A DNA stretch of 64,000 nt from Bartonella krasnovii (GTDB lineage Bacteria; Pseudomonadota; Alphaproteobacteria; Rhizobiales; Rhizobiaceae), in NCBI RefSeq assembly GCF_003606345.3, contig NZ_CP031844.2, forward strand, positions 248,001-312,000, read 5' to 3'. The first letter of the stretch is position 1, and every line of letters starts with the position of its first letter. Positions 1 through 64,000 of this stretch are shown in pieces. Under the pieces are notes generated by a model. It was not told the origin of the DNA, did no database searches, and saw only the letters and a program-made list of their open reading frames with translations. The position numbers and the translations under genes were made by a program.

Positions 1-48
1 AATAAATGTTTACAAAATCGTGAACAGTTATGATAGATTTTCTTTTAT

Positions 49-125
49 GCGGTTGTAGCTCAGTTGGTTAGAGCGCTGGTTTGTGGCACCAGAGGTCGTA
101 GGTTCAAATCCCACCAACCGTACCA
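49..125 (+). tRNA. tRNA-His (GUG)
   Basis: Complete cloverleaf including an encoded CCA at 123-125. The acceptor stem pairs 49-55 with 115-121, and the anticodon stem pairs 76-80 with 88-92 around a 7-base loop whose anticodon (83-85) is GTG. The T-loop has the usual GTTCAAATC. The discriminator base (122) is A and there is no extra G-1 opposite it. In most bacteria tRNA-His has G-1:C73; the A73 form without G-1 is known from alphaproteobacteria, so this supports the taxonomic assignment. Confidence 0.96.
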
Positions 126-180
126 TTTATCTTTTCCAACTTTTCTAATTCTTAATTTTTGACGATTTTTTGCGTGGTTA

Positions 181-206
181 AAAGCCGCGCTTGGCGGGCT
201 TTTTTG
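181..206 (+). terminator. Rho-independent terminator after tRNA-His
   Basis: AAAGCC (181-186) pairs with GGCTTT (197-202) around a GC-rich loop, and the stem runs into a T-tract. It is placed about 55 bp after the tRNA. Confidence 0.6.
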
Positions 207-210
207 CATG

Positions 211-672
211 TGAACCATCATGGAGCAGAAACCTTGCGCGGATGATCTTTCTCAAATTTTTCCAAAAACGGAATGATACGATCAATAATCGCTTGAAATA
301 TAAATGGGTTAACTAAATCTATGATTCTGATTGTAATTGCAAAAATAAATATTTCTATCATTATATTTATATATTTTTAGTATATTTTGTAAACTAAGAA
401 AATCTTATTTTACTTTCATTATTATTGTTCATAATATAAACTACTAAGTTTAAGAACATAAAATAAGTAAGCATAAATTTACTAATATATGCCATATTTT
501 TGACGTAATAACCTAGATTTCGTCAACTATATATTATAAATATGAACTTGCATGAAAGTGCATTCATATTTCCAGGGATATTTCGGTGGCTGATTATAGG
601 TAAACCGTTCGGGCGCGGGGACATAAGTAGCCTTGGGAGGATTTGTTTATACACTAAAATTGGACAAAATAA
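211..672. other. Intergenic, AT-rich, no gene seen
   Basis: Very AT-rich from 300 to 540. A 60-codon open frame from 542 has no convincing ribosome site or family likeness, and I do not call it. Nothing else is recognisable here. Confidence 0.5.
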
Positions 673-874
673 ATGGGAAGTTCAAGTTCACATTCAGGTG
701 GTTTGTACGGTGTTGGAATATTGACGGGCTTTTGATGTAGTTCTTTGGGTTATCCTAAAGTCTAGAGCAGCCACCCCAAGAGGGGTAGTTTCTGGAGCAA
801 TAGTAGCCGGGGTCCGTGGTGCATCCGCGGGTATTGCTAAAGCTGTTTGGGATTGTGTTCGCTCTAAGTGGTGA
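673..874 (+). pseudogene. Glycine-rich bacteriocin-like relic
   Basis: A 20-codon ORF from ATG 673 contains a Gly-Gly followed by a Gly-rich hydrophobic stretch and stops at 733-735. In the next frame (725-874) an open stretch without its own start encodes a small-residue-rich helix-like segment (GVVSGAIVAG at 782-811, GIAKAVWDC at 830-856) ending in a Trp next to a stop. The composition recalls class II bacteriocin or double-glycine peptides, but no leader or start joins the two parts, so I read it as a frameshifted relic. The GIAKAV part is echoed in another relic at 4,958-5,080. Function is inference only. Confidence 0.3.
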
Positions 875-1012
875 AATTGTTGTTTAACCTGGCTTTATTA
901 ACAAGGTAAAGACCTTGCTAAGGGGTACACTATCAGCCTCTTAGCAGGGAGTTTTTCTCCGGCAATAATACCTTGGTATGTTTGGGAGGGCAAGGCGCTT
1001 TAAGGAAATTAT

Positions 1013-1138
1013 ATGTCTGACTTTGCTGTTGGATCTGCGTTCAAATTAGATAGTGCTTTCATACTCGCTCAATTAGGTGCGGAGGAAGTTTGTATGGGTT
1101 ACAGCAGTTTTGTGAATGAATCACAAAAAGAACATTAA
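1013..1138 (+). CDS. 41-residue peptide, unknown function
   Basis: ATG at 1013 preceded by AAGGAAATT at 1002-1010. The product is 41 residues: an N-terminal MSDFAVGS, a hydrophobic middle, a single Cys at residue 27 and a polar C-terminus ending KEH. It is not a recognised family. It lies 29 bp upstream of a 113-codon ORF that has a strong ribosome site and then an MFS transporter, all on the same strand. A peptide gene in front of an exporter suggests a secreted-peptide locus, but there is no modifying enzyme next to it. Confidence 0.4.
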   Translation: MSDFAVGSAFKLDSAFILAQLGAEEVCMGYSSFVNESQKEH

Positions 1139-1167
1139 GTTTTATATTCAGGGGTGGGAAGGAGGAA

Positions 1168-1509
1168 TTGTCTTTGCGCGTGTTGTATATGATTGCCCCC
1201 GATTGGGATCACGATTATATCAAAATTTGGGAAAAGGATAAGGAATGCGCACCGTTATTAGAGGAACGCGTCGTTGGTTCAGCCTCAGGAGCGGCAGATC
1301 ATCAGATTATAAAGCTTATGAGGCAAGTAGAAGATGTGGTAAATTTTGTTTATAGCGGTAAAAAACCAGTTGTTGAATTTGCTGACCTCGGTGCAGCGAT
1401 TGACTTACAAAAAATGCTCAATGACATAAATAGTTATTCAGGTCGTTACAGGGCGCCTATTTTTTCAGTTAAGGGACAAAAAAGGGTTATTGATTACCAT
1501 AATTCTTAG
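1168..1509 (+). CDS. Hypothetical protein, 113 residues
   Basis: Start uncertain. GGAGG at 1161-1165 is too close to TTG 1168 and better placed for TTG 1174; GTG 1180 and ATG 1189 are also in frame. The product is soluble, mixed alpha/beta in look, with no membrane segment and two acidic/aromatic stretches near the N-terminus (DWDHDYIKIWEKDKE). I do not recognise the family. The following MFS gene starts 14 bp after the stop, so the two are probably co-transcribed. It could also be the 3' remainder of a longer gene, because the sequence upstream is rearranged. Confidence 0.5.
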   Translation: MSLRVLYMIAPDWDHDYIKIWEKDKECAPLLEERVVGSASGAADHQIIKLMRQVEDVVNFVYSGKKPVVEFADLGAAIDLQKMLNDINSYSGRYRAPIFSVKGQKRVIDYHNS

Positions 1510-1523
1510 GTCAGAAGGTTGCC

Positions 1524-2658
1524 ATGTTTAAAATTCTTTTTATCTCGCTGGCTATGTTTGCATTAGGTTTGGATGCTTATGTTGTTGCCGGTCTTCTTCC
1601 CAAAATTGCCGTCAGCTTTGATTTGAGTGAAGCCGCGGTAGGGCAAGCTGTGACAATTTTTACATTCTGTTATGCGCTTTCTGCCCCTTTTTTTACTCTG
1701 CTTTTTGCAATGAAAGAGGCAAGAAAAACTCTGCTTTATGCACTGCTCGTTTTCTTTGTTGCTAATGGTGTAAGCGCGTGTTCTGTCAACTATCCGATGT
1801 TGCTTGTCTCTCGTGCTATTGCTGGCTTTGGGGCTGGTTTGTTTTCTCCTATAGCTATGGTCGCTGCTACGCATCTCGTATGTGCTGAGAAGAAGGGGCG
1901 CGCATTAGGCATGACACTTGGTGGTATGAGTTGTGGGACAGTGTTAGGCGTGCCGCTTGGTTTGCTGATTAGCGATTATTTTAGCTGGCGTGCCAGCTTT
2001 GGGTTGGTGGTTTTATTTTCAATAATAGCTTTTGTTGGGCTTTGGCGGGGGGGTGCCACGGCTTGCAATTGCTGCGCCAGCGTCTGTAAAAGAGAGAATA
2101 CGGGTCTTAGCAGATAAAAGAGTTTTTATTACAGTTTTTATTACTCTTCTGACAGCGATTGCGAGCTTAGGCGCATATACTTATATGATCCCTATTATTG
2201 CAAGATCTGTTCCTAATCTCGACATGGTTGCCGCTTTTTGGGTTTGGGGTGCAGGTGGCGTTATTGGGAGTTTTTCTATCGGTTATTTAATTGATAAAAC
2301 GAAAGGTACGCCTTTATTATTAGCGCTTCTTGCATTCATGGCCATGGCGATTTTTTCGTTGTATTTCGCGCAATATTTGCACAGCATTTTATTTTTCCCG
2401 TTGTTTGTTTGGGGGATGACAGGGTGGGCTTCTTTGGCGCCGCAACAGCATAGTTTGTTATCCTATCAACCACAACATAGTAATGCTGTATTAGCGCTTA
2501 ATGGTTCTTGTAATTATCTTGGAAGTGCATTAGGCGCCTTATTGGGGGGGGTGGTTGGATCGTTTTTATCGTACAGCTATATACCTTTATTCGCTACCCT
2601 TATTCTTATCGTGGCTTTTTTACTAAAGATTATGTTAACTAGGTGCCTAGAGCCATGA
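1524..2658 (+). pseudogene. MFS (DHA1/AraJ-like) exporter, frameshifted
   Basis: A drug:H+ antiporter-1 type major facilitator in two frames: 1524-2117 gives the first six membrane helices and the tail (about 2032-2658) gives the last six. The N-half has the typical start with an early acidic residue in TM1 (LGLDAYVVAGLLP) and a motif C-like GGMSCGTVLGVPLG. The reading frame breaks at a G7 run (2047-2053) in the central loop; one base added or lost there would restore about 375 residues, the normal length. AGAAGG precedes the ATG. This may be true decay, a slipping tract or a sequencing error. It probably exports a small molecule or peptide. Confidence 0.7.
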
Positions 2659-3370
2659 GCCGCGGTGATGCTAAGCGTGTCTCGCAGCTTAGCTGTAATG
2701 GTTGACCAATTTAAGCAGCGCTTGTAGGTGCGAAAGAGAACCCTGTACTTTCTAAATACAAGGGCAGTGGCCTAGAGGCATCGTAATTAGGTGTAGGGAC
2801 ATATACGGTGAGTTTATTGCGTTAATTTGAGCTATGTTAGCCTAAAAGTCTTTCTTTAGACAAAAGTGCGTTGGCCTCGCACGTATTATTTATTCGGTGG
2901 GGCTTGGCAGGCCTTCAAAGTTAGCAGTGATCTCAGCGCGGTTTGCGACACTTGCTGAGAACATTAATATTTCCTGTTGGTTTGCGCGCATTTTACTTCT
3001 GAAAAAATGAGAACGTTCGAACCGATGTAACGCGTGCAGTACCAAGAGAGACGTCATTTCTGCACTAATCGGGGGGGACCACTGACCCCACGCATATGGG
3101 AGCCTGCAATATGCTATCTACGCTTTCTAGTGTCCCTCCTTTCTATTATCCTCCATGAGATTGAAGCCGGAAAGCTGAGGCGGCGGTAACGCATTATTGC
3201 AAGGGGGATGCACCATGTTAACATAATAATCTCTTTTATTCCGTGGGAGTATTTACTCTTGGGTTATCAATAGAAACATTTTAACTCTGGTCGAACGCTC
3301 TATTATCTTGACTGTGATTTTATTGTCCATTATTGCTGTGAAGATTAAAATTGTCCAACAGGGGGAGCCC
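2659..3370. other. Intergenic, no gene recognised
   Basis: About 700 bp, less AT-rich than the intergenic regions of the core chromosome. Open stretches are short in all frames and none matches a family I know. The texture, with codon-like GC-richer sequence and no long frame, suggests remains of decayed genes. A G7 run lies near 3070. Confidence 0.4.
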
Positions 3371-3373
3371 GTG

Positions 3374-3778
3374 ATGATTACGAACATTCTGACAGTTATT
3401 GTCCTGTTTGTTAATTATTTCGCTGGATGGTCTACACTTTTATTGAACTACCCCACAGTTTTTTGCTATCTGTCACTTGCTCTGGTTTCATTGATGAGCT
3501 TGCTGGTAAAGAAACCCTTTACTATTTTTTATGCTCATGCTGGTATTTCTGAAGAAAAACGCAAACATATCCTTTTTTATCTCATCAATAAATATATTAC
3601 ATGGATTTGGGTCATCATCTTTTTTGCCAATGGTCTTCTCGTGACTTTTTTGCATGGCCCCCCCCCCCCCAAGCTTTGGTGGGGCACTATGGGCTTAATT
3701 TGTGCTGGTATTCTTTTTTCTAAATATCTTCCTAACATCATGCAATATTTTTATCGCGTCAAACATCATGGAGCATAA
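3374..3778 (+). CDS. Membrane protein with a poly-C tract
   Basis: Start taken at ATG 3374 (GTG 3371 is possible) after GGGGGAG at 3361-3367. The 134-residue product has four hydrophobic segments (about 3-20, 27-42, 69-90 and 100-116) and resembles small integral membrane proteins of unknown function. Codons for HGPPPPK come from a run of 13 C (3658-3670); at this length the frame is open, while one base more or fewer gives an early stop (about 3696 or 3721). The stop TAA (3776-3778) is one base from the ATG of the next membrane protein, so the pair is likely translationally coupled. Confidence 0.6.
   Translation: MITNILTVIVLFVNYFAGWSTLLLNYPTVFCYLSLALVSLMSLLVKKPFTIFYAHAGISEEKRKHILFYLINKYITWIWVIIFFANGLLVTFLHGPPPPKLWWGTMGLICAGILFSKYLPNIMQYFYRVKHHGA
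3658..3670. repeat. Poly-C tract (C13) inside a gene
   Basis: Thirteen consecutive C, by far the longest homopolymer of its kind in the window. Long C or G runs inside genes slip during replication and switch expression in many host-associated bacteria. Here both other frames hit stops within 70 bases. Confidence 0.9.
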
Positions 3779-3779
3779 T

Positions 3780-4283
3780 ATGTCATTGTTTAATATTCTG
3801 ACTGGAACCCCTTTATGGGTCTGGGGGTTGCTTATTTTTCTCATTGCGTGGGGAGTAATCGCATTGAAAGATAGGGAAATGGGAGTTTACCGCCTTTTTC
3901 TCTTGCCGGTGGTCTTTCTTTTTTTGGGCGCAAGCGATGTGATTAACAAGCTGGCGTTCCCGCTCTGGGGAGCAGTCTCAATGTTGGTGGGGCTGATGAT
4001 CGGCTTTGGCGTTGGCTGGTTGCTCTGGCGTGCCACTCCGCGTTTAAAAATCAAAGAGGGAACGGATCTCATTATTCGGCCTGGTACACCGTTGACGCTG
4101 ATATTTATTCTTATCACTTTTGTCATCAAATTCACATTGATTGTTTTTCTCAATGTTAAACCTGATTTGAAACATGCATTTGATTTTAACCTTCTTTTTG
4201 GTCTTTTAAATGGGTTCACTGCTGGTGTGTTTTGGGGCGGCACATTAAATTTATATAGATCATTTCGAAAGAATCCAAATTAA
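3780..4283 (+). CDS. Integral membrane protein (DUF6622-like)
   Basis: ATG at 3780 with GGAG at 3770-3773, one base after the upstream stop. The product is 167 residues with about five hydrophobic segments, including MSLFNILTGTPLWVWGLLIF at the very N-terminus and a Gly-rich helix (VGLMIGFGVGWLLW). The N-terminal layout matches small DUF6622-type membrane proteins as I remember them; there is no catalytic motif and the role is unknown. It forms a two-gene unit with the poly-C membrane gene. Confidence 0.65.
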   Translation: MSLFNILTGTPLWVWGLLIFLIAWGVIALKDREMGVYRLFLLPVVFLFLGASDVINKLAFPLWGAVSMLVGLMIGFGVGWLLWRATPRLKIKEGTDLIIRPGTPLTLIFILITFVIKFTLIVFLNVKPDLKHAFDFNLLFGLLNGFTAGVFWGGTLNLYRSFRKNPN

Positions 4284-4350
4284 TCCCTATACCATTAGCT
4301 GTGGGGGCTTCCCATTAGAACTATCTCAATAGAAGCTTATTTCTAACAAC

Positions 4351-4374
4351 AACGCTGCATACAAATGCAGCGTT
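4351..4374. terminator. Perfect 10-bp stem-loop
   Basis: AACGCTGCAT (4351-4360) and ATGCAGCGTT (4365-4374) pair perfectly around ACAA. A T-run follows only at about 4391, so termination is probable but not classical. It lies 68 bp after the membrane gene pair. Confidence 0.55.
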
Positions 4375-4465
4375 GCCTCGTAGTTTCAAATTTTTTTTAT
4401 CTCAGCGCGTGAATACGTGAGGGAAGTGATATATCTGACTATGACTTATTGTGTTTGGCTATGCT

Positions 4466-4977
4466 GCATGTGAAGCAATTTTAAATTTACCCGTGGTGAT
4501 ATGTCGTCAAATTAGAAATTCAGTGCTTCGATTTCTCAGAAATGTGACGTGCACCAGAATATAACCATATTGGGGATGGTTTTGTGCCAATTGATAAGCT
4601 TACTGATAATGTTTGTAAGTGCCATAATAAAGCACAAAGAGAAATAGAAAACCGCCGTCTTTATTATACGAAACAGCGCGCCAACTTAGAACGCGAAATT
4701 ATTGCTTTTGCAAAGCAAGGCAAAAAAAGCAAAATGATCAAAATGTGGTAATGCGAATTGATCTAGCTAACTTGCGTAAGCGAAAAGAGGGAAAACAAGC
4801 ACAAGAAACTTTGCAAAATAAAGAGAACAGCTTATACGACATTTTGCATGAAAGTAAATTTGCAGAGGATACAGAAATAAATAAGATAAAAGGAATTGCG
4901 ACGTACAAAAGAAATATTCATAGACATATTTTCTAAGCATAACGGAGAAGAACAAAGATGAGTATAATAGCGGGTGA
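4466..4977 (+). repeat. Direct repeat A (mod upstream block)
   Basis: About 510 bp, estimated by eye at roughly 90% identity to 11,460-11,976, same orientation. It holds two short decayed frames: one running to a stop at 4751 (lysine-rich, LEREIIAFAKQGKK) and one at 4745-4936 (63 codons). In the second copy the same block ends inside the first codons of mod. The charged coiled-coil flavour could be the tail of a gene that normally precedes mod, but I cannot name it. Between the two copies lie the MFS, radical-SAM-like, decarboxylase-relic and MATE genes. Confidence 0.85.
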
Positions 4978-5080
4978 TGGATTAACTGGAGTATAAGTGG
5001 GTATTGCTAGGGCGGTGTTTTGGGTTAAGGATTGCGCTCCGTACGCTATAAGCTCTCTGCATCCTTTATATAGGTGTTGA
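4958..5080 (+). pseudogene. Small Gly-rich peptide relic at repeat edge
   Basis: ATG 4958 with AACGGAGAAG upstream opens a frame that is interrupted by TAA after 12 codons; read through the stop, it continues to 5080 as a 40-residue peptide. The first six codons are the same as those at the mod start (MSIIAG). After the stop it has GIARAV, then a Trp and a Cys, similar in DNA and peptide to the GIAKAV relic near 830-871. I take it as a decayed bacteriocin-like peptide; weak. Confidence 0.25.
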
Positions 5081-5262
5081 GGTCATCGCTCAATGCAACG
5101 TAAAGGGTCTGTTTTGCCTTTAGCGCTTGTTTCACTTCTTTCATAGTTCCGCTGCTCTATCAGCCATTATGGTGATAATTTCCTCGTCCAAAGAACAGAT
5201 CAATTGATTGCGTCATAGGGTATGTGTGCCTTTTCCGACCAATGTTTTTTTTAAAGCAGCTG

Positions 5263-6483
5263 TTACCTCGTGGCAGGGTTGGGTGTGTCTATATGATCAG
5301 CCTGCCAAAGAAATGGAAGCGTTATCGCTATAGCCACCAATAGTACTCCAGCGATAGAGATGGCAGCAAACTGCAATGATATAAAGGAACCAAGGACACC
5401 AACCAAAAAGCTTCCGACCGGCATTCCAGCATAGCCTATCACCCGAAAAGCAGAATTAGCTCGTCCGAGAAGTTGCTTTGGTGTGAGGCGCTGCCTGAAG
5501 GCGGTAACACTAATAAACCATAAGCTTGCTCCAACACCAGCAATAAAGGTGATACCCCATACGACGAGAGCACTTTTTGAAAAGGCTGGAATAAGTAGCA
5601 AGGCAACCGTTCCTAAGCCGTCAGTGAGAACAGCTAGACGTACCGGTGCATAGCGTATACGCGGCGCAAAGAGGGCACCTGCCATTGTACCAAGCGCGTA
5701 GGCTGCAAACATCACACCATATTGGCTGCTATGGAGGCCCAGATACTGAACGTCGGTAACGAAGAAGATGAACGAGGTTAGGAATGCTCCAAATACCACC
5801 GATAGAAAGAATGTGAGCAATGTAAGGGAGGTGAGATGCCGATTTGAAAAAATGAAACGAAAGCCGGCAATGATATAACGGAAAGTGATGTTTTCTTTAT
5901 CAAATGCTGGCGATGTGGGAACAGCACGGCGAGCGGTAAAAATCAATGTGATAAAAAGCACGATTAACAGGCCGAAAAATAGCAATGTGCTATACCCTAA
6001 AATGCTGCTTGTTATGACAGGAGCAAGAAAATAGGAGACCCCGAAGTCTAAAAACAAAACAATTGAGTAGAAGGTCATCAATCGTTCTCCCTCCATGATA
6101 AGTGGTGGAATTGTCATGATATAAGCTTCGGCAGAAACGACGATGAATCCAGCAATGGTTGCATAGAAGAAAATTTGTTCGGCTGGAGCAATCTGTATCA
6201 TAAGCAGTACGAACAGGATAATATGCAGTAGCATGAAGATGAGGAGAGCGGAGGTGGCCAGTTTTATTTTGTCGCAGCGATCAAGTAAAACGCCTGCAAG
6301 GATGCCGAAAATTGGCCATGCTAATGAGAAGAGACCTTGCGCCCAACTTACTCCGACTACGCTATATCCAGATTGTCTTGCTAATAGCGGGATGGCAGTG
6401 CGCAAAGCACCGCTGAGTAAGGCGAGCAGACTAACGGTTAGGCAAAAATAGCGTATGTTCTTATTGGCAAAAAGCGTGAACAT
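5263..6483 (-). CDS. MFS exporter (EntS-like)
   Basis: The start at 6483 is fixed by AAGGAGAA just upstream; the longer frame up to 6528 would overlap the preceding gene. The product is 406 residues, 12 predicted membrane helices, with a motif A-like GVLLDRCDK after TM2 and AGVGASLWFISVTAFRQR in the second half. Its shape is that of EntS/MFS_3-type exporters that expel siderophores or similar small molecules. It starts about 10 bp after the stop of the radical-SAM-like gene on the same strand and is probably translated with it. The substrate is unknown. Confidence 0.8.
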   Translation of the reverse strand: MFTLFANKNIRYFCLTVSLLALLSGALRTAIPLLARQSGYSVVGVSWAQGLFSLAWPIFGILAGVLLDRCDKIKLATSALLIFMLLHIILFVLLMIQIAPAEQIFFYATIAGFIVVSAEAYIMTIPPLIMEGERLMTFYSIVLFLDFGVSYFLAPVITSSILGYSTLLFFGLLIVLFITLIFTARRAVPTSPAFDKENITFRYIIAGFRFIFSNRHLTSLTLLTFFLSVVFGAFLTSFIFFVTDVQYLGLHSSQYGVMFAAYALGTMAGALFAPRIRYAPVRLAVLTDGLGTVALLLIPAFSKSALVVWGITFIAGVGASLWFISVTAFRQRLTPKQLLGRANSAFRVIGYAGMPVGSFLVGVLGSFISLQFAAISIAGVLLVAIAITLPFLWQADHIDTPNPATR

Positions 6484-6493
6484 TCTTTTCTCC

Positions 6494-7915
6494 TTAAGAT
6501 GCCACACAGATTTCCGCTGATCCATCAAGTATGGTGGTTGTATTCAGCATGTTTGCGACATAGTCGTCCAAGATATACCTATCTGCTTGAGGTAGAAGAA
6601 AATACATGAGGTTGGAATACCATTGCCAACCACACAGAGTTAGCTGGAGATTGTTATCACTTTCTACGATGAGACCTGCGCCTATGAGCTGTTGTAGGTT
6701 ATTGTATATGAAAGAGGGGAGTGCGATCCAGTCAATTCTTTCTTTTTTGGCATAGCCATTATAAAGTAGCCGCATACACAAAGCCTTGAAGGTTTGTTGC
6801 TCCGCTGATACCCAATTGTAGTATACTTTGGATTTTCCTTTAAGTTGTATGTCAGTAATGTATGCGCTTCGACTGGGATTGGCTCGTGTGACGCGTGAGC
6901 CGAGAATCGATAGTGCTGACGTCCCGAAGCCAACCACAGGACCGTCATGATAACCATGCAAATATTTGTGATAGTGGAAGTAATTAGCTGAACTTGTTTT
7001 AGCGAGCGTTAAAGGAGTGTTATTGGAAATTTTGATATAAGAATGCCCAATACATGGTGCATAGCTGCAGCTGCGCATAACGATATCGCTAAATAAGCGT
7101 AGCATCTGTCGATGCTGTAGACTGGATGGTTTTGGCCCTTTTTGTGCGTAAAATTTATGCAGTTGCGATGTGATAGCCAGATTGTTGATTGCATAGAGCT
7201 TGATGATTTCAGGGTGAAGCTCGCTGGCTTGCTTCAAATCGTATAATAGTTCTTCGGCTCGCAGGCTGTACATGCCATATAGTATGTCGAAACCGACAGG
7301 TCCAATTATCTCTTGTGACCAGTCCACGGTATTTTTGATTTGTTTACATGTTGAGGTGAGGTTAAACAATGAGCGGAAACGCTCAATGAAACTCTGTACA
7401 CCGAAGTTGATCCGGTTAATGCCGGTCTCACGGGCAGCATAAAGTTTATCACGTGTGACGCTCTTCAGTTCGCTTTCCAGTGTAAACTCGGCTAAGGAAG
7501 AAAGCTCAAATTCGGCATGCAATACTTTTCCGATGTGTCGGATATTATCTGCGGACAAGAGCGACGGTGTAATGCCCCCTATATAGATGCTGCGGATGGG
7601 CCCTCTAAGCGAGAAAATGAAATTTCCTTTGGTTCTGATCTCTGTAGTAAGCGTTGATATATAAGCTTTGATTTGCTTAAGGTGCTTGTAGGCTTCTTTC
7701 TGAAAGGGACAGAAGGAATAGATAGTTTCGTAAAAGGGAATATACAAATAAAGAGAAATGGTATGCACTTGTGAAATCTGCTTACTTTGCGCTAGCTTAT
7801 TAAAATTTAGGTAATCGTAAAATTCATTTGAAAGAGTGCGAAATAACAGATATATGAAGTTATAAATCAACTTGAGTTGATCGAACTTCACAAAAGAATA
7901 ATTCACGAGTTGCAT
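6494..7915 (-). CDS. Radical SAM (HemW-like) protein, cluster motif lost
   Basis: 473 residues. Residues from about 55 to 300 follow the HemW/coproporphyrinogen-dehydrogenase radical SAM fold: LYLYIPF, then SIYIGGITPSLLS (HemW has GGGTPS), ESELKSVTRDKL, GINRINFGVQSF, and FDILYGM for the usual DLIYGLPGQT. The cluster motif CxxxCxxC is read here as YETIYSFC: the first two Cys are Tyr (codons TAC, TAT) and only the third remains. Such a protein should not hold a normal [4Fe-4S] cluster. The N-terminal about 50 residues are extra. The start has a G7 run in its ribosome-binding site (C7 at 7921-7927 on the plus strand). It is cotranscribed with the MFS exporter. It could be a non-catalytic SAM/heme-binding relative or a gene in early decay. 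Confidence 0.7.
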   Translation of the reverse strand: MQLVNYSFVKFDQLKLIYNFIYLLFRTLSNEFYDYLNFNKLAQSKQISQVHTISLYLYIPFYETIYSFCPFQKEAYKHLKQIKAYISTLTTEIRTKGNFIFSLRGPIRSIYIGGITPSLLSADNIRHIGKVLHAEFELSSLAEFTLESELKSVTRDKLYAARETGINRINFGVQSFIERFRSLFNLTSTCKQIKNTVDWSQEIIGPVGFDILYGMYSLRAEELLYDLKQASELHPEIIKLYAINNLAITSQLHKFYAQKGPKPSSLQHRQMLRLFSDIVMRSCSYAPCIGHSYIKISNNTPLTLAKTSSANYFHYHKYLHGYHDGPVVGFGTSALSILGSRVTRANPSRSAYITDIQLKGKSKVYYNWVSAEQQTFKALCMRLLYNGYAKKERIDWIALPSFIYNNLQQLIGAGLIVESDNNLQLTLCGWQWYSNLMYFLLPQADRYILDDYVANMLNTTTILDGSAEICVAS

Positions 7916-7927
7916 AGCTTCCCCCCC

Positions 7928-8234
7928 TCAATTTCTCAACTCGCAATATATTATTGACGTGTGACTGGTGATCCAATGGCCCGAGTGTATTATCAAGGAC
8001 TTTCACGGAACATAATGAATCTTCCTTTGTAGAAGTCATATGTGTTACACATATGACTTAATTATATGAACTGGCTAGCTTGTTTAAGAGGCAATGTAAA
8101 GATAAAAAAATGTCTCTTTATAAAAGAACGTTCTCTTGCAATCTTATAGCCTGATATTGTAATTAGTATCCTGTTTTACGTGGTGGGGCTATGAATGCCT
8201 AGAGCGAGAAAAAGCAGTTTTTAACGGACGTGCG
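7928..8234. other. Divergent intergenic region
   Basis: About 300 bp between the minus-strand radical-SAM-like gene and the plus-strand decarboxylase relic. It holds a perfect inverted repeat (8033-8059) and otherwise AT-rich sequence in which promoters for both directions would have to lie. Confidence 0.5.
8033..8059. promoter_or_regulatory. Perfect 12-bp inverted repeat, likely operator
   Basis: AAGTCATATGTG (8033-8044), spacer TTA, CACATATGACTT (8048-8059). No T-tract follows on either strand, so it is not a simple terminator. Its position between divergent transcription units and its two-fold symmetry fit an operator for a dimeric repressor (MarR/TetR size). The regulator is not visible in the window. 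Confidence 0.55.
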
Positions 8235-8982
8235 GAGCATCATTGTTATGTTGCTGGGGCTTGGGATTTGCGTCTGGTCATGAAATATCATTAGCGCAAA
8301 AAGATGGTTTTAAAGGTAAAGATATATTTTTAATATTCCTATAAAACTTCGAGAAGAGACAGAATTATCTATTAGAAAATATATAAATGTCCAGTGTGAT
8401 AATATTATCGAATTACATGACATCATCGCTCTTGCCCGCTATTTTGACATAGCGCTTAAAATCTCATTGAGATTGTGCCATATCCTGGCAAATGAGGATA
8501 GATCGCGTTTTGGTATGACTGCGGTGGACTTACATGCCGCATTGTCTTTGCTAGAATCCAATAGAATTAGGCTTAATGGGGAGCATTTGCATGTGGGCTC
8601 TAATTTGAATTCGACTGAGTTAATTGTATCCACCTTAACTAAGGCTGGAAAGGATATTTACGCATTGAAGGATCAGATAAGTTTTATCAGTCTAGGCGGG
8701 GGATATCCAACTTCCACAGAGTTCTGCGATGCTGTGATGGTCAATGACGAATACCCTCGTAAAATTTATGAGGCATTGTCACAATTGGGTTGTGATTTAC
8801 ATAAGCTTACAGTAATTATTGAACCTAGGCGTGTTATATCTGAGATTATGGTTATTTATTTTCAATTGGATAAAATTGTCCAGTTTTGCGTTAGTAAACA
8901 CATTTTATGGGTAACATGTATATGCTGTCCAATGGCTTCTGTAGACATTGATTCTAATTTGCCATTAATGACGATGTCTTAG
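8235..8982 (+). pseudogene. PLP decarboxylase (MccE-type) relic
   Basis: A degraded paralog of the decarboxylase domain of the intact gene at 21,938. Aligned by eye: QKDGFKGKDIFL with its LKAGFTGDKIVL; RSRFGMT with RSRFGVT; GEHLHVGSN with GFHLHIGSN; SLGGGYPTS with DIGGGFPAD; IIEPRRVISE with FFEPGRYISE. The frame changes at about 8330, and the N-terminal part carrying the PLP lysine is not recognisable. The last stretch (8860-8982) no longer matches. Fold-III PLP decarboxylases of this kind act on amino acids or on an aminocarboxypropyl group. Confidence 0.75.
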
Positions 8983-9595
8983 TAACTCATAATGCTCGTC
9001 AGCTAAAATCACAAGATTTATGGAAAAATTTCATTCCCACTGCCACAGATCTATTTTGGCTATCGGTTGAGGGACGTGTATGACCTCTCAGTTAAGAGAT
9101 GGTGCTTTATATTCTGCGTATTGATTTTGAAACTAATTCCATTGTACAAAATCTTCGAACAGGACGATTAGTCCCTCGTTTATTTTTTATATTTTTAAGT
9201 GGTCTTTCTTGCCAGGAATTCGTTTTTTAGGGGGAGCATATCAAGTTTTGTACCAAGAAATTTTCCCCCAAATTTTATTGAAAATACTGCAAATGGATGT
9301 GCAAGATGAACAAATACTTGCTGAGGATATTTTATCAACGATTGTAGCTGTTTTGGCGCGTAATGTTGTACAAAAAAACGCATGGCATGAAGTCCAAAAA
9401 AACAATAAAGGCGCATTGCATTTCTCCTTTAAGAACAGGGCATCTCCTCTTAGCTTAATGGGGGCTCGTTATGCATCCTTTACGCAAGATTTGCGATGGA
9501 AAGACTTGACGAAAAAAGTCAATGCGTTTTGTTTAAAAGATCTAGACTTAATATGCCCTTCAATAGGGAAGGGTGTTTCACAATGTTTGTTGTGA
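8975..9595 (+). pseudogene. Broken gene of unknown family before MATE
   Basis: Open stretches in successive frames join into one protein of about 200 residues: a piece ending at about 9078 (TATDLFWLSVEGR), a piece at 9099-9230 (RIDFETN, RTGRLVPRLF) and a piece at 9209-9595 (LGGAYQVLYQ, ALHFSFKN). At least two frameshifts. Its stop TGA overlaps the ATG of the MATE gene (TGATG, 9593-9597), so it was once coupled to that exporter. I do not recognise the family. Confidence 0.55.
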
Positions 9596-10926
9596 TGAAG
9601 AAATTGCTCTCTCTTGGTATGCCACTGGCTATTGGGTTTATCTCTCAGATGATGATTTCCTTCACAGATGCAGCACTTGTGGCGCATTTAGGTGTTCAAG
9701 CCTTGAGTGGTACAATGTTAGCTCTGAGTATGTTTAGTTTTGTTATGTTATTGGGACTAGGGATTATTACCGCTGTTGCACCAAAACTTGCGGAAAGCTT
9801 TCGCAGACAAGATAGATATGCATTGAAGGCATGGTTTGATCAGGGAATATGGCTTTCCCTTTTGATTGGAATGATGAGTGCGATTATTTTACTCAATACG
9901 AGGAATATTTTATGTCTTTTCGGCCAAGATGAGGCAATTGCCCATATAGCGCAGGAATATAATAGTGGCGCTGCTATAGGGGTGGTGTTTTTTTATCTTT
10001 ATGTAAATAGCCGCGGATTACTTTCAGCAATTGGTCATCCAAAGCCCTTAACTTTTGTTATGCTTGCAGCTATTCTGGTAAATTTTCTTATCTCTTGGCC
10101 GCTTATTTTTGGTATAGGTCCAGTAAGCGGATTTGGTGTCTTTGGTGCTGGGATTGCGAGTAGTTTGATCCGTATTTTGATTGTTCTGGCAGTAGCAATA
10201 ATTCTGTCCCGCAATTCTACTTTTAGTTCCTTTCACTTTAATTATTTAAGACCAAAGTTAGAAATTGCACGAATAATACAATTACTGCGAGTAGGGATTC
10301 CCATTGGTATTCGTATTCTTATTGCGGAGGGCTTTCCTTCTGTCATTGCCTTCATGATTACGGCTTATGGGGTCGAAGCTTTGGCTGCGCATACGATTGG
10401 AATGCGTCTTGATATGCTTATTTCTGTGGTAGCTTTGGGGATTTCCAGTGCAGCCGCGACCATAGCAGCGTGGTATCGAGCAGATGAGAATCATATGGCT
10501 CTAAAACAGTTACGTATGAGTATCACAGTTTTTGCTGCAGCTTATGTCTTGTTTTTATCAGGGATTGTATATCTCTCTTATGAATTTATCCTTACAACCA
10601 TCTTTGATATTTCTTCAGTCCGCGTTGTTGTTCTCTCTTGGGAGTTGCTTCCGTTTGTCTTATTGTCTTTTGCTTTTGGCACTTTAGGAGCTATGCTCAA
10701 TGGCATACTTGTGGGTTTGCTTGATACGTTTTGGTCAATCATTGTGGTCACAATAAGCTATTGGGGGGTAGGCTTATTTGGAGGCGCGCTCTTGGCATAT
10801 TTTTTTGAATATGGCTTTATGGGCTATTGGCTTGGCATGATTGGCGCAAACTTAAACGTTTCTTTCTTTAATTATATGCGCGTGGGTTATTTAATAAAAC
10901 GCAATTCTCTGTTTGGAGTGGGGTGA
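9595..10926 (+). CDS. MATE family efflux transporter
   Basis: Start at ATG 9595 by the TGATG overlap with the upstream relic; ATG 9583 is also in frame. The product is 443 residues with 12 hydrophobic segments. The NorM-like hallmarks are FISQMMISFTDAALVAHLG in TM1, YLYVNSRGLLSAIGHPKP after TM4, and the mirrored EGFPSVIAFMITAYGVEALAA in the second half. MATE carriers expel cationic drugs or metabolites using Na+ or H+. The gene is intact while its operon partners (decarboxylase, unknown gene) are broken. That pattern fits an exporter kept after loss of the pathway it served, though it could also be a general efflux pump. Confidence 0.88.
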   Translation: MKKLLSLGMPLAIGFISQMMISFTDAALVAHLGVQALSGTMLALSMFSFVMLLGLGIITAVAPKLAESFRRQDRYALKAWFDQGIWLSLLIGMMSAIILLNTRNILCLFGQDEAIAHIAQEYNSGAAIGVVFFYLYVNSRGLLSAIGHPKPLTFVMLAAILVNFLISWPLIFGIGPVSGFGVFGAGIASSLIRILIVLAVAIILSRNSTFSSFHFNYLRPKLEIARIIQLLRVGIPIGIRILIAEGFPSVIAFMITAYGVEALAAHTIGMRLDMLISVVALGISSAAATIAAWYRADENHMALKQLRMSITVFAAAYVLFLSGIVYLSYEFILTTIFDISSVRVVVLSWELLPFVLLSFAFGTLGAMLNGILVGLLDTFWSIIVVTISYWGVGLFGGALLAYFFEYGFMGYWLGMIGANLNVSFFNYMRVGYLIKRNSLFGVG

Positions 10927-10976
10927 GTGTTATAAAAGCACTCTAAGCACTCACTGTGAAGGCATAGCTCCTCATC

Positions 10977-11005
10977 CTCCATAGAGGTTGTTTACTTCTA
11001 TGGAG
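10977..11005. terminator. 9-bp stem-loop after MATE gene
   Basis: CTCCATAGA (10977-10985) pairs with TCTATGGAG (10997-11005), with an 11-base loop. There is no strong T-tract. A weaker GTGAGTG/CACTCAC pair lies just before it. Confidence 0.4.
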
Positions 11006-11459
11006 ATAACAGCATAGGTTACAAAACTTACATCATATTGAAAAGGGGGACCTTTGATTATGACCTCAATATGATCTGTTGAGTTTTGAAAATAATATGC
11101 GTTTATGAGAAACATTCAGCCTTACAATGAGAAATAAGCTCGGTAAATGGGAATAGTTTAATACTGTAAAAATGACGAGAAAAGTATGTCTATATTTATA
11201 AGCTGTTGAGGGGTCATTTTAAAAAAGTTATTGTTTCTATAAGTTAAGGACAATGGCGGTGTTAAAGTGCGTTTGTCAAAATAATCGCCAGCTGCTGATG
11301 GTGTTATTCTTGCAAGTCCTGCTTGCGCGGACAAGGGAGAACTAAAAGTAGATGCCAACATAATCCCTTACGAAATTGGTTTTTATTATGTCTAAATAAA
11401 TTATGAAGAAATTTATGTTTTAGTCGTCCGTGATAATACTTGTTTGTGCGTGATCAAGC
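11006..11459. other. Intergenic with a doubtful minus-strand peptide
   Basis: A 67-codon minus-strand frame (11,361 down to 11,158) has AAGGGATT just before its ATG, an Ala/Ser-rich N-terminus and no family likeness. I leave it uncalled. The rest is AT-rich, without recognisable genes. Confidence 0.35.
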
Positions 11460-11976
11460 CTCATGTAAAGGAATTTTCAAATTACCCATGGTGATATGTC
11501 GTCAAATTGGCGATTCAGTGCTTCGATTTCTCAGAAATGTAGCGGGCACTAGAATATAACCATATTAGGGATGGTCTTGTGCCAATTGATAAGCTTACTG
11601 ATAATGTTTGTAAGTGCCATAATAGCGCACAAAGAGAAATGAAAAACCGCCGTCTTTAATTATGCAAAACAGCGCGCCGACTTAGAGCGCGAAATTATTG
11701 TTCTTGCAAAGCAAGACAAAAAAAGCAAAATGATCAAAATGTGGTAATGCGAACTGATCTAGCTGACTTGCATAAGAGCAAAGAGATAAAACAAGCACAA
11801 GAAACTTTGCAAAATAAAGAGAACAGCTTATACGACATTTTGCATGAAAGTAAATTTGTAGAGGATACAGAAATAAATGGGATAAAAGGAATTGCAACGT
11901 ACAAAAGAAATATTCATAGACATATTTTATACTAAGCGTAACGGAGAAACGCAAAGATGAGTATAATAGCGGGTGA
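11460..11976 (+). repeat. Direct repeat B (mod upstream block)
   Basis: Second copy of the block at 4,466-4,977. It carries the same small decayed frames (for example 11,741-11,935) and the same AACGGAGAA ribosome site. The likeness ends just after the sixth codon of mod (MSIIAG), so the recombination edge lies within the start of the methylase gene. Confidence 0.85.
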
Positions 11977-13852
11977 AGATAAAATAGAAGGCATGAGTCA
12001 AAGCCCAGTTAATCCAGACATGGAGAAGTTAAAAGCAGTATTTCCGCAATGTTTTGCTGAGGGCAAGCTAGATATAGACCAGCTTCTTAATCTATGCGGC
12101 GAATATATCGATAATGATTTTGAGAAATTCAAATTTGAATGGAAGGGCAAAGGAGCGAGTTTAAAGCTTGCACAAAAACCTTCACTTGCAACTTTGCGTC
12201 CGAAGCGCGAGGAGAGCGTAAGCTTTGATAATACACATAATCTTTATATTAAGGGCGATAATCTTGAAGTATTAAAGCTTATCCAGCGGGCTTATTTTGG
12301 CCAAGTGAAGATGATCTATATAGACCCGCCCTATAATACGGGGAATGATTTTATCTATGATGATGATTTTAAAGACCCGTTGGCGCGCTATAAGGAAGTG
12401 ACGAGCCAAACGACCAAATCGAATCCTGAGACAATGGGGCGGTTTCACACGGCGTGGCTCAATATGATTTATCCGCGCTTGCGTTTGGCACAGACCTTAT
12501 TGCGTGACGATGGGGTGATATTTATCTCGATTGATGATCATGAAGTGCATAATTTGCGCAAAGTGTGCGACGAGGTGTTTGGCGAGGAGAATTTTAGAAA
12601 CGTTTTTATCCTGAAACGTTATGATAAAAATATCAATAGTCAATTCGTTCAAGATGGATTGGTTAGCTTTAATACTGGTTTTGAGTATGTGCTTTGCTAT
12701 GCTAAATCTAGCAAATTTAAATTTAACCCTGTGTATCGGGAAGCGAGTGAGAAACGGCAGGCAGCAGGATACTGGAAAGGTTTCTGGAATAATGCTGATC
12801 GTCCAACGATGCGTTACGATATTTTAGACTTTACGCCAAATGAGGGGCAATGGAAATGGTCAAAAGAAAAAGCAGAGGAAGCGATTGCAAATTATGTTGA
12901 TTACTTAGAAAATCATTCCTCTATTTCACTAGAAGAATATTGGAGAAAGACGGGTTGCACTAAAAAATTTATACGTAGAAATCCTTCTGGCAAGGGGAAA
13001 AATATGGGCGTTGAACATTGGATTCCGCCTACAGAAAATATTTTACGAAATACAAACTGGTTAGATCATTTTGCCTCTAAACCGTTAGAAGATTTTAAGG
13101 GGGCGTTCGATTTTCCGAAAAATCCAGAGGCGATAAAGGTTCTATTAGAAAGTAGTACAAGCGAGAACGACATAATCCTCGATTTTTTCGCGGGCTCTAG
13201 CACGACCGCCCACGCGGTGATGGACTTAAACGCGCAAGATGGCGGCAATCGTAAATTCATCATGGTGCAATTGCCTGAATTGTGTGATGAGAAGAGCGAA
13301 GCTTATAAGGCTGGTTATAAAACTATCTGCGATATAGGAATTGAACGTATTCGCCGCGCTGGTGCACAAATTAAGCAAAAGCATAAAGCAGAACTCATAG
13401 GTGAGCAGCCTCTAGACACTGGATTTCGTGTGCTAGAGCTCGATAGTTCTAACTTTCCCATATGGGACGATAGTCCGATTGATCCGAATGCACTTGATGT
13501 TAAAGAACAATTGCGAATGCGCTTTGATCATGTTTTGCGGGGGGTAAATCCCGAGCACTCTCATCAAGATATTATTTTCGAGATCATGCTTAAATATGGT
13601 TGGTCACTGGATTTAAAAATTTATCCTTTACCAATCAATGGAAAAAAATTCTATTATATAGGCGAGAGCGAAGGCGATGTCTTGGTGATTATAGCCATAG
13701 ATCCGCCTTTTGAACCTGAAGATGCGGAGGAGATGATAAAATATTTGCCCGTAAAAATCGTAGCGCTTGATGCGGCCTTTGAAGGTGATGAGGCGCTTAT
13801 TAATTGCGACTTTATCTTTAAAGACAATGAAGTAAGTTTTGATAAAATTTAA
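11957..13852 (+). CDS. mod: Type III restriction-modification methylase (Mod)
   Basis: 631 residues, the usual size of type III Mod subunits. It is a beta-class N6-adenine methyltransferase: motif IV DPPYNTGN at about residues 123-130 comes first and the SAM-binding DFFAGSSTTAHAVM at about 409-422 later, with the variable target-recognition region between. Mod sets the DNA target for itself and for Res. The start at 11957 has GGAGA upstream, but its first six codons are shared with a repeat copy elsewhere; ATG 11993 (MSQSPVNP) may be the ancestral start. The stop is 28 bp from res. No repeat tract of the phase-variable modA type is seen. Confidence 0.95.
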   Translation: MSIIAGEDKIEGMSQSPVNPDMEKLKAVFPQCFAEGKLDIDQLLNLCGEYIDNDFEKFKFEWKGKGASLKLAQKPSLATLRPKREESVSFDNTHNLYIKGDNLEVLKLIQRAYFGQVKMIYIDPPYNTGNDFIYDDDFKDPLARYKEVTSQTTKSNPETMGRFHTAWLNMIYPRLRLAQTLLRDDGVIFISIDDHEVHNLRKVCDEVFGEENFRNVFILKRYDKNINSQFVQDGLVSFNTGFEYVLCYAKSSKFKFNPVYREASEKRQAAGYWKGFWNNADRPTMRYDILDFTPNEGQWKWSKEKAEEAIANYVDYLENHSSISLEEYWRKTGCTKKFIRRNPSGKGKNMGVEHWIPPTENILRNTNWLDHFASKPLEDFKGAFDFPKNPEAIKVLLESSTSENDIILDFFAGSSTTAHAVMDLNAQDGGNRKFIMVQLPELCDEKSEAYKAGYKTICDIGIERIRRAGAQIKQKHKAELIGEQPLDTGFRVLELDSSNFPIWDDSPIDPNALDVKEQLRMRFDHVLRGVNPEHSHQDIIFEIMLKYGWSLDLKIYPLPINGKKFYYIGESEGDVLVIIAIDPPFEPEDAEEMIKYLPVKIVALDAAFEGDEALINCDFIFKDNEVSFDKI

Positions 13853-13880
13853 ACTATAAAGAGACGATTGGGGCGTCGAT

Positions 13881-16800
13881 ATGAAACTTAAATTTAAAAA
13901 ACAAGAATTTCAAAATGATGCGGTTAAAAGCGTCACTGATTTATTTAAAGGACAAGCGCGAAGAGCTTCTTCTTTTTCCTTGCGTTCCGAACCAGGACAA
14001 TTAGCGTTAAAAGAATTTGGCTATGGTAATCAATTATCGATTAGTGATGAAAGCATATTAGCAAATTTACGAGAGGTGCAACAGAACAATAAACTCTTGG
14101 TGAGTAAGACGCTAGAGCAAAAGCAGTTTTCTATTGAGATGGAAACGGGGACAGGCAAAACCTATGTCTATAGCAAGACGATTTTTGAGTTAAATCAACG
14201 CTATGGCTTTACTAAATTTATTATTGTCGTACCAAGTGTTGCGATTCGCGAAGGGGTATATAAATCACTGCAGGTAACGAGGGAGCATTTTCAAGCAGAG
14301 TTTGATAATCTGCCCTATCGTTATTTTATTTATAATTCAAAAGATCTTTCGCAAATTCGCCAATTTGCAAACTCGACCAATATTGAAATTATGATTATCA
14401 ATATTGATGCATTTAAAAAAGCAGAAAATATTATCAATCTTCCGCAGGATAAACTGAATGGCGAAAGTGCTATGCGCTATATCCAAGACACAAATCCGAT
14501 TGTGATCATAGATGAACCGCAATCAGTGGATAATACAGCAAAAGCGAAGGAGGCTATTGTAAGTCTTAATCCGCTTTGTGTTTTCCGCTATAGTGCCACG
14601 CATAAAGATGAGATTAATCTTTTATATCGTCTAACACCTGTTGATGCTTATAAAAAAGGACTGGTGAAGCAAATTTGTGTCTCTTCTAATCAGATAGAGA
14701 AAGATTTTAATCGTCCCTATATTGCTCTGAAAGGCGTATCACACGAACATGGCTTTAAGGCGCGGTTAGAGCTAGACGTTGCCGGCAAAGGCGGCACTGT
14801 CAGCCGCAAGACCATGACGGTTAAACCAGGGGATGATCTGTATCTCATTACGGGCGGGCGTGAGCTTTATAGGGGGTACATTGTTTCGGGTATCAATTGC
14901 ATGGCGGGGGATGAAGCCGTTGAGTTTTCTGATACTGAAATTGTTAAATTTGGCCATCCGCTTGGTGATGTGAATACAATAGAGCTTAAACGTGCGCAAA
15001 TTTATCGCACTATAGAAACACATTTAGATAAGGAATTGCGGCTTGTACCTTTAGGGATCAAAGTTTTATCACTTTTTTTTATTGATGAGGTGGCTAAATA
15101 TCGTAGCAATGATGAAGAGCCCGCGCTTTATGAGCGTATGTTTGAAGAATGTTATGAAGAGCTGTTGGCGAAAGAGAAATATGCACTCTTGCGGACTAGG
15201 TTTACGCAAAATGTTCGAAACGTGCACGGGGGTTATTTCTCGCAAGACAGGAAGGGAGTGTATAAGGATACAAAAGGCGACAGCCAAGCTGATGATGACA
15301 CTTATAACACAATTATGCGAGATAAGGAGTGGTTATTATCTTTTGCATGCCCCTTACGTTTTATCTTTTCGCATTCAGCATTGAGGGAAGGCTGGGATAA
15401 TCCGAATGTGTTTCAAGTGTGCATGTTGATTGAGCAAAAATCGAATTTTACTGCACGGCAAAAGATTGGTCGCGGTTTGCGCTTGTGCGTAAACCAACAA
15501 GGTGAGCAGGTAGAAGATAAAGATATAAATGTGCTGCATGTCATGGTGAATGAAAGTTTTGCTGAGTTTGTGAGTACATTGCAAAAAGAATTAGAGGCAG
15601 ATATTGGTTATAAATTTGGTACATTGCAGATGGAGCAGTTGGTTGGCCGTATGTATGAAGATGTAAAATATGTGGCCGCTAAAGTGGAAGTGCCGCAAGC
15701 ACAAAAAATTGTTAAAACGCTTGTTGCAAAAGATTTGATTGATGAGGCGGGTGTCGTAAAAGTAGATCAAGATTTAGTGGCTAGTGAATTTGAAGCTATA
15801 GCGACGTCGGAAATGCCACGCGAGTTATATCAAGAAATTGTCAAAAAAATTAATGCAGGCGCGCTTATTAATGTTGAGACGCTGCAAGATCTGACGTATA
15901 CAATAGCTGTCATGGAAACAAAGACTCTGTCTTCGCAAGAGGCTGCTGGTATATTGGTTGAGTTGCGTGAAAAAGCCTTGCTTACATCAGCAGGGAAAAT
16001 TACAGATACATTAAAAATGCAATGGGCGGCTGGGACGTTGGATTTAAGTGAACGTTTTAGTAAAGGGCAGAAGCAAGCTGTGCTGCAGGCGTTAGAAGCA
16101 AGCCAAGCCATGCCGATTATTCGTAATGCTACACGTGAGGTGCGGGTTAAGCTTAAAAAGCAAACAGTTATTTCGCCGGAGTTTTTATCCTTGTGGGAGA
16201 AGATCAATAAAAAGACCACTTATCGTGCAAAGCTTGATCACACAGAGTTTGTTGCCAAAGCAGTGGATGCAGTGAAAAAAATGGCGCCAGTTGCGCCTGC
16301 GCATTTGGTTTATCAGACAGCAGAGATAGAACTGGATAGTTCTGGTGTAACCTATGAAGAGAAGTTATTAAAGCAGAGTGCGCTTGATTATAGTTCGTGT
16401 GCACTGCCGAACATCATACATTATTTGACCTTAAAGCTGAAATTAACCGCAAAGACAATTATTGGTATTTTGATAAAGAGTGGTCGTGAGCATGAGTTTG
16501 TGAAAAATCCACAAGCTTTTTTAGAGCGCATAGAAGAAATACTCAATAAAACCCATGTTAATTTGGCAATTGATGGCATTAAGTATTTAAAGCTAGTTGG
16601 GAAAGAATATAGTGTGCAAGAGCTTTTTACCAGTAAAGAGCTTGTGGCGAATTTAGAGCGTACAGCTGTTGTGAGTGAGAAGAGTGTGTATGATCATGTG
16701 GTTTATGAAAGCAGTGTGGAGAAAGAGTTTGCACAAAGTCTTGAAAATGATCCTGAAGTCAGATTGTTTTTTAAACTGCCAAGAAGTTTTAAAATAGCCA

Positions 16801-17084
16801 CTCCCATTGGTTCTTATACGCCGGATTGGGCGGTATTTTTAGAGCGCGAGGGCGAACAAAAGCTTTATTTTGTTCTGGAGACAAAAGGAGCAAGCAGCGA
16901 GTTTGATTTGCGCCTTAAAGAAATACTGAAGATTAAATGTGGCAAAGCGCATTTTGATGCACTGCAAACGAGCGTTGTATTTAATGACCAGCCGGTGACA
17001 AATTGGCGTGCATATAAGCGTGGGGTGTCGGCGAGGGACGGTGTGACGGGGACGCCAAGTACTGAACTCGTCGCTGCGGAATGA
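13881..17084 (+). CDS. res: Type III restriction endonuclease subunit (Res)
   Basis: 1067 residues, full length for the family. Helicase core: Walker A METGTGKT (about 87-94), the type III form of motif II DEPQ (about 211-214), and motif VI QKIGRGLRL in the second RecA lobe. The C-terminal nuclease has a PD-(D/E)xK site with TPDW (D about 982) and ETKG (E about 1000, K about 1002). With Mod it cuts DNA after ATP-driven communication between two inversely oriented sites. All key residues are present, so the system looks functional. Two truncated copies of its 3' end follow downstream (18,366 and 20,700). Confidence 0.96.
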   Translation: MKLKFKKQEFQNDAVKSVTDLFKGQARRASSFSLRSEPGQLALKEFGYGNQLSISDESILANLREVQQNNKLLVSKTLEQKQFSIEMETGTGKTYVYSKTIFELNQRYGFTKFIIVVPSVAIREGVYKSLQVTREHFQAEFDNLPYRYFIYNSKDLSQIRQFANSTNIEIMIINIDAFKKAENIINLPQDKLNGESAMRYIQDTNPIVIIDEPQSVDNTAKAKEAIVSLNPLCVFRYSATHKDEINLLYRLTPVDAYKKGLVKQICVSSNQIEKDFNRPYIALKGVSHEHGFKARLELDVAGKGGTVSRKTMTVKPGDDLYLITGGRELYRGYIVSGINCMAGDEAVEFSDTEIVKFGHPLGDVNTIELKRAQIYRTIETHLDKELRLVPLGIKVLSLFFIDEVAKYRSNDEEPALYERMFEECYEELLAKEKYALLRTRFTQNVRNVHGGYFSQDRKGVYKDTKGDSQADDDTYNTIMRDKEWLLSFACPLRFIFSHSALREGWDNPNVFQVCMLIEQKSNFTARQKIGRGLRLCVNQQGEQVEDKDINVLHVMVNESFAEFVSTLQKELEADIGYKFGTLQMEQLVGRMYEDVKYVAAKVEVPQAQKIVKTLVAKDLIDEAGVVKVDQDLVASEFEAIATSEMPRELYQEIVKKINAGALINVETLQDLTYTIAVMETKTLSSQEAAGILVELREKALLTSAGKITDTLKMQWAAGTLDLSERFSKGQKQAVLQALEASQAMPIIRNATREVRVKLKKQTVISPEFLSLWEKINKKTTYRAKLDHTEFVAKAVDAVKKMAPVAPAHLVYQTAEIELDSSGVTYEEKLLKQSALDYSSCALPNIIHYLTLKLKLTAKTIIGILIKSGREHEFVKNPQAFLERIEEILNKTHVNLAIDGIKYLKLVGKEYSVQELFTSKELVANLERTAVVSEKSVYDHVVYESSVEKEFAQSLENDPEVRLFFKLPRSFKIATPIGSYTPDWAVFLEREGEQKLYFVLETKGASSEFDLRLKEILKIKCGKAHFDALQTSVVFNDQPVTNWRAYKRGVSARDGVTGTPSTELVAAE

Positions 17085-17228
17085 AGGGGGTATGGGGAAG
17101 AATAAGTGGCTTGTAGCAACACGTTATATTCTTTTGAAATAAATTTATGAATTTAAAAGTTTGAAGAACTTGATAGGGTCTATTTTTAAAGCAACAATAA
17201 AATAGATTAATATTCGCGGAGAGTGTTT

Positions 17229-17704
17229 ATGGAAGTTGCAATTCCCCAAGCTTTGTTGTCTGATGCGTTAGAAATCAGCCGCTTTCTTGTTGAGACTTGG
17301 CATGATACTTATGATGCAGTGCTTGGTGCAGATGTTGTTACAGCTCAAACGGATAAATGGCATAATATTGAAGCTATAAGTGATCAGATCAAAAATGTGG
17401 TACCTTGTTCTTGATAGCAAGGTGGATGGACAAAATTGCTGGCCATATATTTTTTGATTGTTCTGATAAGGATAAAGCTTATTTAGCAAGGCTTTATGTG
17501 CTACCTTCCTATCAGCGTTTAGGAATCTGCGAAAAACTGCTTGAACAAGCTATAGCGATCAATAAGATACAAGGTAGGATTCATCTTAAAGTGAACAGCG
17601 AGAATATCAAAGGCCTTTCCTTTTGTGAAAAATTAGGTTTTAAGAGAATTGGTCAATTATACGAAGATGGGGGAACACTTTTGATTATGGAGAAAGAGAT
17701 ATAA
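17229..17704 (+). pseudogene. GNAT N-acetyltransferase, frameshifted
   Basis: ATG 17229 follows GGAGAG. The first about 57 codons (to about 17,400) and a second frame from about 17,405 to 17,704 together give a RimI-like GNAT of about 155 residues. Motif A is AYLARLYVLPSYQRLGICEKLL, in which QRLGIC replaces the usual QxxGxG/A; later come NxxGLSFCEKLGFK and a typical ending. One base change near 17,400 restores the frame. It may be a recent mutation or a read error. It is the first cargo gene after res; the substrate is unknown, possibly a toxin, drug or peptide. Confidence 0.75.
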
Positions 17705-18365
17705 AAAGTTTTGCTTTTTTAAGTCATTAAAAGGGATAATATGTGTCTCTATTTGAATTTTTTACGTTAAAAGTTCTAAGCGCGGAATAATAACTTGTAT
17801 TACACAGATTGCTCTTTGCTTTAATGTTGCATTAGTTCTCTTTATTATAAATGCATGCGGTTTATGCGAGGCAGGGAATTCGCAATCTGTTAATTTACAA
17901 TTTTACAGCAACATGTGGGGTATATTCTTTAAGTCACTTCCATAATTTAGAAGCTGTTGGTACAGAAATGTTAGCTCCCTTGTGCTGGTAATGAGGGTTG
18001 GATGACGTGATTATCGCAGCGCATTTTTGTTCTCATCAATCCGAAACCAAGTTATTTCAGACAAGGGCTAAATATGTGTTTTGGGATTATTATTTTGATC
18101 AGTCATAGGTACAATTTTTAAAAGGTGGTCCATATGGATGGGTTTGGAATATAGTATTTTTGGGGGACACTCGCCTGCACAATGCATTTTCGTGTTGGTT
18201 GATTGAGCAGCTGGTCTCATGATCAAAGCCACCACCGCATGTTGTTGATGTTTTTCGCTCACGTGCAGATGATAAAATAATTGCTGAATGTGTGCAGCGT
18301 AAATAAAATTGATTCTACATCTGTAAGATGAGGTCATAAAAGGCGATCATATGGCCGGCGGCGGT
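17705..18365. other. Intergenic, no gene recognised
   Basis: AT-rich, with many stops. A 90-codon minus-strand frame (18,337 to 18,068) has no good ribosome site or clear family, and I do not call it. Confidence 0.4.
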
Positions 18366-18763
18366 CAATGGAAAAGAGTTTATGATCATGTGATTTGTGA
18401 GAGCCGTATTGAGAAAGAGTTTGCGCAAAATCTCGATAATGCCCCTGATGTAAGATTGTTTTTTAAACTGCCAAGGAGTTTTAAAATTGTAACGTTCATT
18501 GGCTCTTATACGCCAGATTGAGCAGTATGAGCGCGCGAGGGTGAACAAAAGCTTTATTTTAGCTGGAGACAAAAGGGGCAAACAGCGAGTTTGATTTGCG
18601 CCTTAAAGAAATGGCGAAGATTAAGTGCGGAAAAGCGTGTTTTGATGCCCTGCAAAATGGATGTTGCTTTTAATGATCAAGCCGGTAACAAATTGGCGTG
18701 CGTATAAGCGTACTTTGCTTCAAGGGGTGCATAATTTCCAAGTGCTGCGGTGGTTGTTGTAGA
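18366..18763 (+). pseudogene. 3' fragment of res, copy 2
   Basis: Aligns with res 16,683-17,084: the VYDHVVYES region, FFKLPRSFKI, the TPDW site (here a TGA replaces the Trp codon) and the ETKG region. It is broken by several indels and stops and ends at a res-like stop. Only the nuclease-domain coding end is present, so this is a recombination scar and not a gene. Confidence 0.88.
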
Positions 18764-18900
18764 ATGATTGGTGCATGAAATACTTTAATATGGGCGCGGG
18801 GGAAGAGCAAAGCTTTTTATATCAAAATAATACATTGACAAAAAAAATTAGCTATAAAGTAGCTATAATGTGTACTTCATGTTATTTAATTGTTTTCATT
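18764..18900. repeat. Tandem duplication, copy 1 (promoter region)
   Basis: 137 bp directly followed by a near-copy (18,901-19,036). It contains TTGACA at 18,835-18,840 and TAGCTATAAAGTAGCTATA from 18,850. It begins at the stop region of the res fragment, so the duplication used that junction. Confidence 0.8.
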
Positions 18901-19036
18901 ATGATTGATGCGTGAAATACTTAGCTTAAGCGTGGGGAGGAGAGTAAAACTTTTTACATCAAAATAACAAATTGACAAAAGGTAGCTATAAAGTAGCTAC
19001 AGTATGTGCTTCATGTTAAATTTAATTGTTTTCATT
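18901..19036. repeat. Tandem duplication, copy 2 (promoter region)
   Basis: The second unit, immediately upstream of the ribosome-binding site of the 40-residue peptide gene. It differs from copy 1 by scattered substitutions and small indels; TTGACA is at 18,972-18,977. Confidence 0.8.
18972..19003 (+). promoter_or_regulatory. Promoter/operator of the peptide operon
   Basis: A consensus -35 hexamer TTGACA is followed by the inverted repeat GTAGCTA-TAAAG-TAGCTAC (18,982-19,000). A TACAGT/AGTATG sequence near 18,998-19,006 is the best -10 candidate, although the spacing from TTGACA (about 20 bp) is longer than ideal. A repressor bound to the inverted repeat would sit between the two elements. 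Copy 1 has the same element in the form TAGCTA-TAAAG-TAGCTA with TATAAT at 18,864. Confidence 0.5.
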
Positions 19037-19055
19037 TAATACAGGAGGTAAAGTT

Positions 19056-19178
19056 ATGAAAAATAAAGATATGTATAAACCACTGAAAAAAATTCAAATT
19101 AAGCGGGTTGATGTTACTGCGCTCAAAACTCTGTCAAATGAGCAGAAAATGGCTACTCGACGCTCCCTTGCGAATTGA
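19056..19178 (+). CDS. mccA: MccA-like antibiotic precursor peptide
   Basis: A 40-residue ORF missed by length cut-offs. A perfect AGGAGG (19,043-19,048) lies 7 bases before the ATG. The peptide is basic in its N-terminal half (MKNKDMYKPLKKIQIKR) and ends SLAN. In microcin C systems the precursor (E. coli heptapeptide ending NAN, longer ones in other bacteria) must end in Asn, which MccB joins to a nucleotide. Ending in Asn, the stem-loop 12 bp downstream, the MFS gene and the MccD/MccE-type genes behind it all fit. The alternative is a regulatory leader peptide for the transporter. Confidence 0.68.
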   Translation: MKNKDMYKPLKKIQIKRVDVTALKTLSNEQKMATRRSLAN

Positions 19179-19190
19179 GGTTTAAAAAAA

Positions 19191-19228
19191 CTATAAAGCT
19201 GGTGGCAAAAAAGCTGCCAGCTTTATAG
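19191..19228 (+). terminator. Stem-loop between peptide and exporter genes
   Basis: CTATAAAGCTGG (19,191-19,202) pairs perfectly with CCAGCTTTATAG (19,217-19,228); a nested pairing is also possible. It starts 12 bp after the peptide stop and ends 15 bp before the MFS ATG, without a U-run. In the E. coli mcc operon a similar hairpin after mccA lowers transcription of the downstream genes, so that peptide is made in excess over enzymes. The same role is likely here. Confidence 0.65.
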
Positions 19229-19243
19229 CTTTAGGATATATTA

Positions 19244-20494
19244 ATGGCGATAGATTATGAAGTTAAAAAATTGCTCTATGGCTGTGCGGCAATGAGCGGG
19301 GTTCGGCTGATTACAGGTTCCTTCCATGCTTTTTTTTGGTTGTCTATGGGCGTTAGTGTAACACAGCTCGCTTTGTTGCAAATTGTGTTTAGCGTGGCTA
19401 TTTGTATTTTTGAAGTACCGTGTGGGATTTTAGGAGATAAAATCGGCGTTAAACAAAATGTTATCTTTTCATGTTTCTTTTTTTCACTCTTCTTCTTTTT
19501 ATGTATCTACGCGCCTAATCTTTCTGTCTTAATTCCGGCAGAAATTATTTATGCTTTAGCCTTTGCTTTATGTTCTGGCGCTGATAGCGCGTGGATTAAA
19601 GGTTTAATCGACGGCAGTCTTTACAAGGGTAGTTTGGTCTATCACCAAGTAAACGCCTATAAGCGGGAACTAACAGCATTCATGAATATGATTGCTGGTG
19701 CACTAGGTGTTCTTATTGTTTTGTCTATGGATAATTATCAGTCGGCATATTATTTTTGTTCTTTTGGGTTTCTCGTGCTTGTATTCTGGTTTAGTCGGGT
19801 GAGGGGAGTGGGTATTGCATCCGTTGGGAGTAGTCAGCTAAGAAACTCAGGTTCTTTGTTGCATGCAACAGAAGCTTTTGTTTATTTAGTTACCTCAAAA
19901 ATCGGGTTATATTATATATTGATATGTGGTTTTATTGTTGCTGCCTTGCAGCCAATATTTCATTTTTGGCAACCTTTTATTTTGGAACAAACAGGAGCAT
20001 TAGATAATGCAACAGGGAAGACTAAAATTCTTATTCTTGGCCTGTGCTTTGTGTCTTATAGTTTTGTCAAATACTTATTTAATCGCTTTGTCATTAAATA
20101 TCTTATGCAAAAATATGCTCCTATGGCGATAACTTTGTGCTCGCTAGTCCTGAGTGCTGTTGTTATGCTTGCTCTGCTTCTTGTTGCGAACAGTTGGGCT
20201 CCCATTATTTTATTCACCATATTTCACAGTTTTTTTTCTGTCCCTGTGACGCAGTTTGAAGCAGAATTTTTTAAACATATTCAACAAAAGAACGCGAATA
20301 CGGTTTTATCTATTGTGAGTTTTCTTGCGCGTATTTTTGGTATTTTAGCGCTTATACTGATTGGTTGGTTGGCAAGTAATATTGGTATAGAAGCAGCTTT
20401 TTGTTTCGCTTTGCTTTGTATATGTTTGGTTATCCCGCTTAATTTGGCCTGGCTTTATACTGATAAAAAGTTAATAAAAGGCGAGGGGGCTTGA
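19244..20494 (+). CDS. mccC: MFS exporter, MccC-like
   Basis: 416 residues, 12 membrane segments. After TM2 is EVPCGILGDKIGVKQ, the MFS motif A in the form seen in MccC-type and related peptide exporters; a central loop with GADSAWIKGLIDGSLYKG and an intact second half follow. AGGATA precedes the ATG. In microcin C clusters this protein pumps the finished conjugate out and so also protects the producer. It follows the peptide gene and stem-loop directly; its stop overlaps the next frame (TTG 20,491, GTG 20,497). Confidence 0.75.
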   Translation: MAIDYEVKKLLYGCAAMSGVRLITGSFHAFFWLSMGVSVTQLALLQIVFSVAICIFEVPCGILGDKIGVKQNVIFSCFFFSLFFFLCIYAPNLSVLIPAEIIYALAFALCSGADSAWIKGLIDGSLYKGSLVYHQVNAYKRELTAFMNMIAGALGVLIVLSMDNYQSAYYFCSFGFLVLVFWFSRVRGVGIASVGSSQLRNSGSLLHATEAFVYLVTSKIGLYYILICGFIVAALQPIFHFWQPFILEQTGALDNATGKTKILILGLCFVSYSFVKYLFNRFVIKYLMQKYAPMAITLCSLVLSAVVMLALLLVANSWAPIILFTIFHSFFSVPVTQFEAEFFKHIQQKNANTVLSIVSFLARIFGILALILIGWLASNIGIEAAFCFALLCICLVIPLNLAWLYTDKKLIKGEGA

Positions 20495-20496
20495 GA

Positions 20497-20705
20497 GTGA
20501 AGATACAGTTGAACAAGGCCTTGCCTATGACTTACATAAAGACACAGGAAAAAATAGTGTGTGGGTCATTTTATATGGATTTCATCGAAATGAATAGCGG
20601 TCTATCATTTTTAGGAGAGATGCTTACAGATTTGAATGCGCCAAATAATTGTGCTGCTATAAGCCAGAAATATCGGAGCGAACATATCAAGAGGCTTATG
20701 ATATT
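20497..20705 (+). pseudogene. Truncated next operon gene, possible mccB 5' end
   Basis: A frame starting at GTG 20,497 (or TTG 20,491, overlapping the exporter stop) runs for about 65 codons (KIQLNKALPMTYI, FLGEMLTDLNAP, AAISQKY) before it meets sequence that is clearly res at about 20,700. The piece looks like the start of a real gene, with Leu/Glu-rich helices like the small peptide-binding (RRE/PqqD-type) domain at the start of MccB, and sits where an mccB could be. The rest, including any ThiF-like adenylation domain, is gone. The family assignment is inference. Confidence 0.35.
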
Positions 20706-21117
20706 GATGTTTTGCTAAAGAGTGGGCGCATATTAGATTTTGTAAAAAAAACGCAAGCTTTTTTAGAGTGCGTGGAGGAAATCTTCAATAAAGCGCATGT
20801 CAATCTCACTATTGATAGTATTAATAAGCTGGCCAAGACTATAGCGTGCAAGAATGTTTTGCAAGTAGCGAACTTTTGGCGAATTTAGAACGGACCGCTG
20901 TGACGAGTGAGAAAAGCATGTATGATCATGTGGTTTATAAGAGTAATATTGAGAAAGAATTTGTGCAAAATCAATGATAATGTCTCAGAAGTAAAATTAT
21001 TTTTTTATTACCAAGGAGAGCTTTAAAATTGTGACGATCATAGGCTCTTACACGCCGGATTTGGTGGTGTTTTTAGAGCGCGAGGGAGAACAAAAGCTTT
21101 ACTTTGTGCTGGAGATC
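20700..21117 (+). pseudogene. 3' fragment of res, copy 3
   Basis: Aligns with res about 16,457-16,880: LLKSGR...DFVKKTQAFLE against res LIKSGREHEFVKNPQAFLE, then the NKTHVNL region, the VYDHVVY region and TPD. It has several frameshifts and ends abruptly before the ETKG codons, where the ribosome site of the next gene begins. The left edge interrupts the gene after the exporter. Confidence 0.88.
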
Positions 21118-21148
21118 TGTTTAAAAAATCCTATAAGGAGGAAATTAT

Positions 21149-21953
21149 ATGATGGAGCTTAGTGATTATTTGCGAAGTTTGAAGACGTTTGTTCGATGAG
21201 TCATGCTGATTTTGTGGCGCTGATGAAACAGGATAATACGCCGCTCGGTGGTAACTATACTGTTGATTATTGGATAAGGATGCTAGCATTCATCACGAGT
21301 CTGTGTTGTTGGATCTTGCTGGCTCTACCGGTTACAGTTTGCGTTATTATTTTGAAAAAACTGGATCTTCTGTTGAGGGCATTAGTATATCTGAAGTAGC
21401 AATCATTATTGCTCGCGAGTTAGCAGCTAAGCTTGCAGCGGATGGCCGTTTACGCTATCAAGTTTCTGACGCCTGCAGGCTTCCTTTTTATACAGAAACG
21501 TTCACTTATGTACTCGGTGAATGTAATTTTGCATTTATTCGAGCAAGAGAACAAGCCCTGTCTGAGGTCAGTTGTGTTTTGAAAGGAGAGGGCGTTCTTT
21601 GTACTTCAAATTTTTACTATAGAAGGACGCCTAGCGATAAAATGATTATTGACATTTATAGCGCCTAGGATTCAAACTTGATCCTGCTTGGACGCTGCAT
21701 TATTGGCATGACTTTTTTGGCAAAGCAGGATTGGAACTGGATCATGAAAAGAATGATGAATTATTGTCTTGTCCCTATGAAGAGCTTAAAGAAAATCTTC
21801 GTAGATATATTAGAATTGCAAATAAGTTTACTTGTCAGCTTGAGGAAAATACGCAGGAAGCATTTTATTCAGCAGTATCTTGCTATCCGTGCTCCTCTTA
21901 ATGCTCAACGAGATTATCAGGGAGTTACCATACAGGTATGGCGCAAAAAATAG
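21149..21953 (+). pseudogene. mccD: MccD-like SAM-dependent transferase, frameshifted
   Basis: AGGAGG (21,137-21,142) and ATG 21,149 are in good order, but the frame breaks at about 21,197, 21,290, 21,665 and again near 21,890. Joined, it is a class I SAM-binding protein of about 260 residues: motif I VLLDLAGSTGYS, then VEGISIS, SDACRLPF and LGECNFAFI. In microcin C maturation MccD moves the 3-amino-3-carboxypropyl group of SAM to the nucleotide phosphate, and the decarboxylase half of MccE then trims it. Position just before an MccE homolog is the reason for this reading. The enzyme is surely inactive if the sequence is right. Confidence 0.62.
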
Positions 21954-23707
21954 TAGATCAAAATATTATCATGGCAGCTAAACGACTGTGTGAACGCCAG
22001 CCTTATGGCGACGAGCCATTTTTTATATTCGATGTTGATTCTGCGCTGGAACGGGCTCTGCGTTTGCAAGCGGTCTGTCAGCAATATTTTCTGGACGCAG
22101 TTATTGCTGTTTCGGTTAAGTCATGCTCGTTAGGTTTGTTGTTGCGACTAATCGCTGAGCACGGACTTAGCGCAGAAGTATGCTCGGCAGATGAGCTTCA
22201 GCTAGCTTTAAAGGCTGGTTTTACTGGCGATAAGATTGTATTGAATGGGCCTTATAAATCTCTCAACGATCTTTCTCAAGGGATTGCTAAAAATGCACTG
22301 ATTCATGTCGACAGTCCGCACGAACTCAAGGCCATAATTGATCTGGTTTCTGATACTGACCGCGTAGTGGGTCTTGGCTTAAGATTGGCACATTTTTACA
22401 AAGATAGCCAGCGTTCTCGTTTTGGCGTGACAGTGGAAGAATTTGAGGAAGAAATCGTTCCCTTGCTGCAATCTTGCAAGAATGTTTATCTTAAGGGCTT
22501 TCATCTTCATATCGGTTCGAATCTGGAAAGTCCGGTACGAATTATTGAGAACTTGCGTGATTGGCTTCCCTTCCTTTTAAAAAATATGCCTAAGGGAGGA
22601 TATCTTGATATAGGGGGCGGATTTCCAGCAGACTCCTTCTCAGCAGATGCTGAAGTTATGGCTACGAAACCACGGGAGTTTTTTCAAGGAATTTTTAATG
22701 TTTTATCTGAACAAGATCCCACTTTACCTGCTAGATGGAAATTGTTTTTTGAGCCTGGTCGGTATATCAGCGAAGATCATGGTTATGCTGTAGGGAAAAC
22801 TGTGAGTATTAAAAAGCGCGGTCAGGTCGATATTATACAGACAAATATCGGCATTAACTGGATACCTTCTGCGCGTGTTTGGCATCATTCGCTTGTGCCC
22901 TTAGAAGAGAAAAAAAACGCTCGTGGTAAACATGGTCAGATATTAGCAGGTTTTAACTGTTTTGAAAATGATTGCCTTTTTCCCAAGGAGGATTACGGTT
23001 TGGGCCAAGATCAGTTGTTTATTATTCGCGGTTGCGGTTCTTATGATTTACAAACTGCTCATGAATGGACGCGTCTTAAACCTCCCGTATATGCTTTATA
23101 CAAAAAAGATATCGTAACAGCTAGGCTTGCAGAAAATGCCTTACCAGCTGGGCGAGTAGACTTATTGCATGCAGAGGAAGCTATTAGTGTGGATAAAAAT
23201 ATTCAACTCGCACCCGCGTCCTCGAGATATGCTTCCGAACTTTTTAATATCATAGATCGTAATAGAAAAGAATTCAGTCAATATATGGCTTGGCCACGTT
23301 ATGTTATGAATGAACATGATGAAGCTATTTTTCTTGACGTTTGCTTTTTGCAACATCAGAAGAATGATGGAAAAACATATGCTATTTTGTTTGATGAAGC
23401 TCCAGTGGGATTACTTTCTTTCAATAGGATTGATAGTGGTAATAAGACCGCTTATATCGGCTATTGGCTTGATTTAAAACTTCAAGGAAAAGGGATTATC
23501 ACTAAGTCTGTGAGAGCCTTGATACAGTCTTATTTGAAATCTGGCGAAATCAAAAGATTTGTCATAACATGCTCCGTAGACAACCAAAAAAGCAATGCAG
23601 TAGCACAGCGCTGTGGCTTTGAGCTTGAGGGCAGATTGAGAAAAGCTGAATTGTTGAACGGCGTTTTTCATGATCAGAATATTTATAGCTTTATAATGTC
23701 TGATTAG
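21938..23707 (+). CDS. mccE: MccE-like PLP decarboxylase-acetyltransferase fusion
   Basis: 589 residues, two domains. Residues about 20-400 are a fold-III (alanine-racemase fold) PLP decarboxylase: K61 in AVSVKSC is the likely PLP lysine, then GFHLHIGSN (188-195), GGGFP (226-230), EPGR (272-275) and FNCFEND (C341 as the catalytic Cys). Residues about 425-589 are a RimL-type GNAT with QGKGI (516-520) and CGFELEGRLRKAELLNG. This is the MccE architecture. In E. coli the first half helps make the aminopropyl group and the second acetylates processed microcin C, giving self-immunity. All key residues are present, unlike the broken gene it overlaps by 16 bp. E. coli MccE is about 520 residues. Confidence 0.85.
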   Translation: MAQKIVDQNIIMAAKRLCERQPYGDEPFFIFDVDSALERALRLQAVCQQYFLDAVIAVSVKSCSLGLLLRLIAEHGLSAEVCSADELQLALKAGFTGDKIVLNGPYKSLNDLSQGIAKNALIHVDSPHELKAIIDLVSDTDRVVGLGLRLAHFYKDSQRSRFGVTVEEFEEEIVPLLQSCKNVYLKGFHLHIGSNLESPVRIIENLRDWLPFLLKNMPKGGYLDIGGGFPADSFSADAEVMATKPREFFQGIFNVLSEQDPTLPARWKLFFEPGRYISEDHGYAVGKTVSIKKRGQVDIIQTNIGINWIPSARVWHHSLVPLEEKKNARGKHGQILAGFNCFENDCLFPKEDYGLGQDQLFIIRGCGSYDLQTAHEWTRLKPPVYALYKKDIVTARLAENALPAGRVDLLHAEEAISVDKNIQLAPASSRYASELFNIIDRNRKEFSQYMAWPRYVMNEHDEAIFLDVCFLQHQKNDGKTYAILFDEAPVGLLSFNRIDSGNKTAYIGYWLDLKLQGKGIITKSVRALIQSYLKSGEIKRFVITCSVDNQKSNAVAQRCGFELEGRLRKAELLNGVFHDQNIYSFIMSD

Positions 23708-24354
23708 CTAAAAAAGTATTTCTTGATATATTGTATGGGTTGTACCGATGAGGTAGGTCGTCAATACTAAATAAAATTCAGTCGCGCAAATAAGAAGTCA
23801 TATGGACAGTGTCTGGAGAGGGGCAAAAAAATCATTGAGGGGGCTAGTGCTTTAAATCAAGCTAGATTTGTTAGCAGAATAGGAAATTTGCCTTTCGTTC
23901 AGCCGTCCACCAATTCTGGGTGCTTCTCGTTGTTTCAAGTGTTTATCGCAGTTGCGGTAAGGCGCAGTTAATGAGACGCTATGATTGGGTATCTTGCTGT
24001 ATAGATTTAGCAAGCAGAAGTGGCGGTGCGTATCGCTTCTTTGTGTCCATGAAGAGTAGAGATGTCATAATTACGTTGAGCATCCACTATAAGATTTTAT
24101 ACGATTATTGCTTGCCAGAATGGCTTTAGGTCTTTTGTTTTTTACAAACAGAACGTTAGTATCGATGTATCGCGATAGTGCCATTTTTCACTATGTTTAA
24201 TATGATAAGCAGCTTATAATAATAATAAGGTCTCTTTCACCTTGATGGGAGTTGCATATTCTCTAAAATGAAGTTGATAAGGGTTTTTAGTAACGCTTAA
24301 ACATGAGATGATACCATAAGAGCGGGCTTTGATTGTTTTTTTAATTGGTGTGTT
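23708..24354. other. Island/core boundary, no gene recognised
   Basis: About 650 bp between the accessory island and the core genes. A 69-codon frame at 23,920-24,129 starts with TTG or similar and has no family likeness; the rest is AT-rich. I see no repeat marking the island end. Confidence 0.4.
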
Positions 24355-25782
24355 ATGGCTGTAAAAAATGGTAAACAAATGAAAAAAAAGAGCTCTAAGC
24401 CTGTTTGTGGTTTTCTTAAAAATTTACGAGGTGTAAGAAATTGGGAGCAAGTTTCGCAGTGGCTCGCTTTCCGTAATGTAGAAGATATTGAATGTATTAC
24501 GCCTGATCAAGCAGGAGTACCCCGCGGCAAGATGATGCTTTCTAAAAAATTTACCTCGGAAACATCATTGGCATTACCTTCAGCGGTTTTTGTCGCAACA
24601 ATCTCAGGAGATTATCCTGAAGATGGTCATGGTTTTGAATATCCCAAAGCAGATGGTGATCTACGCCTTGAACCTGATTTGTCTACATTAAGTATTGTAC
24701 CATGGGAAGATGCCCCCACAGCACAAGTGATTTGTGATCTTGTCTATCAAAATGGACAGGTTGTGGATTACACACCACGAAATGTTTTACGAAAAGTCAT
24801 TGATTTTTATACGAAAATGGGACTAAAGCCTGTTGTTTCACCGGAAATTGAGTTTTATTTGGTAGAAAAAAATCCTGATCCTGATTATCCTTTAGTTCCT
24901 CCAGTTGGTCGTTCTGGACGTTCAATTGGTGGGGGGCAGGGCTATTCGATTGCCGGTGTGAATGAGTTTGATGAGTTCATTGATGATATTTATCATTTTT
25001 CGGAAGCACAAGGGTTGGAGATTGATACACTCATTCATGAGGAAGGGGCAGGTCAGTTTGAAATAAATTTACGCCATGGTGATCCCATCGAATTAGCTGA
25101 TCAAGTTTTTATGTTTAAACGAACAATTCGTGAAGCAGCACTAAAGCATAATATGTATGCCACTTTTATGGCCAAGCCTATTCAAGGGCAGCCAGGTTCT
25201 GCGATGCATATTCATCAATCAGTTGTTGATAAGAAGACGGGTATGAACATTTTTACACAAAAGGATGGTGAAGAAAGTGTCTGTTTTCGTCATTTTATTG
25301 GTGGATTACAAAGGCATATGGCAGGAGCACTTGTAATGCTTGCACCTTATGTAAATTCTTATCGACGTCTTATGCCTGATATTTCAGCACCTGTTAATTT
25401 GCGATGGGGATATGACAACCGTACCACAGCGTTTCGTGTCCCTCGTTCTGCTCCTCAAGCACGACGTGTTGAAAATAGGCTTCCCTCATCAGATACTAAT
25501 CCTTATTTAGCGCTTGCGGCTTCTTTAGCTTGCGGTCTCATTGGATTACAGCAAAAGCTTGAACCCGATGAGCCAACAACAAGTAATGTGAATGCTGATA
25601 ACATTGAATTACCGCGTGGCCTTATTGAAGCGGTCAATTTATTTGAACAAGATACAGCGATACGTGCTATTCTAGGAGATGTGTTTGTCAGTACTTATGC
25701 TGCAATCAAACGTCAAGAGTTTGAAACTTTTATGGAAGTAATTAGCCCGTGGGAGCGCGAATATCTCTTGCTTAATGTCTAA
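24355..25782 (+). CDS. puuA: Glutamine synthetase family, PuuA-like
   Basis: 475 residues, class III/PuuA-type glutamine synthetase fold: SPEIEFYLVE and HEEGAGQFEINLRHGDPIELAD (metal and glutamate binding), KPIQGQPGSAMHIHQS, and NLRWGYDNRTTAFRVPRS near the C-terminus. PuuA joins glutamate to putrescine to start its breakdown; relatives use other amines. The next gene is an FAD amine oxidase of PuuB type, 11 bp away, which supports a gamma-glutamyl-polyamine pathway. The amine used cannot be read from the sequence. Confidence 0.85.
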   Translation: MAVKNGKQMKKKSSKPVCGFLKNLRGVRNWEQVSQWLAFRNVEDIECITPDQAGVPRGKMMLSKKFTSETSLALPSAVFVATISGDYPEDGHGFEYPKADGDLRLEPDLSTLSIVPWEDAPTAQVICDLVYQNGQVVDYTPRNVLRKVIDFYTKMGLKPVVSPEIEFYLVEKNPDPDYPLVPPVGRSGRSIGGGQGYSIAGVNEFDEFIDDIYHFSEAQGLEIDTLIHEEGAGQFEINLRHGDPIELADQVFMFKRTIREAALKHNMYATFMAKPIQGQPGSAMHIHQSVVDKKTGMNIFTQKDGEESVCFRHFIGGLQRHMAGALVMLAPYVNSYRRLMPDISAPVNLRWGYDNRTTAFRVPRSAPQARRVENRLPSSDTNPYLALAASLACGLIGLQQKLEPDEPTTSNVNADNIELPRGLIEAVNLFEQDTAIRAILGDVFVSTYAAIKRQEFETFMEVISPWEREYLLLNV

Positions 25783-25793
25783 GGTTTATCACG

Positions 25794-27077
25794 ATGATTG
25801 GCTCTAATCCAATTTCTCCAGGACTTTCTTGGTATGAAGATACTTTAAAAGAACGCCCCTCTTATCCTTCGTTTTGTGAAGATAGAAAATGTGACGTGGT
25901 CATTATTGGGGGTGGATTGACAGGCCTTTCAGCTGCTTATCATTTAGCGAACACTGGAGTAGATGTTGTTTTATTTGAAGCTTCACGTTTTGGTGATGGG
26001 GCTTCAGGGCGCAATGGTGGACAATTGGGAACAGGGCAACGGCAATGGGTCGAAACATTAGAGAAAAAATATGGTTTTGAGCGCAGTAAAGTGTTATTTG
26101 ATTTAGCAGAAGAAGCTAAAAAGGATATTTTATCTTTATGTGCGATGCCTGATTGCCAATGCGATTTTATGGTAGGACAGCTTTCTGTAACCCATAAAAG
26201 GCGTGAGCTTCTCTCTTATCAACACCATATTGAAACGATGCAGCGTTATGGCTATCACGCGCTTACCTTTATGGATAGGGCTGAAACATCTAGGCGACTT
26301 GGATCGTCTTTTTATTGTGGTGGTATTTATGATGCGGGTACCGGCCATATAAACCCCTTAAAATTGACTGTTGGGCTGGCAAAAAGAGCTAAAAATGCTG
26401 GTGCTAAGCTTTATGAGAAGACACAAGTAACAACCGTGAAGAGCAAGGGAGCTCATTGGACAGTAATAACAGAAAAAGGAAGTATAACAGCAGAGTATGT
26501 TTTACTCGCAACGAACGGGTATAAACTTGGTTTGCAGCATTTTGTTCAAAAAAATATTGTTTCTATTCGCTCGTATATTGGAGCAACGGAACCATTACCA
26601 AAGAACAGTTCAATTCTCATGAGGGGTGAATCAGTTGATGATTCCCGTTTTATGGTTCGCTATTTTCGCAAAAGCATCGATAATCGTCTCTTATTTGGTG
26701 GTGTAGAAAGTTACAATAATAAGAATCCTATAAATTTAGAAAAACGTATAAAACGGCAAATTGCTGAAATTTATCCTCAATTACACTCTATCAATTTAAC
26801 TCATCGTTGGGGGGCAACGGTTGCCATCACGGTTGAACGTATGCCTTATGTTCGCCAACTTTTCTCTAAGATGACTTATTGTGGCGGTTATTCAGGGCAT
26901 GGCGTTACGCTTGCTCCTTTTATGGGAAAATTATACGCAGAATGGTTGACTGGGAATCATGAACGTTTTGCCCATTTTCAGAACTTAAAGATTTCATCCT
27001 TTCCCGGAGGAAGCATTTTGCGTTATCCGTTTATATTTTTAGCAATGCGTTGGTTTTCTTTAATGGACCATTTTTAA
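25794..27077 (+). CDS. puuB: FAD-dependent oxidoreductase, PuuB-like
   Basis: 427 residues, DAO/GlpO family. The FAD-binding Rossmann motif CDVVIIGGGLTGLSAAYHLA lies at about 28-47, followed by FGDGASGRNGGQL, which is characteristic of gamma-glutamylputrescine oxidases. The C-terminal FAD contact is YCGGYSGHGVTLA. It would oxidise the gamma-glutamyl-amine made by the upstream ligase, giving the aldehyde, ammonia and H2O2. Same strand, 11 bp after puuA. Confidence 0.87.
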   Translation: MIGSNPISPGLSWYEDTLKERPSYPSFCEDRKCDVVIIGGGLTGLSAAYHLANTGVDVVLFEASRFGDGASGRNGGQLGTGQRQWVETLEKKYGFERSKVLFDLAEEAKKDILSLCAMPDCQCDFMVGQLSVTHKRRELLSYQHHIETMQRYGYHALTFMDRAETSRRLGSSFYCGGIYDAGTGHINPLKLTVGLAKRAKNAGAKLYEKTQVTTVKSKGAHWTVITEKGSITAEYVLLATNGYKLGLQHFVQKNIVSIRSYIGATEPLPKNSSILMRGESVDDSRFMVRYFRKSIDNRLLFGGVESYNNKNPINLEKRIKRQIAEIYPQLHSINLTHRWGATVAITVERMPYVRQLFSKMTYCGGYSGHGVTLAPFMGKLYAEWLTGNHERFAHFQNLKISSFPGGSILRYPFIFLAMRWFSLMDHF

Positions 27078-27197
27078 CAGAAACATTGATTGAAATGTAG
27101 AAAATTAATGGCTTATTTAGGTTCTGTCTGCTTTAATGATGAAAGCTTTTATAAGTAATATAGGATTGAATAATCGAATAGAAAAATAAATAAGTTC

Positions 27198-28673
27198 ATG
27201 GTAAGTAAAATTATTCCAGTCTCTCCCTTTGATTGTATAGTTTTTGGTGGTAATGGTGATTTAGCAGCGCGCAAACTTATGCCTGCTCTCTATCATTGTC
27301 AGTGTGTTGGGCAATTTAATGAGCCCACGCGTATTATTGGGGTTGCGCGCTCTGCGTGGAGTAATGAAGAATATCAAAATTTTGTTCGGGATTCTTTAGA
27401 AACACATATTCATCCCAAAGAACTCAATTCAACTGAACTCCATCGTTTTCTTGCGCGTTTGATTTATGTTTCTGTTGATGTTACCTCAAATCAAGGGTGG
27501 CAAGATCTTGCGCTGGTATTGTCACAAGATTCAACGGATATTCGAGCTTTTTATTTGGCTGTTGGTTCGTCACTTTTTTCTGATATTGCGATGAAGTTGG
27601 GGAAAAGCAATTTGGTGACGCCACAAACAAGAATTATCATTGAAAAACCTATTGGCCGTGATGTAAAAACAGCCATTTCGCTTAACGATGCATTTGCAAG
27701 TGTTTGTAATGAAGATCAAATCTTTCGCATTGATCATTATCTTGGCAAGGAAACTGTTCAAAATCTGATGGCATTGCGATTTGTGAATACACTTTATGAG
27801 CCGTTATGGAATTCCAATTATATTGATCATGTTCAAATAACGGTTGCTGAGTCTTTAGGTTTGGAAGGGCGTGCAGAATATTATGAAAGTGCAGGTGCAC
27901 TACGCGATATGGTGCAAAACCATATGTTGCAATTGCTCTGTTTGGTGGCGATGGAAATACCATTTACGAATAGAGCAAATGCTGTGCGTGATGAAAAATT
28001 GAAAGTTTTGCATTCTTTAACGCCTCTTGATGTTTACAATGTAGCTCAACATACTGTACGTGGGCAGTATCTTTCTGGTGTCTTGAATGGTATTTCTGTG
28101 GGATCTTATCTTGATGATCTGGGGAAAAAAGTAAGTAAAAGCGAAACATTTGTAGCACTTAAAGTTACAATTAATAATTGGCGCTGGGCGAATACGCCTT
28201 TTTATTTACGAACTGGTAAGCGCATGTCCACGCGGATGTCTGAAATTGTAGTTGTTTTCAAATCCATTCCACATAATATTTTTAATGTGGATTCGGATGA
28301 GATTTTTTCTAATCGGCTTGTTATTCGTCTCCAGCCTGATGAAGGCGTCAAACAATGGTTGATGATTAAGGATCCAGGTTCTGGTGGTATGCGATTTCGT
28401 CATATACCCTTGGATATGAGTTTTGCTTCCGCATTTTCTCAGCGTAATCCTGATGCTTATGAACGTTTATTGATGGATGTTATTCGTGGCGATCAAACAC
28501 TCTTTATGCGTCGTGACGAAGTTGAAGCGGCTTGGCATTGGATTGATCCTATTATCGAGGGATGGCAAGCAATAAAGCAACCTGTTCATGGTTATAGTGC
28601 TGGTTCATGGGGGCCACCTGCTTCGACAATTTTAATGGAACGTGATGGACGTATATGGAATAATTTAGTTTAG
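27198..28673 (+). CDS. zwf: Glucose-6-phosphate 1-dehydrogenase
   Basis: 491 residues, the normal length. The NADP-binding FGGNGDLAARKLMPAL is near the N-terminus and the substrate/active-site RIDHYLGKE lies at about 177-185, with IEKPIGRD before it. It oxidises glucose-6-phosphate to 6-phosphogluconolactone and is the first gene of a zwf-pgl-edd set feeding the Entner-Doudoroff and oxidative pentose phosphate routes. Confidence 0.97.
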   Translation: MVSKIIPVSPFDCIVFGGNGDLAARKLMPALYHCQCVGQFNEPTRIIGVARSAWSNEEYQNFVRDSLETHIHPKELNSTELHRFLARLIYVSVDVTSNQGWQDLALVLSQDSTDIRAFYLAVGSSLFSDIAMKLGKSNLVTPQTRIIIEKPIGRDVKTAISLNDAFASVCNEDQIFRIDHYLGKETVQNLMALRFVNTLYEPLWNSNYIDHVQITVAESLGLEGRAEYYESAGALRDMVQNHMLQLLCLVAMEIPFTNRANAVRDEKLKVLHSLTPLDVYNVAQHTVRGQYLSGVLNGISVGSYLDDLGKKVSKSETFVALKVTINNWRWANTPFYLRTGKRMSTRMSEIVVVFKSIPHNIFNVDSDEIFSNRLVIRLQPDEGVKQWLMIKDPGSGGMRFRHIPLDMSFASAFSQRNPDAYERLLMDVIRGDQTLFMRRDEVEAAWHWIDPIIEGWQAIKQPVHGYSAGSWGPPASTILMERDGRIWNNLV

Positions 28674-28690
28674 AGCAATAAACAATAAGT

Positions 28691-29443
28691 ATGCATGGAA
28701 TGAATATTGACCGTTTAAATTTTGAAACACCCACGACTCTTGCTTTAGCGTTGGCTGACCGTGTTGCAGCAGAGCTTAGTATAGCTGTTCTTGAGAGAAA
28801 ACGCGCGATTTTAGCGGTTTCTGGTGGAAAAACACCAGAATTGTTTTTTCATTATTTATCAAAGGCTGATATTGACTGGCAAAATATTATCATCACTTTG
28901 GTTGATGAACGCTTTGTACCTGCTCACCATGAGCGTTCAAATGAACATATGGTACAGCGTTATTTGTTACAAAATTGTGCTGTAAAAGCGCGTTTTATAG
29001 GACTTTATCATAAGGCACGCACCGTTGAACTTGCGGCTTTTTCAGCAGCAAGCCGTGTTAATACTTTACCTAAACCCTTTGATGTTGTTGTTTTAGGAAT
29101 GGGGGTTGATGGACATACGGCTTCCTTTTTTCCTGATGCTGATCGTTTAAAGCAAGCACTTGATCTTCGAACACAAGCACTTGTTTTACCACTTCATGCC
29201 AAGAGTGCTTTTGAACCAAGGCTCTCACTAACTTTGCCAGTTATTATGCAATCTCGTTGTATTATTCTCCATTTTGAAGGTTTTCAGAAACGCGATTGTT
29301 TTGAAGAAGCTTGTCAAGATGGATCTGAAATAGAAATGCCGATTCGAGCAATTTTGCGTAATTCCCCTCATCTTGTGCAGGTTTATTGGTCACCTGCAGA
29401 AAATGAAATAAGTGAATCAGAATGTGAGAGACAAGGGGAATAG
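28691..29443 (+). CDS. pgl: 6-phosphogluconolactonase
   Basis: 250 residues, DevB/Pgl family: VSGGKTPELFFHYL, then LVDERFVP, SNEHMVQRYLL and LGMGVDGHTASFFPDA. It hydrolyses the lactone made by Zwf. ATG 28,691 is used; ATG 28,700 (MNIDRLNFE) is an equally possible start. It lies 17 bp after zwf. Confidence 0.95.
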   Translation: MHGMNIDRLNFETPTTLALALADRVAAELSIAVLERKRAILAVSGGKTPELFFHYLSKADIDWQNIIITLVDERFVPAHHERSNEHMVQRYLLQNCAVKARFIGLYHKARTVELAAFSAASRVNTLPKPFDVVVLGMGVDGHTASFFPDADRLKQALDLRTQALVLPLHAKSAFEPRLSLTLPVIMQSRCIILHFEGFQKRDCFEEACQDGSEIEMPIRAILRNSPHLVQVYWSPAENEISESECERQGE

Positions 29444-29501
29444 AAATGCAATCTCTCTTTAATAAATAAGGGAGAGAAACAATGAAAGGGGGGAAGTAAA
29501 T

Positions 29502-31325
29502 ATGGCACTTTCCAAGACAATTGCCACAGTTACACGAAGGATTTATGAACGCTCTCTACCTACACGAGAAATTTATTTAGAACGCATCGCGAACGCACAA
29601 AGCCATCGTCCCAAGCGGAGTTTTTTGGGATGCGCTAATCAGGCTCATGGTTTTGCTGCTTGTGGAGCAATAGACAAAGAGCGTTTGAAGGGAAATATCG
29701 TTGGAAATATTGGTATTATCACGGCCTATAACGATATACTTTCAGCGCATCAACCTTTTGAAAAGTTTCCTCACTTAATTAAAGAAGCAGCTCGTATGGT
29801 TGGTGGTGTTGCGCAGGTAGCAGGAGGTGTTCCTGCGATGTGTGATGGTGTGACACAGGGAAATGCGGGAATGGAGCTTTCCCTTTTTTCGCGTGAAGTG
29901 ATTGCAATGGCGACAGCGATAAGCTTATCACACGATGTTTTTGATGCTGCACTGTATCTTGGGGTTTGTGATAAAATTATACCTGGTCTCATGATCGGCG
30001 CACTAACATTTGGTCACTTACCAGGAATTTTTATACCCGCTGGTCCTATGACAAGTGGTCAAGGCAATGATGAAAAAGCAAAAATACGTCAACTTTACGC
30101 GGAAAATAAAATAGATCGCCAAACTTTGTTAGAATCAGAAGCTCGTTCTTATCATGGACCAGGAACATGCACATTTTATGGAACAGCTAATTCCAATCAG
30201 GTGATATTGGAAATGATGGGGCTACATATGCCGGGTGCTTCTTTTGTCAATGCAAATACACCGTTGCGTGATGCTCTAACAAAAGAAGCGACAAAGCGTG
30301 TACTTGAAATGACCGATATCGGTGATCATTATAGACCACTTGGTATGATCATTGATGAGCGTTCTTTTGTGAACGCTATTGTAGGATTAAATGCGACAGG
30401 AGGTTCTACCAACCATACGATTCATTTGATTGCCATGGCTGCTGCCTGCGGTATTCAATTAACATGGCATGATATTGCAGAAATTTCGTCAGTTGTCCCT
30501 CTTTTAGCGCGGATTTACCCCAATGGTTTAGCTGATATTAATCATTTTCACGCAGCTGGTGGTATAGGATTTGTCATTCGCGAGCTCATTGAGGCGGGTT
30601 TAGTGCATGAAGATATTTCTACAGTTTATGGTAAAGATCTCAATGCTTATGCCATTGAAGCAAAGCTTTCTGCTGATGGCTGTGTGGTACGTGAACCGGC
30701 CCTCAAGGAAAGTGGTGATCATAAGGTGTTAGCAGGGTGGAAAAAACCATTTCAGCCTGACGGTGGTCTTCGTGTTTTATCGGGAGATTTGGGAACAGCT
30801 ATTATAAAAGTTTCATCCGTTAAACCAGAATATTGGCAAATTAAAGCACCAGTCCTTGTCTTTAATGATCAAGAGGAGCTCAAAAAATCTTTTCAATCTA
30901 GAGCATTACATGATAAAGATTTTATTGCTGTTATTCGCTACCAAGGACCAAAAGCCAATGGGATGCCAGAGCTTCATAAATTAACCACTATTTTAGGCGT
31001 TTTACAAGATCGCGGTCAAAGGGTAGCATTGATAACGGATGGCCGTATGTCCGGAGCATCAGGAAAAATTCCCGCTGCCATACATGTGACACCAGAAGCT
31101 TTGGATAATGGCCCTATTGCGCGGTTGCAAGATGGTGACATTGTTTTCCTCGATGTTCATAGGGGTAAATTAACTCTTTTAGAGGATTTAGAAAAATTTA
31201 ATGCGCGAACAATCACACCTCCTGATCTTTCAAAAAATGAACAAGGTGTTGGACGTGAACTCTTTCGTGTTTTCCGTCAATCGGTTAATCGTGCAGACCA
31301 AGGGGCATCTGTTTTTATGGCATGA
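29502..31325 (+). CDS. edd: 6-phosphogluconate dehydratase
   Basis: 607 residues, IlvD/Edd family. The Edd-type signatures are [19 protein letters not shown] and the cluster cysteines in [11 protein letters not shown] and [30 protein letters not shown] and [14 protein letters not shown] near the C-terminus complete the pattern. It makes KDPG from 6-phosphogluconate with a [4Fe-4S] cluster. It follows pgl by 58 bp with GGGGGG before the ATG. The aldolase eda is not adjacent. Confidence 0.96.
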
Positions 31326-31390
31326 GAAATGCAAAAAGAAACAAGGTAAACCATGCACAATGAAATCATGCACAATGATTGTTAAAATTT

Positions 31391-32290
31391 TTAGAATTTT
31401 GGTATAGGAAGATTGTGTAGTCGGGCAGCGGCTTTGAGTGTATTAACCATAAGCATAGCAATTGTCATTGGTCCAACACCTCCTGGAACAGGGGTAATTG
31501 CAGCAGCTTTTTCTTTTACATTTTCAAAATCGACGTCTCCAACAAGACGCGTTTTTCCTATACCTTTTTCTGGTGCAGCAATGCGGTTAATACCAACATC
31601 AATAACAATTGCACCATTTTTTACCCAGTCTTTTTTAATCATTTGAGGACGGCCTACAGCCGCTACGAGAATATCGGCACTCCGACATACATCATCAAGG
31701 TCACGGGTACGACTATGGGCAATTGTCACAGTAGCATTGGCTGCTGTTAAAAGGGCAGCCATAGGTTTTCCAACAATATTAGAACGTCCAACAACAACAG
31801 CATCAAGTCCAGATAAGTCTTGTCCACATTGTTGTTCAATCATCATCATAGCACCAGCTGGTGTGCAGGGAATAATAGCATCATCAAGTGCATTTGCTGT
31901 GAGTTTTCCGACATTGACATAATGGAAACCATCAACATCTTTTTGGAAAGAAACGGCTTGTGTTATGCGGTTTGTATTGATATGGGCGGGGAGAGGCAGC
32001 TGTACCAAAATACCATGAATTTTTGGATCAGAATTTAAAGTTGCAATAAGTTGAAGGAGCTCTTTTTCTTGCGTTTCTTTGGACATGGCATGTTTGATTG
32101 AAAGAAACCCACATTCTTCAGCTTTTTTATTTTTTGAGGAGACATAGACTTGGCTTGCAGGATCGTCTCCAACGATAACGACAGCGATGCTAGGTTGTAT
32201 ATTATAGTTATTGCGGAGTTTTGTTGTTTCAGCCTTAACTTTCTCAATAATCTCTTCAGCAAGTTTTTTTCCGTCAATAATATTACTCAT
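31391..32290 (-). CDS. folD: Methylenetetrahydrofolate dehydrogenase/cyclohydrolase FolD
   Basis: 299 residues from ATG 32,290, which has AAAGGATC upstream; a longer frame to 32,335 lacks a ribosome site. Signatures: [13 protein letters not shown] (catalytic Lys), [20 protein letters not shown], and [18 protein letters not shown] at the end. It interconverts methylene- and formyl-tetrahydrofolate with NADP. It is convergent with edd; no strong terminator is seen between them. Confidence 0.96.
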
Positions 32291-32606
32291 GAGAAAGATC
32301 CTTTCGGTAAGGCTGTTTGTTCTTTTGTAAAGCATTTTCTAATAATAGGATAGAGTTTTATAGCTATATTCATAGGGAAACAGTGAGAATGGTTTGATAA
32401 CGTTGTGGATTTATAGTTTTAGAAGGGTTTTAAATAATTGCTTTATAAAGAAGTAGCAATATTGCTGTTTAAATAAACTTTGGATAAAGAACAAAAATAA
32501 TGAAAATACAAAGTGGATATGGTGAATTATAGGGTTATAAAAAGTCTTTTAACGATTATTTGAGTTTTTTAATCTGTTACTAGAGGAATACGTGTAGAGG
32601 GATATT
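32291..32606. other. Divergent intergenic, promoters only inferred
   Basis: About 315 bp, AT-rich, between folD and the AsmA-like gene, which point away from each other. No clear hairpin or motif is seen. Confidence 0.4.
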
Positions 32607-34487
32607 GTGCGCATCAGAATAATAAAATTTTTGAGCGGAATTTTTATTATAATTATCTTTTTATTTGGGGTGGGGATTCTTGTTTTACCTTATCTTGTCT
32701 CTACAGATGTGATTCGTGTTCGTTTAGCGCAAGAGCTGAGTACATGGACAGGTTATAATGTGCAATTGCGTGATCCACCGCGTTTAAATCTTTTTCCTTA
32801 CCCTAGAGCATTGCTTTCCGGTGTTACTTTAACATCAAAAATGGATGATGTTGCGCCATTAATGGAAGCTGAATCAATAGAAGTTGATCTTTCTGTCGTT
32901 GATCTTCTTTGGGGACGAGTTTCTTTTTCAGAAACGCGAATTATGCGTCCTCAATTTGCTATGGAAAAGCCCGTTAAAACAATGGCAGATTTTTTTGATC
33001 GATTTTCGCGCTCACAAGGTGCTTTAGGATTAGCCATACGCAAGGCGCGTGAAATATTAAAACAAAATCCTGATCATCCAGAGATAGAACACCTTTTAAA
33101 ACAACCTTTTGGACGGGTTGTCATTAAAAATGGTGCTCTTGTGTATCAAGATAGCCTTTCAGGGGTAGCGGAAAAAATCACAGGATTAAATGCGACTTTA
33201 GATTGGTCAGAATCGACTCAAGAAATACGGTTGCGTGCAGATGCTCGTTGGCACGGAGAGTTTACAAAATTGTCCATTGATGCTGCACAAGCATTGTTGC
33301 TTCTGGCAGGAGGAAAAAGTCAAATTAAGGCAACTCTTAATTCTGTACGAGGGGGAATAACTTTTACAGGACAGGCGCGGTTATCTGAATATTATATTTT
33401 TGACGGAAAGGTATCGATGCGTTCTCCGGGATGGAATCAGACTGTGTCTTGGTTTGGAGGGAAACAATTTTGGGGACATAAATTAAAAGCCCCTATTGTC
33501 TGGGAATCTCATTTTTTAGCGCGTCCAATGCATATCCAAATGAACAACGTTACATTTACGATAGGAAAAGACAATGCACGTGGGGCTTTGGAACTTGACT
33601 TTCAAGATTATGTACCAAATGTCATGGGTTCTTTAGCATTTGATAACCTAGACTTTAATCTTTTGGGCTCAATGTTTTCTTCAGTTAAAAAGAAAAATTC
33701 ATTCTTTGATATGGCGCTTTTTGATCGTATTGGAGTGGATATACGACTTTCTGCGCCTCAAGCCAAAATAGAAAATATTTTACTCACAGATTTAGCTGCT
33801 GCGATACAAATAAAAAATGGGTATGGAATTTTTGATCTTGGACATGCAAATATTTGGGGTGGATCCGTTCAAAGTAATATTGAAGTTACGCCGGCTGGGC
33901 AGAAAATCCGTATTGGAGGAAATATTTCAGGATCTTCTATTGATACACAGGAGGCTTTAGAAGCTTTAGGATTTATGCCATTTGTACAGAGCAAAACAAA
34001 TTTTACCGCAACGATACAAACACTTGTGGGTTCTTGGATGGAAGTTTTTACAAAAATGCAGGGTAGATTAACACTAAAGATGTCTTCTGGTCGGCTTTTA
34101 GGGTATGATTTGAATGAATTACAAACAAAACTTTCAAGAAAACAACCATTTCTTTTAAAAAATAATGATTCCGTCTCTACAAATTTTGATCACTGGGATA
34201 TTCAGACAAGCTTTTCAGCAGCTACGATAAAGATAACAGAATCATTGATGCGTACAACAGACTTGAGTTTATCCATACAGGGGGGGGGTACAACTGCTCT
34301 TGCTCAAGGACAGCAGAGCGAATTGATATTACAGGCACAATTGCAAAAAAATCATAGATCAGAGACTTTATGTAAAGATGTTCAATGTCTTGCTAACAGC
34401 CTTGTATGTCCTTTTACATTTTCTCTGAGCTCTAAAGGACAAGATCATGGTAATTTTTTGATTACAAAAGACATTGATACAGATTAA
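32607..34487 (+). CDS. AsmA-like envelope protein
   Basis: 626 residues. One N-terminal membrane anchor (about 8-30, IIIIFLFGVGILVLPYLV) is followed by a long periplasmic region of beta-rich AsmA/TamB-like repeats (for example LDWSESTQEIRLRADARW, GANIWGGSVQSNIEV-like strands). The AsmA core (YPRALLSGVTL) and C-terminal AsmA_2 region are recognisable. Such proteins affect outer-membrane lipid and protein transport. The start GTG 32,607 follows AGAGGGAT. A G9 run (34,280-34,288) lies in frame near the 3' end. Confidence 0.8.
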   Translation: MRIRIIKFLSGIFIIIIFLFGVGILVLPYLVSTDVIRVRLAQELSTWTGYNVQLRDPPRLNLFPYPRALLSGVTLTSKMDDVAPLMEAESIEVDLSVVDLLWGRVSFSETRIMRPQFAMEKPVKTMADFFDRFSRSQGALGLAIRKAREILKQNPDHPEIEHLLKQPFGRVVIKNGALVYQDSLSGVAEKITGLNATLDWSESTQEIRLRADARWHGEFTKLSIDAAQALLLLAGGKSQIKATLNSVRGGITFTGQARLSEYYIFDGKVSMRSPGWNQTVSWFGGKQFWGHKLKAPIVWESHFLARPMHIQMNNVTFTIGKDNARGALELDFQDYVPNVMGSLAFDNLDFNLLGSMFSSVKKKNSFFDMALFDRIGVDIRLSAPQAKIENILLTDLAAAIQIKNGYGIFDLGHANIWGGSVQSNIEVTPAGQKIRIGGNISGSSIDTQEALEALGFMPFVQSKTNFTATIQTLVGSWMEVFTKMQGRLTLKMSSGRLLGYDLNELQTKLSRKQPFLLKNNDSVSTNFDHWDIQTSFSAATIKITESLMRTTDLSLSIQGGGTTALAQGQQSELILQAQLQKNHRSETLCKDVQCLANSLVCPFTFSLSSKGQDHGNFLITKDIDTD

Positions 34488-34803
34488 ACATTATTTTTTA
34501 TTTGCACAACACGCTATTCTATAGTGATAATTCATCTATTTGCAATTTAAAGTCGTTTTTAAATTTAAACAAGAAATTTCAAGATCATAAGATTCTCTTA
34601 CTTTCTATTCGTGATGAAACTAAGAAGCTTCTTCTTCGTCACATAAGTGCAGTTGTTATTTAGATAAACAACTGAAGAGAGGGATAAAAATACCCCCCTC
34701 CAGAATCTTTTCAATACAGGAAAGTCATTATGAGTGCAAATCTTAGAAAATTGCTGAAAAATATTTTGTTGCCTTAAAACGTTAAGGGTATATCAGCCAG
34801 AAC
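34488..34803. other. Intergenic, no gene seen
   Basis: AT-rich, with no open frame of note on either strand and no convincing hairpin. Confidence 0.4.
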
Positions 34804-34947
34804 TTATTGAATCTGAGAAGAAATACCATAACCATCTTTGGTAACTGTATGCTTCCCATCTGCTCCAACAGAACCAATTCCCACTGTAATCAAAATAAAG
34901 GCTAAGAGGGTTGTAATCGTAATAATGGTAGCTTTTTTAGCAGACAT
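34804..34947 (-). CDS. Small single-span membrane protein, 47 residues
   Basis: Too short for usual ORF cut-offs but with GGAGG six bases before its ATG (34,947). Residues 7-27 are one strongly hydrophobic segment (TIITITTLLAFILITVGIG) after a Lys pair; the tail is polar (DGKHTVTKDGYG). It could be a secreted peptide with an uncleaved signal or a small inner-membrane protein. Unknown function; the ribosome site and codon use argue it is real. Confidence 0.6.
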   Translation of the reverse strand: MSAKKATIITITTLLAFILITVGIGSVGADGKHTVTKDGYGISSQIQ

Positions 34948-35179
34948 ATCTTTCCTCCACTGATGCATCAATGACTGAGTGCAAAGATGAATGGTGTATT
35001 ATTTAAACTTATATGAAAGCAGAATCGCTTAACGATCTATTGGTTCCTATCATTATCTTATAAAGCTAAAAAACTCTATAATTCTTTAATATATTATAGT
35101 TCTATAGATATAATTTTTTCTTTTTGTTATATATTTTTCTTCATTTCTTGATGACGGTAGTGAGCATTGGCAAGATTTT

Positions 35180-35923
35180 ATGCGCATAAACTATAAACTT
35201 AAAAGATTATTTATCCGACAGACATTGGCTTTGAATGAAGAAATAAAGATAGAAGGAGCACAAGCTTTTTATCTTGTGCATGTTTTGCGGATGAAAGAAG
35301 GGGCAGAAATTCTACTTTTTAATGGACAGGATGGTGAGTGGCTTGCTAGACTTACTCTTGTTAAGAAAAAATTTGTTTTGGTTCAGCTTATTCATCAAGA
35401 AAGATTACAAACGACGCATTCCAGTCTTATTTACTGCTTTGCTCCACTCAAAAACGCGCGGTTGGATTATATGGTGCAAAAAGCTGTTGAAATGGGGGTA
35501 TCGATTTTGCAGCCTGTTATAACGCATCATACACAGGTTACGCGTATCAATATGGCGCGTATGGAAGCCAATGTTATTGAAGCTTCTGAACAATGTGGTA
35601 TTTTATCTCTTCCTAAATGTGTATCAGCTCTATCATTAGCAGAGCTTTTAGCAAGTTGGGATGAGACACAGCCTTTATTCTTTTGTGATGAAGAGTATCA
35701 ATCGCATAATCCATTATCTCCTTTTAAAAAGTGTGATGTTATAGCACCTGGTATTCTTATTGGACCAGAAGGTGGATTTAGTGAAGAAGAGCGGAGCTTT
35801 TTAAAAAAGCATCCTTTTGTGGTCTCGATATCATTAGGTCCACGCATTTTACGCGCTGATACTGCCGCTGTTGCGGCTTTGGCTCTTCTTAATGCTACTG
35901 TGGGGGATTGGTCAATGGATTGA
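35180..35923 (+). CDS. rsmE: 16S rRNA (uracil-1498-N3) methyltransferase
   Basis: 247 residues, SPOUT family. The N-terminal PUA-like part contains HVLRMKEGAEILLFNGQDGEW; the knotted C-terminal part has LDYMVQKAVEMGV, EASEQCG, LIGPEGGFSEEE and SLGPRILRADTAAVAAL. It methylates U1498 in 16S rRNA. ATG 35,180 is used; the normal length supports it. Confidence 0.95.
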   Translation: MRINYKLKRLFIRQTLALNEEIKIEGAQAFYLVHVLRMKEGAEILLFNGQDGEWLARLTLVKKKFVLVQLIHQERLQTTHSSLIYCFAPLKNARLDYMVQKAVEMGVSILQPVITHHTQVTRINMARMEANVIEASEQCGILSLPKCVSALSLAELLASWDETQPLFFCDEEYQSHNPLSPFKKCDVIAPGILIGPEGGFSEEERSFLKKHPFVVSISLGPRILRADTAAVAALALLNATVGDWSMD

Positions 35924-35991
35924 GATGTCTCTAAAATCACTCTAAACAATTCATTTAAGATGATAATACTAATGATAGGATACGATAAGTT

Positions 35992-37365
35992 ATGGCGCTT
36001 GATGTAATGGATGAAAGTGAAGTTTATAACTTAGATTCCTTGGTTAGCTATTTCCAAGGGGGGTGTAAAGTAGAAGAAGATTGGCGTATTGGCACAGAAC
36101 ATGAAAAGTTTCCGTTTTATAGAGAGGGTTTTCGTCCTGTTCCTTATGACGGAGAGAGAGGAATTCGAGCGCTGTTAGAGGGGATGCAAAATGCTTTAGG
36201 ATGGAAACCTATTTTAGATGAAGGGAATATTATTGGGCTTGTAGGATCAGTTGATCAGGGGGCTATTTCTTTGGAACCTGGGGGACAATTTGAATTATCT
36301 GGGGCACCATTAAAAACAATAGGCCAGACATATCATGAGTTGATGGAACATTTAACGCTTCTCAAAAAAATTGCAGAACCATTGGGTATTGGCTTTTTGG
36401 GGATGGGAGCGAGCCCAAAGTGGACGTTAGCTGAAACGCCGAAAATGCCTAAATCACGTTATCAGATTATGACTGATTATATGCCGAAAGTTGGGCATAA
36501 TGGCCTTAATATGATGTATCGTACATCAACGGTTCAGGTTAATCTTGATTTTTCATCTGAAAGTGATATGCGGCGAAAAATGCAAGTATCCATGAAATTA
36601 CAGTCCATTGCGACCGCCTTATTTGCAAGTTCACCTTTTACAGAAGGACGTCCAAATGGCTTTTTGTCATGGCGTTCTGAAATTTGGCGTGATACGGATA
36701 ATGACAGGACAGGTGTTCTTCCCTTTATATTTTCTAAGCATTTTGGTTTTGCTGATTACGTTGAATGGGCCCTTGATGTTCCCATGTATTTTATTGTACG
36801 TGATGGCCGTTATTATGATTGTACACATATAACGTTTCGTCAGTTTATGAATGGAGCATTAAGAGGACAGGTTGCAAATTCAATCCCAAACATGGGAGAT
36901 TGGATTAATCACTTATCAACGTTATTTCCTGAAGTTCGTTTAAAAAGGTTTTTAGAAATGAGAGGCGCTGATTGCGGTTCTTGGAAGCGCATCTGTGCAT
37001 TGTCGGCTTTTTGGGTTGGGCTTCTTTATGATAGAGAAGCGCTTAACGAGGCAGAGGCTTTGACCAAAGATTGGTGTTTTGAAGAAGTTTTGGAGATGCG
37101 TGAACGCGTTCCCAAAGAAGGGTTTAAAACCCCTTTTCGTCAAACCATTCTTTTAGAATTAGCTCGTCAAGCTATTGCGATTGCACGCAAGGGCTTAAAA
37201 AATCGCAAACACTATGATGCAAATGGTTTTGATGAAACAAACTTTCTTAATCCTTTAGAAGAGGTTGTAGCAACAGGGCAAACAGATGCTGAAAAACTTT
37301 TGTTTCATTATTCTTCTATTTGGAATGAGTCTGTCGAACCTCTATTTTTAGAATGTGCCTATTAA
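35992..37365 (+). CDS. gshA: Glutamate-cysteine ligase (GCS2 type)
   Basis: 457 residues, the plant/alphaproteobacterial type of GshA: WRIGTEHEKFPFY near residue 35, GAISLEPGGQFELSGAP, MGASPKWTLAETPKMPK, MYRTSTVQVNLDF. It makes gamma-glutamylcysteine for glutathione. ATG 35,992 lies 69 bp after rsmE, as in related alphaproteobacteria. Confidence 0.95.
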   Translation: MALDVMDESEVYNLDSLVSYFQGGCKVEEDWRIGTEHEKFPFYREGFRPVPYDGERGIRALLEGMQNALGWKPILDEGNIIGLVGSVDQGAISLEPGGQFELSGAPLKTIGQTYHELMEHLTLLKKIAEPLGIGFLGMGASPKWTLAETPKMPKSRYQIMTDYMPKVGHNGLNMMYRTSTVQVNLDFSSESDMRRKMQVSMKLQSIATALFASSPFTEGRPNGFLSWRSEIWRDTDNDRTGVLPFIFSKHFGFADYVEWALDVPMYFIVRDGRYYDCTHITFRQFMNGALRGQVANSIPNMGDWINHLSTLFPEVRLKRFLEMRGADCGSWKRICALSAFWVGLLYDREALNEAEALTKDWCFEEVLEMRERVPKEGFKTPFRQTILLELARQAIAIARKGLKNRKHYDANGFDETNFLNPLEEVVATGQTDAEKLLFHYSSIWNESVEPLFLECAY

Positions 37366-38269
37366 ATTGAAGGCAAAGAAACTTTGTACTTTTTTAAAAC
37401 TGTATCATAGTGGTTTATTTGTTTTAGAGAGAATATCCTTCTTTCTTTCAACATTGCTCATAAGGAATACAATACAAAGATCTCAAGCATACTGAAGATT
37501 ACTACGATTACGATACTTCCGTAACCTTTATGTTATATCGTTGTGCTAGAAATGATTTGCTCTATTTAGCTCTTTATCAAACATTTTTTATCTGCTTTGC
37601 GCATTCCTCTTATGAAGAGGAGTAGAAAATAATTTTATTACTTTTAAATAAAAAATATTATTTATATTTATAGGTTTAACGTTATACTTATAAAAATACG
37701 AAGTATTTTATTTTGTAGAGTAAAAATACAAAACCTTAGTTTTTTATGCTGGTAAGCCACAAACACTTCTTTTATTATTTAAAAACGTATAGTACGCTTA
37801 CTAACTGCCTGTTGCCTCTGCTTTTTAAGAGCAAGAGTGCATGGGGATTTGTATACCTTTTTGTGACATTACACGATATCATTATACAGTCATCATGAAG
37901 GCAATAGCTAGATTTTTTAATGGGTAGGAAAATTACAGGAAACCATTTTCTCTATACGGATAATTTGTTTTTTGGGATTAATGCCCGTTGGAGAATCTAG
38001 AAATTTTTTACGTATTCAAACATCGGATTACTAAAAATCTACTTCAAGTCTTGCGAGGAAAATGTCTTTTATCAATAAATAAGAAGCATCCTATTTTATT
38101 ATTTAGCAAACCCTCATATTGGGATTCCTTACCTAAAAATAGTAAAGCATCCACAAAAAAGAGTAGCTTTGAGTAATACTTTAAAATATTTAATTATGAA
38201 AATTCATTTGTTGTTCTATTCAATATTTCTAAAATAATCCCTTATCTTATTCTATAGATGTGACAGGTT
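37366..38269. other. Intergenic, AT-rich
   Basis: About 900 bp with frequent stops in all frames. A 62-codon frame at 37,988-38,176 lacks a ribosome site and family; not called. Likely decayed sequence. Confidence 0.4.
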
Positions 38270-38470
38270 CTATTTTACTCTTATATATTCTTTTGCTATT
38301 TCTTCTTTTTCGCGATATCCTGAACTTTCACAGTTTTTATTGAGATATGACTGATAAAGTTCATCGTACAGATTCAGATCGTTCACTTTCGTATATCCAA
38401 GTGATATTAGTACAGCGAACAAAAGTATCAATAGAGAAGATAAAACAATAAATGTTATGGTACGTTTCAT
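38270..38470 (-). CDS. Small membrane-anchored protein, 66 residues
   Basis: ATG 38,470 with AAGGAG upstream. Residues about 5-24 form a membrane segment or uncleaved signal (TFIVLSSLLILLFAVLISLG); the rest is polar with Cys 47 and a basic end. The size and layout resemble phage or prophage lysis-accessory proteins, but I see no phage gene nearby. Unknown function. Confidence 0.5.
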   Translation of the reverse strand: MKRTITFIVLSSLLILLFAVLISLGYTKVNDLNLYDELYQSYLNKNCESSGYREKEEIAKEYIRVK

Positions 38471-39207
38471 GAGTGATTTAACTCCTTATCTTTGATAAAT
38501 AGACCGATATTGAATACGGCTATTATAACGGTTGATATCACTTGGTTTAGTTATATCGATAAGATATAGGGTATTTTTGTTGGTATTGTGTTTTAGGTTG
38601 TATCAAATAATAATATGCATTACTGATTGCATTGCCTTTTCAATAGGCATTATGGTTTTTAAATCCTTCACATTTGCGATTTTTTTTTGTTATTGAGAGG
38701 GAATATTTTTATGCCTATAAGAGAATTTCTAAAAACAAAAAAGTTTCTTCTCTAAAAGCTTTTGGGAGCGCAGTCCATAGAATTTGTAAGAGGAGTTTGA
38801 TGGTTTATTTTTCGGAAAATTCATGAATGTTTGTTTGTTAATGAATCATTTTAAAGAAAGCTTTCCTTAATTCAAAAGGCAAAAGAGATTGATAAGGACT
38901 TTGATAGAATAAGATAGGTTGGAATTATTCAGTATTAAAATGCAATGAAGGGTGTTCATATTTCTCTTTTTAAACTATTTTATAACCTCTGTAATTTTAA
39001 AGAGTAAGGAGATAAATTTACTTATTTTCTTTAAGCAGTTATTCGTAGATAAAAAATTCTCTTTTAATCTATAAATTAAAAAAATAATGACTTTTTAAAA
39101 GCCTTATAAGCTTTATACATTAATTTAAATATTATGCATTGATTTTGAATTATGCATATTATTCACCATAAATTATAACAATAGTGGATATAGACTGGGC
39201 ATAGACA
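38471..39207. other. Intergenic, AT-rich
   Basis: About 740 bp, with no coding frame recognised. A promoter for the downstream symporter must lie at the right end; the strongly AT-rich stretch at 39,050-39,180 is the likely place. Confidence 0.4.
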
Positions 39208-40563
39208 ATGACGTTTAATTTTTTCATCAATTTATTTCTATTTGTTATTTTTTTATTGTGGATTGCCCAAAGTAAGAGAATGCAATGGAGTCTTTCACGC
39301 CGTGTCATGCTGGGGCTTGTCCTTGGCTTGATTTTTGGTGGTGTTTTGCAGGTTATTTATGGAGAAGGTGAAGTCATTTTATTGAAATCCATTGAATGGT
39401 TTAACATTGTTGGGAGTGGCTATATCTTATTACTCCAAATGATTGTTATGCCACTGGTTTTTATCTCTATTGTTTCAGCTGTTGCTCATTTGCATTCTGT
39501 TTATGCTGTTGGAAAAATGAGTATAATGACTATTTCAATATTGCTTTTTACAACGGCTCTTTCAGCATTGGTTGGCGTTTTAGTCGTGAATGCCTTTGGT
39601 TTAACCGCAAATGGTTTGGTACATGAAGGGCAAAATTTTTCTACTGTTCTTGGAGAGCGTATTTCTCAACTTGGAGATATGAATATTCCAAAGATGATTT
39701 TATCCTTGATTCCTAAAAACCCCTTTGCTGAGTTAAGTGGTTCTAAGCGTACATCAATTATCAGTGTTGTTATTTTTGCGTCATTTTTAGGGGCTGCGGT
39801 TCTTCTTTTGAAGAAAGATGAGCCAGAAAAAGGGGAAAAAGCACTTTTATTTATTCAAGTGGCACAAGCTTGGATTATGCGGTTAGTTCGTCTTGTGATT
39901 GCTTTGACGCCTTATGGTATTTTTGCACTTATGACGAAAGTAGGAGCATCTTCTCATGTTGCAGATATTTTAAATTTACTCGTTTTTATTATTGCTTCTT
40001 ATGTTGGTATTATTTTAATTTTTGGCATTCATGGTGTGTTGCTCGGCATTTTTGGGGTTAACCCCTTCCGTTTTTTTAAAAAGGTTTTGCCGGTTTTGAC
40101 ATTTGCTTTTAGCAGTCGTTCAAGTGCTGCGAGTATTCCTTTGAATATTGAAGCGCAAACACAGTGGATAGGTGTACCGCAATCCATTGCGAGTTTTGCA
40201 GCTTCTTTTGGGGCAACAATTGGACAAAATGGGTGTGCTGGTCTTTATCCAGCAATGCTTGCAACCATGATTGCACCGACCGTGGGGATTAATCCTCTTG
40301 ATCCTACTTGGATTGCAACGCTTGTTGGGATTGTAACATTGAGTTCCATTGGTGTTGCTGGTGTGGGCGGGGGGGCTATTTTTGCAGCATTGATTGTATT
40401 ACCAATCATGGGCCTTCCTGTTACTTTGGTCGCTGTCCTTATCTCTATTGAGCCACTGATTGATATGGGACGTACCGCTCTAAACGTGAGTGATTCAATG
40501 ATAGCAGGAACGATCACCAGTCAAATATTACGAACAACGGATAAAAGTATTTTTGAAAAATGA
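39208..40563 (+). CDS. Dicarboxylate/amino acid:cation symporter (TcyP-like)
   Basis: 451 residues, DAACS (GltP) family with the SLC1 fold. The re-entrant substrate loops are seen as [17 protein letters not shown] and [16 protein letters not shown], and the end [14 protein letters not shown]. The Cys-containing NGCAGLYPA and the overall sequence are closest to TcyP/YdjN cystine carriers, so cystine uptake is the best guess; aspartate/glutamate is possible. Single gene with its own promoter. Confidence 0.85.
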
Positions 40564-40570
40564 TTTTGGG

Positions 40571-41449
40571 TTATATTTTTTTGGATTTAAAAACATCTAT
40601 AAGAGATATTTGCCCAGAACCAGGATGTAGAGGTTTTTGTTGATTGGGATGAGGAGCCCAACCAGAGAGCCAGATGAAAGAAAAATGGGCACGAATACGT
40701 CCATCAGGATCGCTAAATTTTTGTGCATAGATTTCAGCAGCGCGGAGAAAAAAGCGTTTAGAGACAGGGCGTCGTGAGCGATTGATGAGGGCGTTTTGCA
40801 TTCCCATCGCTTTAAGATCGTGCATAAGGTCAAACATTGTATTATAACGTATTGTAATCTCTTCAACATCGGTTACAGGGAGAGCAAAGCCAACACGTTG
40901 TAAAAGATCGCCTGCATCACGAATGTCGACAAAAGGGTAGATTCTAGGACTTGCTCCACCGTAAATTTCAATTTCAGCTTGTAGGAGACATTCACGTAAT
41001 TCTTTGAGAGTACCAGCTCCTGTCATAACAGCTAGAAATAAGCCATCTGGTTTAAGAGTGTTTTTTATCTGGCTTAGAACACCAGGGGTATCATTCGTCA
41101 ATTGTAATGAAAGAAGTGAAACAATAAGATCGCAGTAATTTTGAGGTAAATCAAGAAACTCTCGATGACGTAAATAAAATTTTTTATCATAGCTTTTATA
41201 AAGCGTATCGGTTTCAATACGTTCTATAGAACAAACCTTTCCAGATTTTATGAGAGCTTGCGCGGCAAGATCTGTATGGCTGTGTAAATCAAGTGCTAAT
41301 TTAAAGAGACGATCAACAGTGCTAAGACGTTGATAGAGATCTTCTGCCATGAGAGAGAGTAAAAAGTCATATCCTTTTTTTGCTTTTTGGAAGGCGCGTT
41401 TTCGGAATTGTTCAATGCGGTTATGATCAAAAATTAAAGGATGGGACAT
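40571..41449 (-). CDS. SAM-dependent methyltransferase (NDUFAF5/BioC-like)
   Basis: 292 residues from ATG 41,449 (MSHPLIFDHNRI); a frame to 41,461 is also open. FDHNRIEQFRKRAF is the typical beginning of the alphaproteobacterial relatives of the mitochondrial complex I factor NDUFAF5; LPQNYCDLIVSLLSLQLTND and GLFLAVMTGAGTLKELRECL are class I methyltransferase parts. The glycine-rich motif I is weak (ALDLHSHTD). It is convergent with the symporter. Confidence 0.75.
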   Translation of the reverse strand: MSHPLIFDHNRIEQFRKRAFQKAKKGYDFLLSLMAEDLYQRLSTVDRLFKLALDLHSHTDLAAQALIKSGKVCSIERIETDTLYKSYDKKFYLRHREFLDLPQNYCDLIVSLLSLQLTNDTPGVLSQIKNTLKPDGLFLAVMTGAGTLKELRECLLQAEIEIYGGASPRIYPFVDIRDAGDLLQRVGFALPVTDVEEITIRYNTMFDLMHDLKAMGMQNALINRSRRPVSKRFFLRAAEIYAQKFSDPDGRIRAHFSFIWLSGWAPHPNQQKPLHPGSGQISLIDVFKSKKI

Positions 41450-41646
41450 ATTATGGAACACTTTCGATTTATGAAAGAATATATTTTGAAAAGGTTCATG
41501 TTTGTGCGTGCTCTGTCAAGTTTATAATGTGAAATAAAAATAAGTTTATAGGAGCTTAAGAGTTTTTAAAGAAATTAAATTTATGAATTGAGGAAATACA
41601 AAGGAACTTTTGTTCTACGGGAAACTTGTAAAAGCCTAAATTTATA

Positions 41647-42435
41647 ATGTTTTACTTTCGAGAAGCGGCTTTAAATAGCGGGGATATACTCAGTCAATTC
41701 ATTGAGCGTTTTAAAACGATGCTTTATCCACCAATTTGTCCTGGATGTAAGCAAAATGTTTCTACTTACGGCACGATTTGCTCTAAATGTTGGAAAGACC
41801 TCCAATTTATTACGAAACCTTATTGTCCTGTTATGGGGACGCCTTTTGTGTGTGATATGGGGGATGGTTTTCTTAGTGGTGAAGCACTGCGTAATTCTTA
41901 CCCTTTTTCACGTGTTCGCTCAGTCATTGTTCATAAAGGACTTGCACGCACTTTGGTAACGCGCTTAAAATACGGTGATTATATAGAATTGGCACCATTT
42001 ATGGCCAATTGGATGATATCTGCTGGACGTGAGGTTATTGATGAGTGTGATGTCATTATTCCCATTCCATTGCATTTTCGTCGTTTTTGGGAGAGGCGTT
42101 ATAATCAATCTGCTGAGCTTGCCCGTTATATTGCAGCATCACAAAAAAAGCTTTTAAAACCCGGTTGGCTTGTTCGCTGTCGACATACGCGCCCGCAGGT
42201 TAGTCTTTCTTCAAGAGAAAGAAAACTTAACGTAAAAAATGCTTTTAAGGTTTCGCATAAAGTTAAAAAATACCTCAAAGGATGTTCTGTTTTACTGATT
42301 GATGATGTATTTACAACGGGTGCGACAGTTACGGCGGCAGCTGCTGCACTAAAATATGCAGGTGCACGACGGGTTGATGTGCTAACATTTTCGCGTGTTC
42401 TTAAGGAAGATTCTATTTTTCCTTCTTCTCAATAG
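41647..42435 (+). CDS. comF: ComF family phosphoribosyltransferase-like protein
   Basis: 262 residues. Four zinc-type cysteines (CPGCKQN, CSKCW) near the N-terminus and the PRPP-binding VLLIDDVFTTGATVTAAAAALK near the C-terminus, with RYNQSAELARYIA between, define the ComF/GntX family. Role in DNA uptake or use of DNA is known in some species only; here it is a conserved alphaproteobacterial gene 46 bp before grxC. Confidence 0.9.
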   Translation: MFYFREAALNSGDILSQFIERFKTMLYPPICPGCKQNVSTYGTICSKCWKDLQFITKPYCPVMGTPFVCDMGDGFLSGEALRNSYPFSRVRSVIVHKGLARTLVTRLKYGDYIELAPFMANWMISAGREVIDECDVIIPIPLHFRRFWERRYNQSAELARYIAASQKKLLKPGWLVRCRHTRPQVSLSSRERKLNVKNAFKVSHKVKKYLKGCSVLLIDDVFTTGATVTAAAAALKYAGARRVDVLTFSRVLKEDSIFPSSQ

Positions 42436-42481
42436 GAACTTAAAGTTGATATTATAAAAAAATACTTGAAGGATAATACTT

Positions 42482-42727
42482 ATGAAAGAGATAATCATTT
42501 ATACACGTCCTAACTGTCCTTATTGCACAAAAGCACGTGATTTGCTTGATAAAAAGGGTGTAAAATATACAGATATTGATGCTTCCACATCTCTTCGTCA
42601 AGAAATGGTACAGCGCGCGAATGGACGTAATACATTTCCACAAATTTTTATAGGTGATTATCATGTTGGCGGTTGTGATGATCTTTATGCTTTAGAAGCT
42701 GAGGGAAAACTCAATTCTTTATTATAA
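42482..42727 (+). CDS. grxC: Glutaredoxin 3
   Basis: 81 residues. The active site CPYC is at residues 12-15, the cis-Pro motif TFPQIFI at about 57-63 and the glutathione-binding GGCDD at about 68-72. It reduces disulphides with glutathione, fitting the gshA gene nearby. AAGGAT precedes the ATG. Confidence 0.97.
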   Translation: MKEIIIYTRPNCPYCTKARDLLDKKGVKYTDIDASTSLRQEMVQRANGRNTFPQIFIGDYHVGGCDDLYALEAEGKLNSLL

Positions 42728-42757
42728 GATATATAATCGCTGTAAATAATATATCTT
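42726..42757. terminator. AT-rich stem between convergent genes
   Basis: AAGATATAT (42,726-42,734) pairs with ATATATCTT (42,749-42,757). It may end transcription of grxC and ubiG; weak because it lacks G/C. Confidence 0.35.
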
Positions 42758-42774
42758 TAAGACTATTACATTCC

Positions 42775-43518
42775 TTAAGACCGTTTTGCGAGAAGGAGAT
42801 AGTTAACATCCATGTCTTTTGAGCGATTCCAGCTGTCATTTAATGGATTATAAGTAATACCTGTCTCATCAATAACAGTCAGAGCGTTTTGTGATAAGAA
42901 TTTTTTAAGTTCTCGAGGTTTTAGAAATTTTTTATAATCATGGGTTCCTTTAGGGAGCCAACGGAGGATATATTCAGCGCCTACAATAGCAAGCCCCCAT
43001 GCTTTCCACGTGCGGTTGAGTGTTGCAACAAACATCAATCCTTGTGGTTTTAGCATTTTTGCTGTCGCTTTTATAAAGAGATTAACATCAGCGACATGTT
43101 CAACAACTTCCATATTAAGGATGATATCAAATTTTTCTCCTTCATTGGCGAGTGCTTCTGCTGTTGTCGTGCGATAATCAATTGAAAGGTTATTTTGTGC
43201 TGCATGGATTTTTGCAACTTCAATATTCGTTTGTGCAGCATCAACACCTACAACGATAGCGCCAAGACGCGCCATTGGCTCACATAACAATCCTCCTCCA
43301 CAGCCAATATCAAGAACTTTCAAATTATCAAAGGGCGTCAGTGAAATAGGATCACGATTAAATTCTAAACAGATTTTTTCTCTGATGTAAGCAAGACGTG
43401 TTGGATTAAATTGATGAAGAGGTCGAAATTTTCCTTGTGGATTCCACCATTCTGTAGCGATACGTGAGAAGTGATCAATTTCACTTTGATCAACAGTTGT
43501 TTGTCTTTCCTCTATCAT
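42775..43518 (-). CDS. ubiG: Ubiquinone biosynthesis O-methyltransferase UbiG
   Basis: 247 residues. [22 protein letters not shown] is the UbiG hallmark; motif I is [16 protein letters not shown], then [10 protein letters not shown] and the ending YNPLNDSW. It performs both O-methylations of ubiquinone synthesis. Divergent from lysC. Confidence 0.97.
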
Positions 43519-43701
43519 GTTGCCTTCCTTTTATTTTTAATGATCAAGTCCAGTAGATTTTATACAAAGTCAAGAAAAATTAATATAATCATAATGCAAC
43601 TTGCACAAATGATAGATATTCGCTATGTCGAGAAAATGGTTAGTTGATAGAGCATCGTATTATCGTTTGAGATAAAAGATGTAAAGGTAAGAGTGTTATT
43701 A

Positions 43702-44958
43702 ATGGCGCGCATTGTCATGAAATTTGGTGGAACATCTGTCGCAAACATTGAATGTATTCATAATGTTGCTCGACATGTTAAAAGAGAAGTGGATGCAGGC
43801 CATGAAGTTGCTGTTGTAGTCTCTGCGATGGCCGGAAAAACTAATGAACTTGTGCAGTGGACGTGTGATGCTGCGCACGTCCGTAGAGATTCTCGTGAAT
43901 ATGATGTTGTGGTTGCTTCTGGTGAGCAGGTTACTTCAGGTTTGCTGGCTTTAACACTTCAAGAAATGGGTGTTAATGCACGTTCCTGGCTTGGCTGGCA
44001 GATCCCTATTCATACAGACAATGCGCATGGTCGTGCGCGTATTACTGATATTGATGGATCTTTTTTAATAGAGCGTTTTCAGGAGGGGCAAGTTGCTGTT
44101 ATTGCTGGTTTTCAGGGGGTAGCTCCGGATAATCGGATTTCTACCTTAGGGCGCGGGGGATCAGATACAAGTGCTGTTGCTATAGCAGCGGCTGTACAAG
44201 CTGACCGTTGTGATATTTATACCGATGTAGATGGTGTTTATACAACGGATCCACGTATAGAGCCAAAGGCGCGCCGTTTACCAAAAGTAGCTTTTGAAGA
44301 AATGCTGGAAATGGCTTCTCTTGGAGCAAAAGTTTTACAGGTTCGTTCTGTTGAATTGGCCATGGTTCATAAGGTTCGTACCTTTGTACGTTCAAGTTTT
44401 GAGGATCCTGATGCATTAGGCATGGAGGATCCAATGAGTTCTTCTGGAACACTTATTTGCGATGAGGATGAAATCGTGGAACAACAAAATGTTACTGGTA
44501 TTGCTTTTGCTAAGGATGAAGCACAAATTTCACTGCGCCGGCTTGCCGATCGTCCAGGGATTTCGGCAGCAATTTTTGGTCCCTTGGCTGAAGAGTGCAT
44601 TAATGTTGATATGATTGTGCAAAATACTTCTGAAGATGGCTCAAAAACGGATATGACTTTTACTGTACCATCAGCTGATGTAGAAAAAGCCGTTGCACTT
44701 CTTGAGAAAAATCAGAAAGAAATTGGATTTGATGTTCTCCAGTTTGAAAGTGATCTTGCCAAAATATCTGTGATTGGTATTGGAATGCGCAGCCATGCAG
44801 GTGTCGCGGCTACAGCTTTCAAGGCTTTGGCTGAAAAAGGTATTAATATTCAAGCAATCACGACTTCTGAGATTAAGATTTCTGTTTTGATTGATAGCGC
44901 TTATACTGAACTTGCGGTGAGAACATTACATGCTGTTTATGGATTGGATAAGAGTTAA
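43702..44958 (+). CDS. lysC: Aspartate kinase
   Basis: 418 residues from ATG 43,702 (a GTG at 43,693 is also in frame). MKFGGTSVAN starts the kinase domain, with VVSAMAGKT and GRGGSDTSAVA following; two ACT domains in the C-terminal third (ISLRRLADRPGISAAIF, ISVIGIGMRSHAGVAATAF) would bind lysine or threonine. First step of the lysine/threonine/methionine pathway. Confidence 0.96.
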   Translation: MARIVMKFGGTSVANIECIHNVARHVKREVDAGHEVAVVVSAMAGKTNELVQWTCDAAHVRRDSREYDVVVASGEQVTSGLLALTLQEMGVNARSWLGWQIPIHTDNAHGRARITDIDGSFLIERFQEGQVAVIAGFQGVAPDNRISTLGRGGSDTSAVAIAAAVQADRCDIYTDVDGVYTTDPRIEPKARRLPKVAFEEMLEMASLGAKVLQVRSVELAMVHKVRTFVRSSFEDPDALGMEDPMSSSGTLICDEDEIVEQQNVTGIAFAKDEAQISLRRLADRPGISAAIFGPLAEECINVDMIVQNTSEDGSKTDMTFTVPSADVEKAVALLEKNQKEIGFDVLQFESDLAKISVIGIGMRSHAGVAATAFKALAEKGINIQAITTSEIKISVLIDSAYTELAVRTLHAVYGLDKS

Positions 44959-45499
44959 GTATTTTTAAACGCTCAATTTTAAGAACATAAAGTTTTCATA
45001 TGTATGAATGATTTGCTTTATAAGCATAATTTATATTTTTTAATTTAATGAGAATAATGAATAGAGTGAGACTCTTTCATTAAAAATTTTCTTATGATGG
45101 AGAAAAAACTTTTCTCGTGCGTATTATAAACAAGATTAGTATAGGAGTAAAAATAATTTAAGAGACAACATAAAATACTTCTTATAAATCGTCTAGATAT
45201 AAGATAAAGGAACAAGGAAAACTGTTTACAAGTAAGTGTTTTGAAGAGAAGAAGAATGCACCTGAAAGGAGATTTTATTTCATAATTAATAGTATAGAAC
45301 TTACAGAATTTTCTTTTTATTTGGTTCAAAATTAAAAATATTATCCTAGAAGTCAATAATTTATAAAAATTTCAAGCTCCTCCATTGAAGGGGAGGATAC
45401 TCTTGATGTTATGCCGCTGATATTAAAAGATAAAATCCTTGTTTCTAAATAAGAGGATTTTGGATGTAAAATGATGTAAACTATATGGATGGAGAGAAA
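44959..45499. other. Intergenic, AT-rich
   Basis: About 540 bp. A 103-codon minus-strand frame (45,356 to 45,045) is Ile/Phe/Lys/Asn-rich, as expected by chance in AT-rich DNA, and is not called. CTCCTCC/GGGGAGG at about 45,376-45,393 could form a short hairpin. Confidence 0.4.
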
Positions 45500-46117
45500 A
45501 TGTATCTTAATAAAGATATTTATAATTCCATGTGGTCTCTAAAAAAATATTCTGGCTCTTTTATTGCTTTATGTGGATTCGATGGGAGTGGAAAGACAAC
45601 TTAAACAAAAGAAATTTCTCATCATTACTCACAAAAAAAACATATCATACAAACTTTTCAGCCTAGTAATTGGTATAGAAATAAACCAGAGGTTAGAGGT
45701 TATTTAGAGAGTGGAAAACAAATTGATCCATTGCTTTTAGCGCTTTTAGCCGCAACAGATAGACGCAAACATACGCTTGAAATTATCGAACCTTCTTTAA
45801 CTTCATCGCAAAATTTATTAATCAGTGATCGATATGTTTATTCTAGTCTTGTTTATTTCTACGCTCGAGGTCTTTCTCTTGAAAGTGTGATTCAATTAAA
45901 TCAAGCTATTCCAAGATCTCAGATTACCTTCTACCTTCATTTGCCTCCTGCTGCTCTTATCGAACGATTGCAAAAAAGAGATGGTTTAGCCTTAAAATAC
46001 GAAGAAAAATGCTCATTTATTGAAAAAGTTTGTGAAGGATATCACTATTTATCAGAAATAGACGAACGATTTATCGTCATTGATGGCACCGCCTCTATTT
46101 CTTTAATCCATAATTAA
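45500..46117 (+). pseudogene. Thymidylate-kinase-like gene with one nonsense codon
   Basis: ATG 45,500 follows GGAGAG. The frame is that of a dTMP-kinase-like P-loop protein of about 205 residues: Walker A CGFDGSGKTT is followed at once by TAA (45,602-45,604), then the frame stays open to 46,117 with DRYVYSSLVYFYARG and a lid region. A single base change explains the break, so loss is recent or an error. It is shorter and more divergent than a housekeeping Tmk; the true tmk should be elsewhere. Confidence 0.75.
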
Positions 46118-46722
46118 ATACGACACCATATAGACAGGGCTTGTTTTGACAATAAATAAAATATACCCATTTTAAAAATTTATCTGTAATCTATTCTCCT
46201 TTATGATCTAGTTTCTATGTGAGATCTAGAATTTTAAAGGTTTGCTCACGATAATTTAAGAGTATTGAAAAAAATATTATATATCTTAATATTTTAATTG
46301 AAGCGATGGGTAATCATTAAAGTAACGCACTTTTTTTAAAGTTTGGAAGAGGAAAGCTCTTCCAAAAAGATTATTAATCTCTGTTGTGATCATGATATTT
46401 TCATTATCGTAGAGGCGAATATAGCGATATAAGAACAACCTGTAGAGATATGTTCCAAGCATGTTTGAGGGCAGCGAATAAGCTAAGGGCAAAGGAATAA
46501 TAACAGCAGCTTTTTTTGAGATTTTAATATTCTTACCTCTGTTAAATGAAACAACAAAAAGCAAATTTTAACGTTTTTATGGAGTTTTTCAAATCGCTCA
46601 TTTAATCAGCAAGAACGTGAGATAAAAATATTTTAGCAAGCAGATACATCCATTTCAAGAATAGTAGGCAAAATCTTGGTTATGCTAAAAATCATTTCAA
46701 TAAAGAAGATGATTGTTTGGTT
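46118..46722. other. Intergenic, doubtful frame only
   Basis: About 600 bp, AT-rich. A 92-codon minus-strand frame (46,564 to 46,286) starts with TTG, has no ribosome site and no family; not called. Confidence 0.4.
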
Positions 46723-48084
46723 TTATTCGGAACTATGAGAGATGTCTTTATTACGCTTAATATAAATAAAGCCATATCCAAGACCAATAAGAGCAGATAA
46801 ACCAGAGCCACAAAGAACCCCAATTTTTGCAGCATCGAGCAGGATAATATCTTTAAAGGCGAGCATTGAAACAAAGATAGACATTGTAAAGCCAATTCCT
46901 GCTAAAAAACCAATGAGCAAAATACCAGCCCATGTTAATTGAGGAGGAAGACGACATAGTCCTGATTTTACGGACAGATAACTAGCAGTGATAATACCAA
47001 GGGGCTTTCCAACAAAAAGACCAATGACAACACCAAGAACAATTAATAATGATTCATGAGAAGAAAGATCAAAGTTCGCAAAGCTTACACCTGCATTTGC
47101 AAAGGCAAAAATCGGCATGATACCGTATGCGACCCATGGGTGCAAAGTTTTTTGAACACGTGTTACTGGCGCAATCATGGCCCGTTGTCCTTTACGCATT
47201 TTTTTCAATGCAGTTGAAATATGATGGAAATCTGTTTTTGTGTTTTTTTCTTGAAGAATTTGCATAGCGTTGCTGAGCATGGTCAGTGGTGCTACAAGAG
47301 TACGGGTAGGAAAAACAGGAGTCATCATACCCAAGATTACACCAGCAAGTGACGGATGAACGCCTGTTACTAATAAACCCCACCAGATGATTGCGCCAGG
47401 TAAAATGTACAGCCATGCTGATGCAAGCCCGATCCATTGAAAAAAGAGTACCAGAGCAATACCCGCTCCTACAATCATTAAACCGCTCGGATCAATGTTT
47501 GTTGAGTAGAAAAAAGCAATAATAAGAACAGCGATAATATCATCAATAATCGCTAATGATAGAAGAATGATATGAAGATTAGAAGGAATTTTTTTTCCAA
47601 GAAGAGCCAGAATACCTAAAGCAAAAGCGATATCTGTTGCTGTTGGCACAGCCCAACCGTGGACATGTCCACCGTTAGAATTAAAAATAAAATAAATGAT
47701 AGCGGGGACGCAAACGCCGCCTATTGCAGCAACAATTGGTAAAATTGCTTGTTTAAAATCGGCAAGGGCACCTTCATGAATTTCGCGTCGAATTTCCATT
47801 CCTGCGACAAGAAAAAAAATAGTCATAAGGGCATCATTAACCCAGAAATGTAAATCCCATGAAAGAGTGAAATGACCTAAATTAAAGCCAAGAGGTGTAT
47901 GCCAAAAAGATTCATAGAGAGCAGCATATTGAGAATTAGCAAAAATCAGTGCAGAAGCAGCAGCGAGTAAAAGAACAATACCACTAAGAGCTTCAATATG
48001 GAGAAAACGCTCGATAGCAGAAAGCGCTTGATTGGTGACACGAGAAGCGCGATTAGGCAAGCGATTTGAAGATAAATCAGACAT
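46723..48084 (-). CDS. nhaA: Na+/H+ antiporter NhaA
   Basis: 453 residues from ATG 48,084 (MSDLSSNR). Typical NhaA order: FLHIEALSGIVLLLAAA, VNDALMTIFFLVAGMEIRRE, AVPTATDIAFALGIL with the transport aspartates in ATDIAFA and SLAIIDDIIAV, and FANAGVSF. It swaps sodium for protons across the inner membrane for pH and salt balance. Confidence 0.96.
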   Translation of the reverse strand: MSDLSSNRLPNRASRVTNQALSAIERFLHIEALSGIVLLLAAASALIFANSQYAALYESFWHTPLGFNLGHFTLSWDLHFWVNDALMTIFFLVAGMEIRREIHEGALADFKQAILPIVAAIGGVCVPAIIYFIFNSNGGHVHGWAVPTATDIAFALGILALLGKKIPSNLHIILLSLAIIDDIIAVLIIAFFYSTNIDPSGLMIVGAGIALVLFFQWIGLASAWLYILPGAIIWWGLLVTGVHPSLAGVILGMMTPVFPTRTLVAPLTMLSNAMQILQEKNTKTDFHHISTALKKMRKGQRAMIAPVTRVQKTLHPWVAYGIMPIFAFANAGVSFANFDLSSHESLLIVLGVVIGLFVGKPLGIITASYLSVKSGLCRLPPQLTWAGILLIGFLAGIGFTMSIFVSMLAFKDIILLDAAKIGVLCGSGLSALIGLGYGFIYIKRNKDISHSSE

Positions 48085-48234
48085 GAACAACTCCAAACTA
48101 TCGACAATTTTATATTTCTATATTCTCTGTGTTAAGTGACTCTATCATGATGCTTTCTGTATCATATAAAAGCAAAAAGAGGAATAAAGTTCTCGATTTA
48201 TAGACAAAATCATTATCTCTAAAGCACAATATGT

Positions 48235-49941
48235 TTAAGGTTTTGCTTCATTTTTAATAGTGATGTCTACTTTGCTTAAAGCTTTGGATAGATCATTTTG
48301 TAGAACGGATTCGAGATCAACCATTGCGAGCCCTTTATTATCTTTTGCTTTAATCTTAATGATCAATATTTGTGGATTTTTAGCAAATTCACCTAAGGAT
48401 TTTGAAATTTTTTCTGCTTCGTTTTGATTTTTTAGCAGCATTTTGGGGGTTTGCGTCATCATTAAATAGAAATCGTCATAGAGTTCTTTTTTAAGATCAT
48501 GTTGGCTATCATTAAGGTTTTTTGCAAGATAAGAAAAAAGTTTATCAATGAAACCCGCATCCCGATATTGTATATCAATTTCATTGATACCAAGGTTTTG
48601 GGAAGCAGCAATCATAATATTTTGTTGACCAGAAAAAAGTTTTTCATCAACATCAATAACCTTAGCTGATATGTTTCCAGATCCAACGTCCTTCATATTG
48701 AAAGACATTGCATCAAGAAAGAGCATACGTTTTTTCTCATCATAAGAAATATCAATTTTCCCTGAAAAATCAATTTGTTCAAATCCCATCTTTTTTAAAA
48801 GTTCTAAATCTTTTTCATTCATTTTTTTAGGTAAAACGGAAAAATTATCAAGAGAAAGAAAAAGCTTTTTGGGGATAGGATGTTTCCACAAACTTGGTTT
48901 AAGTTGAAATGATTCAAGCTTTGCTTTCAATGATGGGATATCAACGGTGACATTATCAACTTTGACATCTGCTGAGGTAATGGCAAGCAGTATGTTTAGA
49001 AGGAGACCATTTTGTGCTCTTTTTTCTGCGACCTTATTATTCTCTTTCCTTGCATTAAGATAAGCTTTGAGCAGTTTTTCAGGCGTTTGTTCAAGCGGTT
49101 TCATCTTTAGACCAGATGTTTTAAATTGGCCGAGGAAGAAAGAACTATTTTTTTCTGCTTCTTCAAAAATATCGACACTTATATTGTTTAGAGAAATAGG
49201 ACCTGTAACGGTTTTACCTTGATTGAGAGCGTTATTTTTTCCGAAAATAATAGAATAGGCATAATTGATGTCGATATCATAAGCCTTTATTGTATCACTT
49301 TTAGCCATAAGTTGCATCTGTTTATCGCCATTGACTGCGAGCGTTTTAAGATCCATATTTTTAATACTAATGGAATGGATATGACCGTTTTTAAAATCAG
49401 AAAGCTGGAAATTCTTGACTTCAACTGTTTCTGTTCGTTTATTTTTATTTTCTAGAGAAATCTGTATATTCGGGGCACTTATTGAGGCAAGATCAATACG
49501 CATCACTGATTGTAAAAGACGTGATGTGATTGTTCTGTCTTTATCTTTTAAGGATACATTTTTAAGAGAAATTTGGGGTATTTTTACATGAATATTATTA
49601 TGCTTTAAATCAACATTATAAAATGTAAAAGCTCCAGGAATAAAGGAAAGAGGAGGACGGGCAGAAATGGCACCAATTTTCAGTGATGTACCGGCTGGAA
49701 CGGGGAGTGTAACATTCTTCAAATTAACTTTACCTAGAATGCTGACTTCAGATGTTTCTGCTTTTATGGCTCGACGGGCTATCTCTTGTTTTACAAAACT
49801 GTCAAGATAGGGTTTTGCGATATAAAATCCACCAACAACTATAATTGCTAAGATAGCAATAAGTCCAATAATGCAAGTGAGCCAATATTTCAGGTTACTT
49901 TGATACCCACTATTAAGCTTGACCATTCTTTCTTCTTTCAT
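48235..49941 (-). CDS. Periplasmic AsmA/DUF748-like protein
   Basis: About 568 residues; starts at 49,941 or 49,926 (MVKLNSG) are both possible. One membrane anchor near the N-terminus (YWLTCIIGLIAILAIIVVGG), then a long region of beta-strand-rich, Lys-rich sequence with repeating ISLKNVSL, VKNFQLSDF, VDNVTVDI-like units, as in AsmA/DUF748 envelope proteins. No enzyme motif. Role in envelope structure is inferred from architecture only. Confidence 0.6.
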   Translation of the reverse strand: MKEERMVKLNSGYQSNLKYWLTCIIGLIAILAIIVVGGFYIAKPYLDSFVKQEIARRAIKAETSEVSILGKVNLKNVTLPVPAGTSLKIGAISARPPLSFIPGAFTFYNVDLKHNNIHVKIPQISLKNVSLKDKDRTITSRLLQSVMRIDLASISAPNIQISLENKNKRTETVEVKNFQLSDFKNGHIHSISIKNMDLKTLAVNGDKQMQLMAKSDTIKAYDIDINYAYSIIFGKNNALNQGKTVTGPISLNNISVDIFEEAEKNSSFFLGQFKTSGLKMKPLEQTPEKLLKAYLNARKENNKVAEKRAQNGLLLNILLAITSADVKVDNVTVDIPSLKAKLESFQLKPSLWKHPIPKKLFLSLDNFSVLPKKMNEKDLELLKKMGFEQIDFSGKIDISYDEKKRMLFLDAMSFNMKDVGSGNISAKVIDVDEKLFSGQQNIMIAASQNLGINEIDIQYRDAGFIDKLFSYLAKNLNDSQHDLKKELYDDFYLMMTQTPKMLLKNQNEAEKISKSLGEFAKNPQILIIKIKAKDNKGLAMVDLESVLQNDLSKALSKVDITIKNEAKP

Positions 49942-50216
49942 TTTTATCACTCTTTAAAATTGAGAGTGAAGATAAACTCTTTTAAGCAACGACAAAGGTT
50001 AAAATATAGCGTGTACCAGTTTCAACAGTCATCTACCCTCTATATTAGAGTTATTCTCATCTTTTTTGCAATATCGCTTTATCAATTTTTTATCACTTTA
50101 AATTATCAGAAAATATTTCTATGTCTGCTTTTATCTTACTGCTGTTTATAGGAATATTTAAAACATATAAAGTTATGTTTTGATTCATTATAACTTAATG
50201 GGGAGAGGTGAGTATT

Positions 50217-51989
50217 ATGACAGAAAATCAAATAATGGCCTTTTCGATCATTGGTCTCATGATGCTTGTATTTATTTGGGATCGATTTCGTTATGATCTT
50301 GTCGCTATTTGTACATTATTAATAGCGTGTACAGTTGGTCTTGTCAGTCCAAAGGAAGCTTTTAGCGGTTTTAGTAATGATATTGTTATTATCGTGGGAA
50401 GTGTGTTTGTTGTCAGTACGGCTGTATCACGCTCTGGTATAATGGAATTTATTATTCAGCGGATATGGCCAGATGTGAAATCGGTGCGCTTTCAATTAGC
50501 TTTTTTGGTTTTTTCTGTTGTTGTTTTATCAATGTTTGTTAAAAATATTGGTGCTTTGGCTATAATGCTTCCGATCGCTTTTCAGTTTGCTCGTCGTTCT
50601 CAGGTTTCTCCTTCTGTCTTTTTGATGCCCATGGCCTTTGGCTCTTTATTGGGGGGGCTTATGACACAGATAGGAACATCTCCCAATGTTGTTATTTCAG
50701 CGATGCAAGAACGTTTAGCAGGAACACCTTTTACGATGTTTGATTTTACACCAGTTGGTGCGGTTATTGCGACGGTTGGTGTCTTATACTTGGTCTGTTT
50801 TTATTGGCTTTTGCCAGTGCGTGTGCGTTCAGGTGGATCGTTTGATGATGCCATTGATATTCGTAATTATATTGTAGAAGTGCATATTTCAATAAACTCA
50901 CCCATTGTGGGGAAAAGTATTGTCGATTTGGTTAAGCCATCAAGTGGTGATGTTATGGTGACTCAAATCATCAGAAATAAAATATCTATTTCACCACTAC
51001 CAGATTTTGTTTTATCTGAAAACGATATTGTTTTGCTGGAAGGATCGCATACAGGAATAGATAGTGTGATGAACTCTGCGCGTTTAGAGTTTTCTAAGGA
51101 GCGAACTCTTTCTACAGGGGATAAGGATAGTGATATTGATATTATTGAAGCGGTCATCACGCATAACTCGCCCCTTATTGGCATTAGTGCGAAAGAGTTT
51201 TCACTCTTTGACCACTATAATGTCAATTTGCTTGCGTTAAGTCGTCAACATGAAAGGGTGCGGGCAAGACTTGATGATATTATCTTTCATCTTGGAGATG
51301 TGATTGTTTTACAAGGACAAGATGCGGTTATTCCAAATTTATTAAGGGGATTGAAATGCTTGCCCTTAGCAAAACGCAATATTGTGTTTGGAAATTTACG
51401 GCATGGTTTTATATCTTTAGCTATTTTATTTATAGCCATTATTTTTACAGCTTTTCATATTGTTCCAGTTGCTTTTTCTTTCTTTTCTGCTGCAGCTGCA
51501 ATGGTTATTTTTCGCATTTTGCCCGCGCGTGATCTCTATCAGGCATTAGATGGTCCAATATTAGTCCTATTAGCGGCTCTTATTCCAGTAAGTGAAGCGT
51601 TAGAGAGAACGGGATGTACAGATCTCATTGGTCAATGGCTGAGTCAACTGGCAATATTTTTCCCACCATCTGGTGCTTTAGCACTGATGTTGGTGACAGC
51701 TATGTTGGTCACGCCATTTTTGAATAATGCCGCAACGGTTATGATGGTCGCCCCCATCGCATCAAGTTTTGCTCATTCTCTTCATTATAAACCTGAAGCT
51801 TTTTTGATGGCTGTTGCCATTGGTGCGGGGTGTGAATTTCTTACACCTATTGGACATCAAAGCAATATGCTTGTTATGGCGCCAGGAGGATATCGTTTTA
51901 GTGATTATCCACGTTTGGGGGCTCCCTTAGCGGTGTTGATCATTATTGTTGCTGTTCCCATGCTTATGTGGGTTTGGCCATTACAATAG
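50217..51989 (+). CDS. SLC13/DASS-type transporter with two TrkA_C domains
   Basis: 590 residues from ATG 50,217 (GGGGAG upstream; GTG 50,208 also possible). Membrane halves at about 5-205 and 395-590 show the ArsB/NhaD/SLC13 fold: FSNDIVIIVGSVFVVSTAV, MTQIGTSPNVVIS, and mirrored FLNNAATVMMVAPIA and GHQSNMLV. The cytosolic middle holds two TrkA_C-like regulatory domains (VVGKSIVDLV, LIGISAKEFSL). The substrate is an anion, perhaps a dicarboxylate or sulphate. Confidence 0.85.
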   Translation: MTENQIMAFSIIGLMMLVFIWDRFRYDLVAICTLLIACTVGLVSPKEAFSGFSNDIVIIVGSVFVVSTAVSRSGIMEFIIQRIWPDVKSVRFQLAFLVFSVVVLSMFVKNIGALAIMLPIAFQFARRSQVSPSVFLMPMAFGSLLGGLMTQIGTSPNVVISAMQERLAGTPFTMFDFTPVGAVIATVGVLYLVCFYWLLPVRVRSGGSFDDAIDIRNYIVEVHISINSPIVGKSIVDLVKPSSGDVMVTQIIRNKISISPLPDFVLSENDIVLLEGSHTGIDSVMNSARLEFSKERTLSTGDKDSDIDIIEAVITHNSPLIGISAKEFSLFDHYNVNLLALSRQHERVRARLDDIIFHLGDVIVLQGQDAVIPNLLRGLKCLPLAKRNIVFGNLRHGFISLAILFIAIIFTAFHIVPVAFSFFSAAAAMVIFRILPARDLYQALDGPILVLLAALIPVSEALERTGCTDLIGQWLSQLAIFFPPSGALALMLVTAMLVTPFLNNAATVMMVAPIASSFAHSLHYKPEAFLMAVAIGAGCEFLTPIGHQSNMLVMAPGGYRFSDYPRLGAPLAVLIIIVAVPMLMWVWPLQ

Positions 51990-52444
51990 GATATTTTTTG
52001 AAAGCTTTAAGGATAGATTCCAAAAGATTGTTCACCGTATGAAGATAAGTTGAAGAGATATATAAAAAATTTTATTTAAAGCCTAAGGAGTATATTTAAT
52101 GTTATTCTACAATTGAAGATAGGGAACGGGTTATTTAAAAGATTGTCTTTTGTATACATTGAATTAGGGAAGAATGATTAACATTATCAACAAGCGCATG
52201 TACGCCATTACGGTCATGATCTTTTTTATAAATTCAAATTATATAAAAGTTGTTATGTGAAGCAAAAGGATATTTACATCATTTTTAATTGATACAGTTG
52301 CAAAAGACTAACCGATTGGAATACATATTGCTTTAAAAATAAATAAACGGAGCAACTTAAAGTTTTTTCGTGAATGAGGGCTACCATCTTTGTTCATTTA
52401 TGCTTAAAAGTGTAGAAAGTAAATTGTTTTACAAGGTATGTTAT
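51990..52444. other. Intergenic, AT-rich
   Basis: About 450 bp without a convincing frame. The 25 codons in frame before ATG 52,445 are not thought to be translated. No hairpin stands out. Confidence 0.4.
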
Positions 52445-53116
52445 ATGTCGTATGATAGTTTTATTGCTGAAGTTAATGCAGAATTTCGTCAGGAAAAGGC
52501 GCTTGCTTTTTGGAGACGGTATGGTTTTTCAATTATTGGGGCCGCTGTTCTTTTCATCCTCATGATAATTGCTTATCAAATTTATCATCATGCGCAAATA
52601 AAGAAAGCTAGCCATATTGGTGATGCATTTGTACAAAGCCTTAATTTTGCGGATACACGTCATTTTGATGAGGCGATAAAGCAATTGGAGAGTATTAAAG
52701 ACTCTCATTTTGGAGGATATCCTTTTCTTGCCCGTTTGCGGGAGGCTTCTTTACGCATGGAGCAAGGTGATCTTATCAAGTCGGTGGAGCTCTTTGATTC
52801 TGTTGCAGCGGATGAGAATGCACCGCAGATTTTACGGAAAGTTGCAAAAATTCGAGCTGCCTATGTTTTAGTTGATACAGGGACCTTGGAGGATGTCGAA
52901 AAGCGCGTTAAAGATATGACAAGTGATATTGAGCCTATGCGTATGTCCGCACGAGAGGCTTTAGGCTTAGCTGCTTATAAAGCAGGGAAGATTGATGAGG
53001 CCGTTGACTATTTTCAGAAAATTTCTGCGGAAGGTATGCAGAGATCAAAGATAATAGATCGAGCTCGAATGATGCTTGAGCTTATGCAAGCTGAGGGCAA
53101 GGCAAATAAGGAATAA
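52445..53116 (+). CDS. YfgM-like TPR membrane protein
   Basis: 223 residues from ATG 52,445 ([11 protein letters not shown]). A single membrane span (about 28-48) after [15 protein letters not shown], then helical TPR_21-type repeats rich in Ala/Glu/Lys. YfgM-type proteins sit beside Der in many proteobacteria and help proteins leave the Sec translocon. The stop is 4 bp before the der ATG, an operon arrangement. Confidence 0.8.
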
Positions 53117-53120
53117 ATCG

Positions 53121-54545
53121 ATGAGCCTTACCATTGCTATCGTTGGTCGTCCCAATGTTGGGAAATCAACACTTTTTAATCGTTTGGTTGGGCAAAAATT
53201 GGCTTTGGTTGATGATAAGCCGGGTGTAACACGTGATCGGCGTATTCATGCGGCAAAACTTCAAGATCTACGTTTTGATGTGATTGATACGGCTGGGCTG
53301 GAAGAAGCTGCGGATCATACCCTTGAGGGGCGTATGCGTTCTCATACAAAAGCTGCGATTGATGAAGCAAATCTTATTTTATTCGTATTTGATGCAAAGA
53401 GCGGAATAACACCGAGTGATTTAAATTTTGCTTCACTGGTTAGAAAATCAGGAAAACCGATTGTGCTCGTTGCCAATAAGTCTGAGTCAAAAGCGGCAAC
53501 AGGGGGAGAGTATGAGGCGTGGTCATTAGGTTTGGGAGAGCCGTGTCTCATATCAGCTGAACATGGTTTGGGATTTAGCGATCTTCGTGATGCCATTATA
53601 GAGGCTGTTGGGCCAGAGTGCGCTTTTGGCAACAACAAAGAAGAAGATATGACGATACAGCCAGCTTCTGCTGGTGATGATGTAAACAATTCGGAAGAAG
53701 AGGGGCTTATTTACGATGAAAGCAAGCCTATTCGGATTGCCATTGCGGGGCGTCCCAATACAGGAAAATCCACCCTTATCAATAGTATGTTGAAGCAAGA
53801 TCGGTTGTTAACAGGACCAGAAGCAGGGTTGACCCGCGATTCTATTTCTGTCGATTGGGAATGGGGTGGTCGTCGTATTAAACTTTTTGATACTGCAGGT
53901 TTACGTCGAAAATCGAAAATTCAAGAAAAATTAGAAAAGCTATCGGTTGCTGATACTTTACGTGCCATTCGTTTTGCAGAAGTGGTGGTCATTGTTTTTG
54001 ATGCAACGATGCCTTTTGAAAAGCAGGATTTACAAATTGCTGATCTTGTGATTCGTGAAGGACGTGTTCCAGTTATTGCTTTCAATAAATGGGACCTTAT
54101 TGAAAATAATCAGACCACATTGATTGATTTGCATGAAAAATGTGCGCGATTTCTTCCTCAAGTTCGCGGTTTGAGAGCTGTCCCTTTATCAGGACAATAT
54201 AGTCAAGGGATTGATAAACTTATGGAAAATGTCATGATGATGCACCGTGTATGGAATCGTCGCATTTCCACAGCTAAATTGAATCAATGGCTTGAAACTG
54301 TTGTAGCACATCATCCACCACCGGCTGTTTCAGGACGTCGGCTTAAGGTTAAATATATCACACAGGTGAAAACACGTCCTCCCGGATTTATGATTTCTTG
54401 CTCACGGCCCCAAGTTATGCCCCAGTCGTATTTGCGTTATCTTGTTAATGGATTACGTGAAACATTCGATATGCCTGGTATACCAATGCGTTTATCATTA
54501 CGAGCTTCTGATAATCCTTTTGCAACACGTTCTAAAAAGAAATAA
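53121..54545 (+). CDS. der: Ribosome-assembly GTPase Der
   Basis: 474 residues from ATG 53,121. Two tandem G domains: GRPNVGKS at about 8-15 with DTAGLE and NKSE, and GRPNTGKS at about 210-217 with [19 protein letters not shown] and NKWD; a KH-like C-terminal domain ends RSKKK. Needed for 50S subunit maturation. The double-domain form is unique to Der. Confidence 0.98.
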
Positions 54546-55723
54546 TAGCTCTTTATTTTTAAAGTGAATGAAGTCTATAGAATCTTTAAAATAAGCCTTT
54601 TCATAATTTATAGTGTTCTAAATATCGAAAATTAAATGATAATTTCAACAGACAAACCTCTTCTTTTTCATAAAAGAAAAAAGCTTTATTTACTAACATA
54701 TTGATAAACCAGCAATTATTTATCATGCGTGCTATAGAACTTTCTCAGTTTAATTTTTCTTGATAAAGATTCTTTATTTGCATGTTATGAGAAGAATTAA
54801 TAGGGATATTGAAGAAAGAGCACACAATCCTTTTAAGAGTGTATTTTAATGTAAAAATGAAGACAATATGAGGGGAGGGAATATACGTTTGAAGAGAGCA
54901 TTAAATTGTCTTTTCATAAAACTAGGGTATTAACGAGCGCTTTTTATGACGATGTTTTTTTAATAAAAAGCAAAAATATCTGCTAAATCTAACAATATTC
55001 AATTCTAAATAGTGAAATTCAACAAGCAGAGTAAAATTGTATAGTGGTCATATTCAGGTTTGATTGTGTTTTATTTTAAATTATAAATTTATTATATCTC
55101 AGACTTAAAGAAAAATTTCTTTATGCTTTTAAGTTCAGTTTATGATAGGGCCTATAAATAGGTATTAACGTATAAGATCTAGCGAATGATTTAACATTAT
55201 TTTCAGCTTTCAATGGTATATCAATTTTCATGAACACATGATGGGTAAAGCTTACACAATGTGATTCACAACCAGTGAATAGGTGTTTAGTCTATTAGGT
55301 TACTAAGAATAAGACATCAGTTGTGTTTGTGCTATTTTATCAAAGTATTACACGATATGTTTTATATGTTTTGTGTAGATGAATTCACATACGTTCAGAA
55401 TATTTAAAGGATAGGAAGAAAAGATATGCCTTTATGTTTTTTTAAGACGCGGGCTGTTGCAACATTGGAGTTGAAAAAGTGTATAATGGTGCTGTTTTGT
55501 TGCTTCAGCATAAAGATAATGGGCTTATGAATTTTATATTATTCACAGAAGCTTTTTAAAAAAGCATGTTGAATTGAAAAATATGTTATTTAGGCGATAA
55601 AATTTATACGATAATTGGTGATAGATTTCTTTTAGTATCTTGACGAATAAATTCGGGAACAATATGATGCACACGATTTTATGAGATGCATTTTTACTTT
55701 GCTTTTTGATGAAGGAGCCAATG
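54546..55723. other. Long AT-rich intergenic region before atp genes
   Basis: Nearly 1.2 kb with no convincing frame on either strand; a 34-codon ORF at 55,426 with a fair ribosome site is all that stands out. It must hold the promoter of the ATP synthase Fo operon. It could also hold an untranslated RNA, but I see no strong structure. Confidence 0.45.
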
Positions 55724-56158
55724 ATGGCGATGGGCGAAGAACCCGTTATAAGTCGCAAGGAGGCTGAGGAGAAAAAGCAAAGAGAGTGTTTTCATTCAGA
55801 GGATTTGGAATGTCGTAGTAAGAACTTAAGCGTAGCTTTAGTGCGCAAGCAGGCATTAAGGAAGCGTGAGCATAAGGATAGACGGGAAAAATCACAAGGA
55901 AGGGTGGCGGATGCAATTAAGCTTTCCAGTGAGTTTCTGGCAAGTGTTATCGTTGGTGTTGTTTTGGGGGTAGGGTTTGATAAGTTAGCAGGTTCATGGC
56001 CATGGGGATTGGTGTTCTTTCTCTTTCTTGGATTTGCTGCTGGTGTATTGAGTATTCTTCGGTCTGTGGGGTATGTTCCCTCCAGTCAATTAGGGAAAAA
56101 AGGCGTATTGCGCCAAGATAAACAAAATAAAGGGGCCAGTGAGAGGTCCGATAAATGA
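55724..56158 (+). CDS. atpI: ATP synthase protein I (AtpI)
   Basis: About 144 residues from ATG 55,724, set by AAGGAG at 55,712-55,717 (ATG 55,721 also fits). The N-terminal about 70 residues are charged and unusually long; two membrane helices follow ([35 protein letters not shown]), as in AtpI/AtpZ, which helps assemble the c-ring or carries Mg2+/Ca2+. It opens the Fo operon. Confidence 0.85.
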
Positions 56159-56165
56159 GGTTGAA

Positions 56166-56924
56166 GTGACAGCGCATGCTCCAGATCCTATTCATCAGTT
56201 TGAGATTTCACGACTGATTAAGATTTCCATAGGAAATATGGATTTATCATTTACAAATGTATCATTGTTTACAGTCATTACGGTTGTTATAACTTCTGTT
56301 TTTCTCTTTATTTCATCATCAAGTCGTGGATTAGTTCCAACGCGGATGCAATCTCTTTCAGAAATGGCCTATGAGTTTGTAGCGTCGACTCTGCGAGAAT
56401 CATCTGGTGTGCAGGGAATGCAATTTTTCCCTTTAGTTTTTTCTCTGTTTACTTTTATTTTGGTTGCTAACTTTATTGGTCTTTTCCCCTATTTTTATAC
56501 GGTGACCTCACAGATTATGATCACGTTTTCGTTGGCAATGGTGGTTATTTTGACGGTGGTTGGTTATGGTTTTTATAAGCATGGAGTCAGTTTTTTGAGA
56601 TTATTTGTTCCCAGTGGGGTTCCTGTCATCGTTTTGCCTCTAGTGACAATGATTGAGATTATTTCTTTTCTCTCCCGCCCCATCAGCCTTTCGCTTCGTC
56701 TTTTTGCGAATATGCTTGCTGGCCATATTACGCTCAAAGTATTTTCAGGTTTTGTTGTTTCAATGATTGGGGTAGGAATTGTAGGTGTTGGTGGTTCAGT
56801 TTTGCCCCTTATTATGACTGTGGCGATTACGGCTCTTGAGTTTTTGGTTGCATTTCTTCAAGCTTACGTCTTTACAGTTTTAACATGTATGTATCTTAAT
56901 GATGCAATTCATCCAGGACATTAA
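56166..56924 (+). CDS. atpB: ATP synthase subunit a
   Basis: 252 residues from GTG 56,166, preceded by GAGG; an earlier GTG (56,139) overlaps atpI. Fo stator channel: the essential Arg is at about 178 in [14 protein letters not shown], and [20 protein letters not shown] closes the protein. It carries protons to and from the c-ring. Confidence 0.96.
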
Positions 56925-56977
56925 TAAACTGGCGGTTTTCCGTCGAATAGTGCAATTTCGCTTTAAAGGAGAATAAT

Positions 56978-57208
56978 ATGGAAATGGTGCTTGCAGCAAA
57001 ATATATTGGCGCTGGTCTTGCTTGCTTTGGTATGGCTGGAACAGCTTTAGGACTTGGTAATATTTTTGGGAGCTATCTTTCTGGTGCATTACGTAATCCA
57101 TCAGCCGCAGATAGTCAGTTTGGACGTCTCGTCTTTGGTTTTGCTGTGACAGAAGCTTTGGGTATTTTTTCATTGCTCATTGCTTTATTACTTCTTTTTG
57201 GGGTTTAA
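56978..57208 (+). CDS. atpE: ATP synthase subunit c
   Basis: 76 residues, two helices joined by the polar loop RNPS (39-42). The proton-binding Glu is E59 in AVTEALGI. The first helix has GAGLACFGMAGTALGLG. AAAGGAG precedes the ATG. Confidence 0.97.
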   Translation: MEMVLAAKYIGAGLACFGMAGTALGLGNIFGSYLSGALRNPSAADSQFGRLVFGFAVTEALGIFSLLIALLLLFGV

Positions 57209-57335
57209 TCATTATCAAAAGGGTATATTTGTTCTCACTATGAAAAAAGATTTACCCTTTTAGCTCTCAATCAGGAATTGTTTGTCAATTATCATTGGTT
57301 AGAGAGGGTTTAAGCTATTTAAAGGATGAAAGAAG

Positions 57336-57902
57336 ATGTTTGTTTTCAGCGCTTATGCACAGAACACTGAAACGTCGGTAGAACATATCAAGAAAGTGGC
57401 AGAGCATGCAAATCGTGTGTTTCCGCCTTTTGATTTTGTTCATTTTAGTTCGCATTTTTTCTGGTTAGCAATTTCTTTCGGACTTTTTTATCTGTTTATC
57501 TCTCGTGTGATTGCACCGCGTATTGGGGGGGTTATTGAAACACGTCGAGATCGAATTGCATCTGATTTAGATCAGGCAATGCGCATGAAGCAGGAGGCAG
57601 ATACTGTTGTTGAGACTTATGAGCGTGAATTAGCAGAAGCGCGTTTGAAAGCTCATACCATAGCACAAGCTGCTGGTGAAGAGTTAAAACAAAAGGCGGA
57701 GCTTGAACGGAAAGAAATTGAAGAGCGTTTAGAGAAAAAGCTTGAAGATGCTGAAAAACAGATAGCAAAAATTCGCGATAAAGCGATGCAAAATGTTGGT
57801 TCTATCGCTGAAGAAGTCGCCCTTGAAATTGTGAAAAAATTGATTGATGTTGATATCAGCAAAGAGGCTGTTCGTTCAGTTGTTAAAACTGTGGATTATT
57901 GA
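57336..57902 (+). CDS. ATP synthase subunit b' (AtpG/F2)
   Basis: 188 residues. One N-terminal membrane helix (about 35-55, [18 protein letters not shown]), then a long coiled coil ([29 protein letters not shown]). It is one of the two different b-type subunits that alphaproteobacteria and phototrophs use in the peripheral stalk. The start at 57,336 follows AAAGGATGAAAG. Confidence 0.94.
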
Positions 57903-57911
57903 GGAACAAAG

Positions 57912-58406
57912 ATGAGTGATACTTTTTGGGCTTTTGTTGGATTAGTTCTTTTTTTAGCTCTTTTAGTTTATTTCGAGATTCCGCAGAAAGTTTTACATCA
58001 TCTCGATGCACGCGCGAAGCGTATCAAAGATGAGCTGGATGAGGCTCTGCGCCTTCGCGAAGAGGCACAGGAAATATTAGCTGAATATCAACGCAAGCAT
58101 GCGGAAGCAGAAAAAGATGCGCAGGAAATTATTGCAGCGGCAAAGCATGAGGTTGAATCCGTTATTGCTGAGGCCCGTACAAAAGCGGAAGAATATGTAA
58201 AAAACCGCAATAAATTGGCTGAGCAAAAAATTGCTCAGGCAGAAGCGGATGCAATCCGCATGGTCTCTTCGTCGGCTATCGATTTGGCAATTTCTACAGC
58301 ACGTACTCTTATTGCAAAGGAATTAGATTCTAATAGAGCAAATGAATTCCTTAAAGAAGCTCTTTCCAAGGAATCATTGAGCAAAATGAAAACGTATCTT
58401 AATTAA
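57912..58406 (+). CDS. atpF: ATP synthase subunit b
   Basis: 164 residues: membrane helix at 5-22 (FWAFVGLVLFLALLVYF), then a coiled coil with IPQKVLHHLDARAKRIKDELDEALRLREEAQ. It pairs with b' in the stalk. GAGGAAC precedes the ATG; 9 bp after the b' gene. Its end is the right boundary of the core segment. Confidence 0.96.
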   Translation: MSDTFWAFVGLVLFLALLVYFEIPQKVLHHLDARAKRIKDELDEALRLREEAQEILAEYQRKHAEAEKDAQEIIAAAKHEVESVIAEARTKAEEYVKNRNKLAEQKIAQAEADAIRMVSSSAIDLAISTARTLIAKELDSNRANEFLKEALSKESLSKMKTYLN

Positions 58407-58485
58407 TGGCAATTTTAGAGATAAAAAGAGATAAAAAACTGCTTTTTTAGGTGCGTAATTTTTTCTATATCAAATTCCTTATCTA

Positions 58486-58971
58486 TTATGTGGTGACGCT
58501 AGATTTTCTGAATAAAAAAACATAAAAACAATGAGTTATTATATAAATAAGGGAATAGTTGAGTATAATTTTATTATATTTTTTTACTTCTATCCCTAAT
58601 TTTTTTGAAGCTTTTTTTATTGCTTCTAGTGCTAGCCTTTTTCGGTCTGCGCTCTTTGTGTAAAGAGATGCCATTTGATCTTCTGTCCAGCCAAAAAGTG
58701 CTTTCAATTGTGATACTGTTGCACCCGAATTAGCGGCGCGTGTTGCTGTTAATTTTCGCAAATCGTGTGCTGACTTTTTAATTCCAGCCGCATTACAAGC
58801 ATCTCTAAATGCATTACCAAAGCTTTCCTTGATAAATTTTTGATTAGTTTTACTACATATAAATGTTTCATCACTAATAGGAACAGCTTCAAGCATTTTG
58901 GCTAATTGCGGTAAAATAGGAAGAAAGACATCTGTTTGGAATTTGCTTTTTTCTGTTTTGAGATGAATGAT
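58486..58971 (-). pseudogene. Tyrosine recombinase C-terminal remnant
   Basis: About 160 codons of an integrase catalytic domain: LKTEKSKFQTDVFLPILPQL (typical of the region before box II), then SAHDLRKLTATRAANSGATV (box II HxLRK) and LFGWTEDQMASLYTKSADRK with the catalytic Tyr. The N-terminal half with the first Arg is missing; in its place, in frame, is a helicase fragment ending at about 58,972. It marks an old mobile element inserted beside the ATP synthase genes. Confidence 0.85.
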
Positions 58972-60013
58972 GTTATCATGAAACTTGACAAATTCAGATT
59001 CATGCTTGTCTATTCCTAATACAACCCCAGTCGTTCTATGGGCTTCATCACAAATGATCAGATCAAATTCGGGTAAATATATTCCTTTTGTGCATCGGAA
59101 ATCACTTGAATGGAATGATAGGTCGAAAAGACCACGCTCATCACATCAAGAGAGGTTTTATTGGCTTTACGAGTAAGTTCTTGTGAATCCGTTGTAGCCG
59201 GTAATATAAGATTAGAGGCGTCCACTGCAGCCTCATCATTTACGACGCTTGCCAACTTGTGTATTCGAACACACCGCAAAGGAACGAAAGGGAATTTCTG
59301 TATCAATGGTCCATTCACGGATTGTTTGTGACATCAAAGCAAGGGAGGGTATCAGAAACAACACACGCTTGCCTTTTCCGGCGAGAGTTTCTGCTATCTT
59401 AAGGCTAGTAAAAGTTTTTCCCGTCTCACATGCCATAATAAGCTTACCACGGTCTGCTTCTTGCAAACCTTCACAAACTTTCTCAAGCGCTTCTATCTGA
59501 TGATCTAAAAGCTTTTTTTTCGGTTGTTCTTTAAAGACGGCTTGACCTCGTTCTTTATAAGCCCCCCAATCAATTTGACTGTTTTCTAAATCAAACAGAT
59601 TAATCTGTTGAATACGAACCTCTTGACCATCACAAGTGTTGTTCGCATTGTTACTCCAATTGCTTTCAGTGCTATCAACCAAAATACGACGCGTAAAAAT
59701 CTTTTTCCCAGAAGCAGCTATAAAGCTATCAATATCTTCTTTTTAATGATGTGAGAAGCATCATAGCATTTACATTGAATAGCCGCATAACCTCCTCATC
59801 ACGGATTGTAGCGACCAAATCAATACCGATGTCACGCCCATCTTCATCATGTTCCTCAGCCCATTCCGAATAAGTCTGAACCTTTTCGTATTCCTGCTTT
59901 TGTAAAGGGTTTTCCGATAGATAAACTTTCACAAGATTTTCAAACAGCGTTCCCAATTCACGGGATGGTTTTGCTTGTTGACGGTAGAATTCTAAGAGAG
60001 AGCGTAAAGTGAT
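58972..60013 (-). pseudogene. Type ISP restriction enzyme N-terminal remnant
   Basis: Pieces in shifting frames form the start of a single-chain type ISP (LlaGI/LlaBIII-like) restriction enzyme. They are LRSLLEFYRQQ and LGTLFENLVKVYLSENPL, then GRDIGIDLVA and AAIQCKCYDAS (Mrr-like nuclease D and QxK residues), then KKEDIDSFIAASGKKIFT, a Walker A-like ACETGKT, LILPATTDSQELTR and DLIICDEAHRTTGV (DEAH box). At least three frameshifts, and the expected ATG reads ATC (60,013-60,011). It stops at about 58,972, where the integrase tail begins. The methylase half is absent. Confidence 0.8.
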
Positions 60014-60604
60014 TTATTTATTATCAAAATTGTAAGGGCAAAGCATAAAGAATAGACTCAATAGCAATATATTATACTAATTAATTCTCTTCAAAAGAAT
60101 AAAAATGAAGTTAGTTAAATCCATTTTAAACAAATAGCGAGTGCAAAATAGAAGAGAATTGCTACCCCCTATAGGGCTTTATAAAAGAATTTATGAGTGC
60201 TGTTTATCAAAAACAGAATAGTGGAATTTGCTTTTCGTTTCACACATCATTCAAGACAAATGCAATGTTTTTTTGAAATTATAATATTTTCATCAAAAAA
60301 AACTGCTCATAGTTTTCTACCTACTGTGCTGAACAAGTAAAATATATCACAACAAGCCTAATGAAGTATATTTAAGGTTATAGAAAAACTGTATATATCA
60401 CAATTTATCAGGATAATGGATTGTTGCAATCGTACATTTTTTTGTATATATCGCCGCTGAATATGAAAATGAACGAAGCTTTAATTTTCTTGTTGCTAAC
60501 TTAATGCTAAGCGGTGCGTAGCAAGAAGAAGCAGTGTTGTTATTCGTACTTCCCATCTATAATCTCAAAAGCATTATAGGTGATGAATTTCCAAACCATC
60601 AATT
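60014..60604. other. Intergenic, AT-rich
   Basis: About 600 bp with no coding frame recognised. The promoter of the following three-gene set should lie in the last 150 bp. Confidence 0.4.
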
Positions 60605-60616
60605 TTGAGGGCTACT

Positions 60617-61681
60617 GTGTTAGCTACATTACCTAAAGATATACGCTCTTTAATAATACAAGCGCCTATGGCTGGTGTATCGACGCCTGAGATGGCGGCT
60701 GCCGTATCTAATTCTGGTGCGGTTGGTTCGATAGCTATTGGCGGATTGGGGCCGGATGAAGCAGTTTTGTTAATTCAAAAAACGAAAGCACTAACTGATC
60801 GGCCGTTTAATATTAATCTTTTCTGTCATGATCCTTTTTTGCGTGTGGATACAGCAAAAGATTCTCATTGGCGAACTAAGCTAAACGACTGTTTTTTAGG
60901 TGGGGAAACAGTTCTAAATACTCCTCTTAAGAATATATATGCCTCTATTAAAAATAATAAGGCTTTAGCTATCGCTGTCGCTGCACAATCCCCTGATATT
61001 ATTAGTTTTCATTTTGGTGTCCCGGATGATGATATCATTGACATCTTTCGGCAGACCGGTGCCAAACTTATGGCTACTGCAACTTGTCTTGAGGAGGGGA
61101 AAGAAATTGCAGTTAAGGGGTTGGATGCAATAATTGCTCAAGGCTTTGAGGCAGGAGGACACCGAGGACAATTTAATCTTTCACGATTCGACGAGAAGTT
61201 ATCAACGCACGTCTTGACTCGGCTTTTGGCCCAGCACTTGTCACTTCCTATAATTGCTGCGGGCGGTATAATGACCGGAGCTGATATAGCGAGCGTTATG
61301 CTCATGGGTGCTCAGGGAGTACAATTAGGCAGTGCCTTTATAGGTTGTAGCGAAAGCGGTGCGAGTCATTGTCATAAAAATCTTTTGAAGTCTGATAAAT
61401 CCATACCAACCGTTTTGACGCGAGCCATTTCTGGGCGGCCTGCGCGGTCAATAATGACATCATTTGTTCAATGGGCGATGAGTATTACGGATAAGGATAT
61501 TCCAGAGTATCCTTACGGTTATGATGCTTTCAAGCAGTTGCAAAAAAGTATGCTCTTACGAGAAGATCTTGATATAGGTCCTTTTTGGGCAGGGCAAAGT
61601 GCTTTCTTGGCGCGTTTTATTCCGGCAGCACAAATTATCGCAGAGTTAGAAAACGAGTATGCTCACTATATACAGGGCTAA
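60617..61681 (+). CDS. Nitronate monooxygenase family flavoprotein
   Basis: 354 residues from GTG 60,617, which has GAGGG five bases upstream; TTG 60,605 is an in-frame alternative. TIM-barrel FMN enzyme: IIQAPMAGVSTPEMAAAVSN, AIGGLGPDEA, then AIIAQGFEAGGHRGQF (FMN phosphate and catalytic His region), IIAAGGIMTGADIASVMLMGAQGVQLGSAF. Class I NMOs oxidise alkyl nitronates to carbonyl compounds and nitrite; some relatives work in natural-product pathways. It lies just upstream of an MFS exporter and an FAD protein, so a dedicated pathway is plausible. Confidence 0.85.
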   Translation: MLATLPKDIRSLIIQAPMAGVSTPEMAAAVSNSGAVGSIAIGGLGPDEAVLLIQKTKALTDRPFNINLFCHDPFLRVDTAKDSHWRTKLNDCFLGGETVLNTPLKNIYASIKNNKALAIAVAAQSPDIISFHFGVPDDDIIDIFRQTGAKLMATATCLEEGKEIAVKGLDAIIAQGFEAGGHRGQFNLSRFDEKLSTHVLTRLLAQHLSLPIIAAGGIMTGADIASVMLMGAQGVQLGSAFIGCSESGASHCHKNLLKSDKSIPTVLTRAISGRPARSIMTSFVQWAMSITDKDIPEYPYGYDAFKQLQKSMLLREDLDIGPFWAGQSAFLARFIPAAQIIAELENEYAHYIQG

Positions 61682-61703
61682 AAAAAGTGAATCTGAAGCT
61701 AAT

Positions 61704-62873
61704 ATGACAATGAATAAAACGGTCAAGTACGTATTGAGTGGATTTGCGGCATCCTTGGTTGGCATAGGTTTATCACGCTTCGCTTATACGCCTGCAACAC
61801 CTTATCTTATAAACCAAGGTTGGCTTGATGAAAATCATATTTTTTGGGTAGGTTCTGCAAACTTTTTAGGTTACTTCATCGGTGCTTTTTCATCCCCTTA
61901 TATTTTACGCCTCACTTCTCCAAGATATGCATTGAGATTAGCCTTCTTCATGAGTGGGTTATCTTTTTTATGCTGTTGTTATCCATATGGAAGCTTGTGG
62001 TTCATGATATGGCGTTTTATTGTAGGTTTGTCGGGGGGGGTCTTAACAGCTGTGGCTGCTCCGACTTTGTTATCAGCTATAGACCCAAAAGAGCGTGCTC
62101 GTTCTGGTGGTATAATGTTCTCAGGAGTGGGATTAGGCTTGTTATTGTCTGCTTTGTTTACACCCATGATAGCAAGTATTAAAGTATATTATTATTGGGG
62201 AGCGCTTTTTTTAATCACTCTTATATTTTTTATAATAACCTATCAGTTTATACCCAACACGAATTTTGAGCGTATTAAAAAGTCGTATAAGTCTAAGCGA
62301 ATAGATTATTTCATATATCTAACATACGGCATAAACGCTGCAGCGTTTATGCCGTATATATTGTTTCTTGTGAATTTTGTTTTGCTTCGCACAATACCAT
62401 CAACCTATTTTGCTTCTATCATTTGGCTAGTTTATGCCTTTGGTGCGTTTTTAGGAGCCATAATATTGGGCATAGCAGCCAAGAAAACGTCGTATCGCTC
62501 AGTGATCTTTTTGATGAATTTTGTGCAATTATTTGCCTCGTGTCTATTGCTATTGTTTCCTGATTTGAAGATCGCGTTGTTACTACCAGCTCTTATTATG
62601 GGTGCCGCTACCCCTGGCATTGTGCCTTTATATCTTGGTTTAATAGGAGAATTGTCTTCATCTGATCCACAAATTCAGCAGATTATCTGGAGCAGAGCGG
62701 TATCAGCATTCGCCTTATCACAAGCAATAGCTGCGTATATATTTACTTGGCTTTTCTATATAATGGAGAATTATATCTTAATATTCTCTATTTCATCATT
62801 TCTTCTTTTTATTCTATGCGTGGGGTTTATACAGGAAAGATACTATGGCTATAAACAGAAAAAAAACCATTAA
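61704..62873 (+). CDS. MFS transporter, YbfB/YjiJ family
   Basis: 389 residues from ATG 61,704; the longer frame to 61,659 overlaps the NMO gene. Twelve membrane helices. LSGFAASLVGIGLSRFAYTPATPYLI at the start is characteristic of YbfB/YjiJ-type major facilitators; SANFLGYFIGAF and IWRFIVGLSGGVLTAVAAPT follow. A G8 run (62,033-62,040) is in frame. Its end overlaps the next gene by 29 bp. It probably moves the product or substrate of the flavoenzymes beside it. Confidence 0.83.
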   Translation: MTMNKTVKYVLSGFAASLVGIGLSRFAYTPATPYLINQGWLDENHIFWVGSANFLGYFIGAFSSPYILRLTSPRYALRLAFFMSGLSFLCCCYPYGSLWFMIWRFIVGLSGGVLTAVAAPTLLSAIDPKERARSGGIMFSGVGLGLLLSALFTPMIASIKVYYYWGALFLITLIFFIITYQFIPNTNFERIKKSYKSKRIDYFIYLTYGINAAAFMPYILFLVNFVLLRTIPSTYFASIIWLVYAFGAFLGAIILGIAAKKTSYRSVIFLMNFVQLFASCLLLLFPDLKIALLLPALIMGAATPGIVPLYLGLIGELSSSDPQIQQIIWSRAVSAFALSQAIAAYIFTWLFYIMENYILIFSISSFLLFILCVGFIQERYYGYKQKKNH

Positions 62874-64000
62874 TTGTGCTATCATCGGTTTTGGGGCTCG
62901 TGGCATTAGTTTTTATGAGAGGATAAATGCCTATGCTCGTCGTTATATAAGTAGTGTACATATAAACCTGACAATATTTGATCCCAATGAACATGGTTGT
63001 GGATCTCATTCGCCAAGACAAGCAGATTATCTATTAGTCAATACAGTTGCATCGCAAATGACTATGTTCTTAGATAAAACTTGTAAAGTTTCTGGCCCAT
63101 ATACCAACGGCCCCTCATTTGCTCAATGGGCTAAAGATACAGGTATCCGTAAAATAGGTTCTAACTTCTATCATATGGCTGAAGACTCAGATGTTGGAGC
63201 ACCTATAGACGATAATGACTATCTATCACGTGCTGAATTAGGGAATTATTTACAATTCGTTGTAGATCTATTGACAGCAAACAGACCGCGTAATGTAGAT
63301 GTGTCCATTATCAGATCTCATGTGATTGATATTAAGCCATTATCAGAGCGTGAATTTATTGTTGTGGTCGATGGGGATTATAAGCAGTCATTTGAATTTA
63401 TATTTATGACTACTGGGCATGGTACTAATATACTCACAGAAAATGAGCAACAAAAAACAGATTTTGTTTCTTCAAATAAGCATAAAAATCCCAACTTAGG
63501 ATTTATAAGATCTCCTTATCCTTTATCCATGATAGAAAGTGTTAGCCCTGATGCTCGAGTGTTGGTGCAGGGTATGGGACTAACAGCGCATGATGTTATA
63601 GCCGAGCTAACTGTTGGAAGAGGAGGCCGATATAAAGAGAACAGAGGCCGCTTGGAATATATACCATCAGGGCGAGAGCCTGTCATCAGTCTCTTCTCAA
63701 GACAAGGACTTCCATTTTCTTCTAGAGCCATAAATGAGAAAGGGACCTCTGAGGCTTATACAGCTGAATTCTTTACATTAGATTACTTCAAATCTCTGCG
63801 ACAGAAAAAAAAGAAATTTGATTTTTTTGAAGATGTTCTTCCAGTCTTGAAAAAGGAAATGTTGAGGGCATACTATCATGCCGTGGGTAAGACTGAGTGC
63901 ATTGACTATGAAGATTTTAGAAAAATTGACGAAATATTATATCCCTTACAAGGCGTTGTATTCAAAAATGCTGTTGATTACAAACGCTATATCTATGAAT
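62845..64000 (+). CDS. FAD/NAD(P)-binding oxidoreductase, partial
   Basis: Start ATG 62,845 (AGGAAAGA upstream), inside the end of the MFS gene; no stop before the window edge, 385 residues visible. It begins with a Rossmann motif CAIIGFGARGISFYER, then TIFDPNEHGCG and QADYLLVNTVASQM, as in the FAD_NAD_binding_9 (PF13454-type) family. Further on are MTTGHGTN and RVLVQGMGLTAHDVIAELT, a second nucleotide-binding region. Relatives occur in clusters for secondary metabolites; the reaction is unknown. The overlap shows tight coupling to the exporter. Confidence 0.8.
   Translation, partial: MAINRKKTINCAIIGFGARGISFYERINAYARRYISSVHINLTIFDPNEHGCGSHSPRQADYLLVNTVASQMTMFLDKTCKVSGPYTNGPSFAQWAKDTGIRKIGSNFYHMAEDSDVGAPIDDNDYLSRAELGNYLQFVVDLLTANRPRNVDVSIIRSHVIDIKPLSEREFIVVVDGDYKQSFEFIFMTTGHGTNILTENEQQKTDFVSSNKHKNPNLGFIRSPYPLSMIESVSPDARVLVQGMGLTAHDVIAELTVGRGGRYKENRGRLEYIPSGREPVISLFSRQGLPFSSRAINEKGTSEAYTAEFFTLDYFKSLRQKKKKFDFFEDVLPVLKKEMLRAYYHAVGKTECIDYEDFRKIDEILYPLQGVVFKNAVDYKRYIYE

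Follow-up and report, generated by a model that had tools for sequence, protein, structure and literature searches.

In the 64,000-nucleotide window of the Bartonella krasnovii genome analyzed here, the microcin C (mcc) locus at 18764-23707 is best explained, with a probability that we put at roughly 70%, as the decayed remains of a composite operon of microcin C type in a nonproducer, in which MccE has been retained as an immunity or resistance gene. The strain has probably kept its shield (MccE) after loss of the weapon (microcin C synthesis). This reading draws on homology, gene order, the loss of mccB and mccD, the integrity and constraint of MccE and MccC, and the residues of the acetyltransferase, all of them features of the sequence.

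Layout and probable composite origin of the locus

The original prediction was recovered in full across 18764-23707, where a 40-codon ORF and its hairpin are followed, in the order described, by the MFS gene, mccD in broken form, and the uninterrupted MccE-type fusion. The features are as follows.

18798..19018, + strand: region upstream of mccA, an imperfect tandem duplication (copies 18798-18884 and 18935-19018, repeat families D6 and D7)
19056..19178, + strand: mccA-like precursor ORF, 40 aa with C-terminal Asn, MKNKDMYKPLKKIQIKRVDVTALKTLSNEQKMATRRSLAN; AGGAGG at 19043-19048
19191..19228, + strand: hairpin between mccA and mccC, 16 bp, -25.5 kcal/mol, z -4.96
19244..20494, + strand: mccC-like MFS exporter gene, intact, 416 aa, PF07690 at E 6.5e-17
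20494..20717, + strand: mccB remnant, restricted to the N-terminal part (where the RRE domain would lie) and forming the left side of the junction
20718..21115 (end approximate), + strand: 3' fragment of the type III restriction gene res, replacing the rest of mccB
21149..21953 (approximate), + strand: fragmented pseudogene of mccD (SAM-dependent aminocarboxypropyl transferase), its start set by eye
21938..23707, + strand: mccE, intact, 589 aa, with a PLP decarboxylase half (about 1-400) and a GNAT acetyltransferase half (about 411-587)

A sigma-70 promoter scan of 18700-19300 gave one site against 2.6 expected and none within 18798-19018, and an Rfam search of 17000-25000 returned no families. 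The short Asn-ending precursor ORF stands behind a strong ribosome-binding site. Its identification had been made to depend on relatives conserving the C-terminal Asn, and they do so, the Asn-stop (AAT-TGA) upstream of mccC being kept in 17/17 loci, including that of the window. The mccA frame is intact in 8 of 17 loci (by script), 7 of these being alike in sequence. The hairpin behind mccA, a feature also of the E. coli microcin C operon, was equaled by none of 200 shuffles; among the 17 loci, 14 have a predicted long hairpin, two (G021 and G064) a 9-bp version, and one (G055) a disrupted one.

Descent of the locus from microcin C operons was borne out, with named relatives in B. florencae, B. 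gabonensis, and B. massiliensis. The notion of a diverged mcc locus thus holds as to ancestry, but the locus looks composite and is not simply of the E. coli type. The left half (40-residue precursor, mccC, and mccB remnant) appears to belong with the long-precursor, carboxymethyl-cytidine type clusters, and mccD-mccE, which make up the right half, are of the heptapeptide kind found in Pantoea, Brenneria, and E. coli. In relatives, the left half runs on into ThiF plus methyltransferase as well as a CmoA-like gene. Both the C-terminal methyltransferase of MccB and the CmoA-like carboxy-SAM synthase are absent from the window; the corresponding loci carry broken versions, namely a methyltransferase-bearing MccB and a CmoA-like gene in G035 and ThiF and a CmoA-like gene in G031. 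The G035 MccB frame found no match at E 1e-20 in a sample of 394 genomes from the order to which Pantoea brenneri belongs, in which Yersinia may be lacking.

The locus shares with the E. coli mccABCDE operon (plasmid MccC7-H22, NC_010257) an MFS-type MccC, MccD, a two-domain MccE, and a 16-nt overlap of the mccD 3' end with the mccE start, which is also present in Pantoea, as well as an Asn-ending precursor (available text of PMC6495379). It differs in that the precursor has 40 residues rather than 7, MccC is only 31% identical to its E. coli counterpart, mccC precedes the mccB remnant, the greater part of mccB is missing, mccD is disrupted, and there is no mccF. Among the complete operons found, those nearest in mccD and mccE are of the heptapeptide kind and come from Pantoea brenneri (L112) and Brenneria salicis (L114); these differ in encoding MDHSMNN heptapeptides, and their complete mccB and mccC match the other locus of Bartonella, not that of the window. 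Long-precursor peptide-cytidine clusters have in common with the locus a long MccA, of 42 aa in Y. pseudotuberculosis and 19 aa in B. amyloliquefaciens according to the available portions of PMC6495379 and PMC12250964, so that great precursor length, first described as unusual, is nothing out of the ordinary for such clusters. The Bartonella relatives resemble them further in that ThiF domain and methyltransferase lie in a single frame and a CmoA-like gene is present, whereas each Bartonella locus read is degenerate; the Yersinia cluster is likened by description.

Loss of mccB and mccD

Of the ThiF-like MccB nucleotidyltransferase only the N-terminal remnant persists in the window. It is 75-76% identical to the stretch preceding the ThiF domain in G031 and G035, where stretch and domain form one frame interrupted by a stop, and its pooled pN/pS against the window is 0.55 (6 of 7 genomes given). 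The res fragment behind it shares direct repeats D2, D3, and D5 with the res gene at 13881-17084. Remnant and fragment had both been overlooked in the original prediction. The mccB-res junction is the same in 9 of the 17 loci having the left flank and, being common to nine genomes, is probably old.

mccD survives in pieces, one with a PF08241 match at E 1.5e-10 and the larger 55% identical to E. coli MccD. It is broken in all seven loci that carry it, and pooled pN/pS against the window is 0.68 and 0.83 for the pieces (5 genomes). Because mccB is gone and mccD broken, the window locus is no working cluster and cannot make an antibiotic alone; the antibiotic cluster first proposed is therefore not upheld as a functioning one.

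Integrity and constraint of MccE and MccC

The MccE fusion carries both domains in one frame (PF02784 at E 4.9e-22, PF13302 at E 2.2e-16), with the PLP lysine, the GNAT domain, and the equivalents of Ser553 and Trp453. Aligned along its whole length with the E. coli MccE of plasmid MccC7-H22, it shows 42% identity; identity is 65% to MccE of Pantoea and 60% to that of Brenneria. A better fit of the fusion or the exporter to another pathway had been named as a result that would speak against an mcc assignment, and this did not come about; among solved structures the fusion comes closest to E. coli MccE (3r95, 168 bits), ahead of RimL-type chains at 143.

mccE is open in seven of eight locus-1 copies, against none of seven for mccD, and a rough count of extra pieces and stops gives 19 in about 1600 mccD codons versus 1 in about 4700 codons of mccE. 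In G055 and G070, MccE is interrupted by a stop. Measured against the window, the acetyltransferase half has a pooled pN/pS of 0.22 and the decarboxylase half one of 0.36 (5 genomes each), and dN/dS is lower for the acetyltransferase in 21/21 window-clade pairs and in 27/27 pairs with a value, the pairs being nonindependent. When Pantoea is compared with the orphans G008 and G007, the two halves have diverged almost equally (1.09 and 1.07), and the G008-G026 pair gives dN/dS of 0.26 against 0.23 for the halves. The equivalents of Ser553, Trp453, and Trp511, whose roles in MccE, including nucleobase stacking by Trp453, are taken from the available text of PMC4363471, are kept in 18/18 MccE rows. 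Three of these 18 rows have Gln in place of the PLP lysine, and others show erosion of the glycine-rich motifs. The orphan MccEs elsewhere in the genus have lost decarboxylase residues, in some cases even the PLP lysine, and kept those of the acetyltransferase. Constraint is strongest on the acetyltransferase half of MccE. It is possible that the whole protein functions, because the decarboxylase half is constrained too and still has all of its motifs in the window.

The MccC exporter is intact in 7 of the 18 loci carrying mccC, with dN/dS of 0.11-0.25 among the intact copies. Its pooled pN/pS against the window is 0.30 (7 genomes, 4 of them broken); broken copies range from 0.26 to 0.31 and intact ones from 0.20 to 0.25, so part of the constraint seen in these ratios must date from before the genes broke.

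These mccC data, together with mccA frames still intact though useless without mccB, are what would be expected if pseudogenization were simply recent and MccE and MccC were the last genes not yet hit. We consider this unlikely, given the shared and probably old mccB-res junction, the many disruptions in mccD against one in the longer mccE of the same genomes, and pN/pS values about threefold apart between mccD and the MccE acetyltransferase half. Furthermore, mccE remained open in only 2.4% of 500 runs of random substitution at 5% (substitutions only). Recent recombination may have helped to keep frames open.

With 187.8 bits, the acetyltransferase half scores above the NCBIfam cut-off for RimL (184 bits), and E. 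coli RimL itself inactivates microcin C too (available text of PMC4363471), which raises the question of recruitment to another acetylation, for instance a RimL-like one on ribosomal protein L7/L12 or one on some other small substrate. Such recruitment seems quite improbable. A 100/100 branch separates the 12 RimL rows given from the others, and the Bartonella MccEs lie with MccE, the window clade joining Pantoea and Salmonella MccE at 100/98; RimL orthology was rejected on this basis despite the cut-off passed. Retention of Trp453 in every row also argues against it, and a housekeeping role would not predict that 56 of 71 genomes are without an MccE-derived match at at least 44% identity among the matches listed.

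We therefore return to MccE as a retained immunity or resistance gene. In this proposal, the left half of the locus would have come from a long-precursor carboxymethyl-cytidine cluster and mccD-mccE from a heptapeptide operon, after which a res fragment would have replaced most of mccB and mccD would have decayed. The acetyltransferase half of MccE would acetylate the amino group of processed (isoaspartyl-nucleotide) microcin C from other producers, thereby protecting aspartyl-tRNA synthetase, and MccE would have been kept because it still does so. The MccC exporter may be kept for the same protection, by efflux. We infer the acetylation activity, the exposure to foreign microcin C, and protection as the selected trait. 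Points that weigh against the proposal include the stops in MccE of G055 and G070, the score above the RimL cut-off, and the 56 of 71 genomes lacking a listed MccE-derived match at that identity. The putative immunity function as the best-surviving part of the locus had been overlooked at first.

Production and distribution of MccE in Bartonella

A second mcc locus in the genome has a heptapeptide ORF (MDHTECN), an mccC2 frame, and a broken mccB; with most of mccB gone in the window as well, an intact producer was rejected. The original prediction, adjusted to a functional producer using mccB in trans from elsewhere in the genome, could point to the intact mccA, hairpin, and mccC of the window and to the second-locus ORF and mccC2 frame, but is hardly credible with mccB broken at the second locus, a single protein as the only other ThiF match in the genome, and mccD broken.

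Intact MccE occurs in 12 of 71 genomes, 11 of which are without an intact locus-2 mccB. It does not track production, an intact locus-2 mccB being found in 1/12 MccE genomes versus 7/71 overall (six by script plus G031, with a 354-aa ORF; G035 was unsure and left out). Of the seven, one has intact MccE and none has an S66 (MccF-type) peptidase, which is absent from 71/71 genomes; MccE as the usual self-immunity of locus-2 producers was accordingly rejected. The reliance of minimal three-gene mcc operons on stand-alone MccE-, MccF-, MccG-, or MccH-like self-immunity is described as not explicitly checked in the available text of PMC9239234. It looks as if Bartonella self-immunity does not work through stand-alone enzymes of two of these four types, MccE and MccF.

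The open-access literature directed at Bartonella and on microcin C generally yielded no description of the window locus or of a Bartonella orphan MccE. According to the available text of PMC10949449, mcc operons have been identified in Bartonella, and B. quintana and B. henselae have inactivated production; the finding of a dead mcc locus in Bartonella is thus not new in itself. Immunity without biosynthesis genes is likewise known from stand-alone MccG-type resistance genes and from the MccB17 immunity genes mcbG/mcbF (available portions of PMC9239234 and PMC10926693, respectively); here, by contrast, MccE is a full decarboxylase-acetyltransferase fusion at the site of a dead operon.

Orphan MccE also stands behind an mccD tail on Salmonella plasmids and in Xenorhabdus mauleonii. 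The Salmonella plasmid records H83-H85 match at 86-92%, and H86 is split at the start of its record; H85 and H83 were left out as presumably poor assemblies because they are full of indels. In two Bartonella MccE lineages, the Salmonella plasmids, and Xenorhabdus, neighboring biosynthetic genes are lost or broken and MccE is open. The chances are about even that operons of the microcin C kind have repeatedly become stand-alone shields and that in some Bartonella lineages the decarboxylase half, deprived even of its PLP lysine, now rides along with the protective acetyltransferase as a passenger.

Two mcc cluster types meet in one blood-dwelling genus, with apparent producers beside apparently protected nonproducers. 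Intact operons, broken operons that retain MccE, and orphan MccE whose decarboxylase half is dead provide a natural progression open to bench testing. If such repeated conversion into shields is real, these host-restricted bacteria would be lastingly exposed to peptide-nucleotide antibiotics, possibly from Bartonella with an intact mccB.

Elements of the locus and their relatives

All elements of the original prediction were found in the window, which spans bases 248001-312000 on contig 1 of the 2.19 Mb genome; the named loci that resemble it are from Bartonella. Our main reading, weighed across a genus sample of 71 genomes, is that they would represent a decayed composite mcc operon in a non-producer, with MccE kept as an immunity or resistance gene.

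Features of the mcc-derived locus (locus 1) in the window
19056-19178, mccA-like ORF
19191-19228, hairpin 3' of the mccA-like ORF (z -4.96)
19244-20494, MFS gene (mccC)
about 21149-21953, SAM-dependent transferase (mccD), broken
21938-23707, decarboxylase-acetyltransferase (mccE), intact, 589 aa

Sequence upstream of mccA is duplicated in tandem. The alignment of window MccE to that of the E. coli plasmid MccC7-H22 covers 591 positions at 42% identity; identity to the same plasmid is 55% for the larger mccD piece and 31% for MccC. The nearest complete operons for mccD-mccE, among the best 80 of 198 matches, are those of Pantoea brenneri and Brenneria salicis (MccE identity 65% and 60%), each comprising the heptapeptide MDHSMNN, mccB, mccC, mccD, and mccE. 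A 16-nt overlap between the mccD 3' end and the mccE start is common to the window, E. coli, and Pantoea.

Among solved structures, the MccE acetyltransferase half is closest to E. coli MccE (3r95, E 2e-48); RimL-type acetyltransferases score lower (1s7f, E 1.1e-40). This half also passes the RimL cut-off, which we counted against our main reading. In a 40-row tree, the 12 included RimL rows split off at 100/100. The Bartonella MccEs formed two groups: the clade of the window, which joins Pantoea and Salmonella (100/98), and, apart from it (93/87), the orphans that occur elsewhere in the genus; the E. coli row has a long branch and its placement was flagged as unsure by the tree tool.

A probable composite of two mcc types

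The mccA and hairpin comparison covered 17 loci including the window, leaving out genomes G050, G052, and G027, which are without the mccC start. The mccA-like ORF ends in Asn-stop in all 17 loci, and its frame is intact in 8 by script, although one of these (G067) is frame-shifted mid-ORF. Of the hairpins in these loci, 14 are predicted to be of the long form, two are 9-bp versions, and one is disrupted.

Directly 3' of mccC in the window lies a 75-codon mccB remnant, with 75-76% identity to a stretch that in two other Bartonella, G031 and G035, lies upstream of a ThiF domain and shares its stop-interrupted frame (PF00899, E 1.2e-26 and 7e-17). In G035 a single open frame joins the ThiF part to a class I methyltransferase (PF08241, E 1.1e-10), and further along both loci is a CmoA-like gene (TIGR00740, E 9.7e-26 and 1.6e-26, covering the profile's C-terminal half only and below its cut-off). 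Both also hold a YqcI/YcgG-like piece (below cut-off), an mccD-like piece and, by eye, a glutamine synthetase gene, which is found 3' of the window's locus as well. According to PMC12250964, the carboxymethyl-cytidine kind of mcc cluster is marked by an MccB with a C-terminal carboxymethyltransferase and by a carboxy-SAM donor enzyme; as described in PMC6495379, it includes long precursors, such as the 42 aa peptide of Y. pseudotuberculosis. The window's locus thus appears to be a composite of two mcc types, because its left half (precursor, mccC, and mccB remnant) matches the long-precursor/carboxymethyl-cytidine kind and mccD-mccE match heptapeptide operons.

A degenerate PLP decarboxylase fragment with ~31% identity to MccE is present at 8320-8982 (+); its relatives map close to locus 1 in other Bartonella genomes, some adjoining mccD-like pieces, and it may represent the long-type cluster's mccE.

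Loss of the production genes

At 20717/20718 the mccB remnant runs into a 3' fragment of the neighboring type III res gene. The left flank of this junction is present in 17 of 20 loci, of which nine have the same junction, three (G018, G031, and G035) a broken mccB continuation, and five neither side. No intact long-type mccB was found among the 20 loci compared, and mccD is broken in all seven loci having one and absent from the other 13.

The genome also carries a second, heptapeptide-type locus (locus 2), shared with other Bartonella.

Locus 2 (heptapeptide ORF MDHTECN, mccB, mccC2)
about 1550100-1552474, contig C1 of this genome
about 10100-12475, compared stretch L048

E. coli MccB is 46% identical to Bartonella locus-2 MccB versus ~30% to the G031 ThiF piece. 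The mccC2 frame is 399 aa; mccB of this genome is broken, its pieces having 46-54% identity to E. coli MccB. Intact locus-2 mccB occurs elsewhere in Bartonella, in six genomes by script and in G031. With mccB reduced to a remnant, mccD broken, and locus-2 mccB broken, locus 1 is, on its gene content, dead as a producer.

The res 3' end is present in three (+) copies (16494-16968, 18371-18656, and 20718-21115; full gene 13881-17084), and two fragment copies bracket mccA-mccC. Elsewhere in the window are an apparently broken GNAT acetyltransferase across two frames (17223-17704, +; second piece PF13673, E 1e-13) and a HutW/HemW-like radical SAM ORF (6494-7915, -; TIGR04107, E 3.5e-38; PF04055 below cut-off). 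The latter ORF adjoins an MFS gene (5263-6528, -), and on visual inspection its N-terminal cysteine motif seems to be missing.

Survival of MccE and its putative role in immunity

Locus-1 copies are intact in 7 of 8 cases for MccE and 7 of 18 for mccC. MccE-derived sequence at at least 44% identity was found in 15 of 71 genomes, full and open in 12, with a stop in two (G055 and G070), and reduced to part of the acetyltransferase half in G046; its absence at this level from the other 56 counts against the main reading.

Pooled pN/pS against the window was 0.68 and 0.83 for the mccD pieces, 0.55 for the mccB remnant (G064 included, yielding no pairs), 0.30 for MccC, and 0.36 and 0.22 for the decarboxylase and acetyltransferase halves of MccE. 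Two points were counted against the main reading, namely that the decarboxylase half is also constrained and that ratios are low even for broken mccC (0.26-0.31 in the comparison against the window, hardly above the dN/dS of 0.11-0.25 for intact copies in 21 pairs). The acetyltransferase half had the lower dN/dS in 21 of 21 window-clade pairs and in every one of the 27 pairs that gave a value; genome pairs in these comparisons are not independent, which also counts against the main reading. Among complete operons (Pantoea, Brenneria, and E. coli; n=3 MccEs) the halves diverge equally (ratios 0.95-1.02). Decarboxylase divergence is 1.4 to 2.0 times that of the acetyltransferase half within the window clade (six pairs with the window) and 1.6 to 2.9 times in orphan pairs (G008-G026 1.61, G008-G016 1.72, G026-G016 2.37, G008-G007 2.52, and G026-G022 2.94), and only 1.09 and 1.07 for Pantoea versus orphans G008 and G007.

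The PLP lysine is replaced by Gln in MccE of G026, G022, and G016, and by eye in G070. Decarboxylase motifs are intact in window MccE, so we do not claim loss of that activity there. Among residues with roles described in PMC4363471, equivalents of Ser553, Trp453, Trp511, and Leu436 are present in 18 of 18 MccE rows; Phe466 is Tyr in two, Met451 is Leu in one, and Val493 is Val in the E. coli row only.

Outside Bartonella, a Salmonella IncFII plasmid (L104, 7524-9613) encodes an intact MccE; of mccD, just the terminal portion in front of it remains (E. coli residues 157-267), and 18.6 kb of the plasmid showed no match to mccB or mccC. The stretch has matches in 16 plasmid records, 12 of them with 99% identity or higher; as near copies, they were counted as one case. 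Xenorhabdus mauleonii (L115, 9957-11785) has a short mccD tip followed by an open MccE. Gilliamella (L119-L129) matches the acetyltransferase half only (53-59%, among the matches listed), and the 9 of 11 matches that were placed in the tree group with MccE rather than RimL.

MccE does not follow production: of the 12 genomes in which it is intact, one has an intact locus-2 mccB. S66 (MccF-type) peptidases were found in none of the 71 Bartonella genomes (positive control detected in 6/14). As general background, mccC adds to immunity through export. Already published, in PMC10949449, are mcc operons in Bartonella, inactivated in two species, and PMC10926693 describes orphan immunity genes for another microcin.

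According to PMC9239234, processed microcin C loses its binding to AspRS once the acetyltransferase MccE2 has acetylated its amino group, and MccE2 also provides immunity in the Y. pseudotuberculosis cluster. Bartonella MccE would acetylate foreign processed microcin C as MccE2 does, and possible sources of such microcin C may be the Bartonella with an intact locus-2 mccB.
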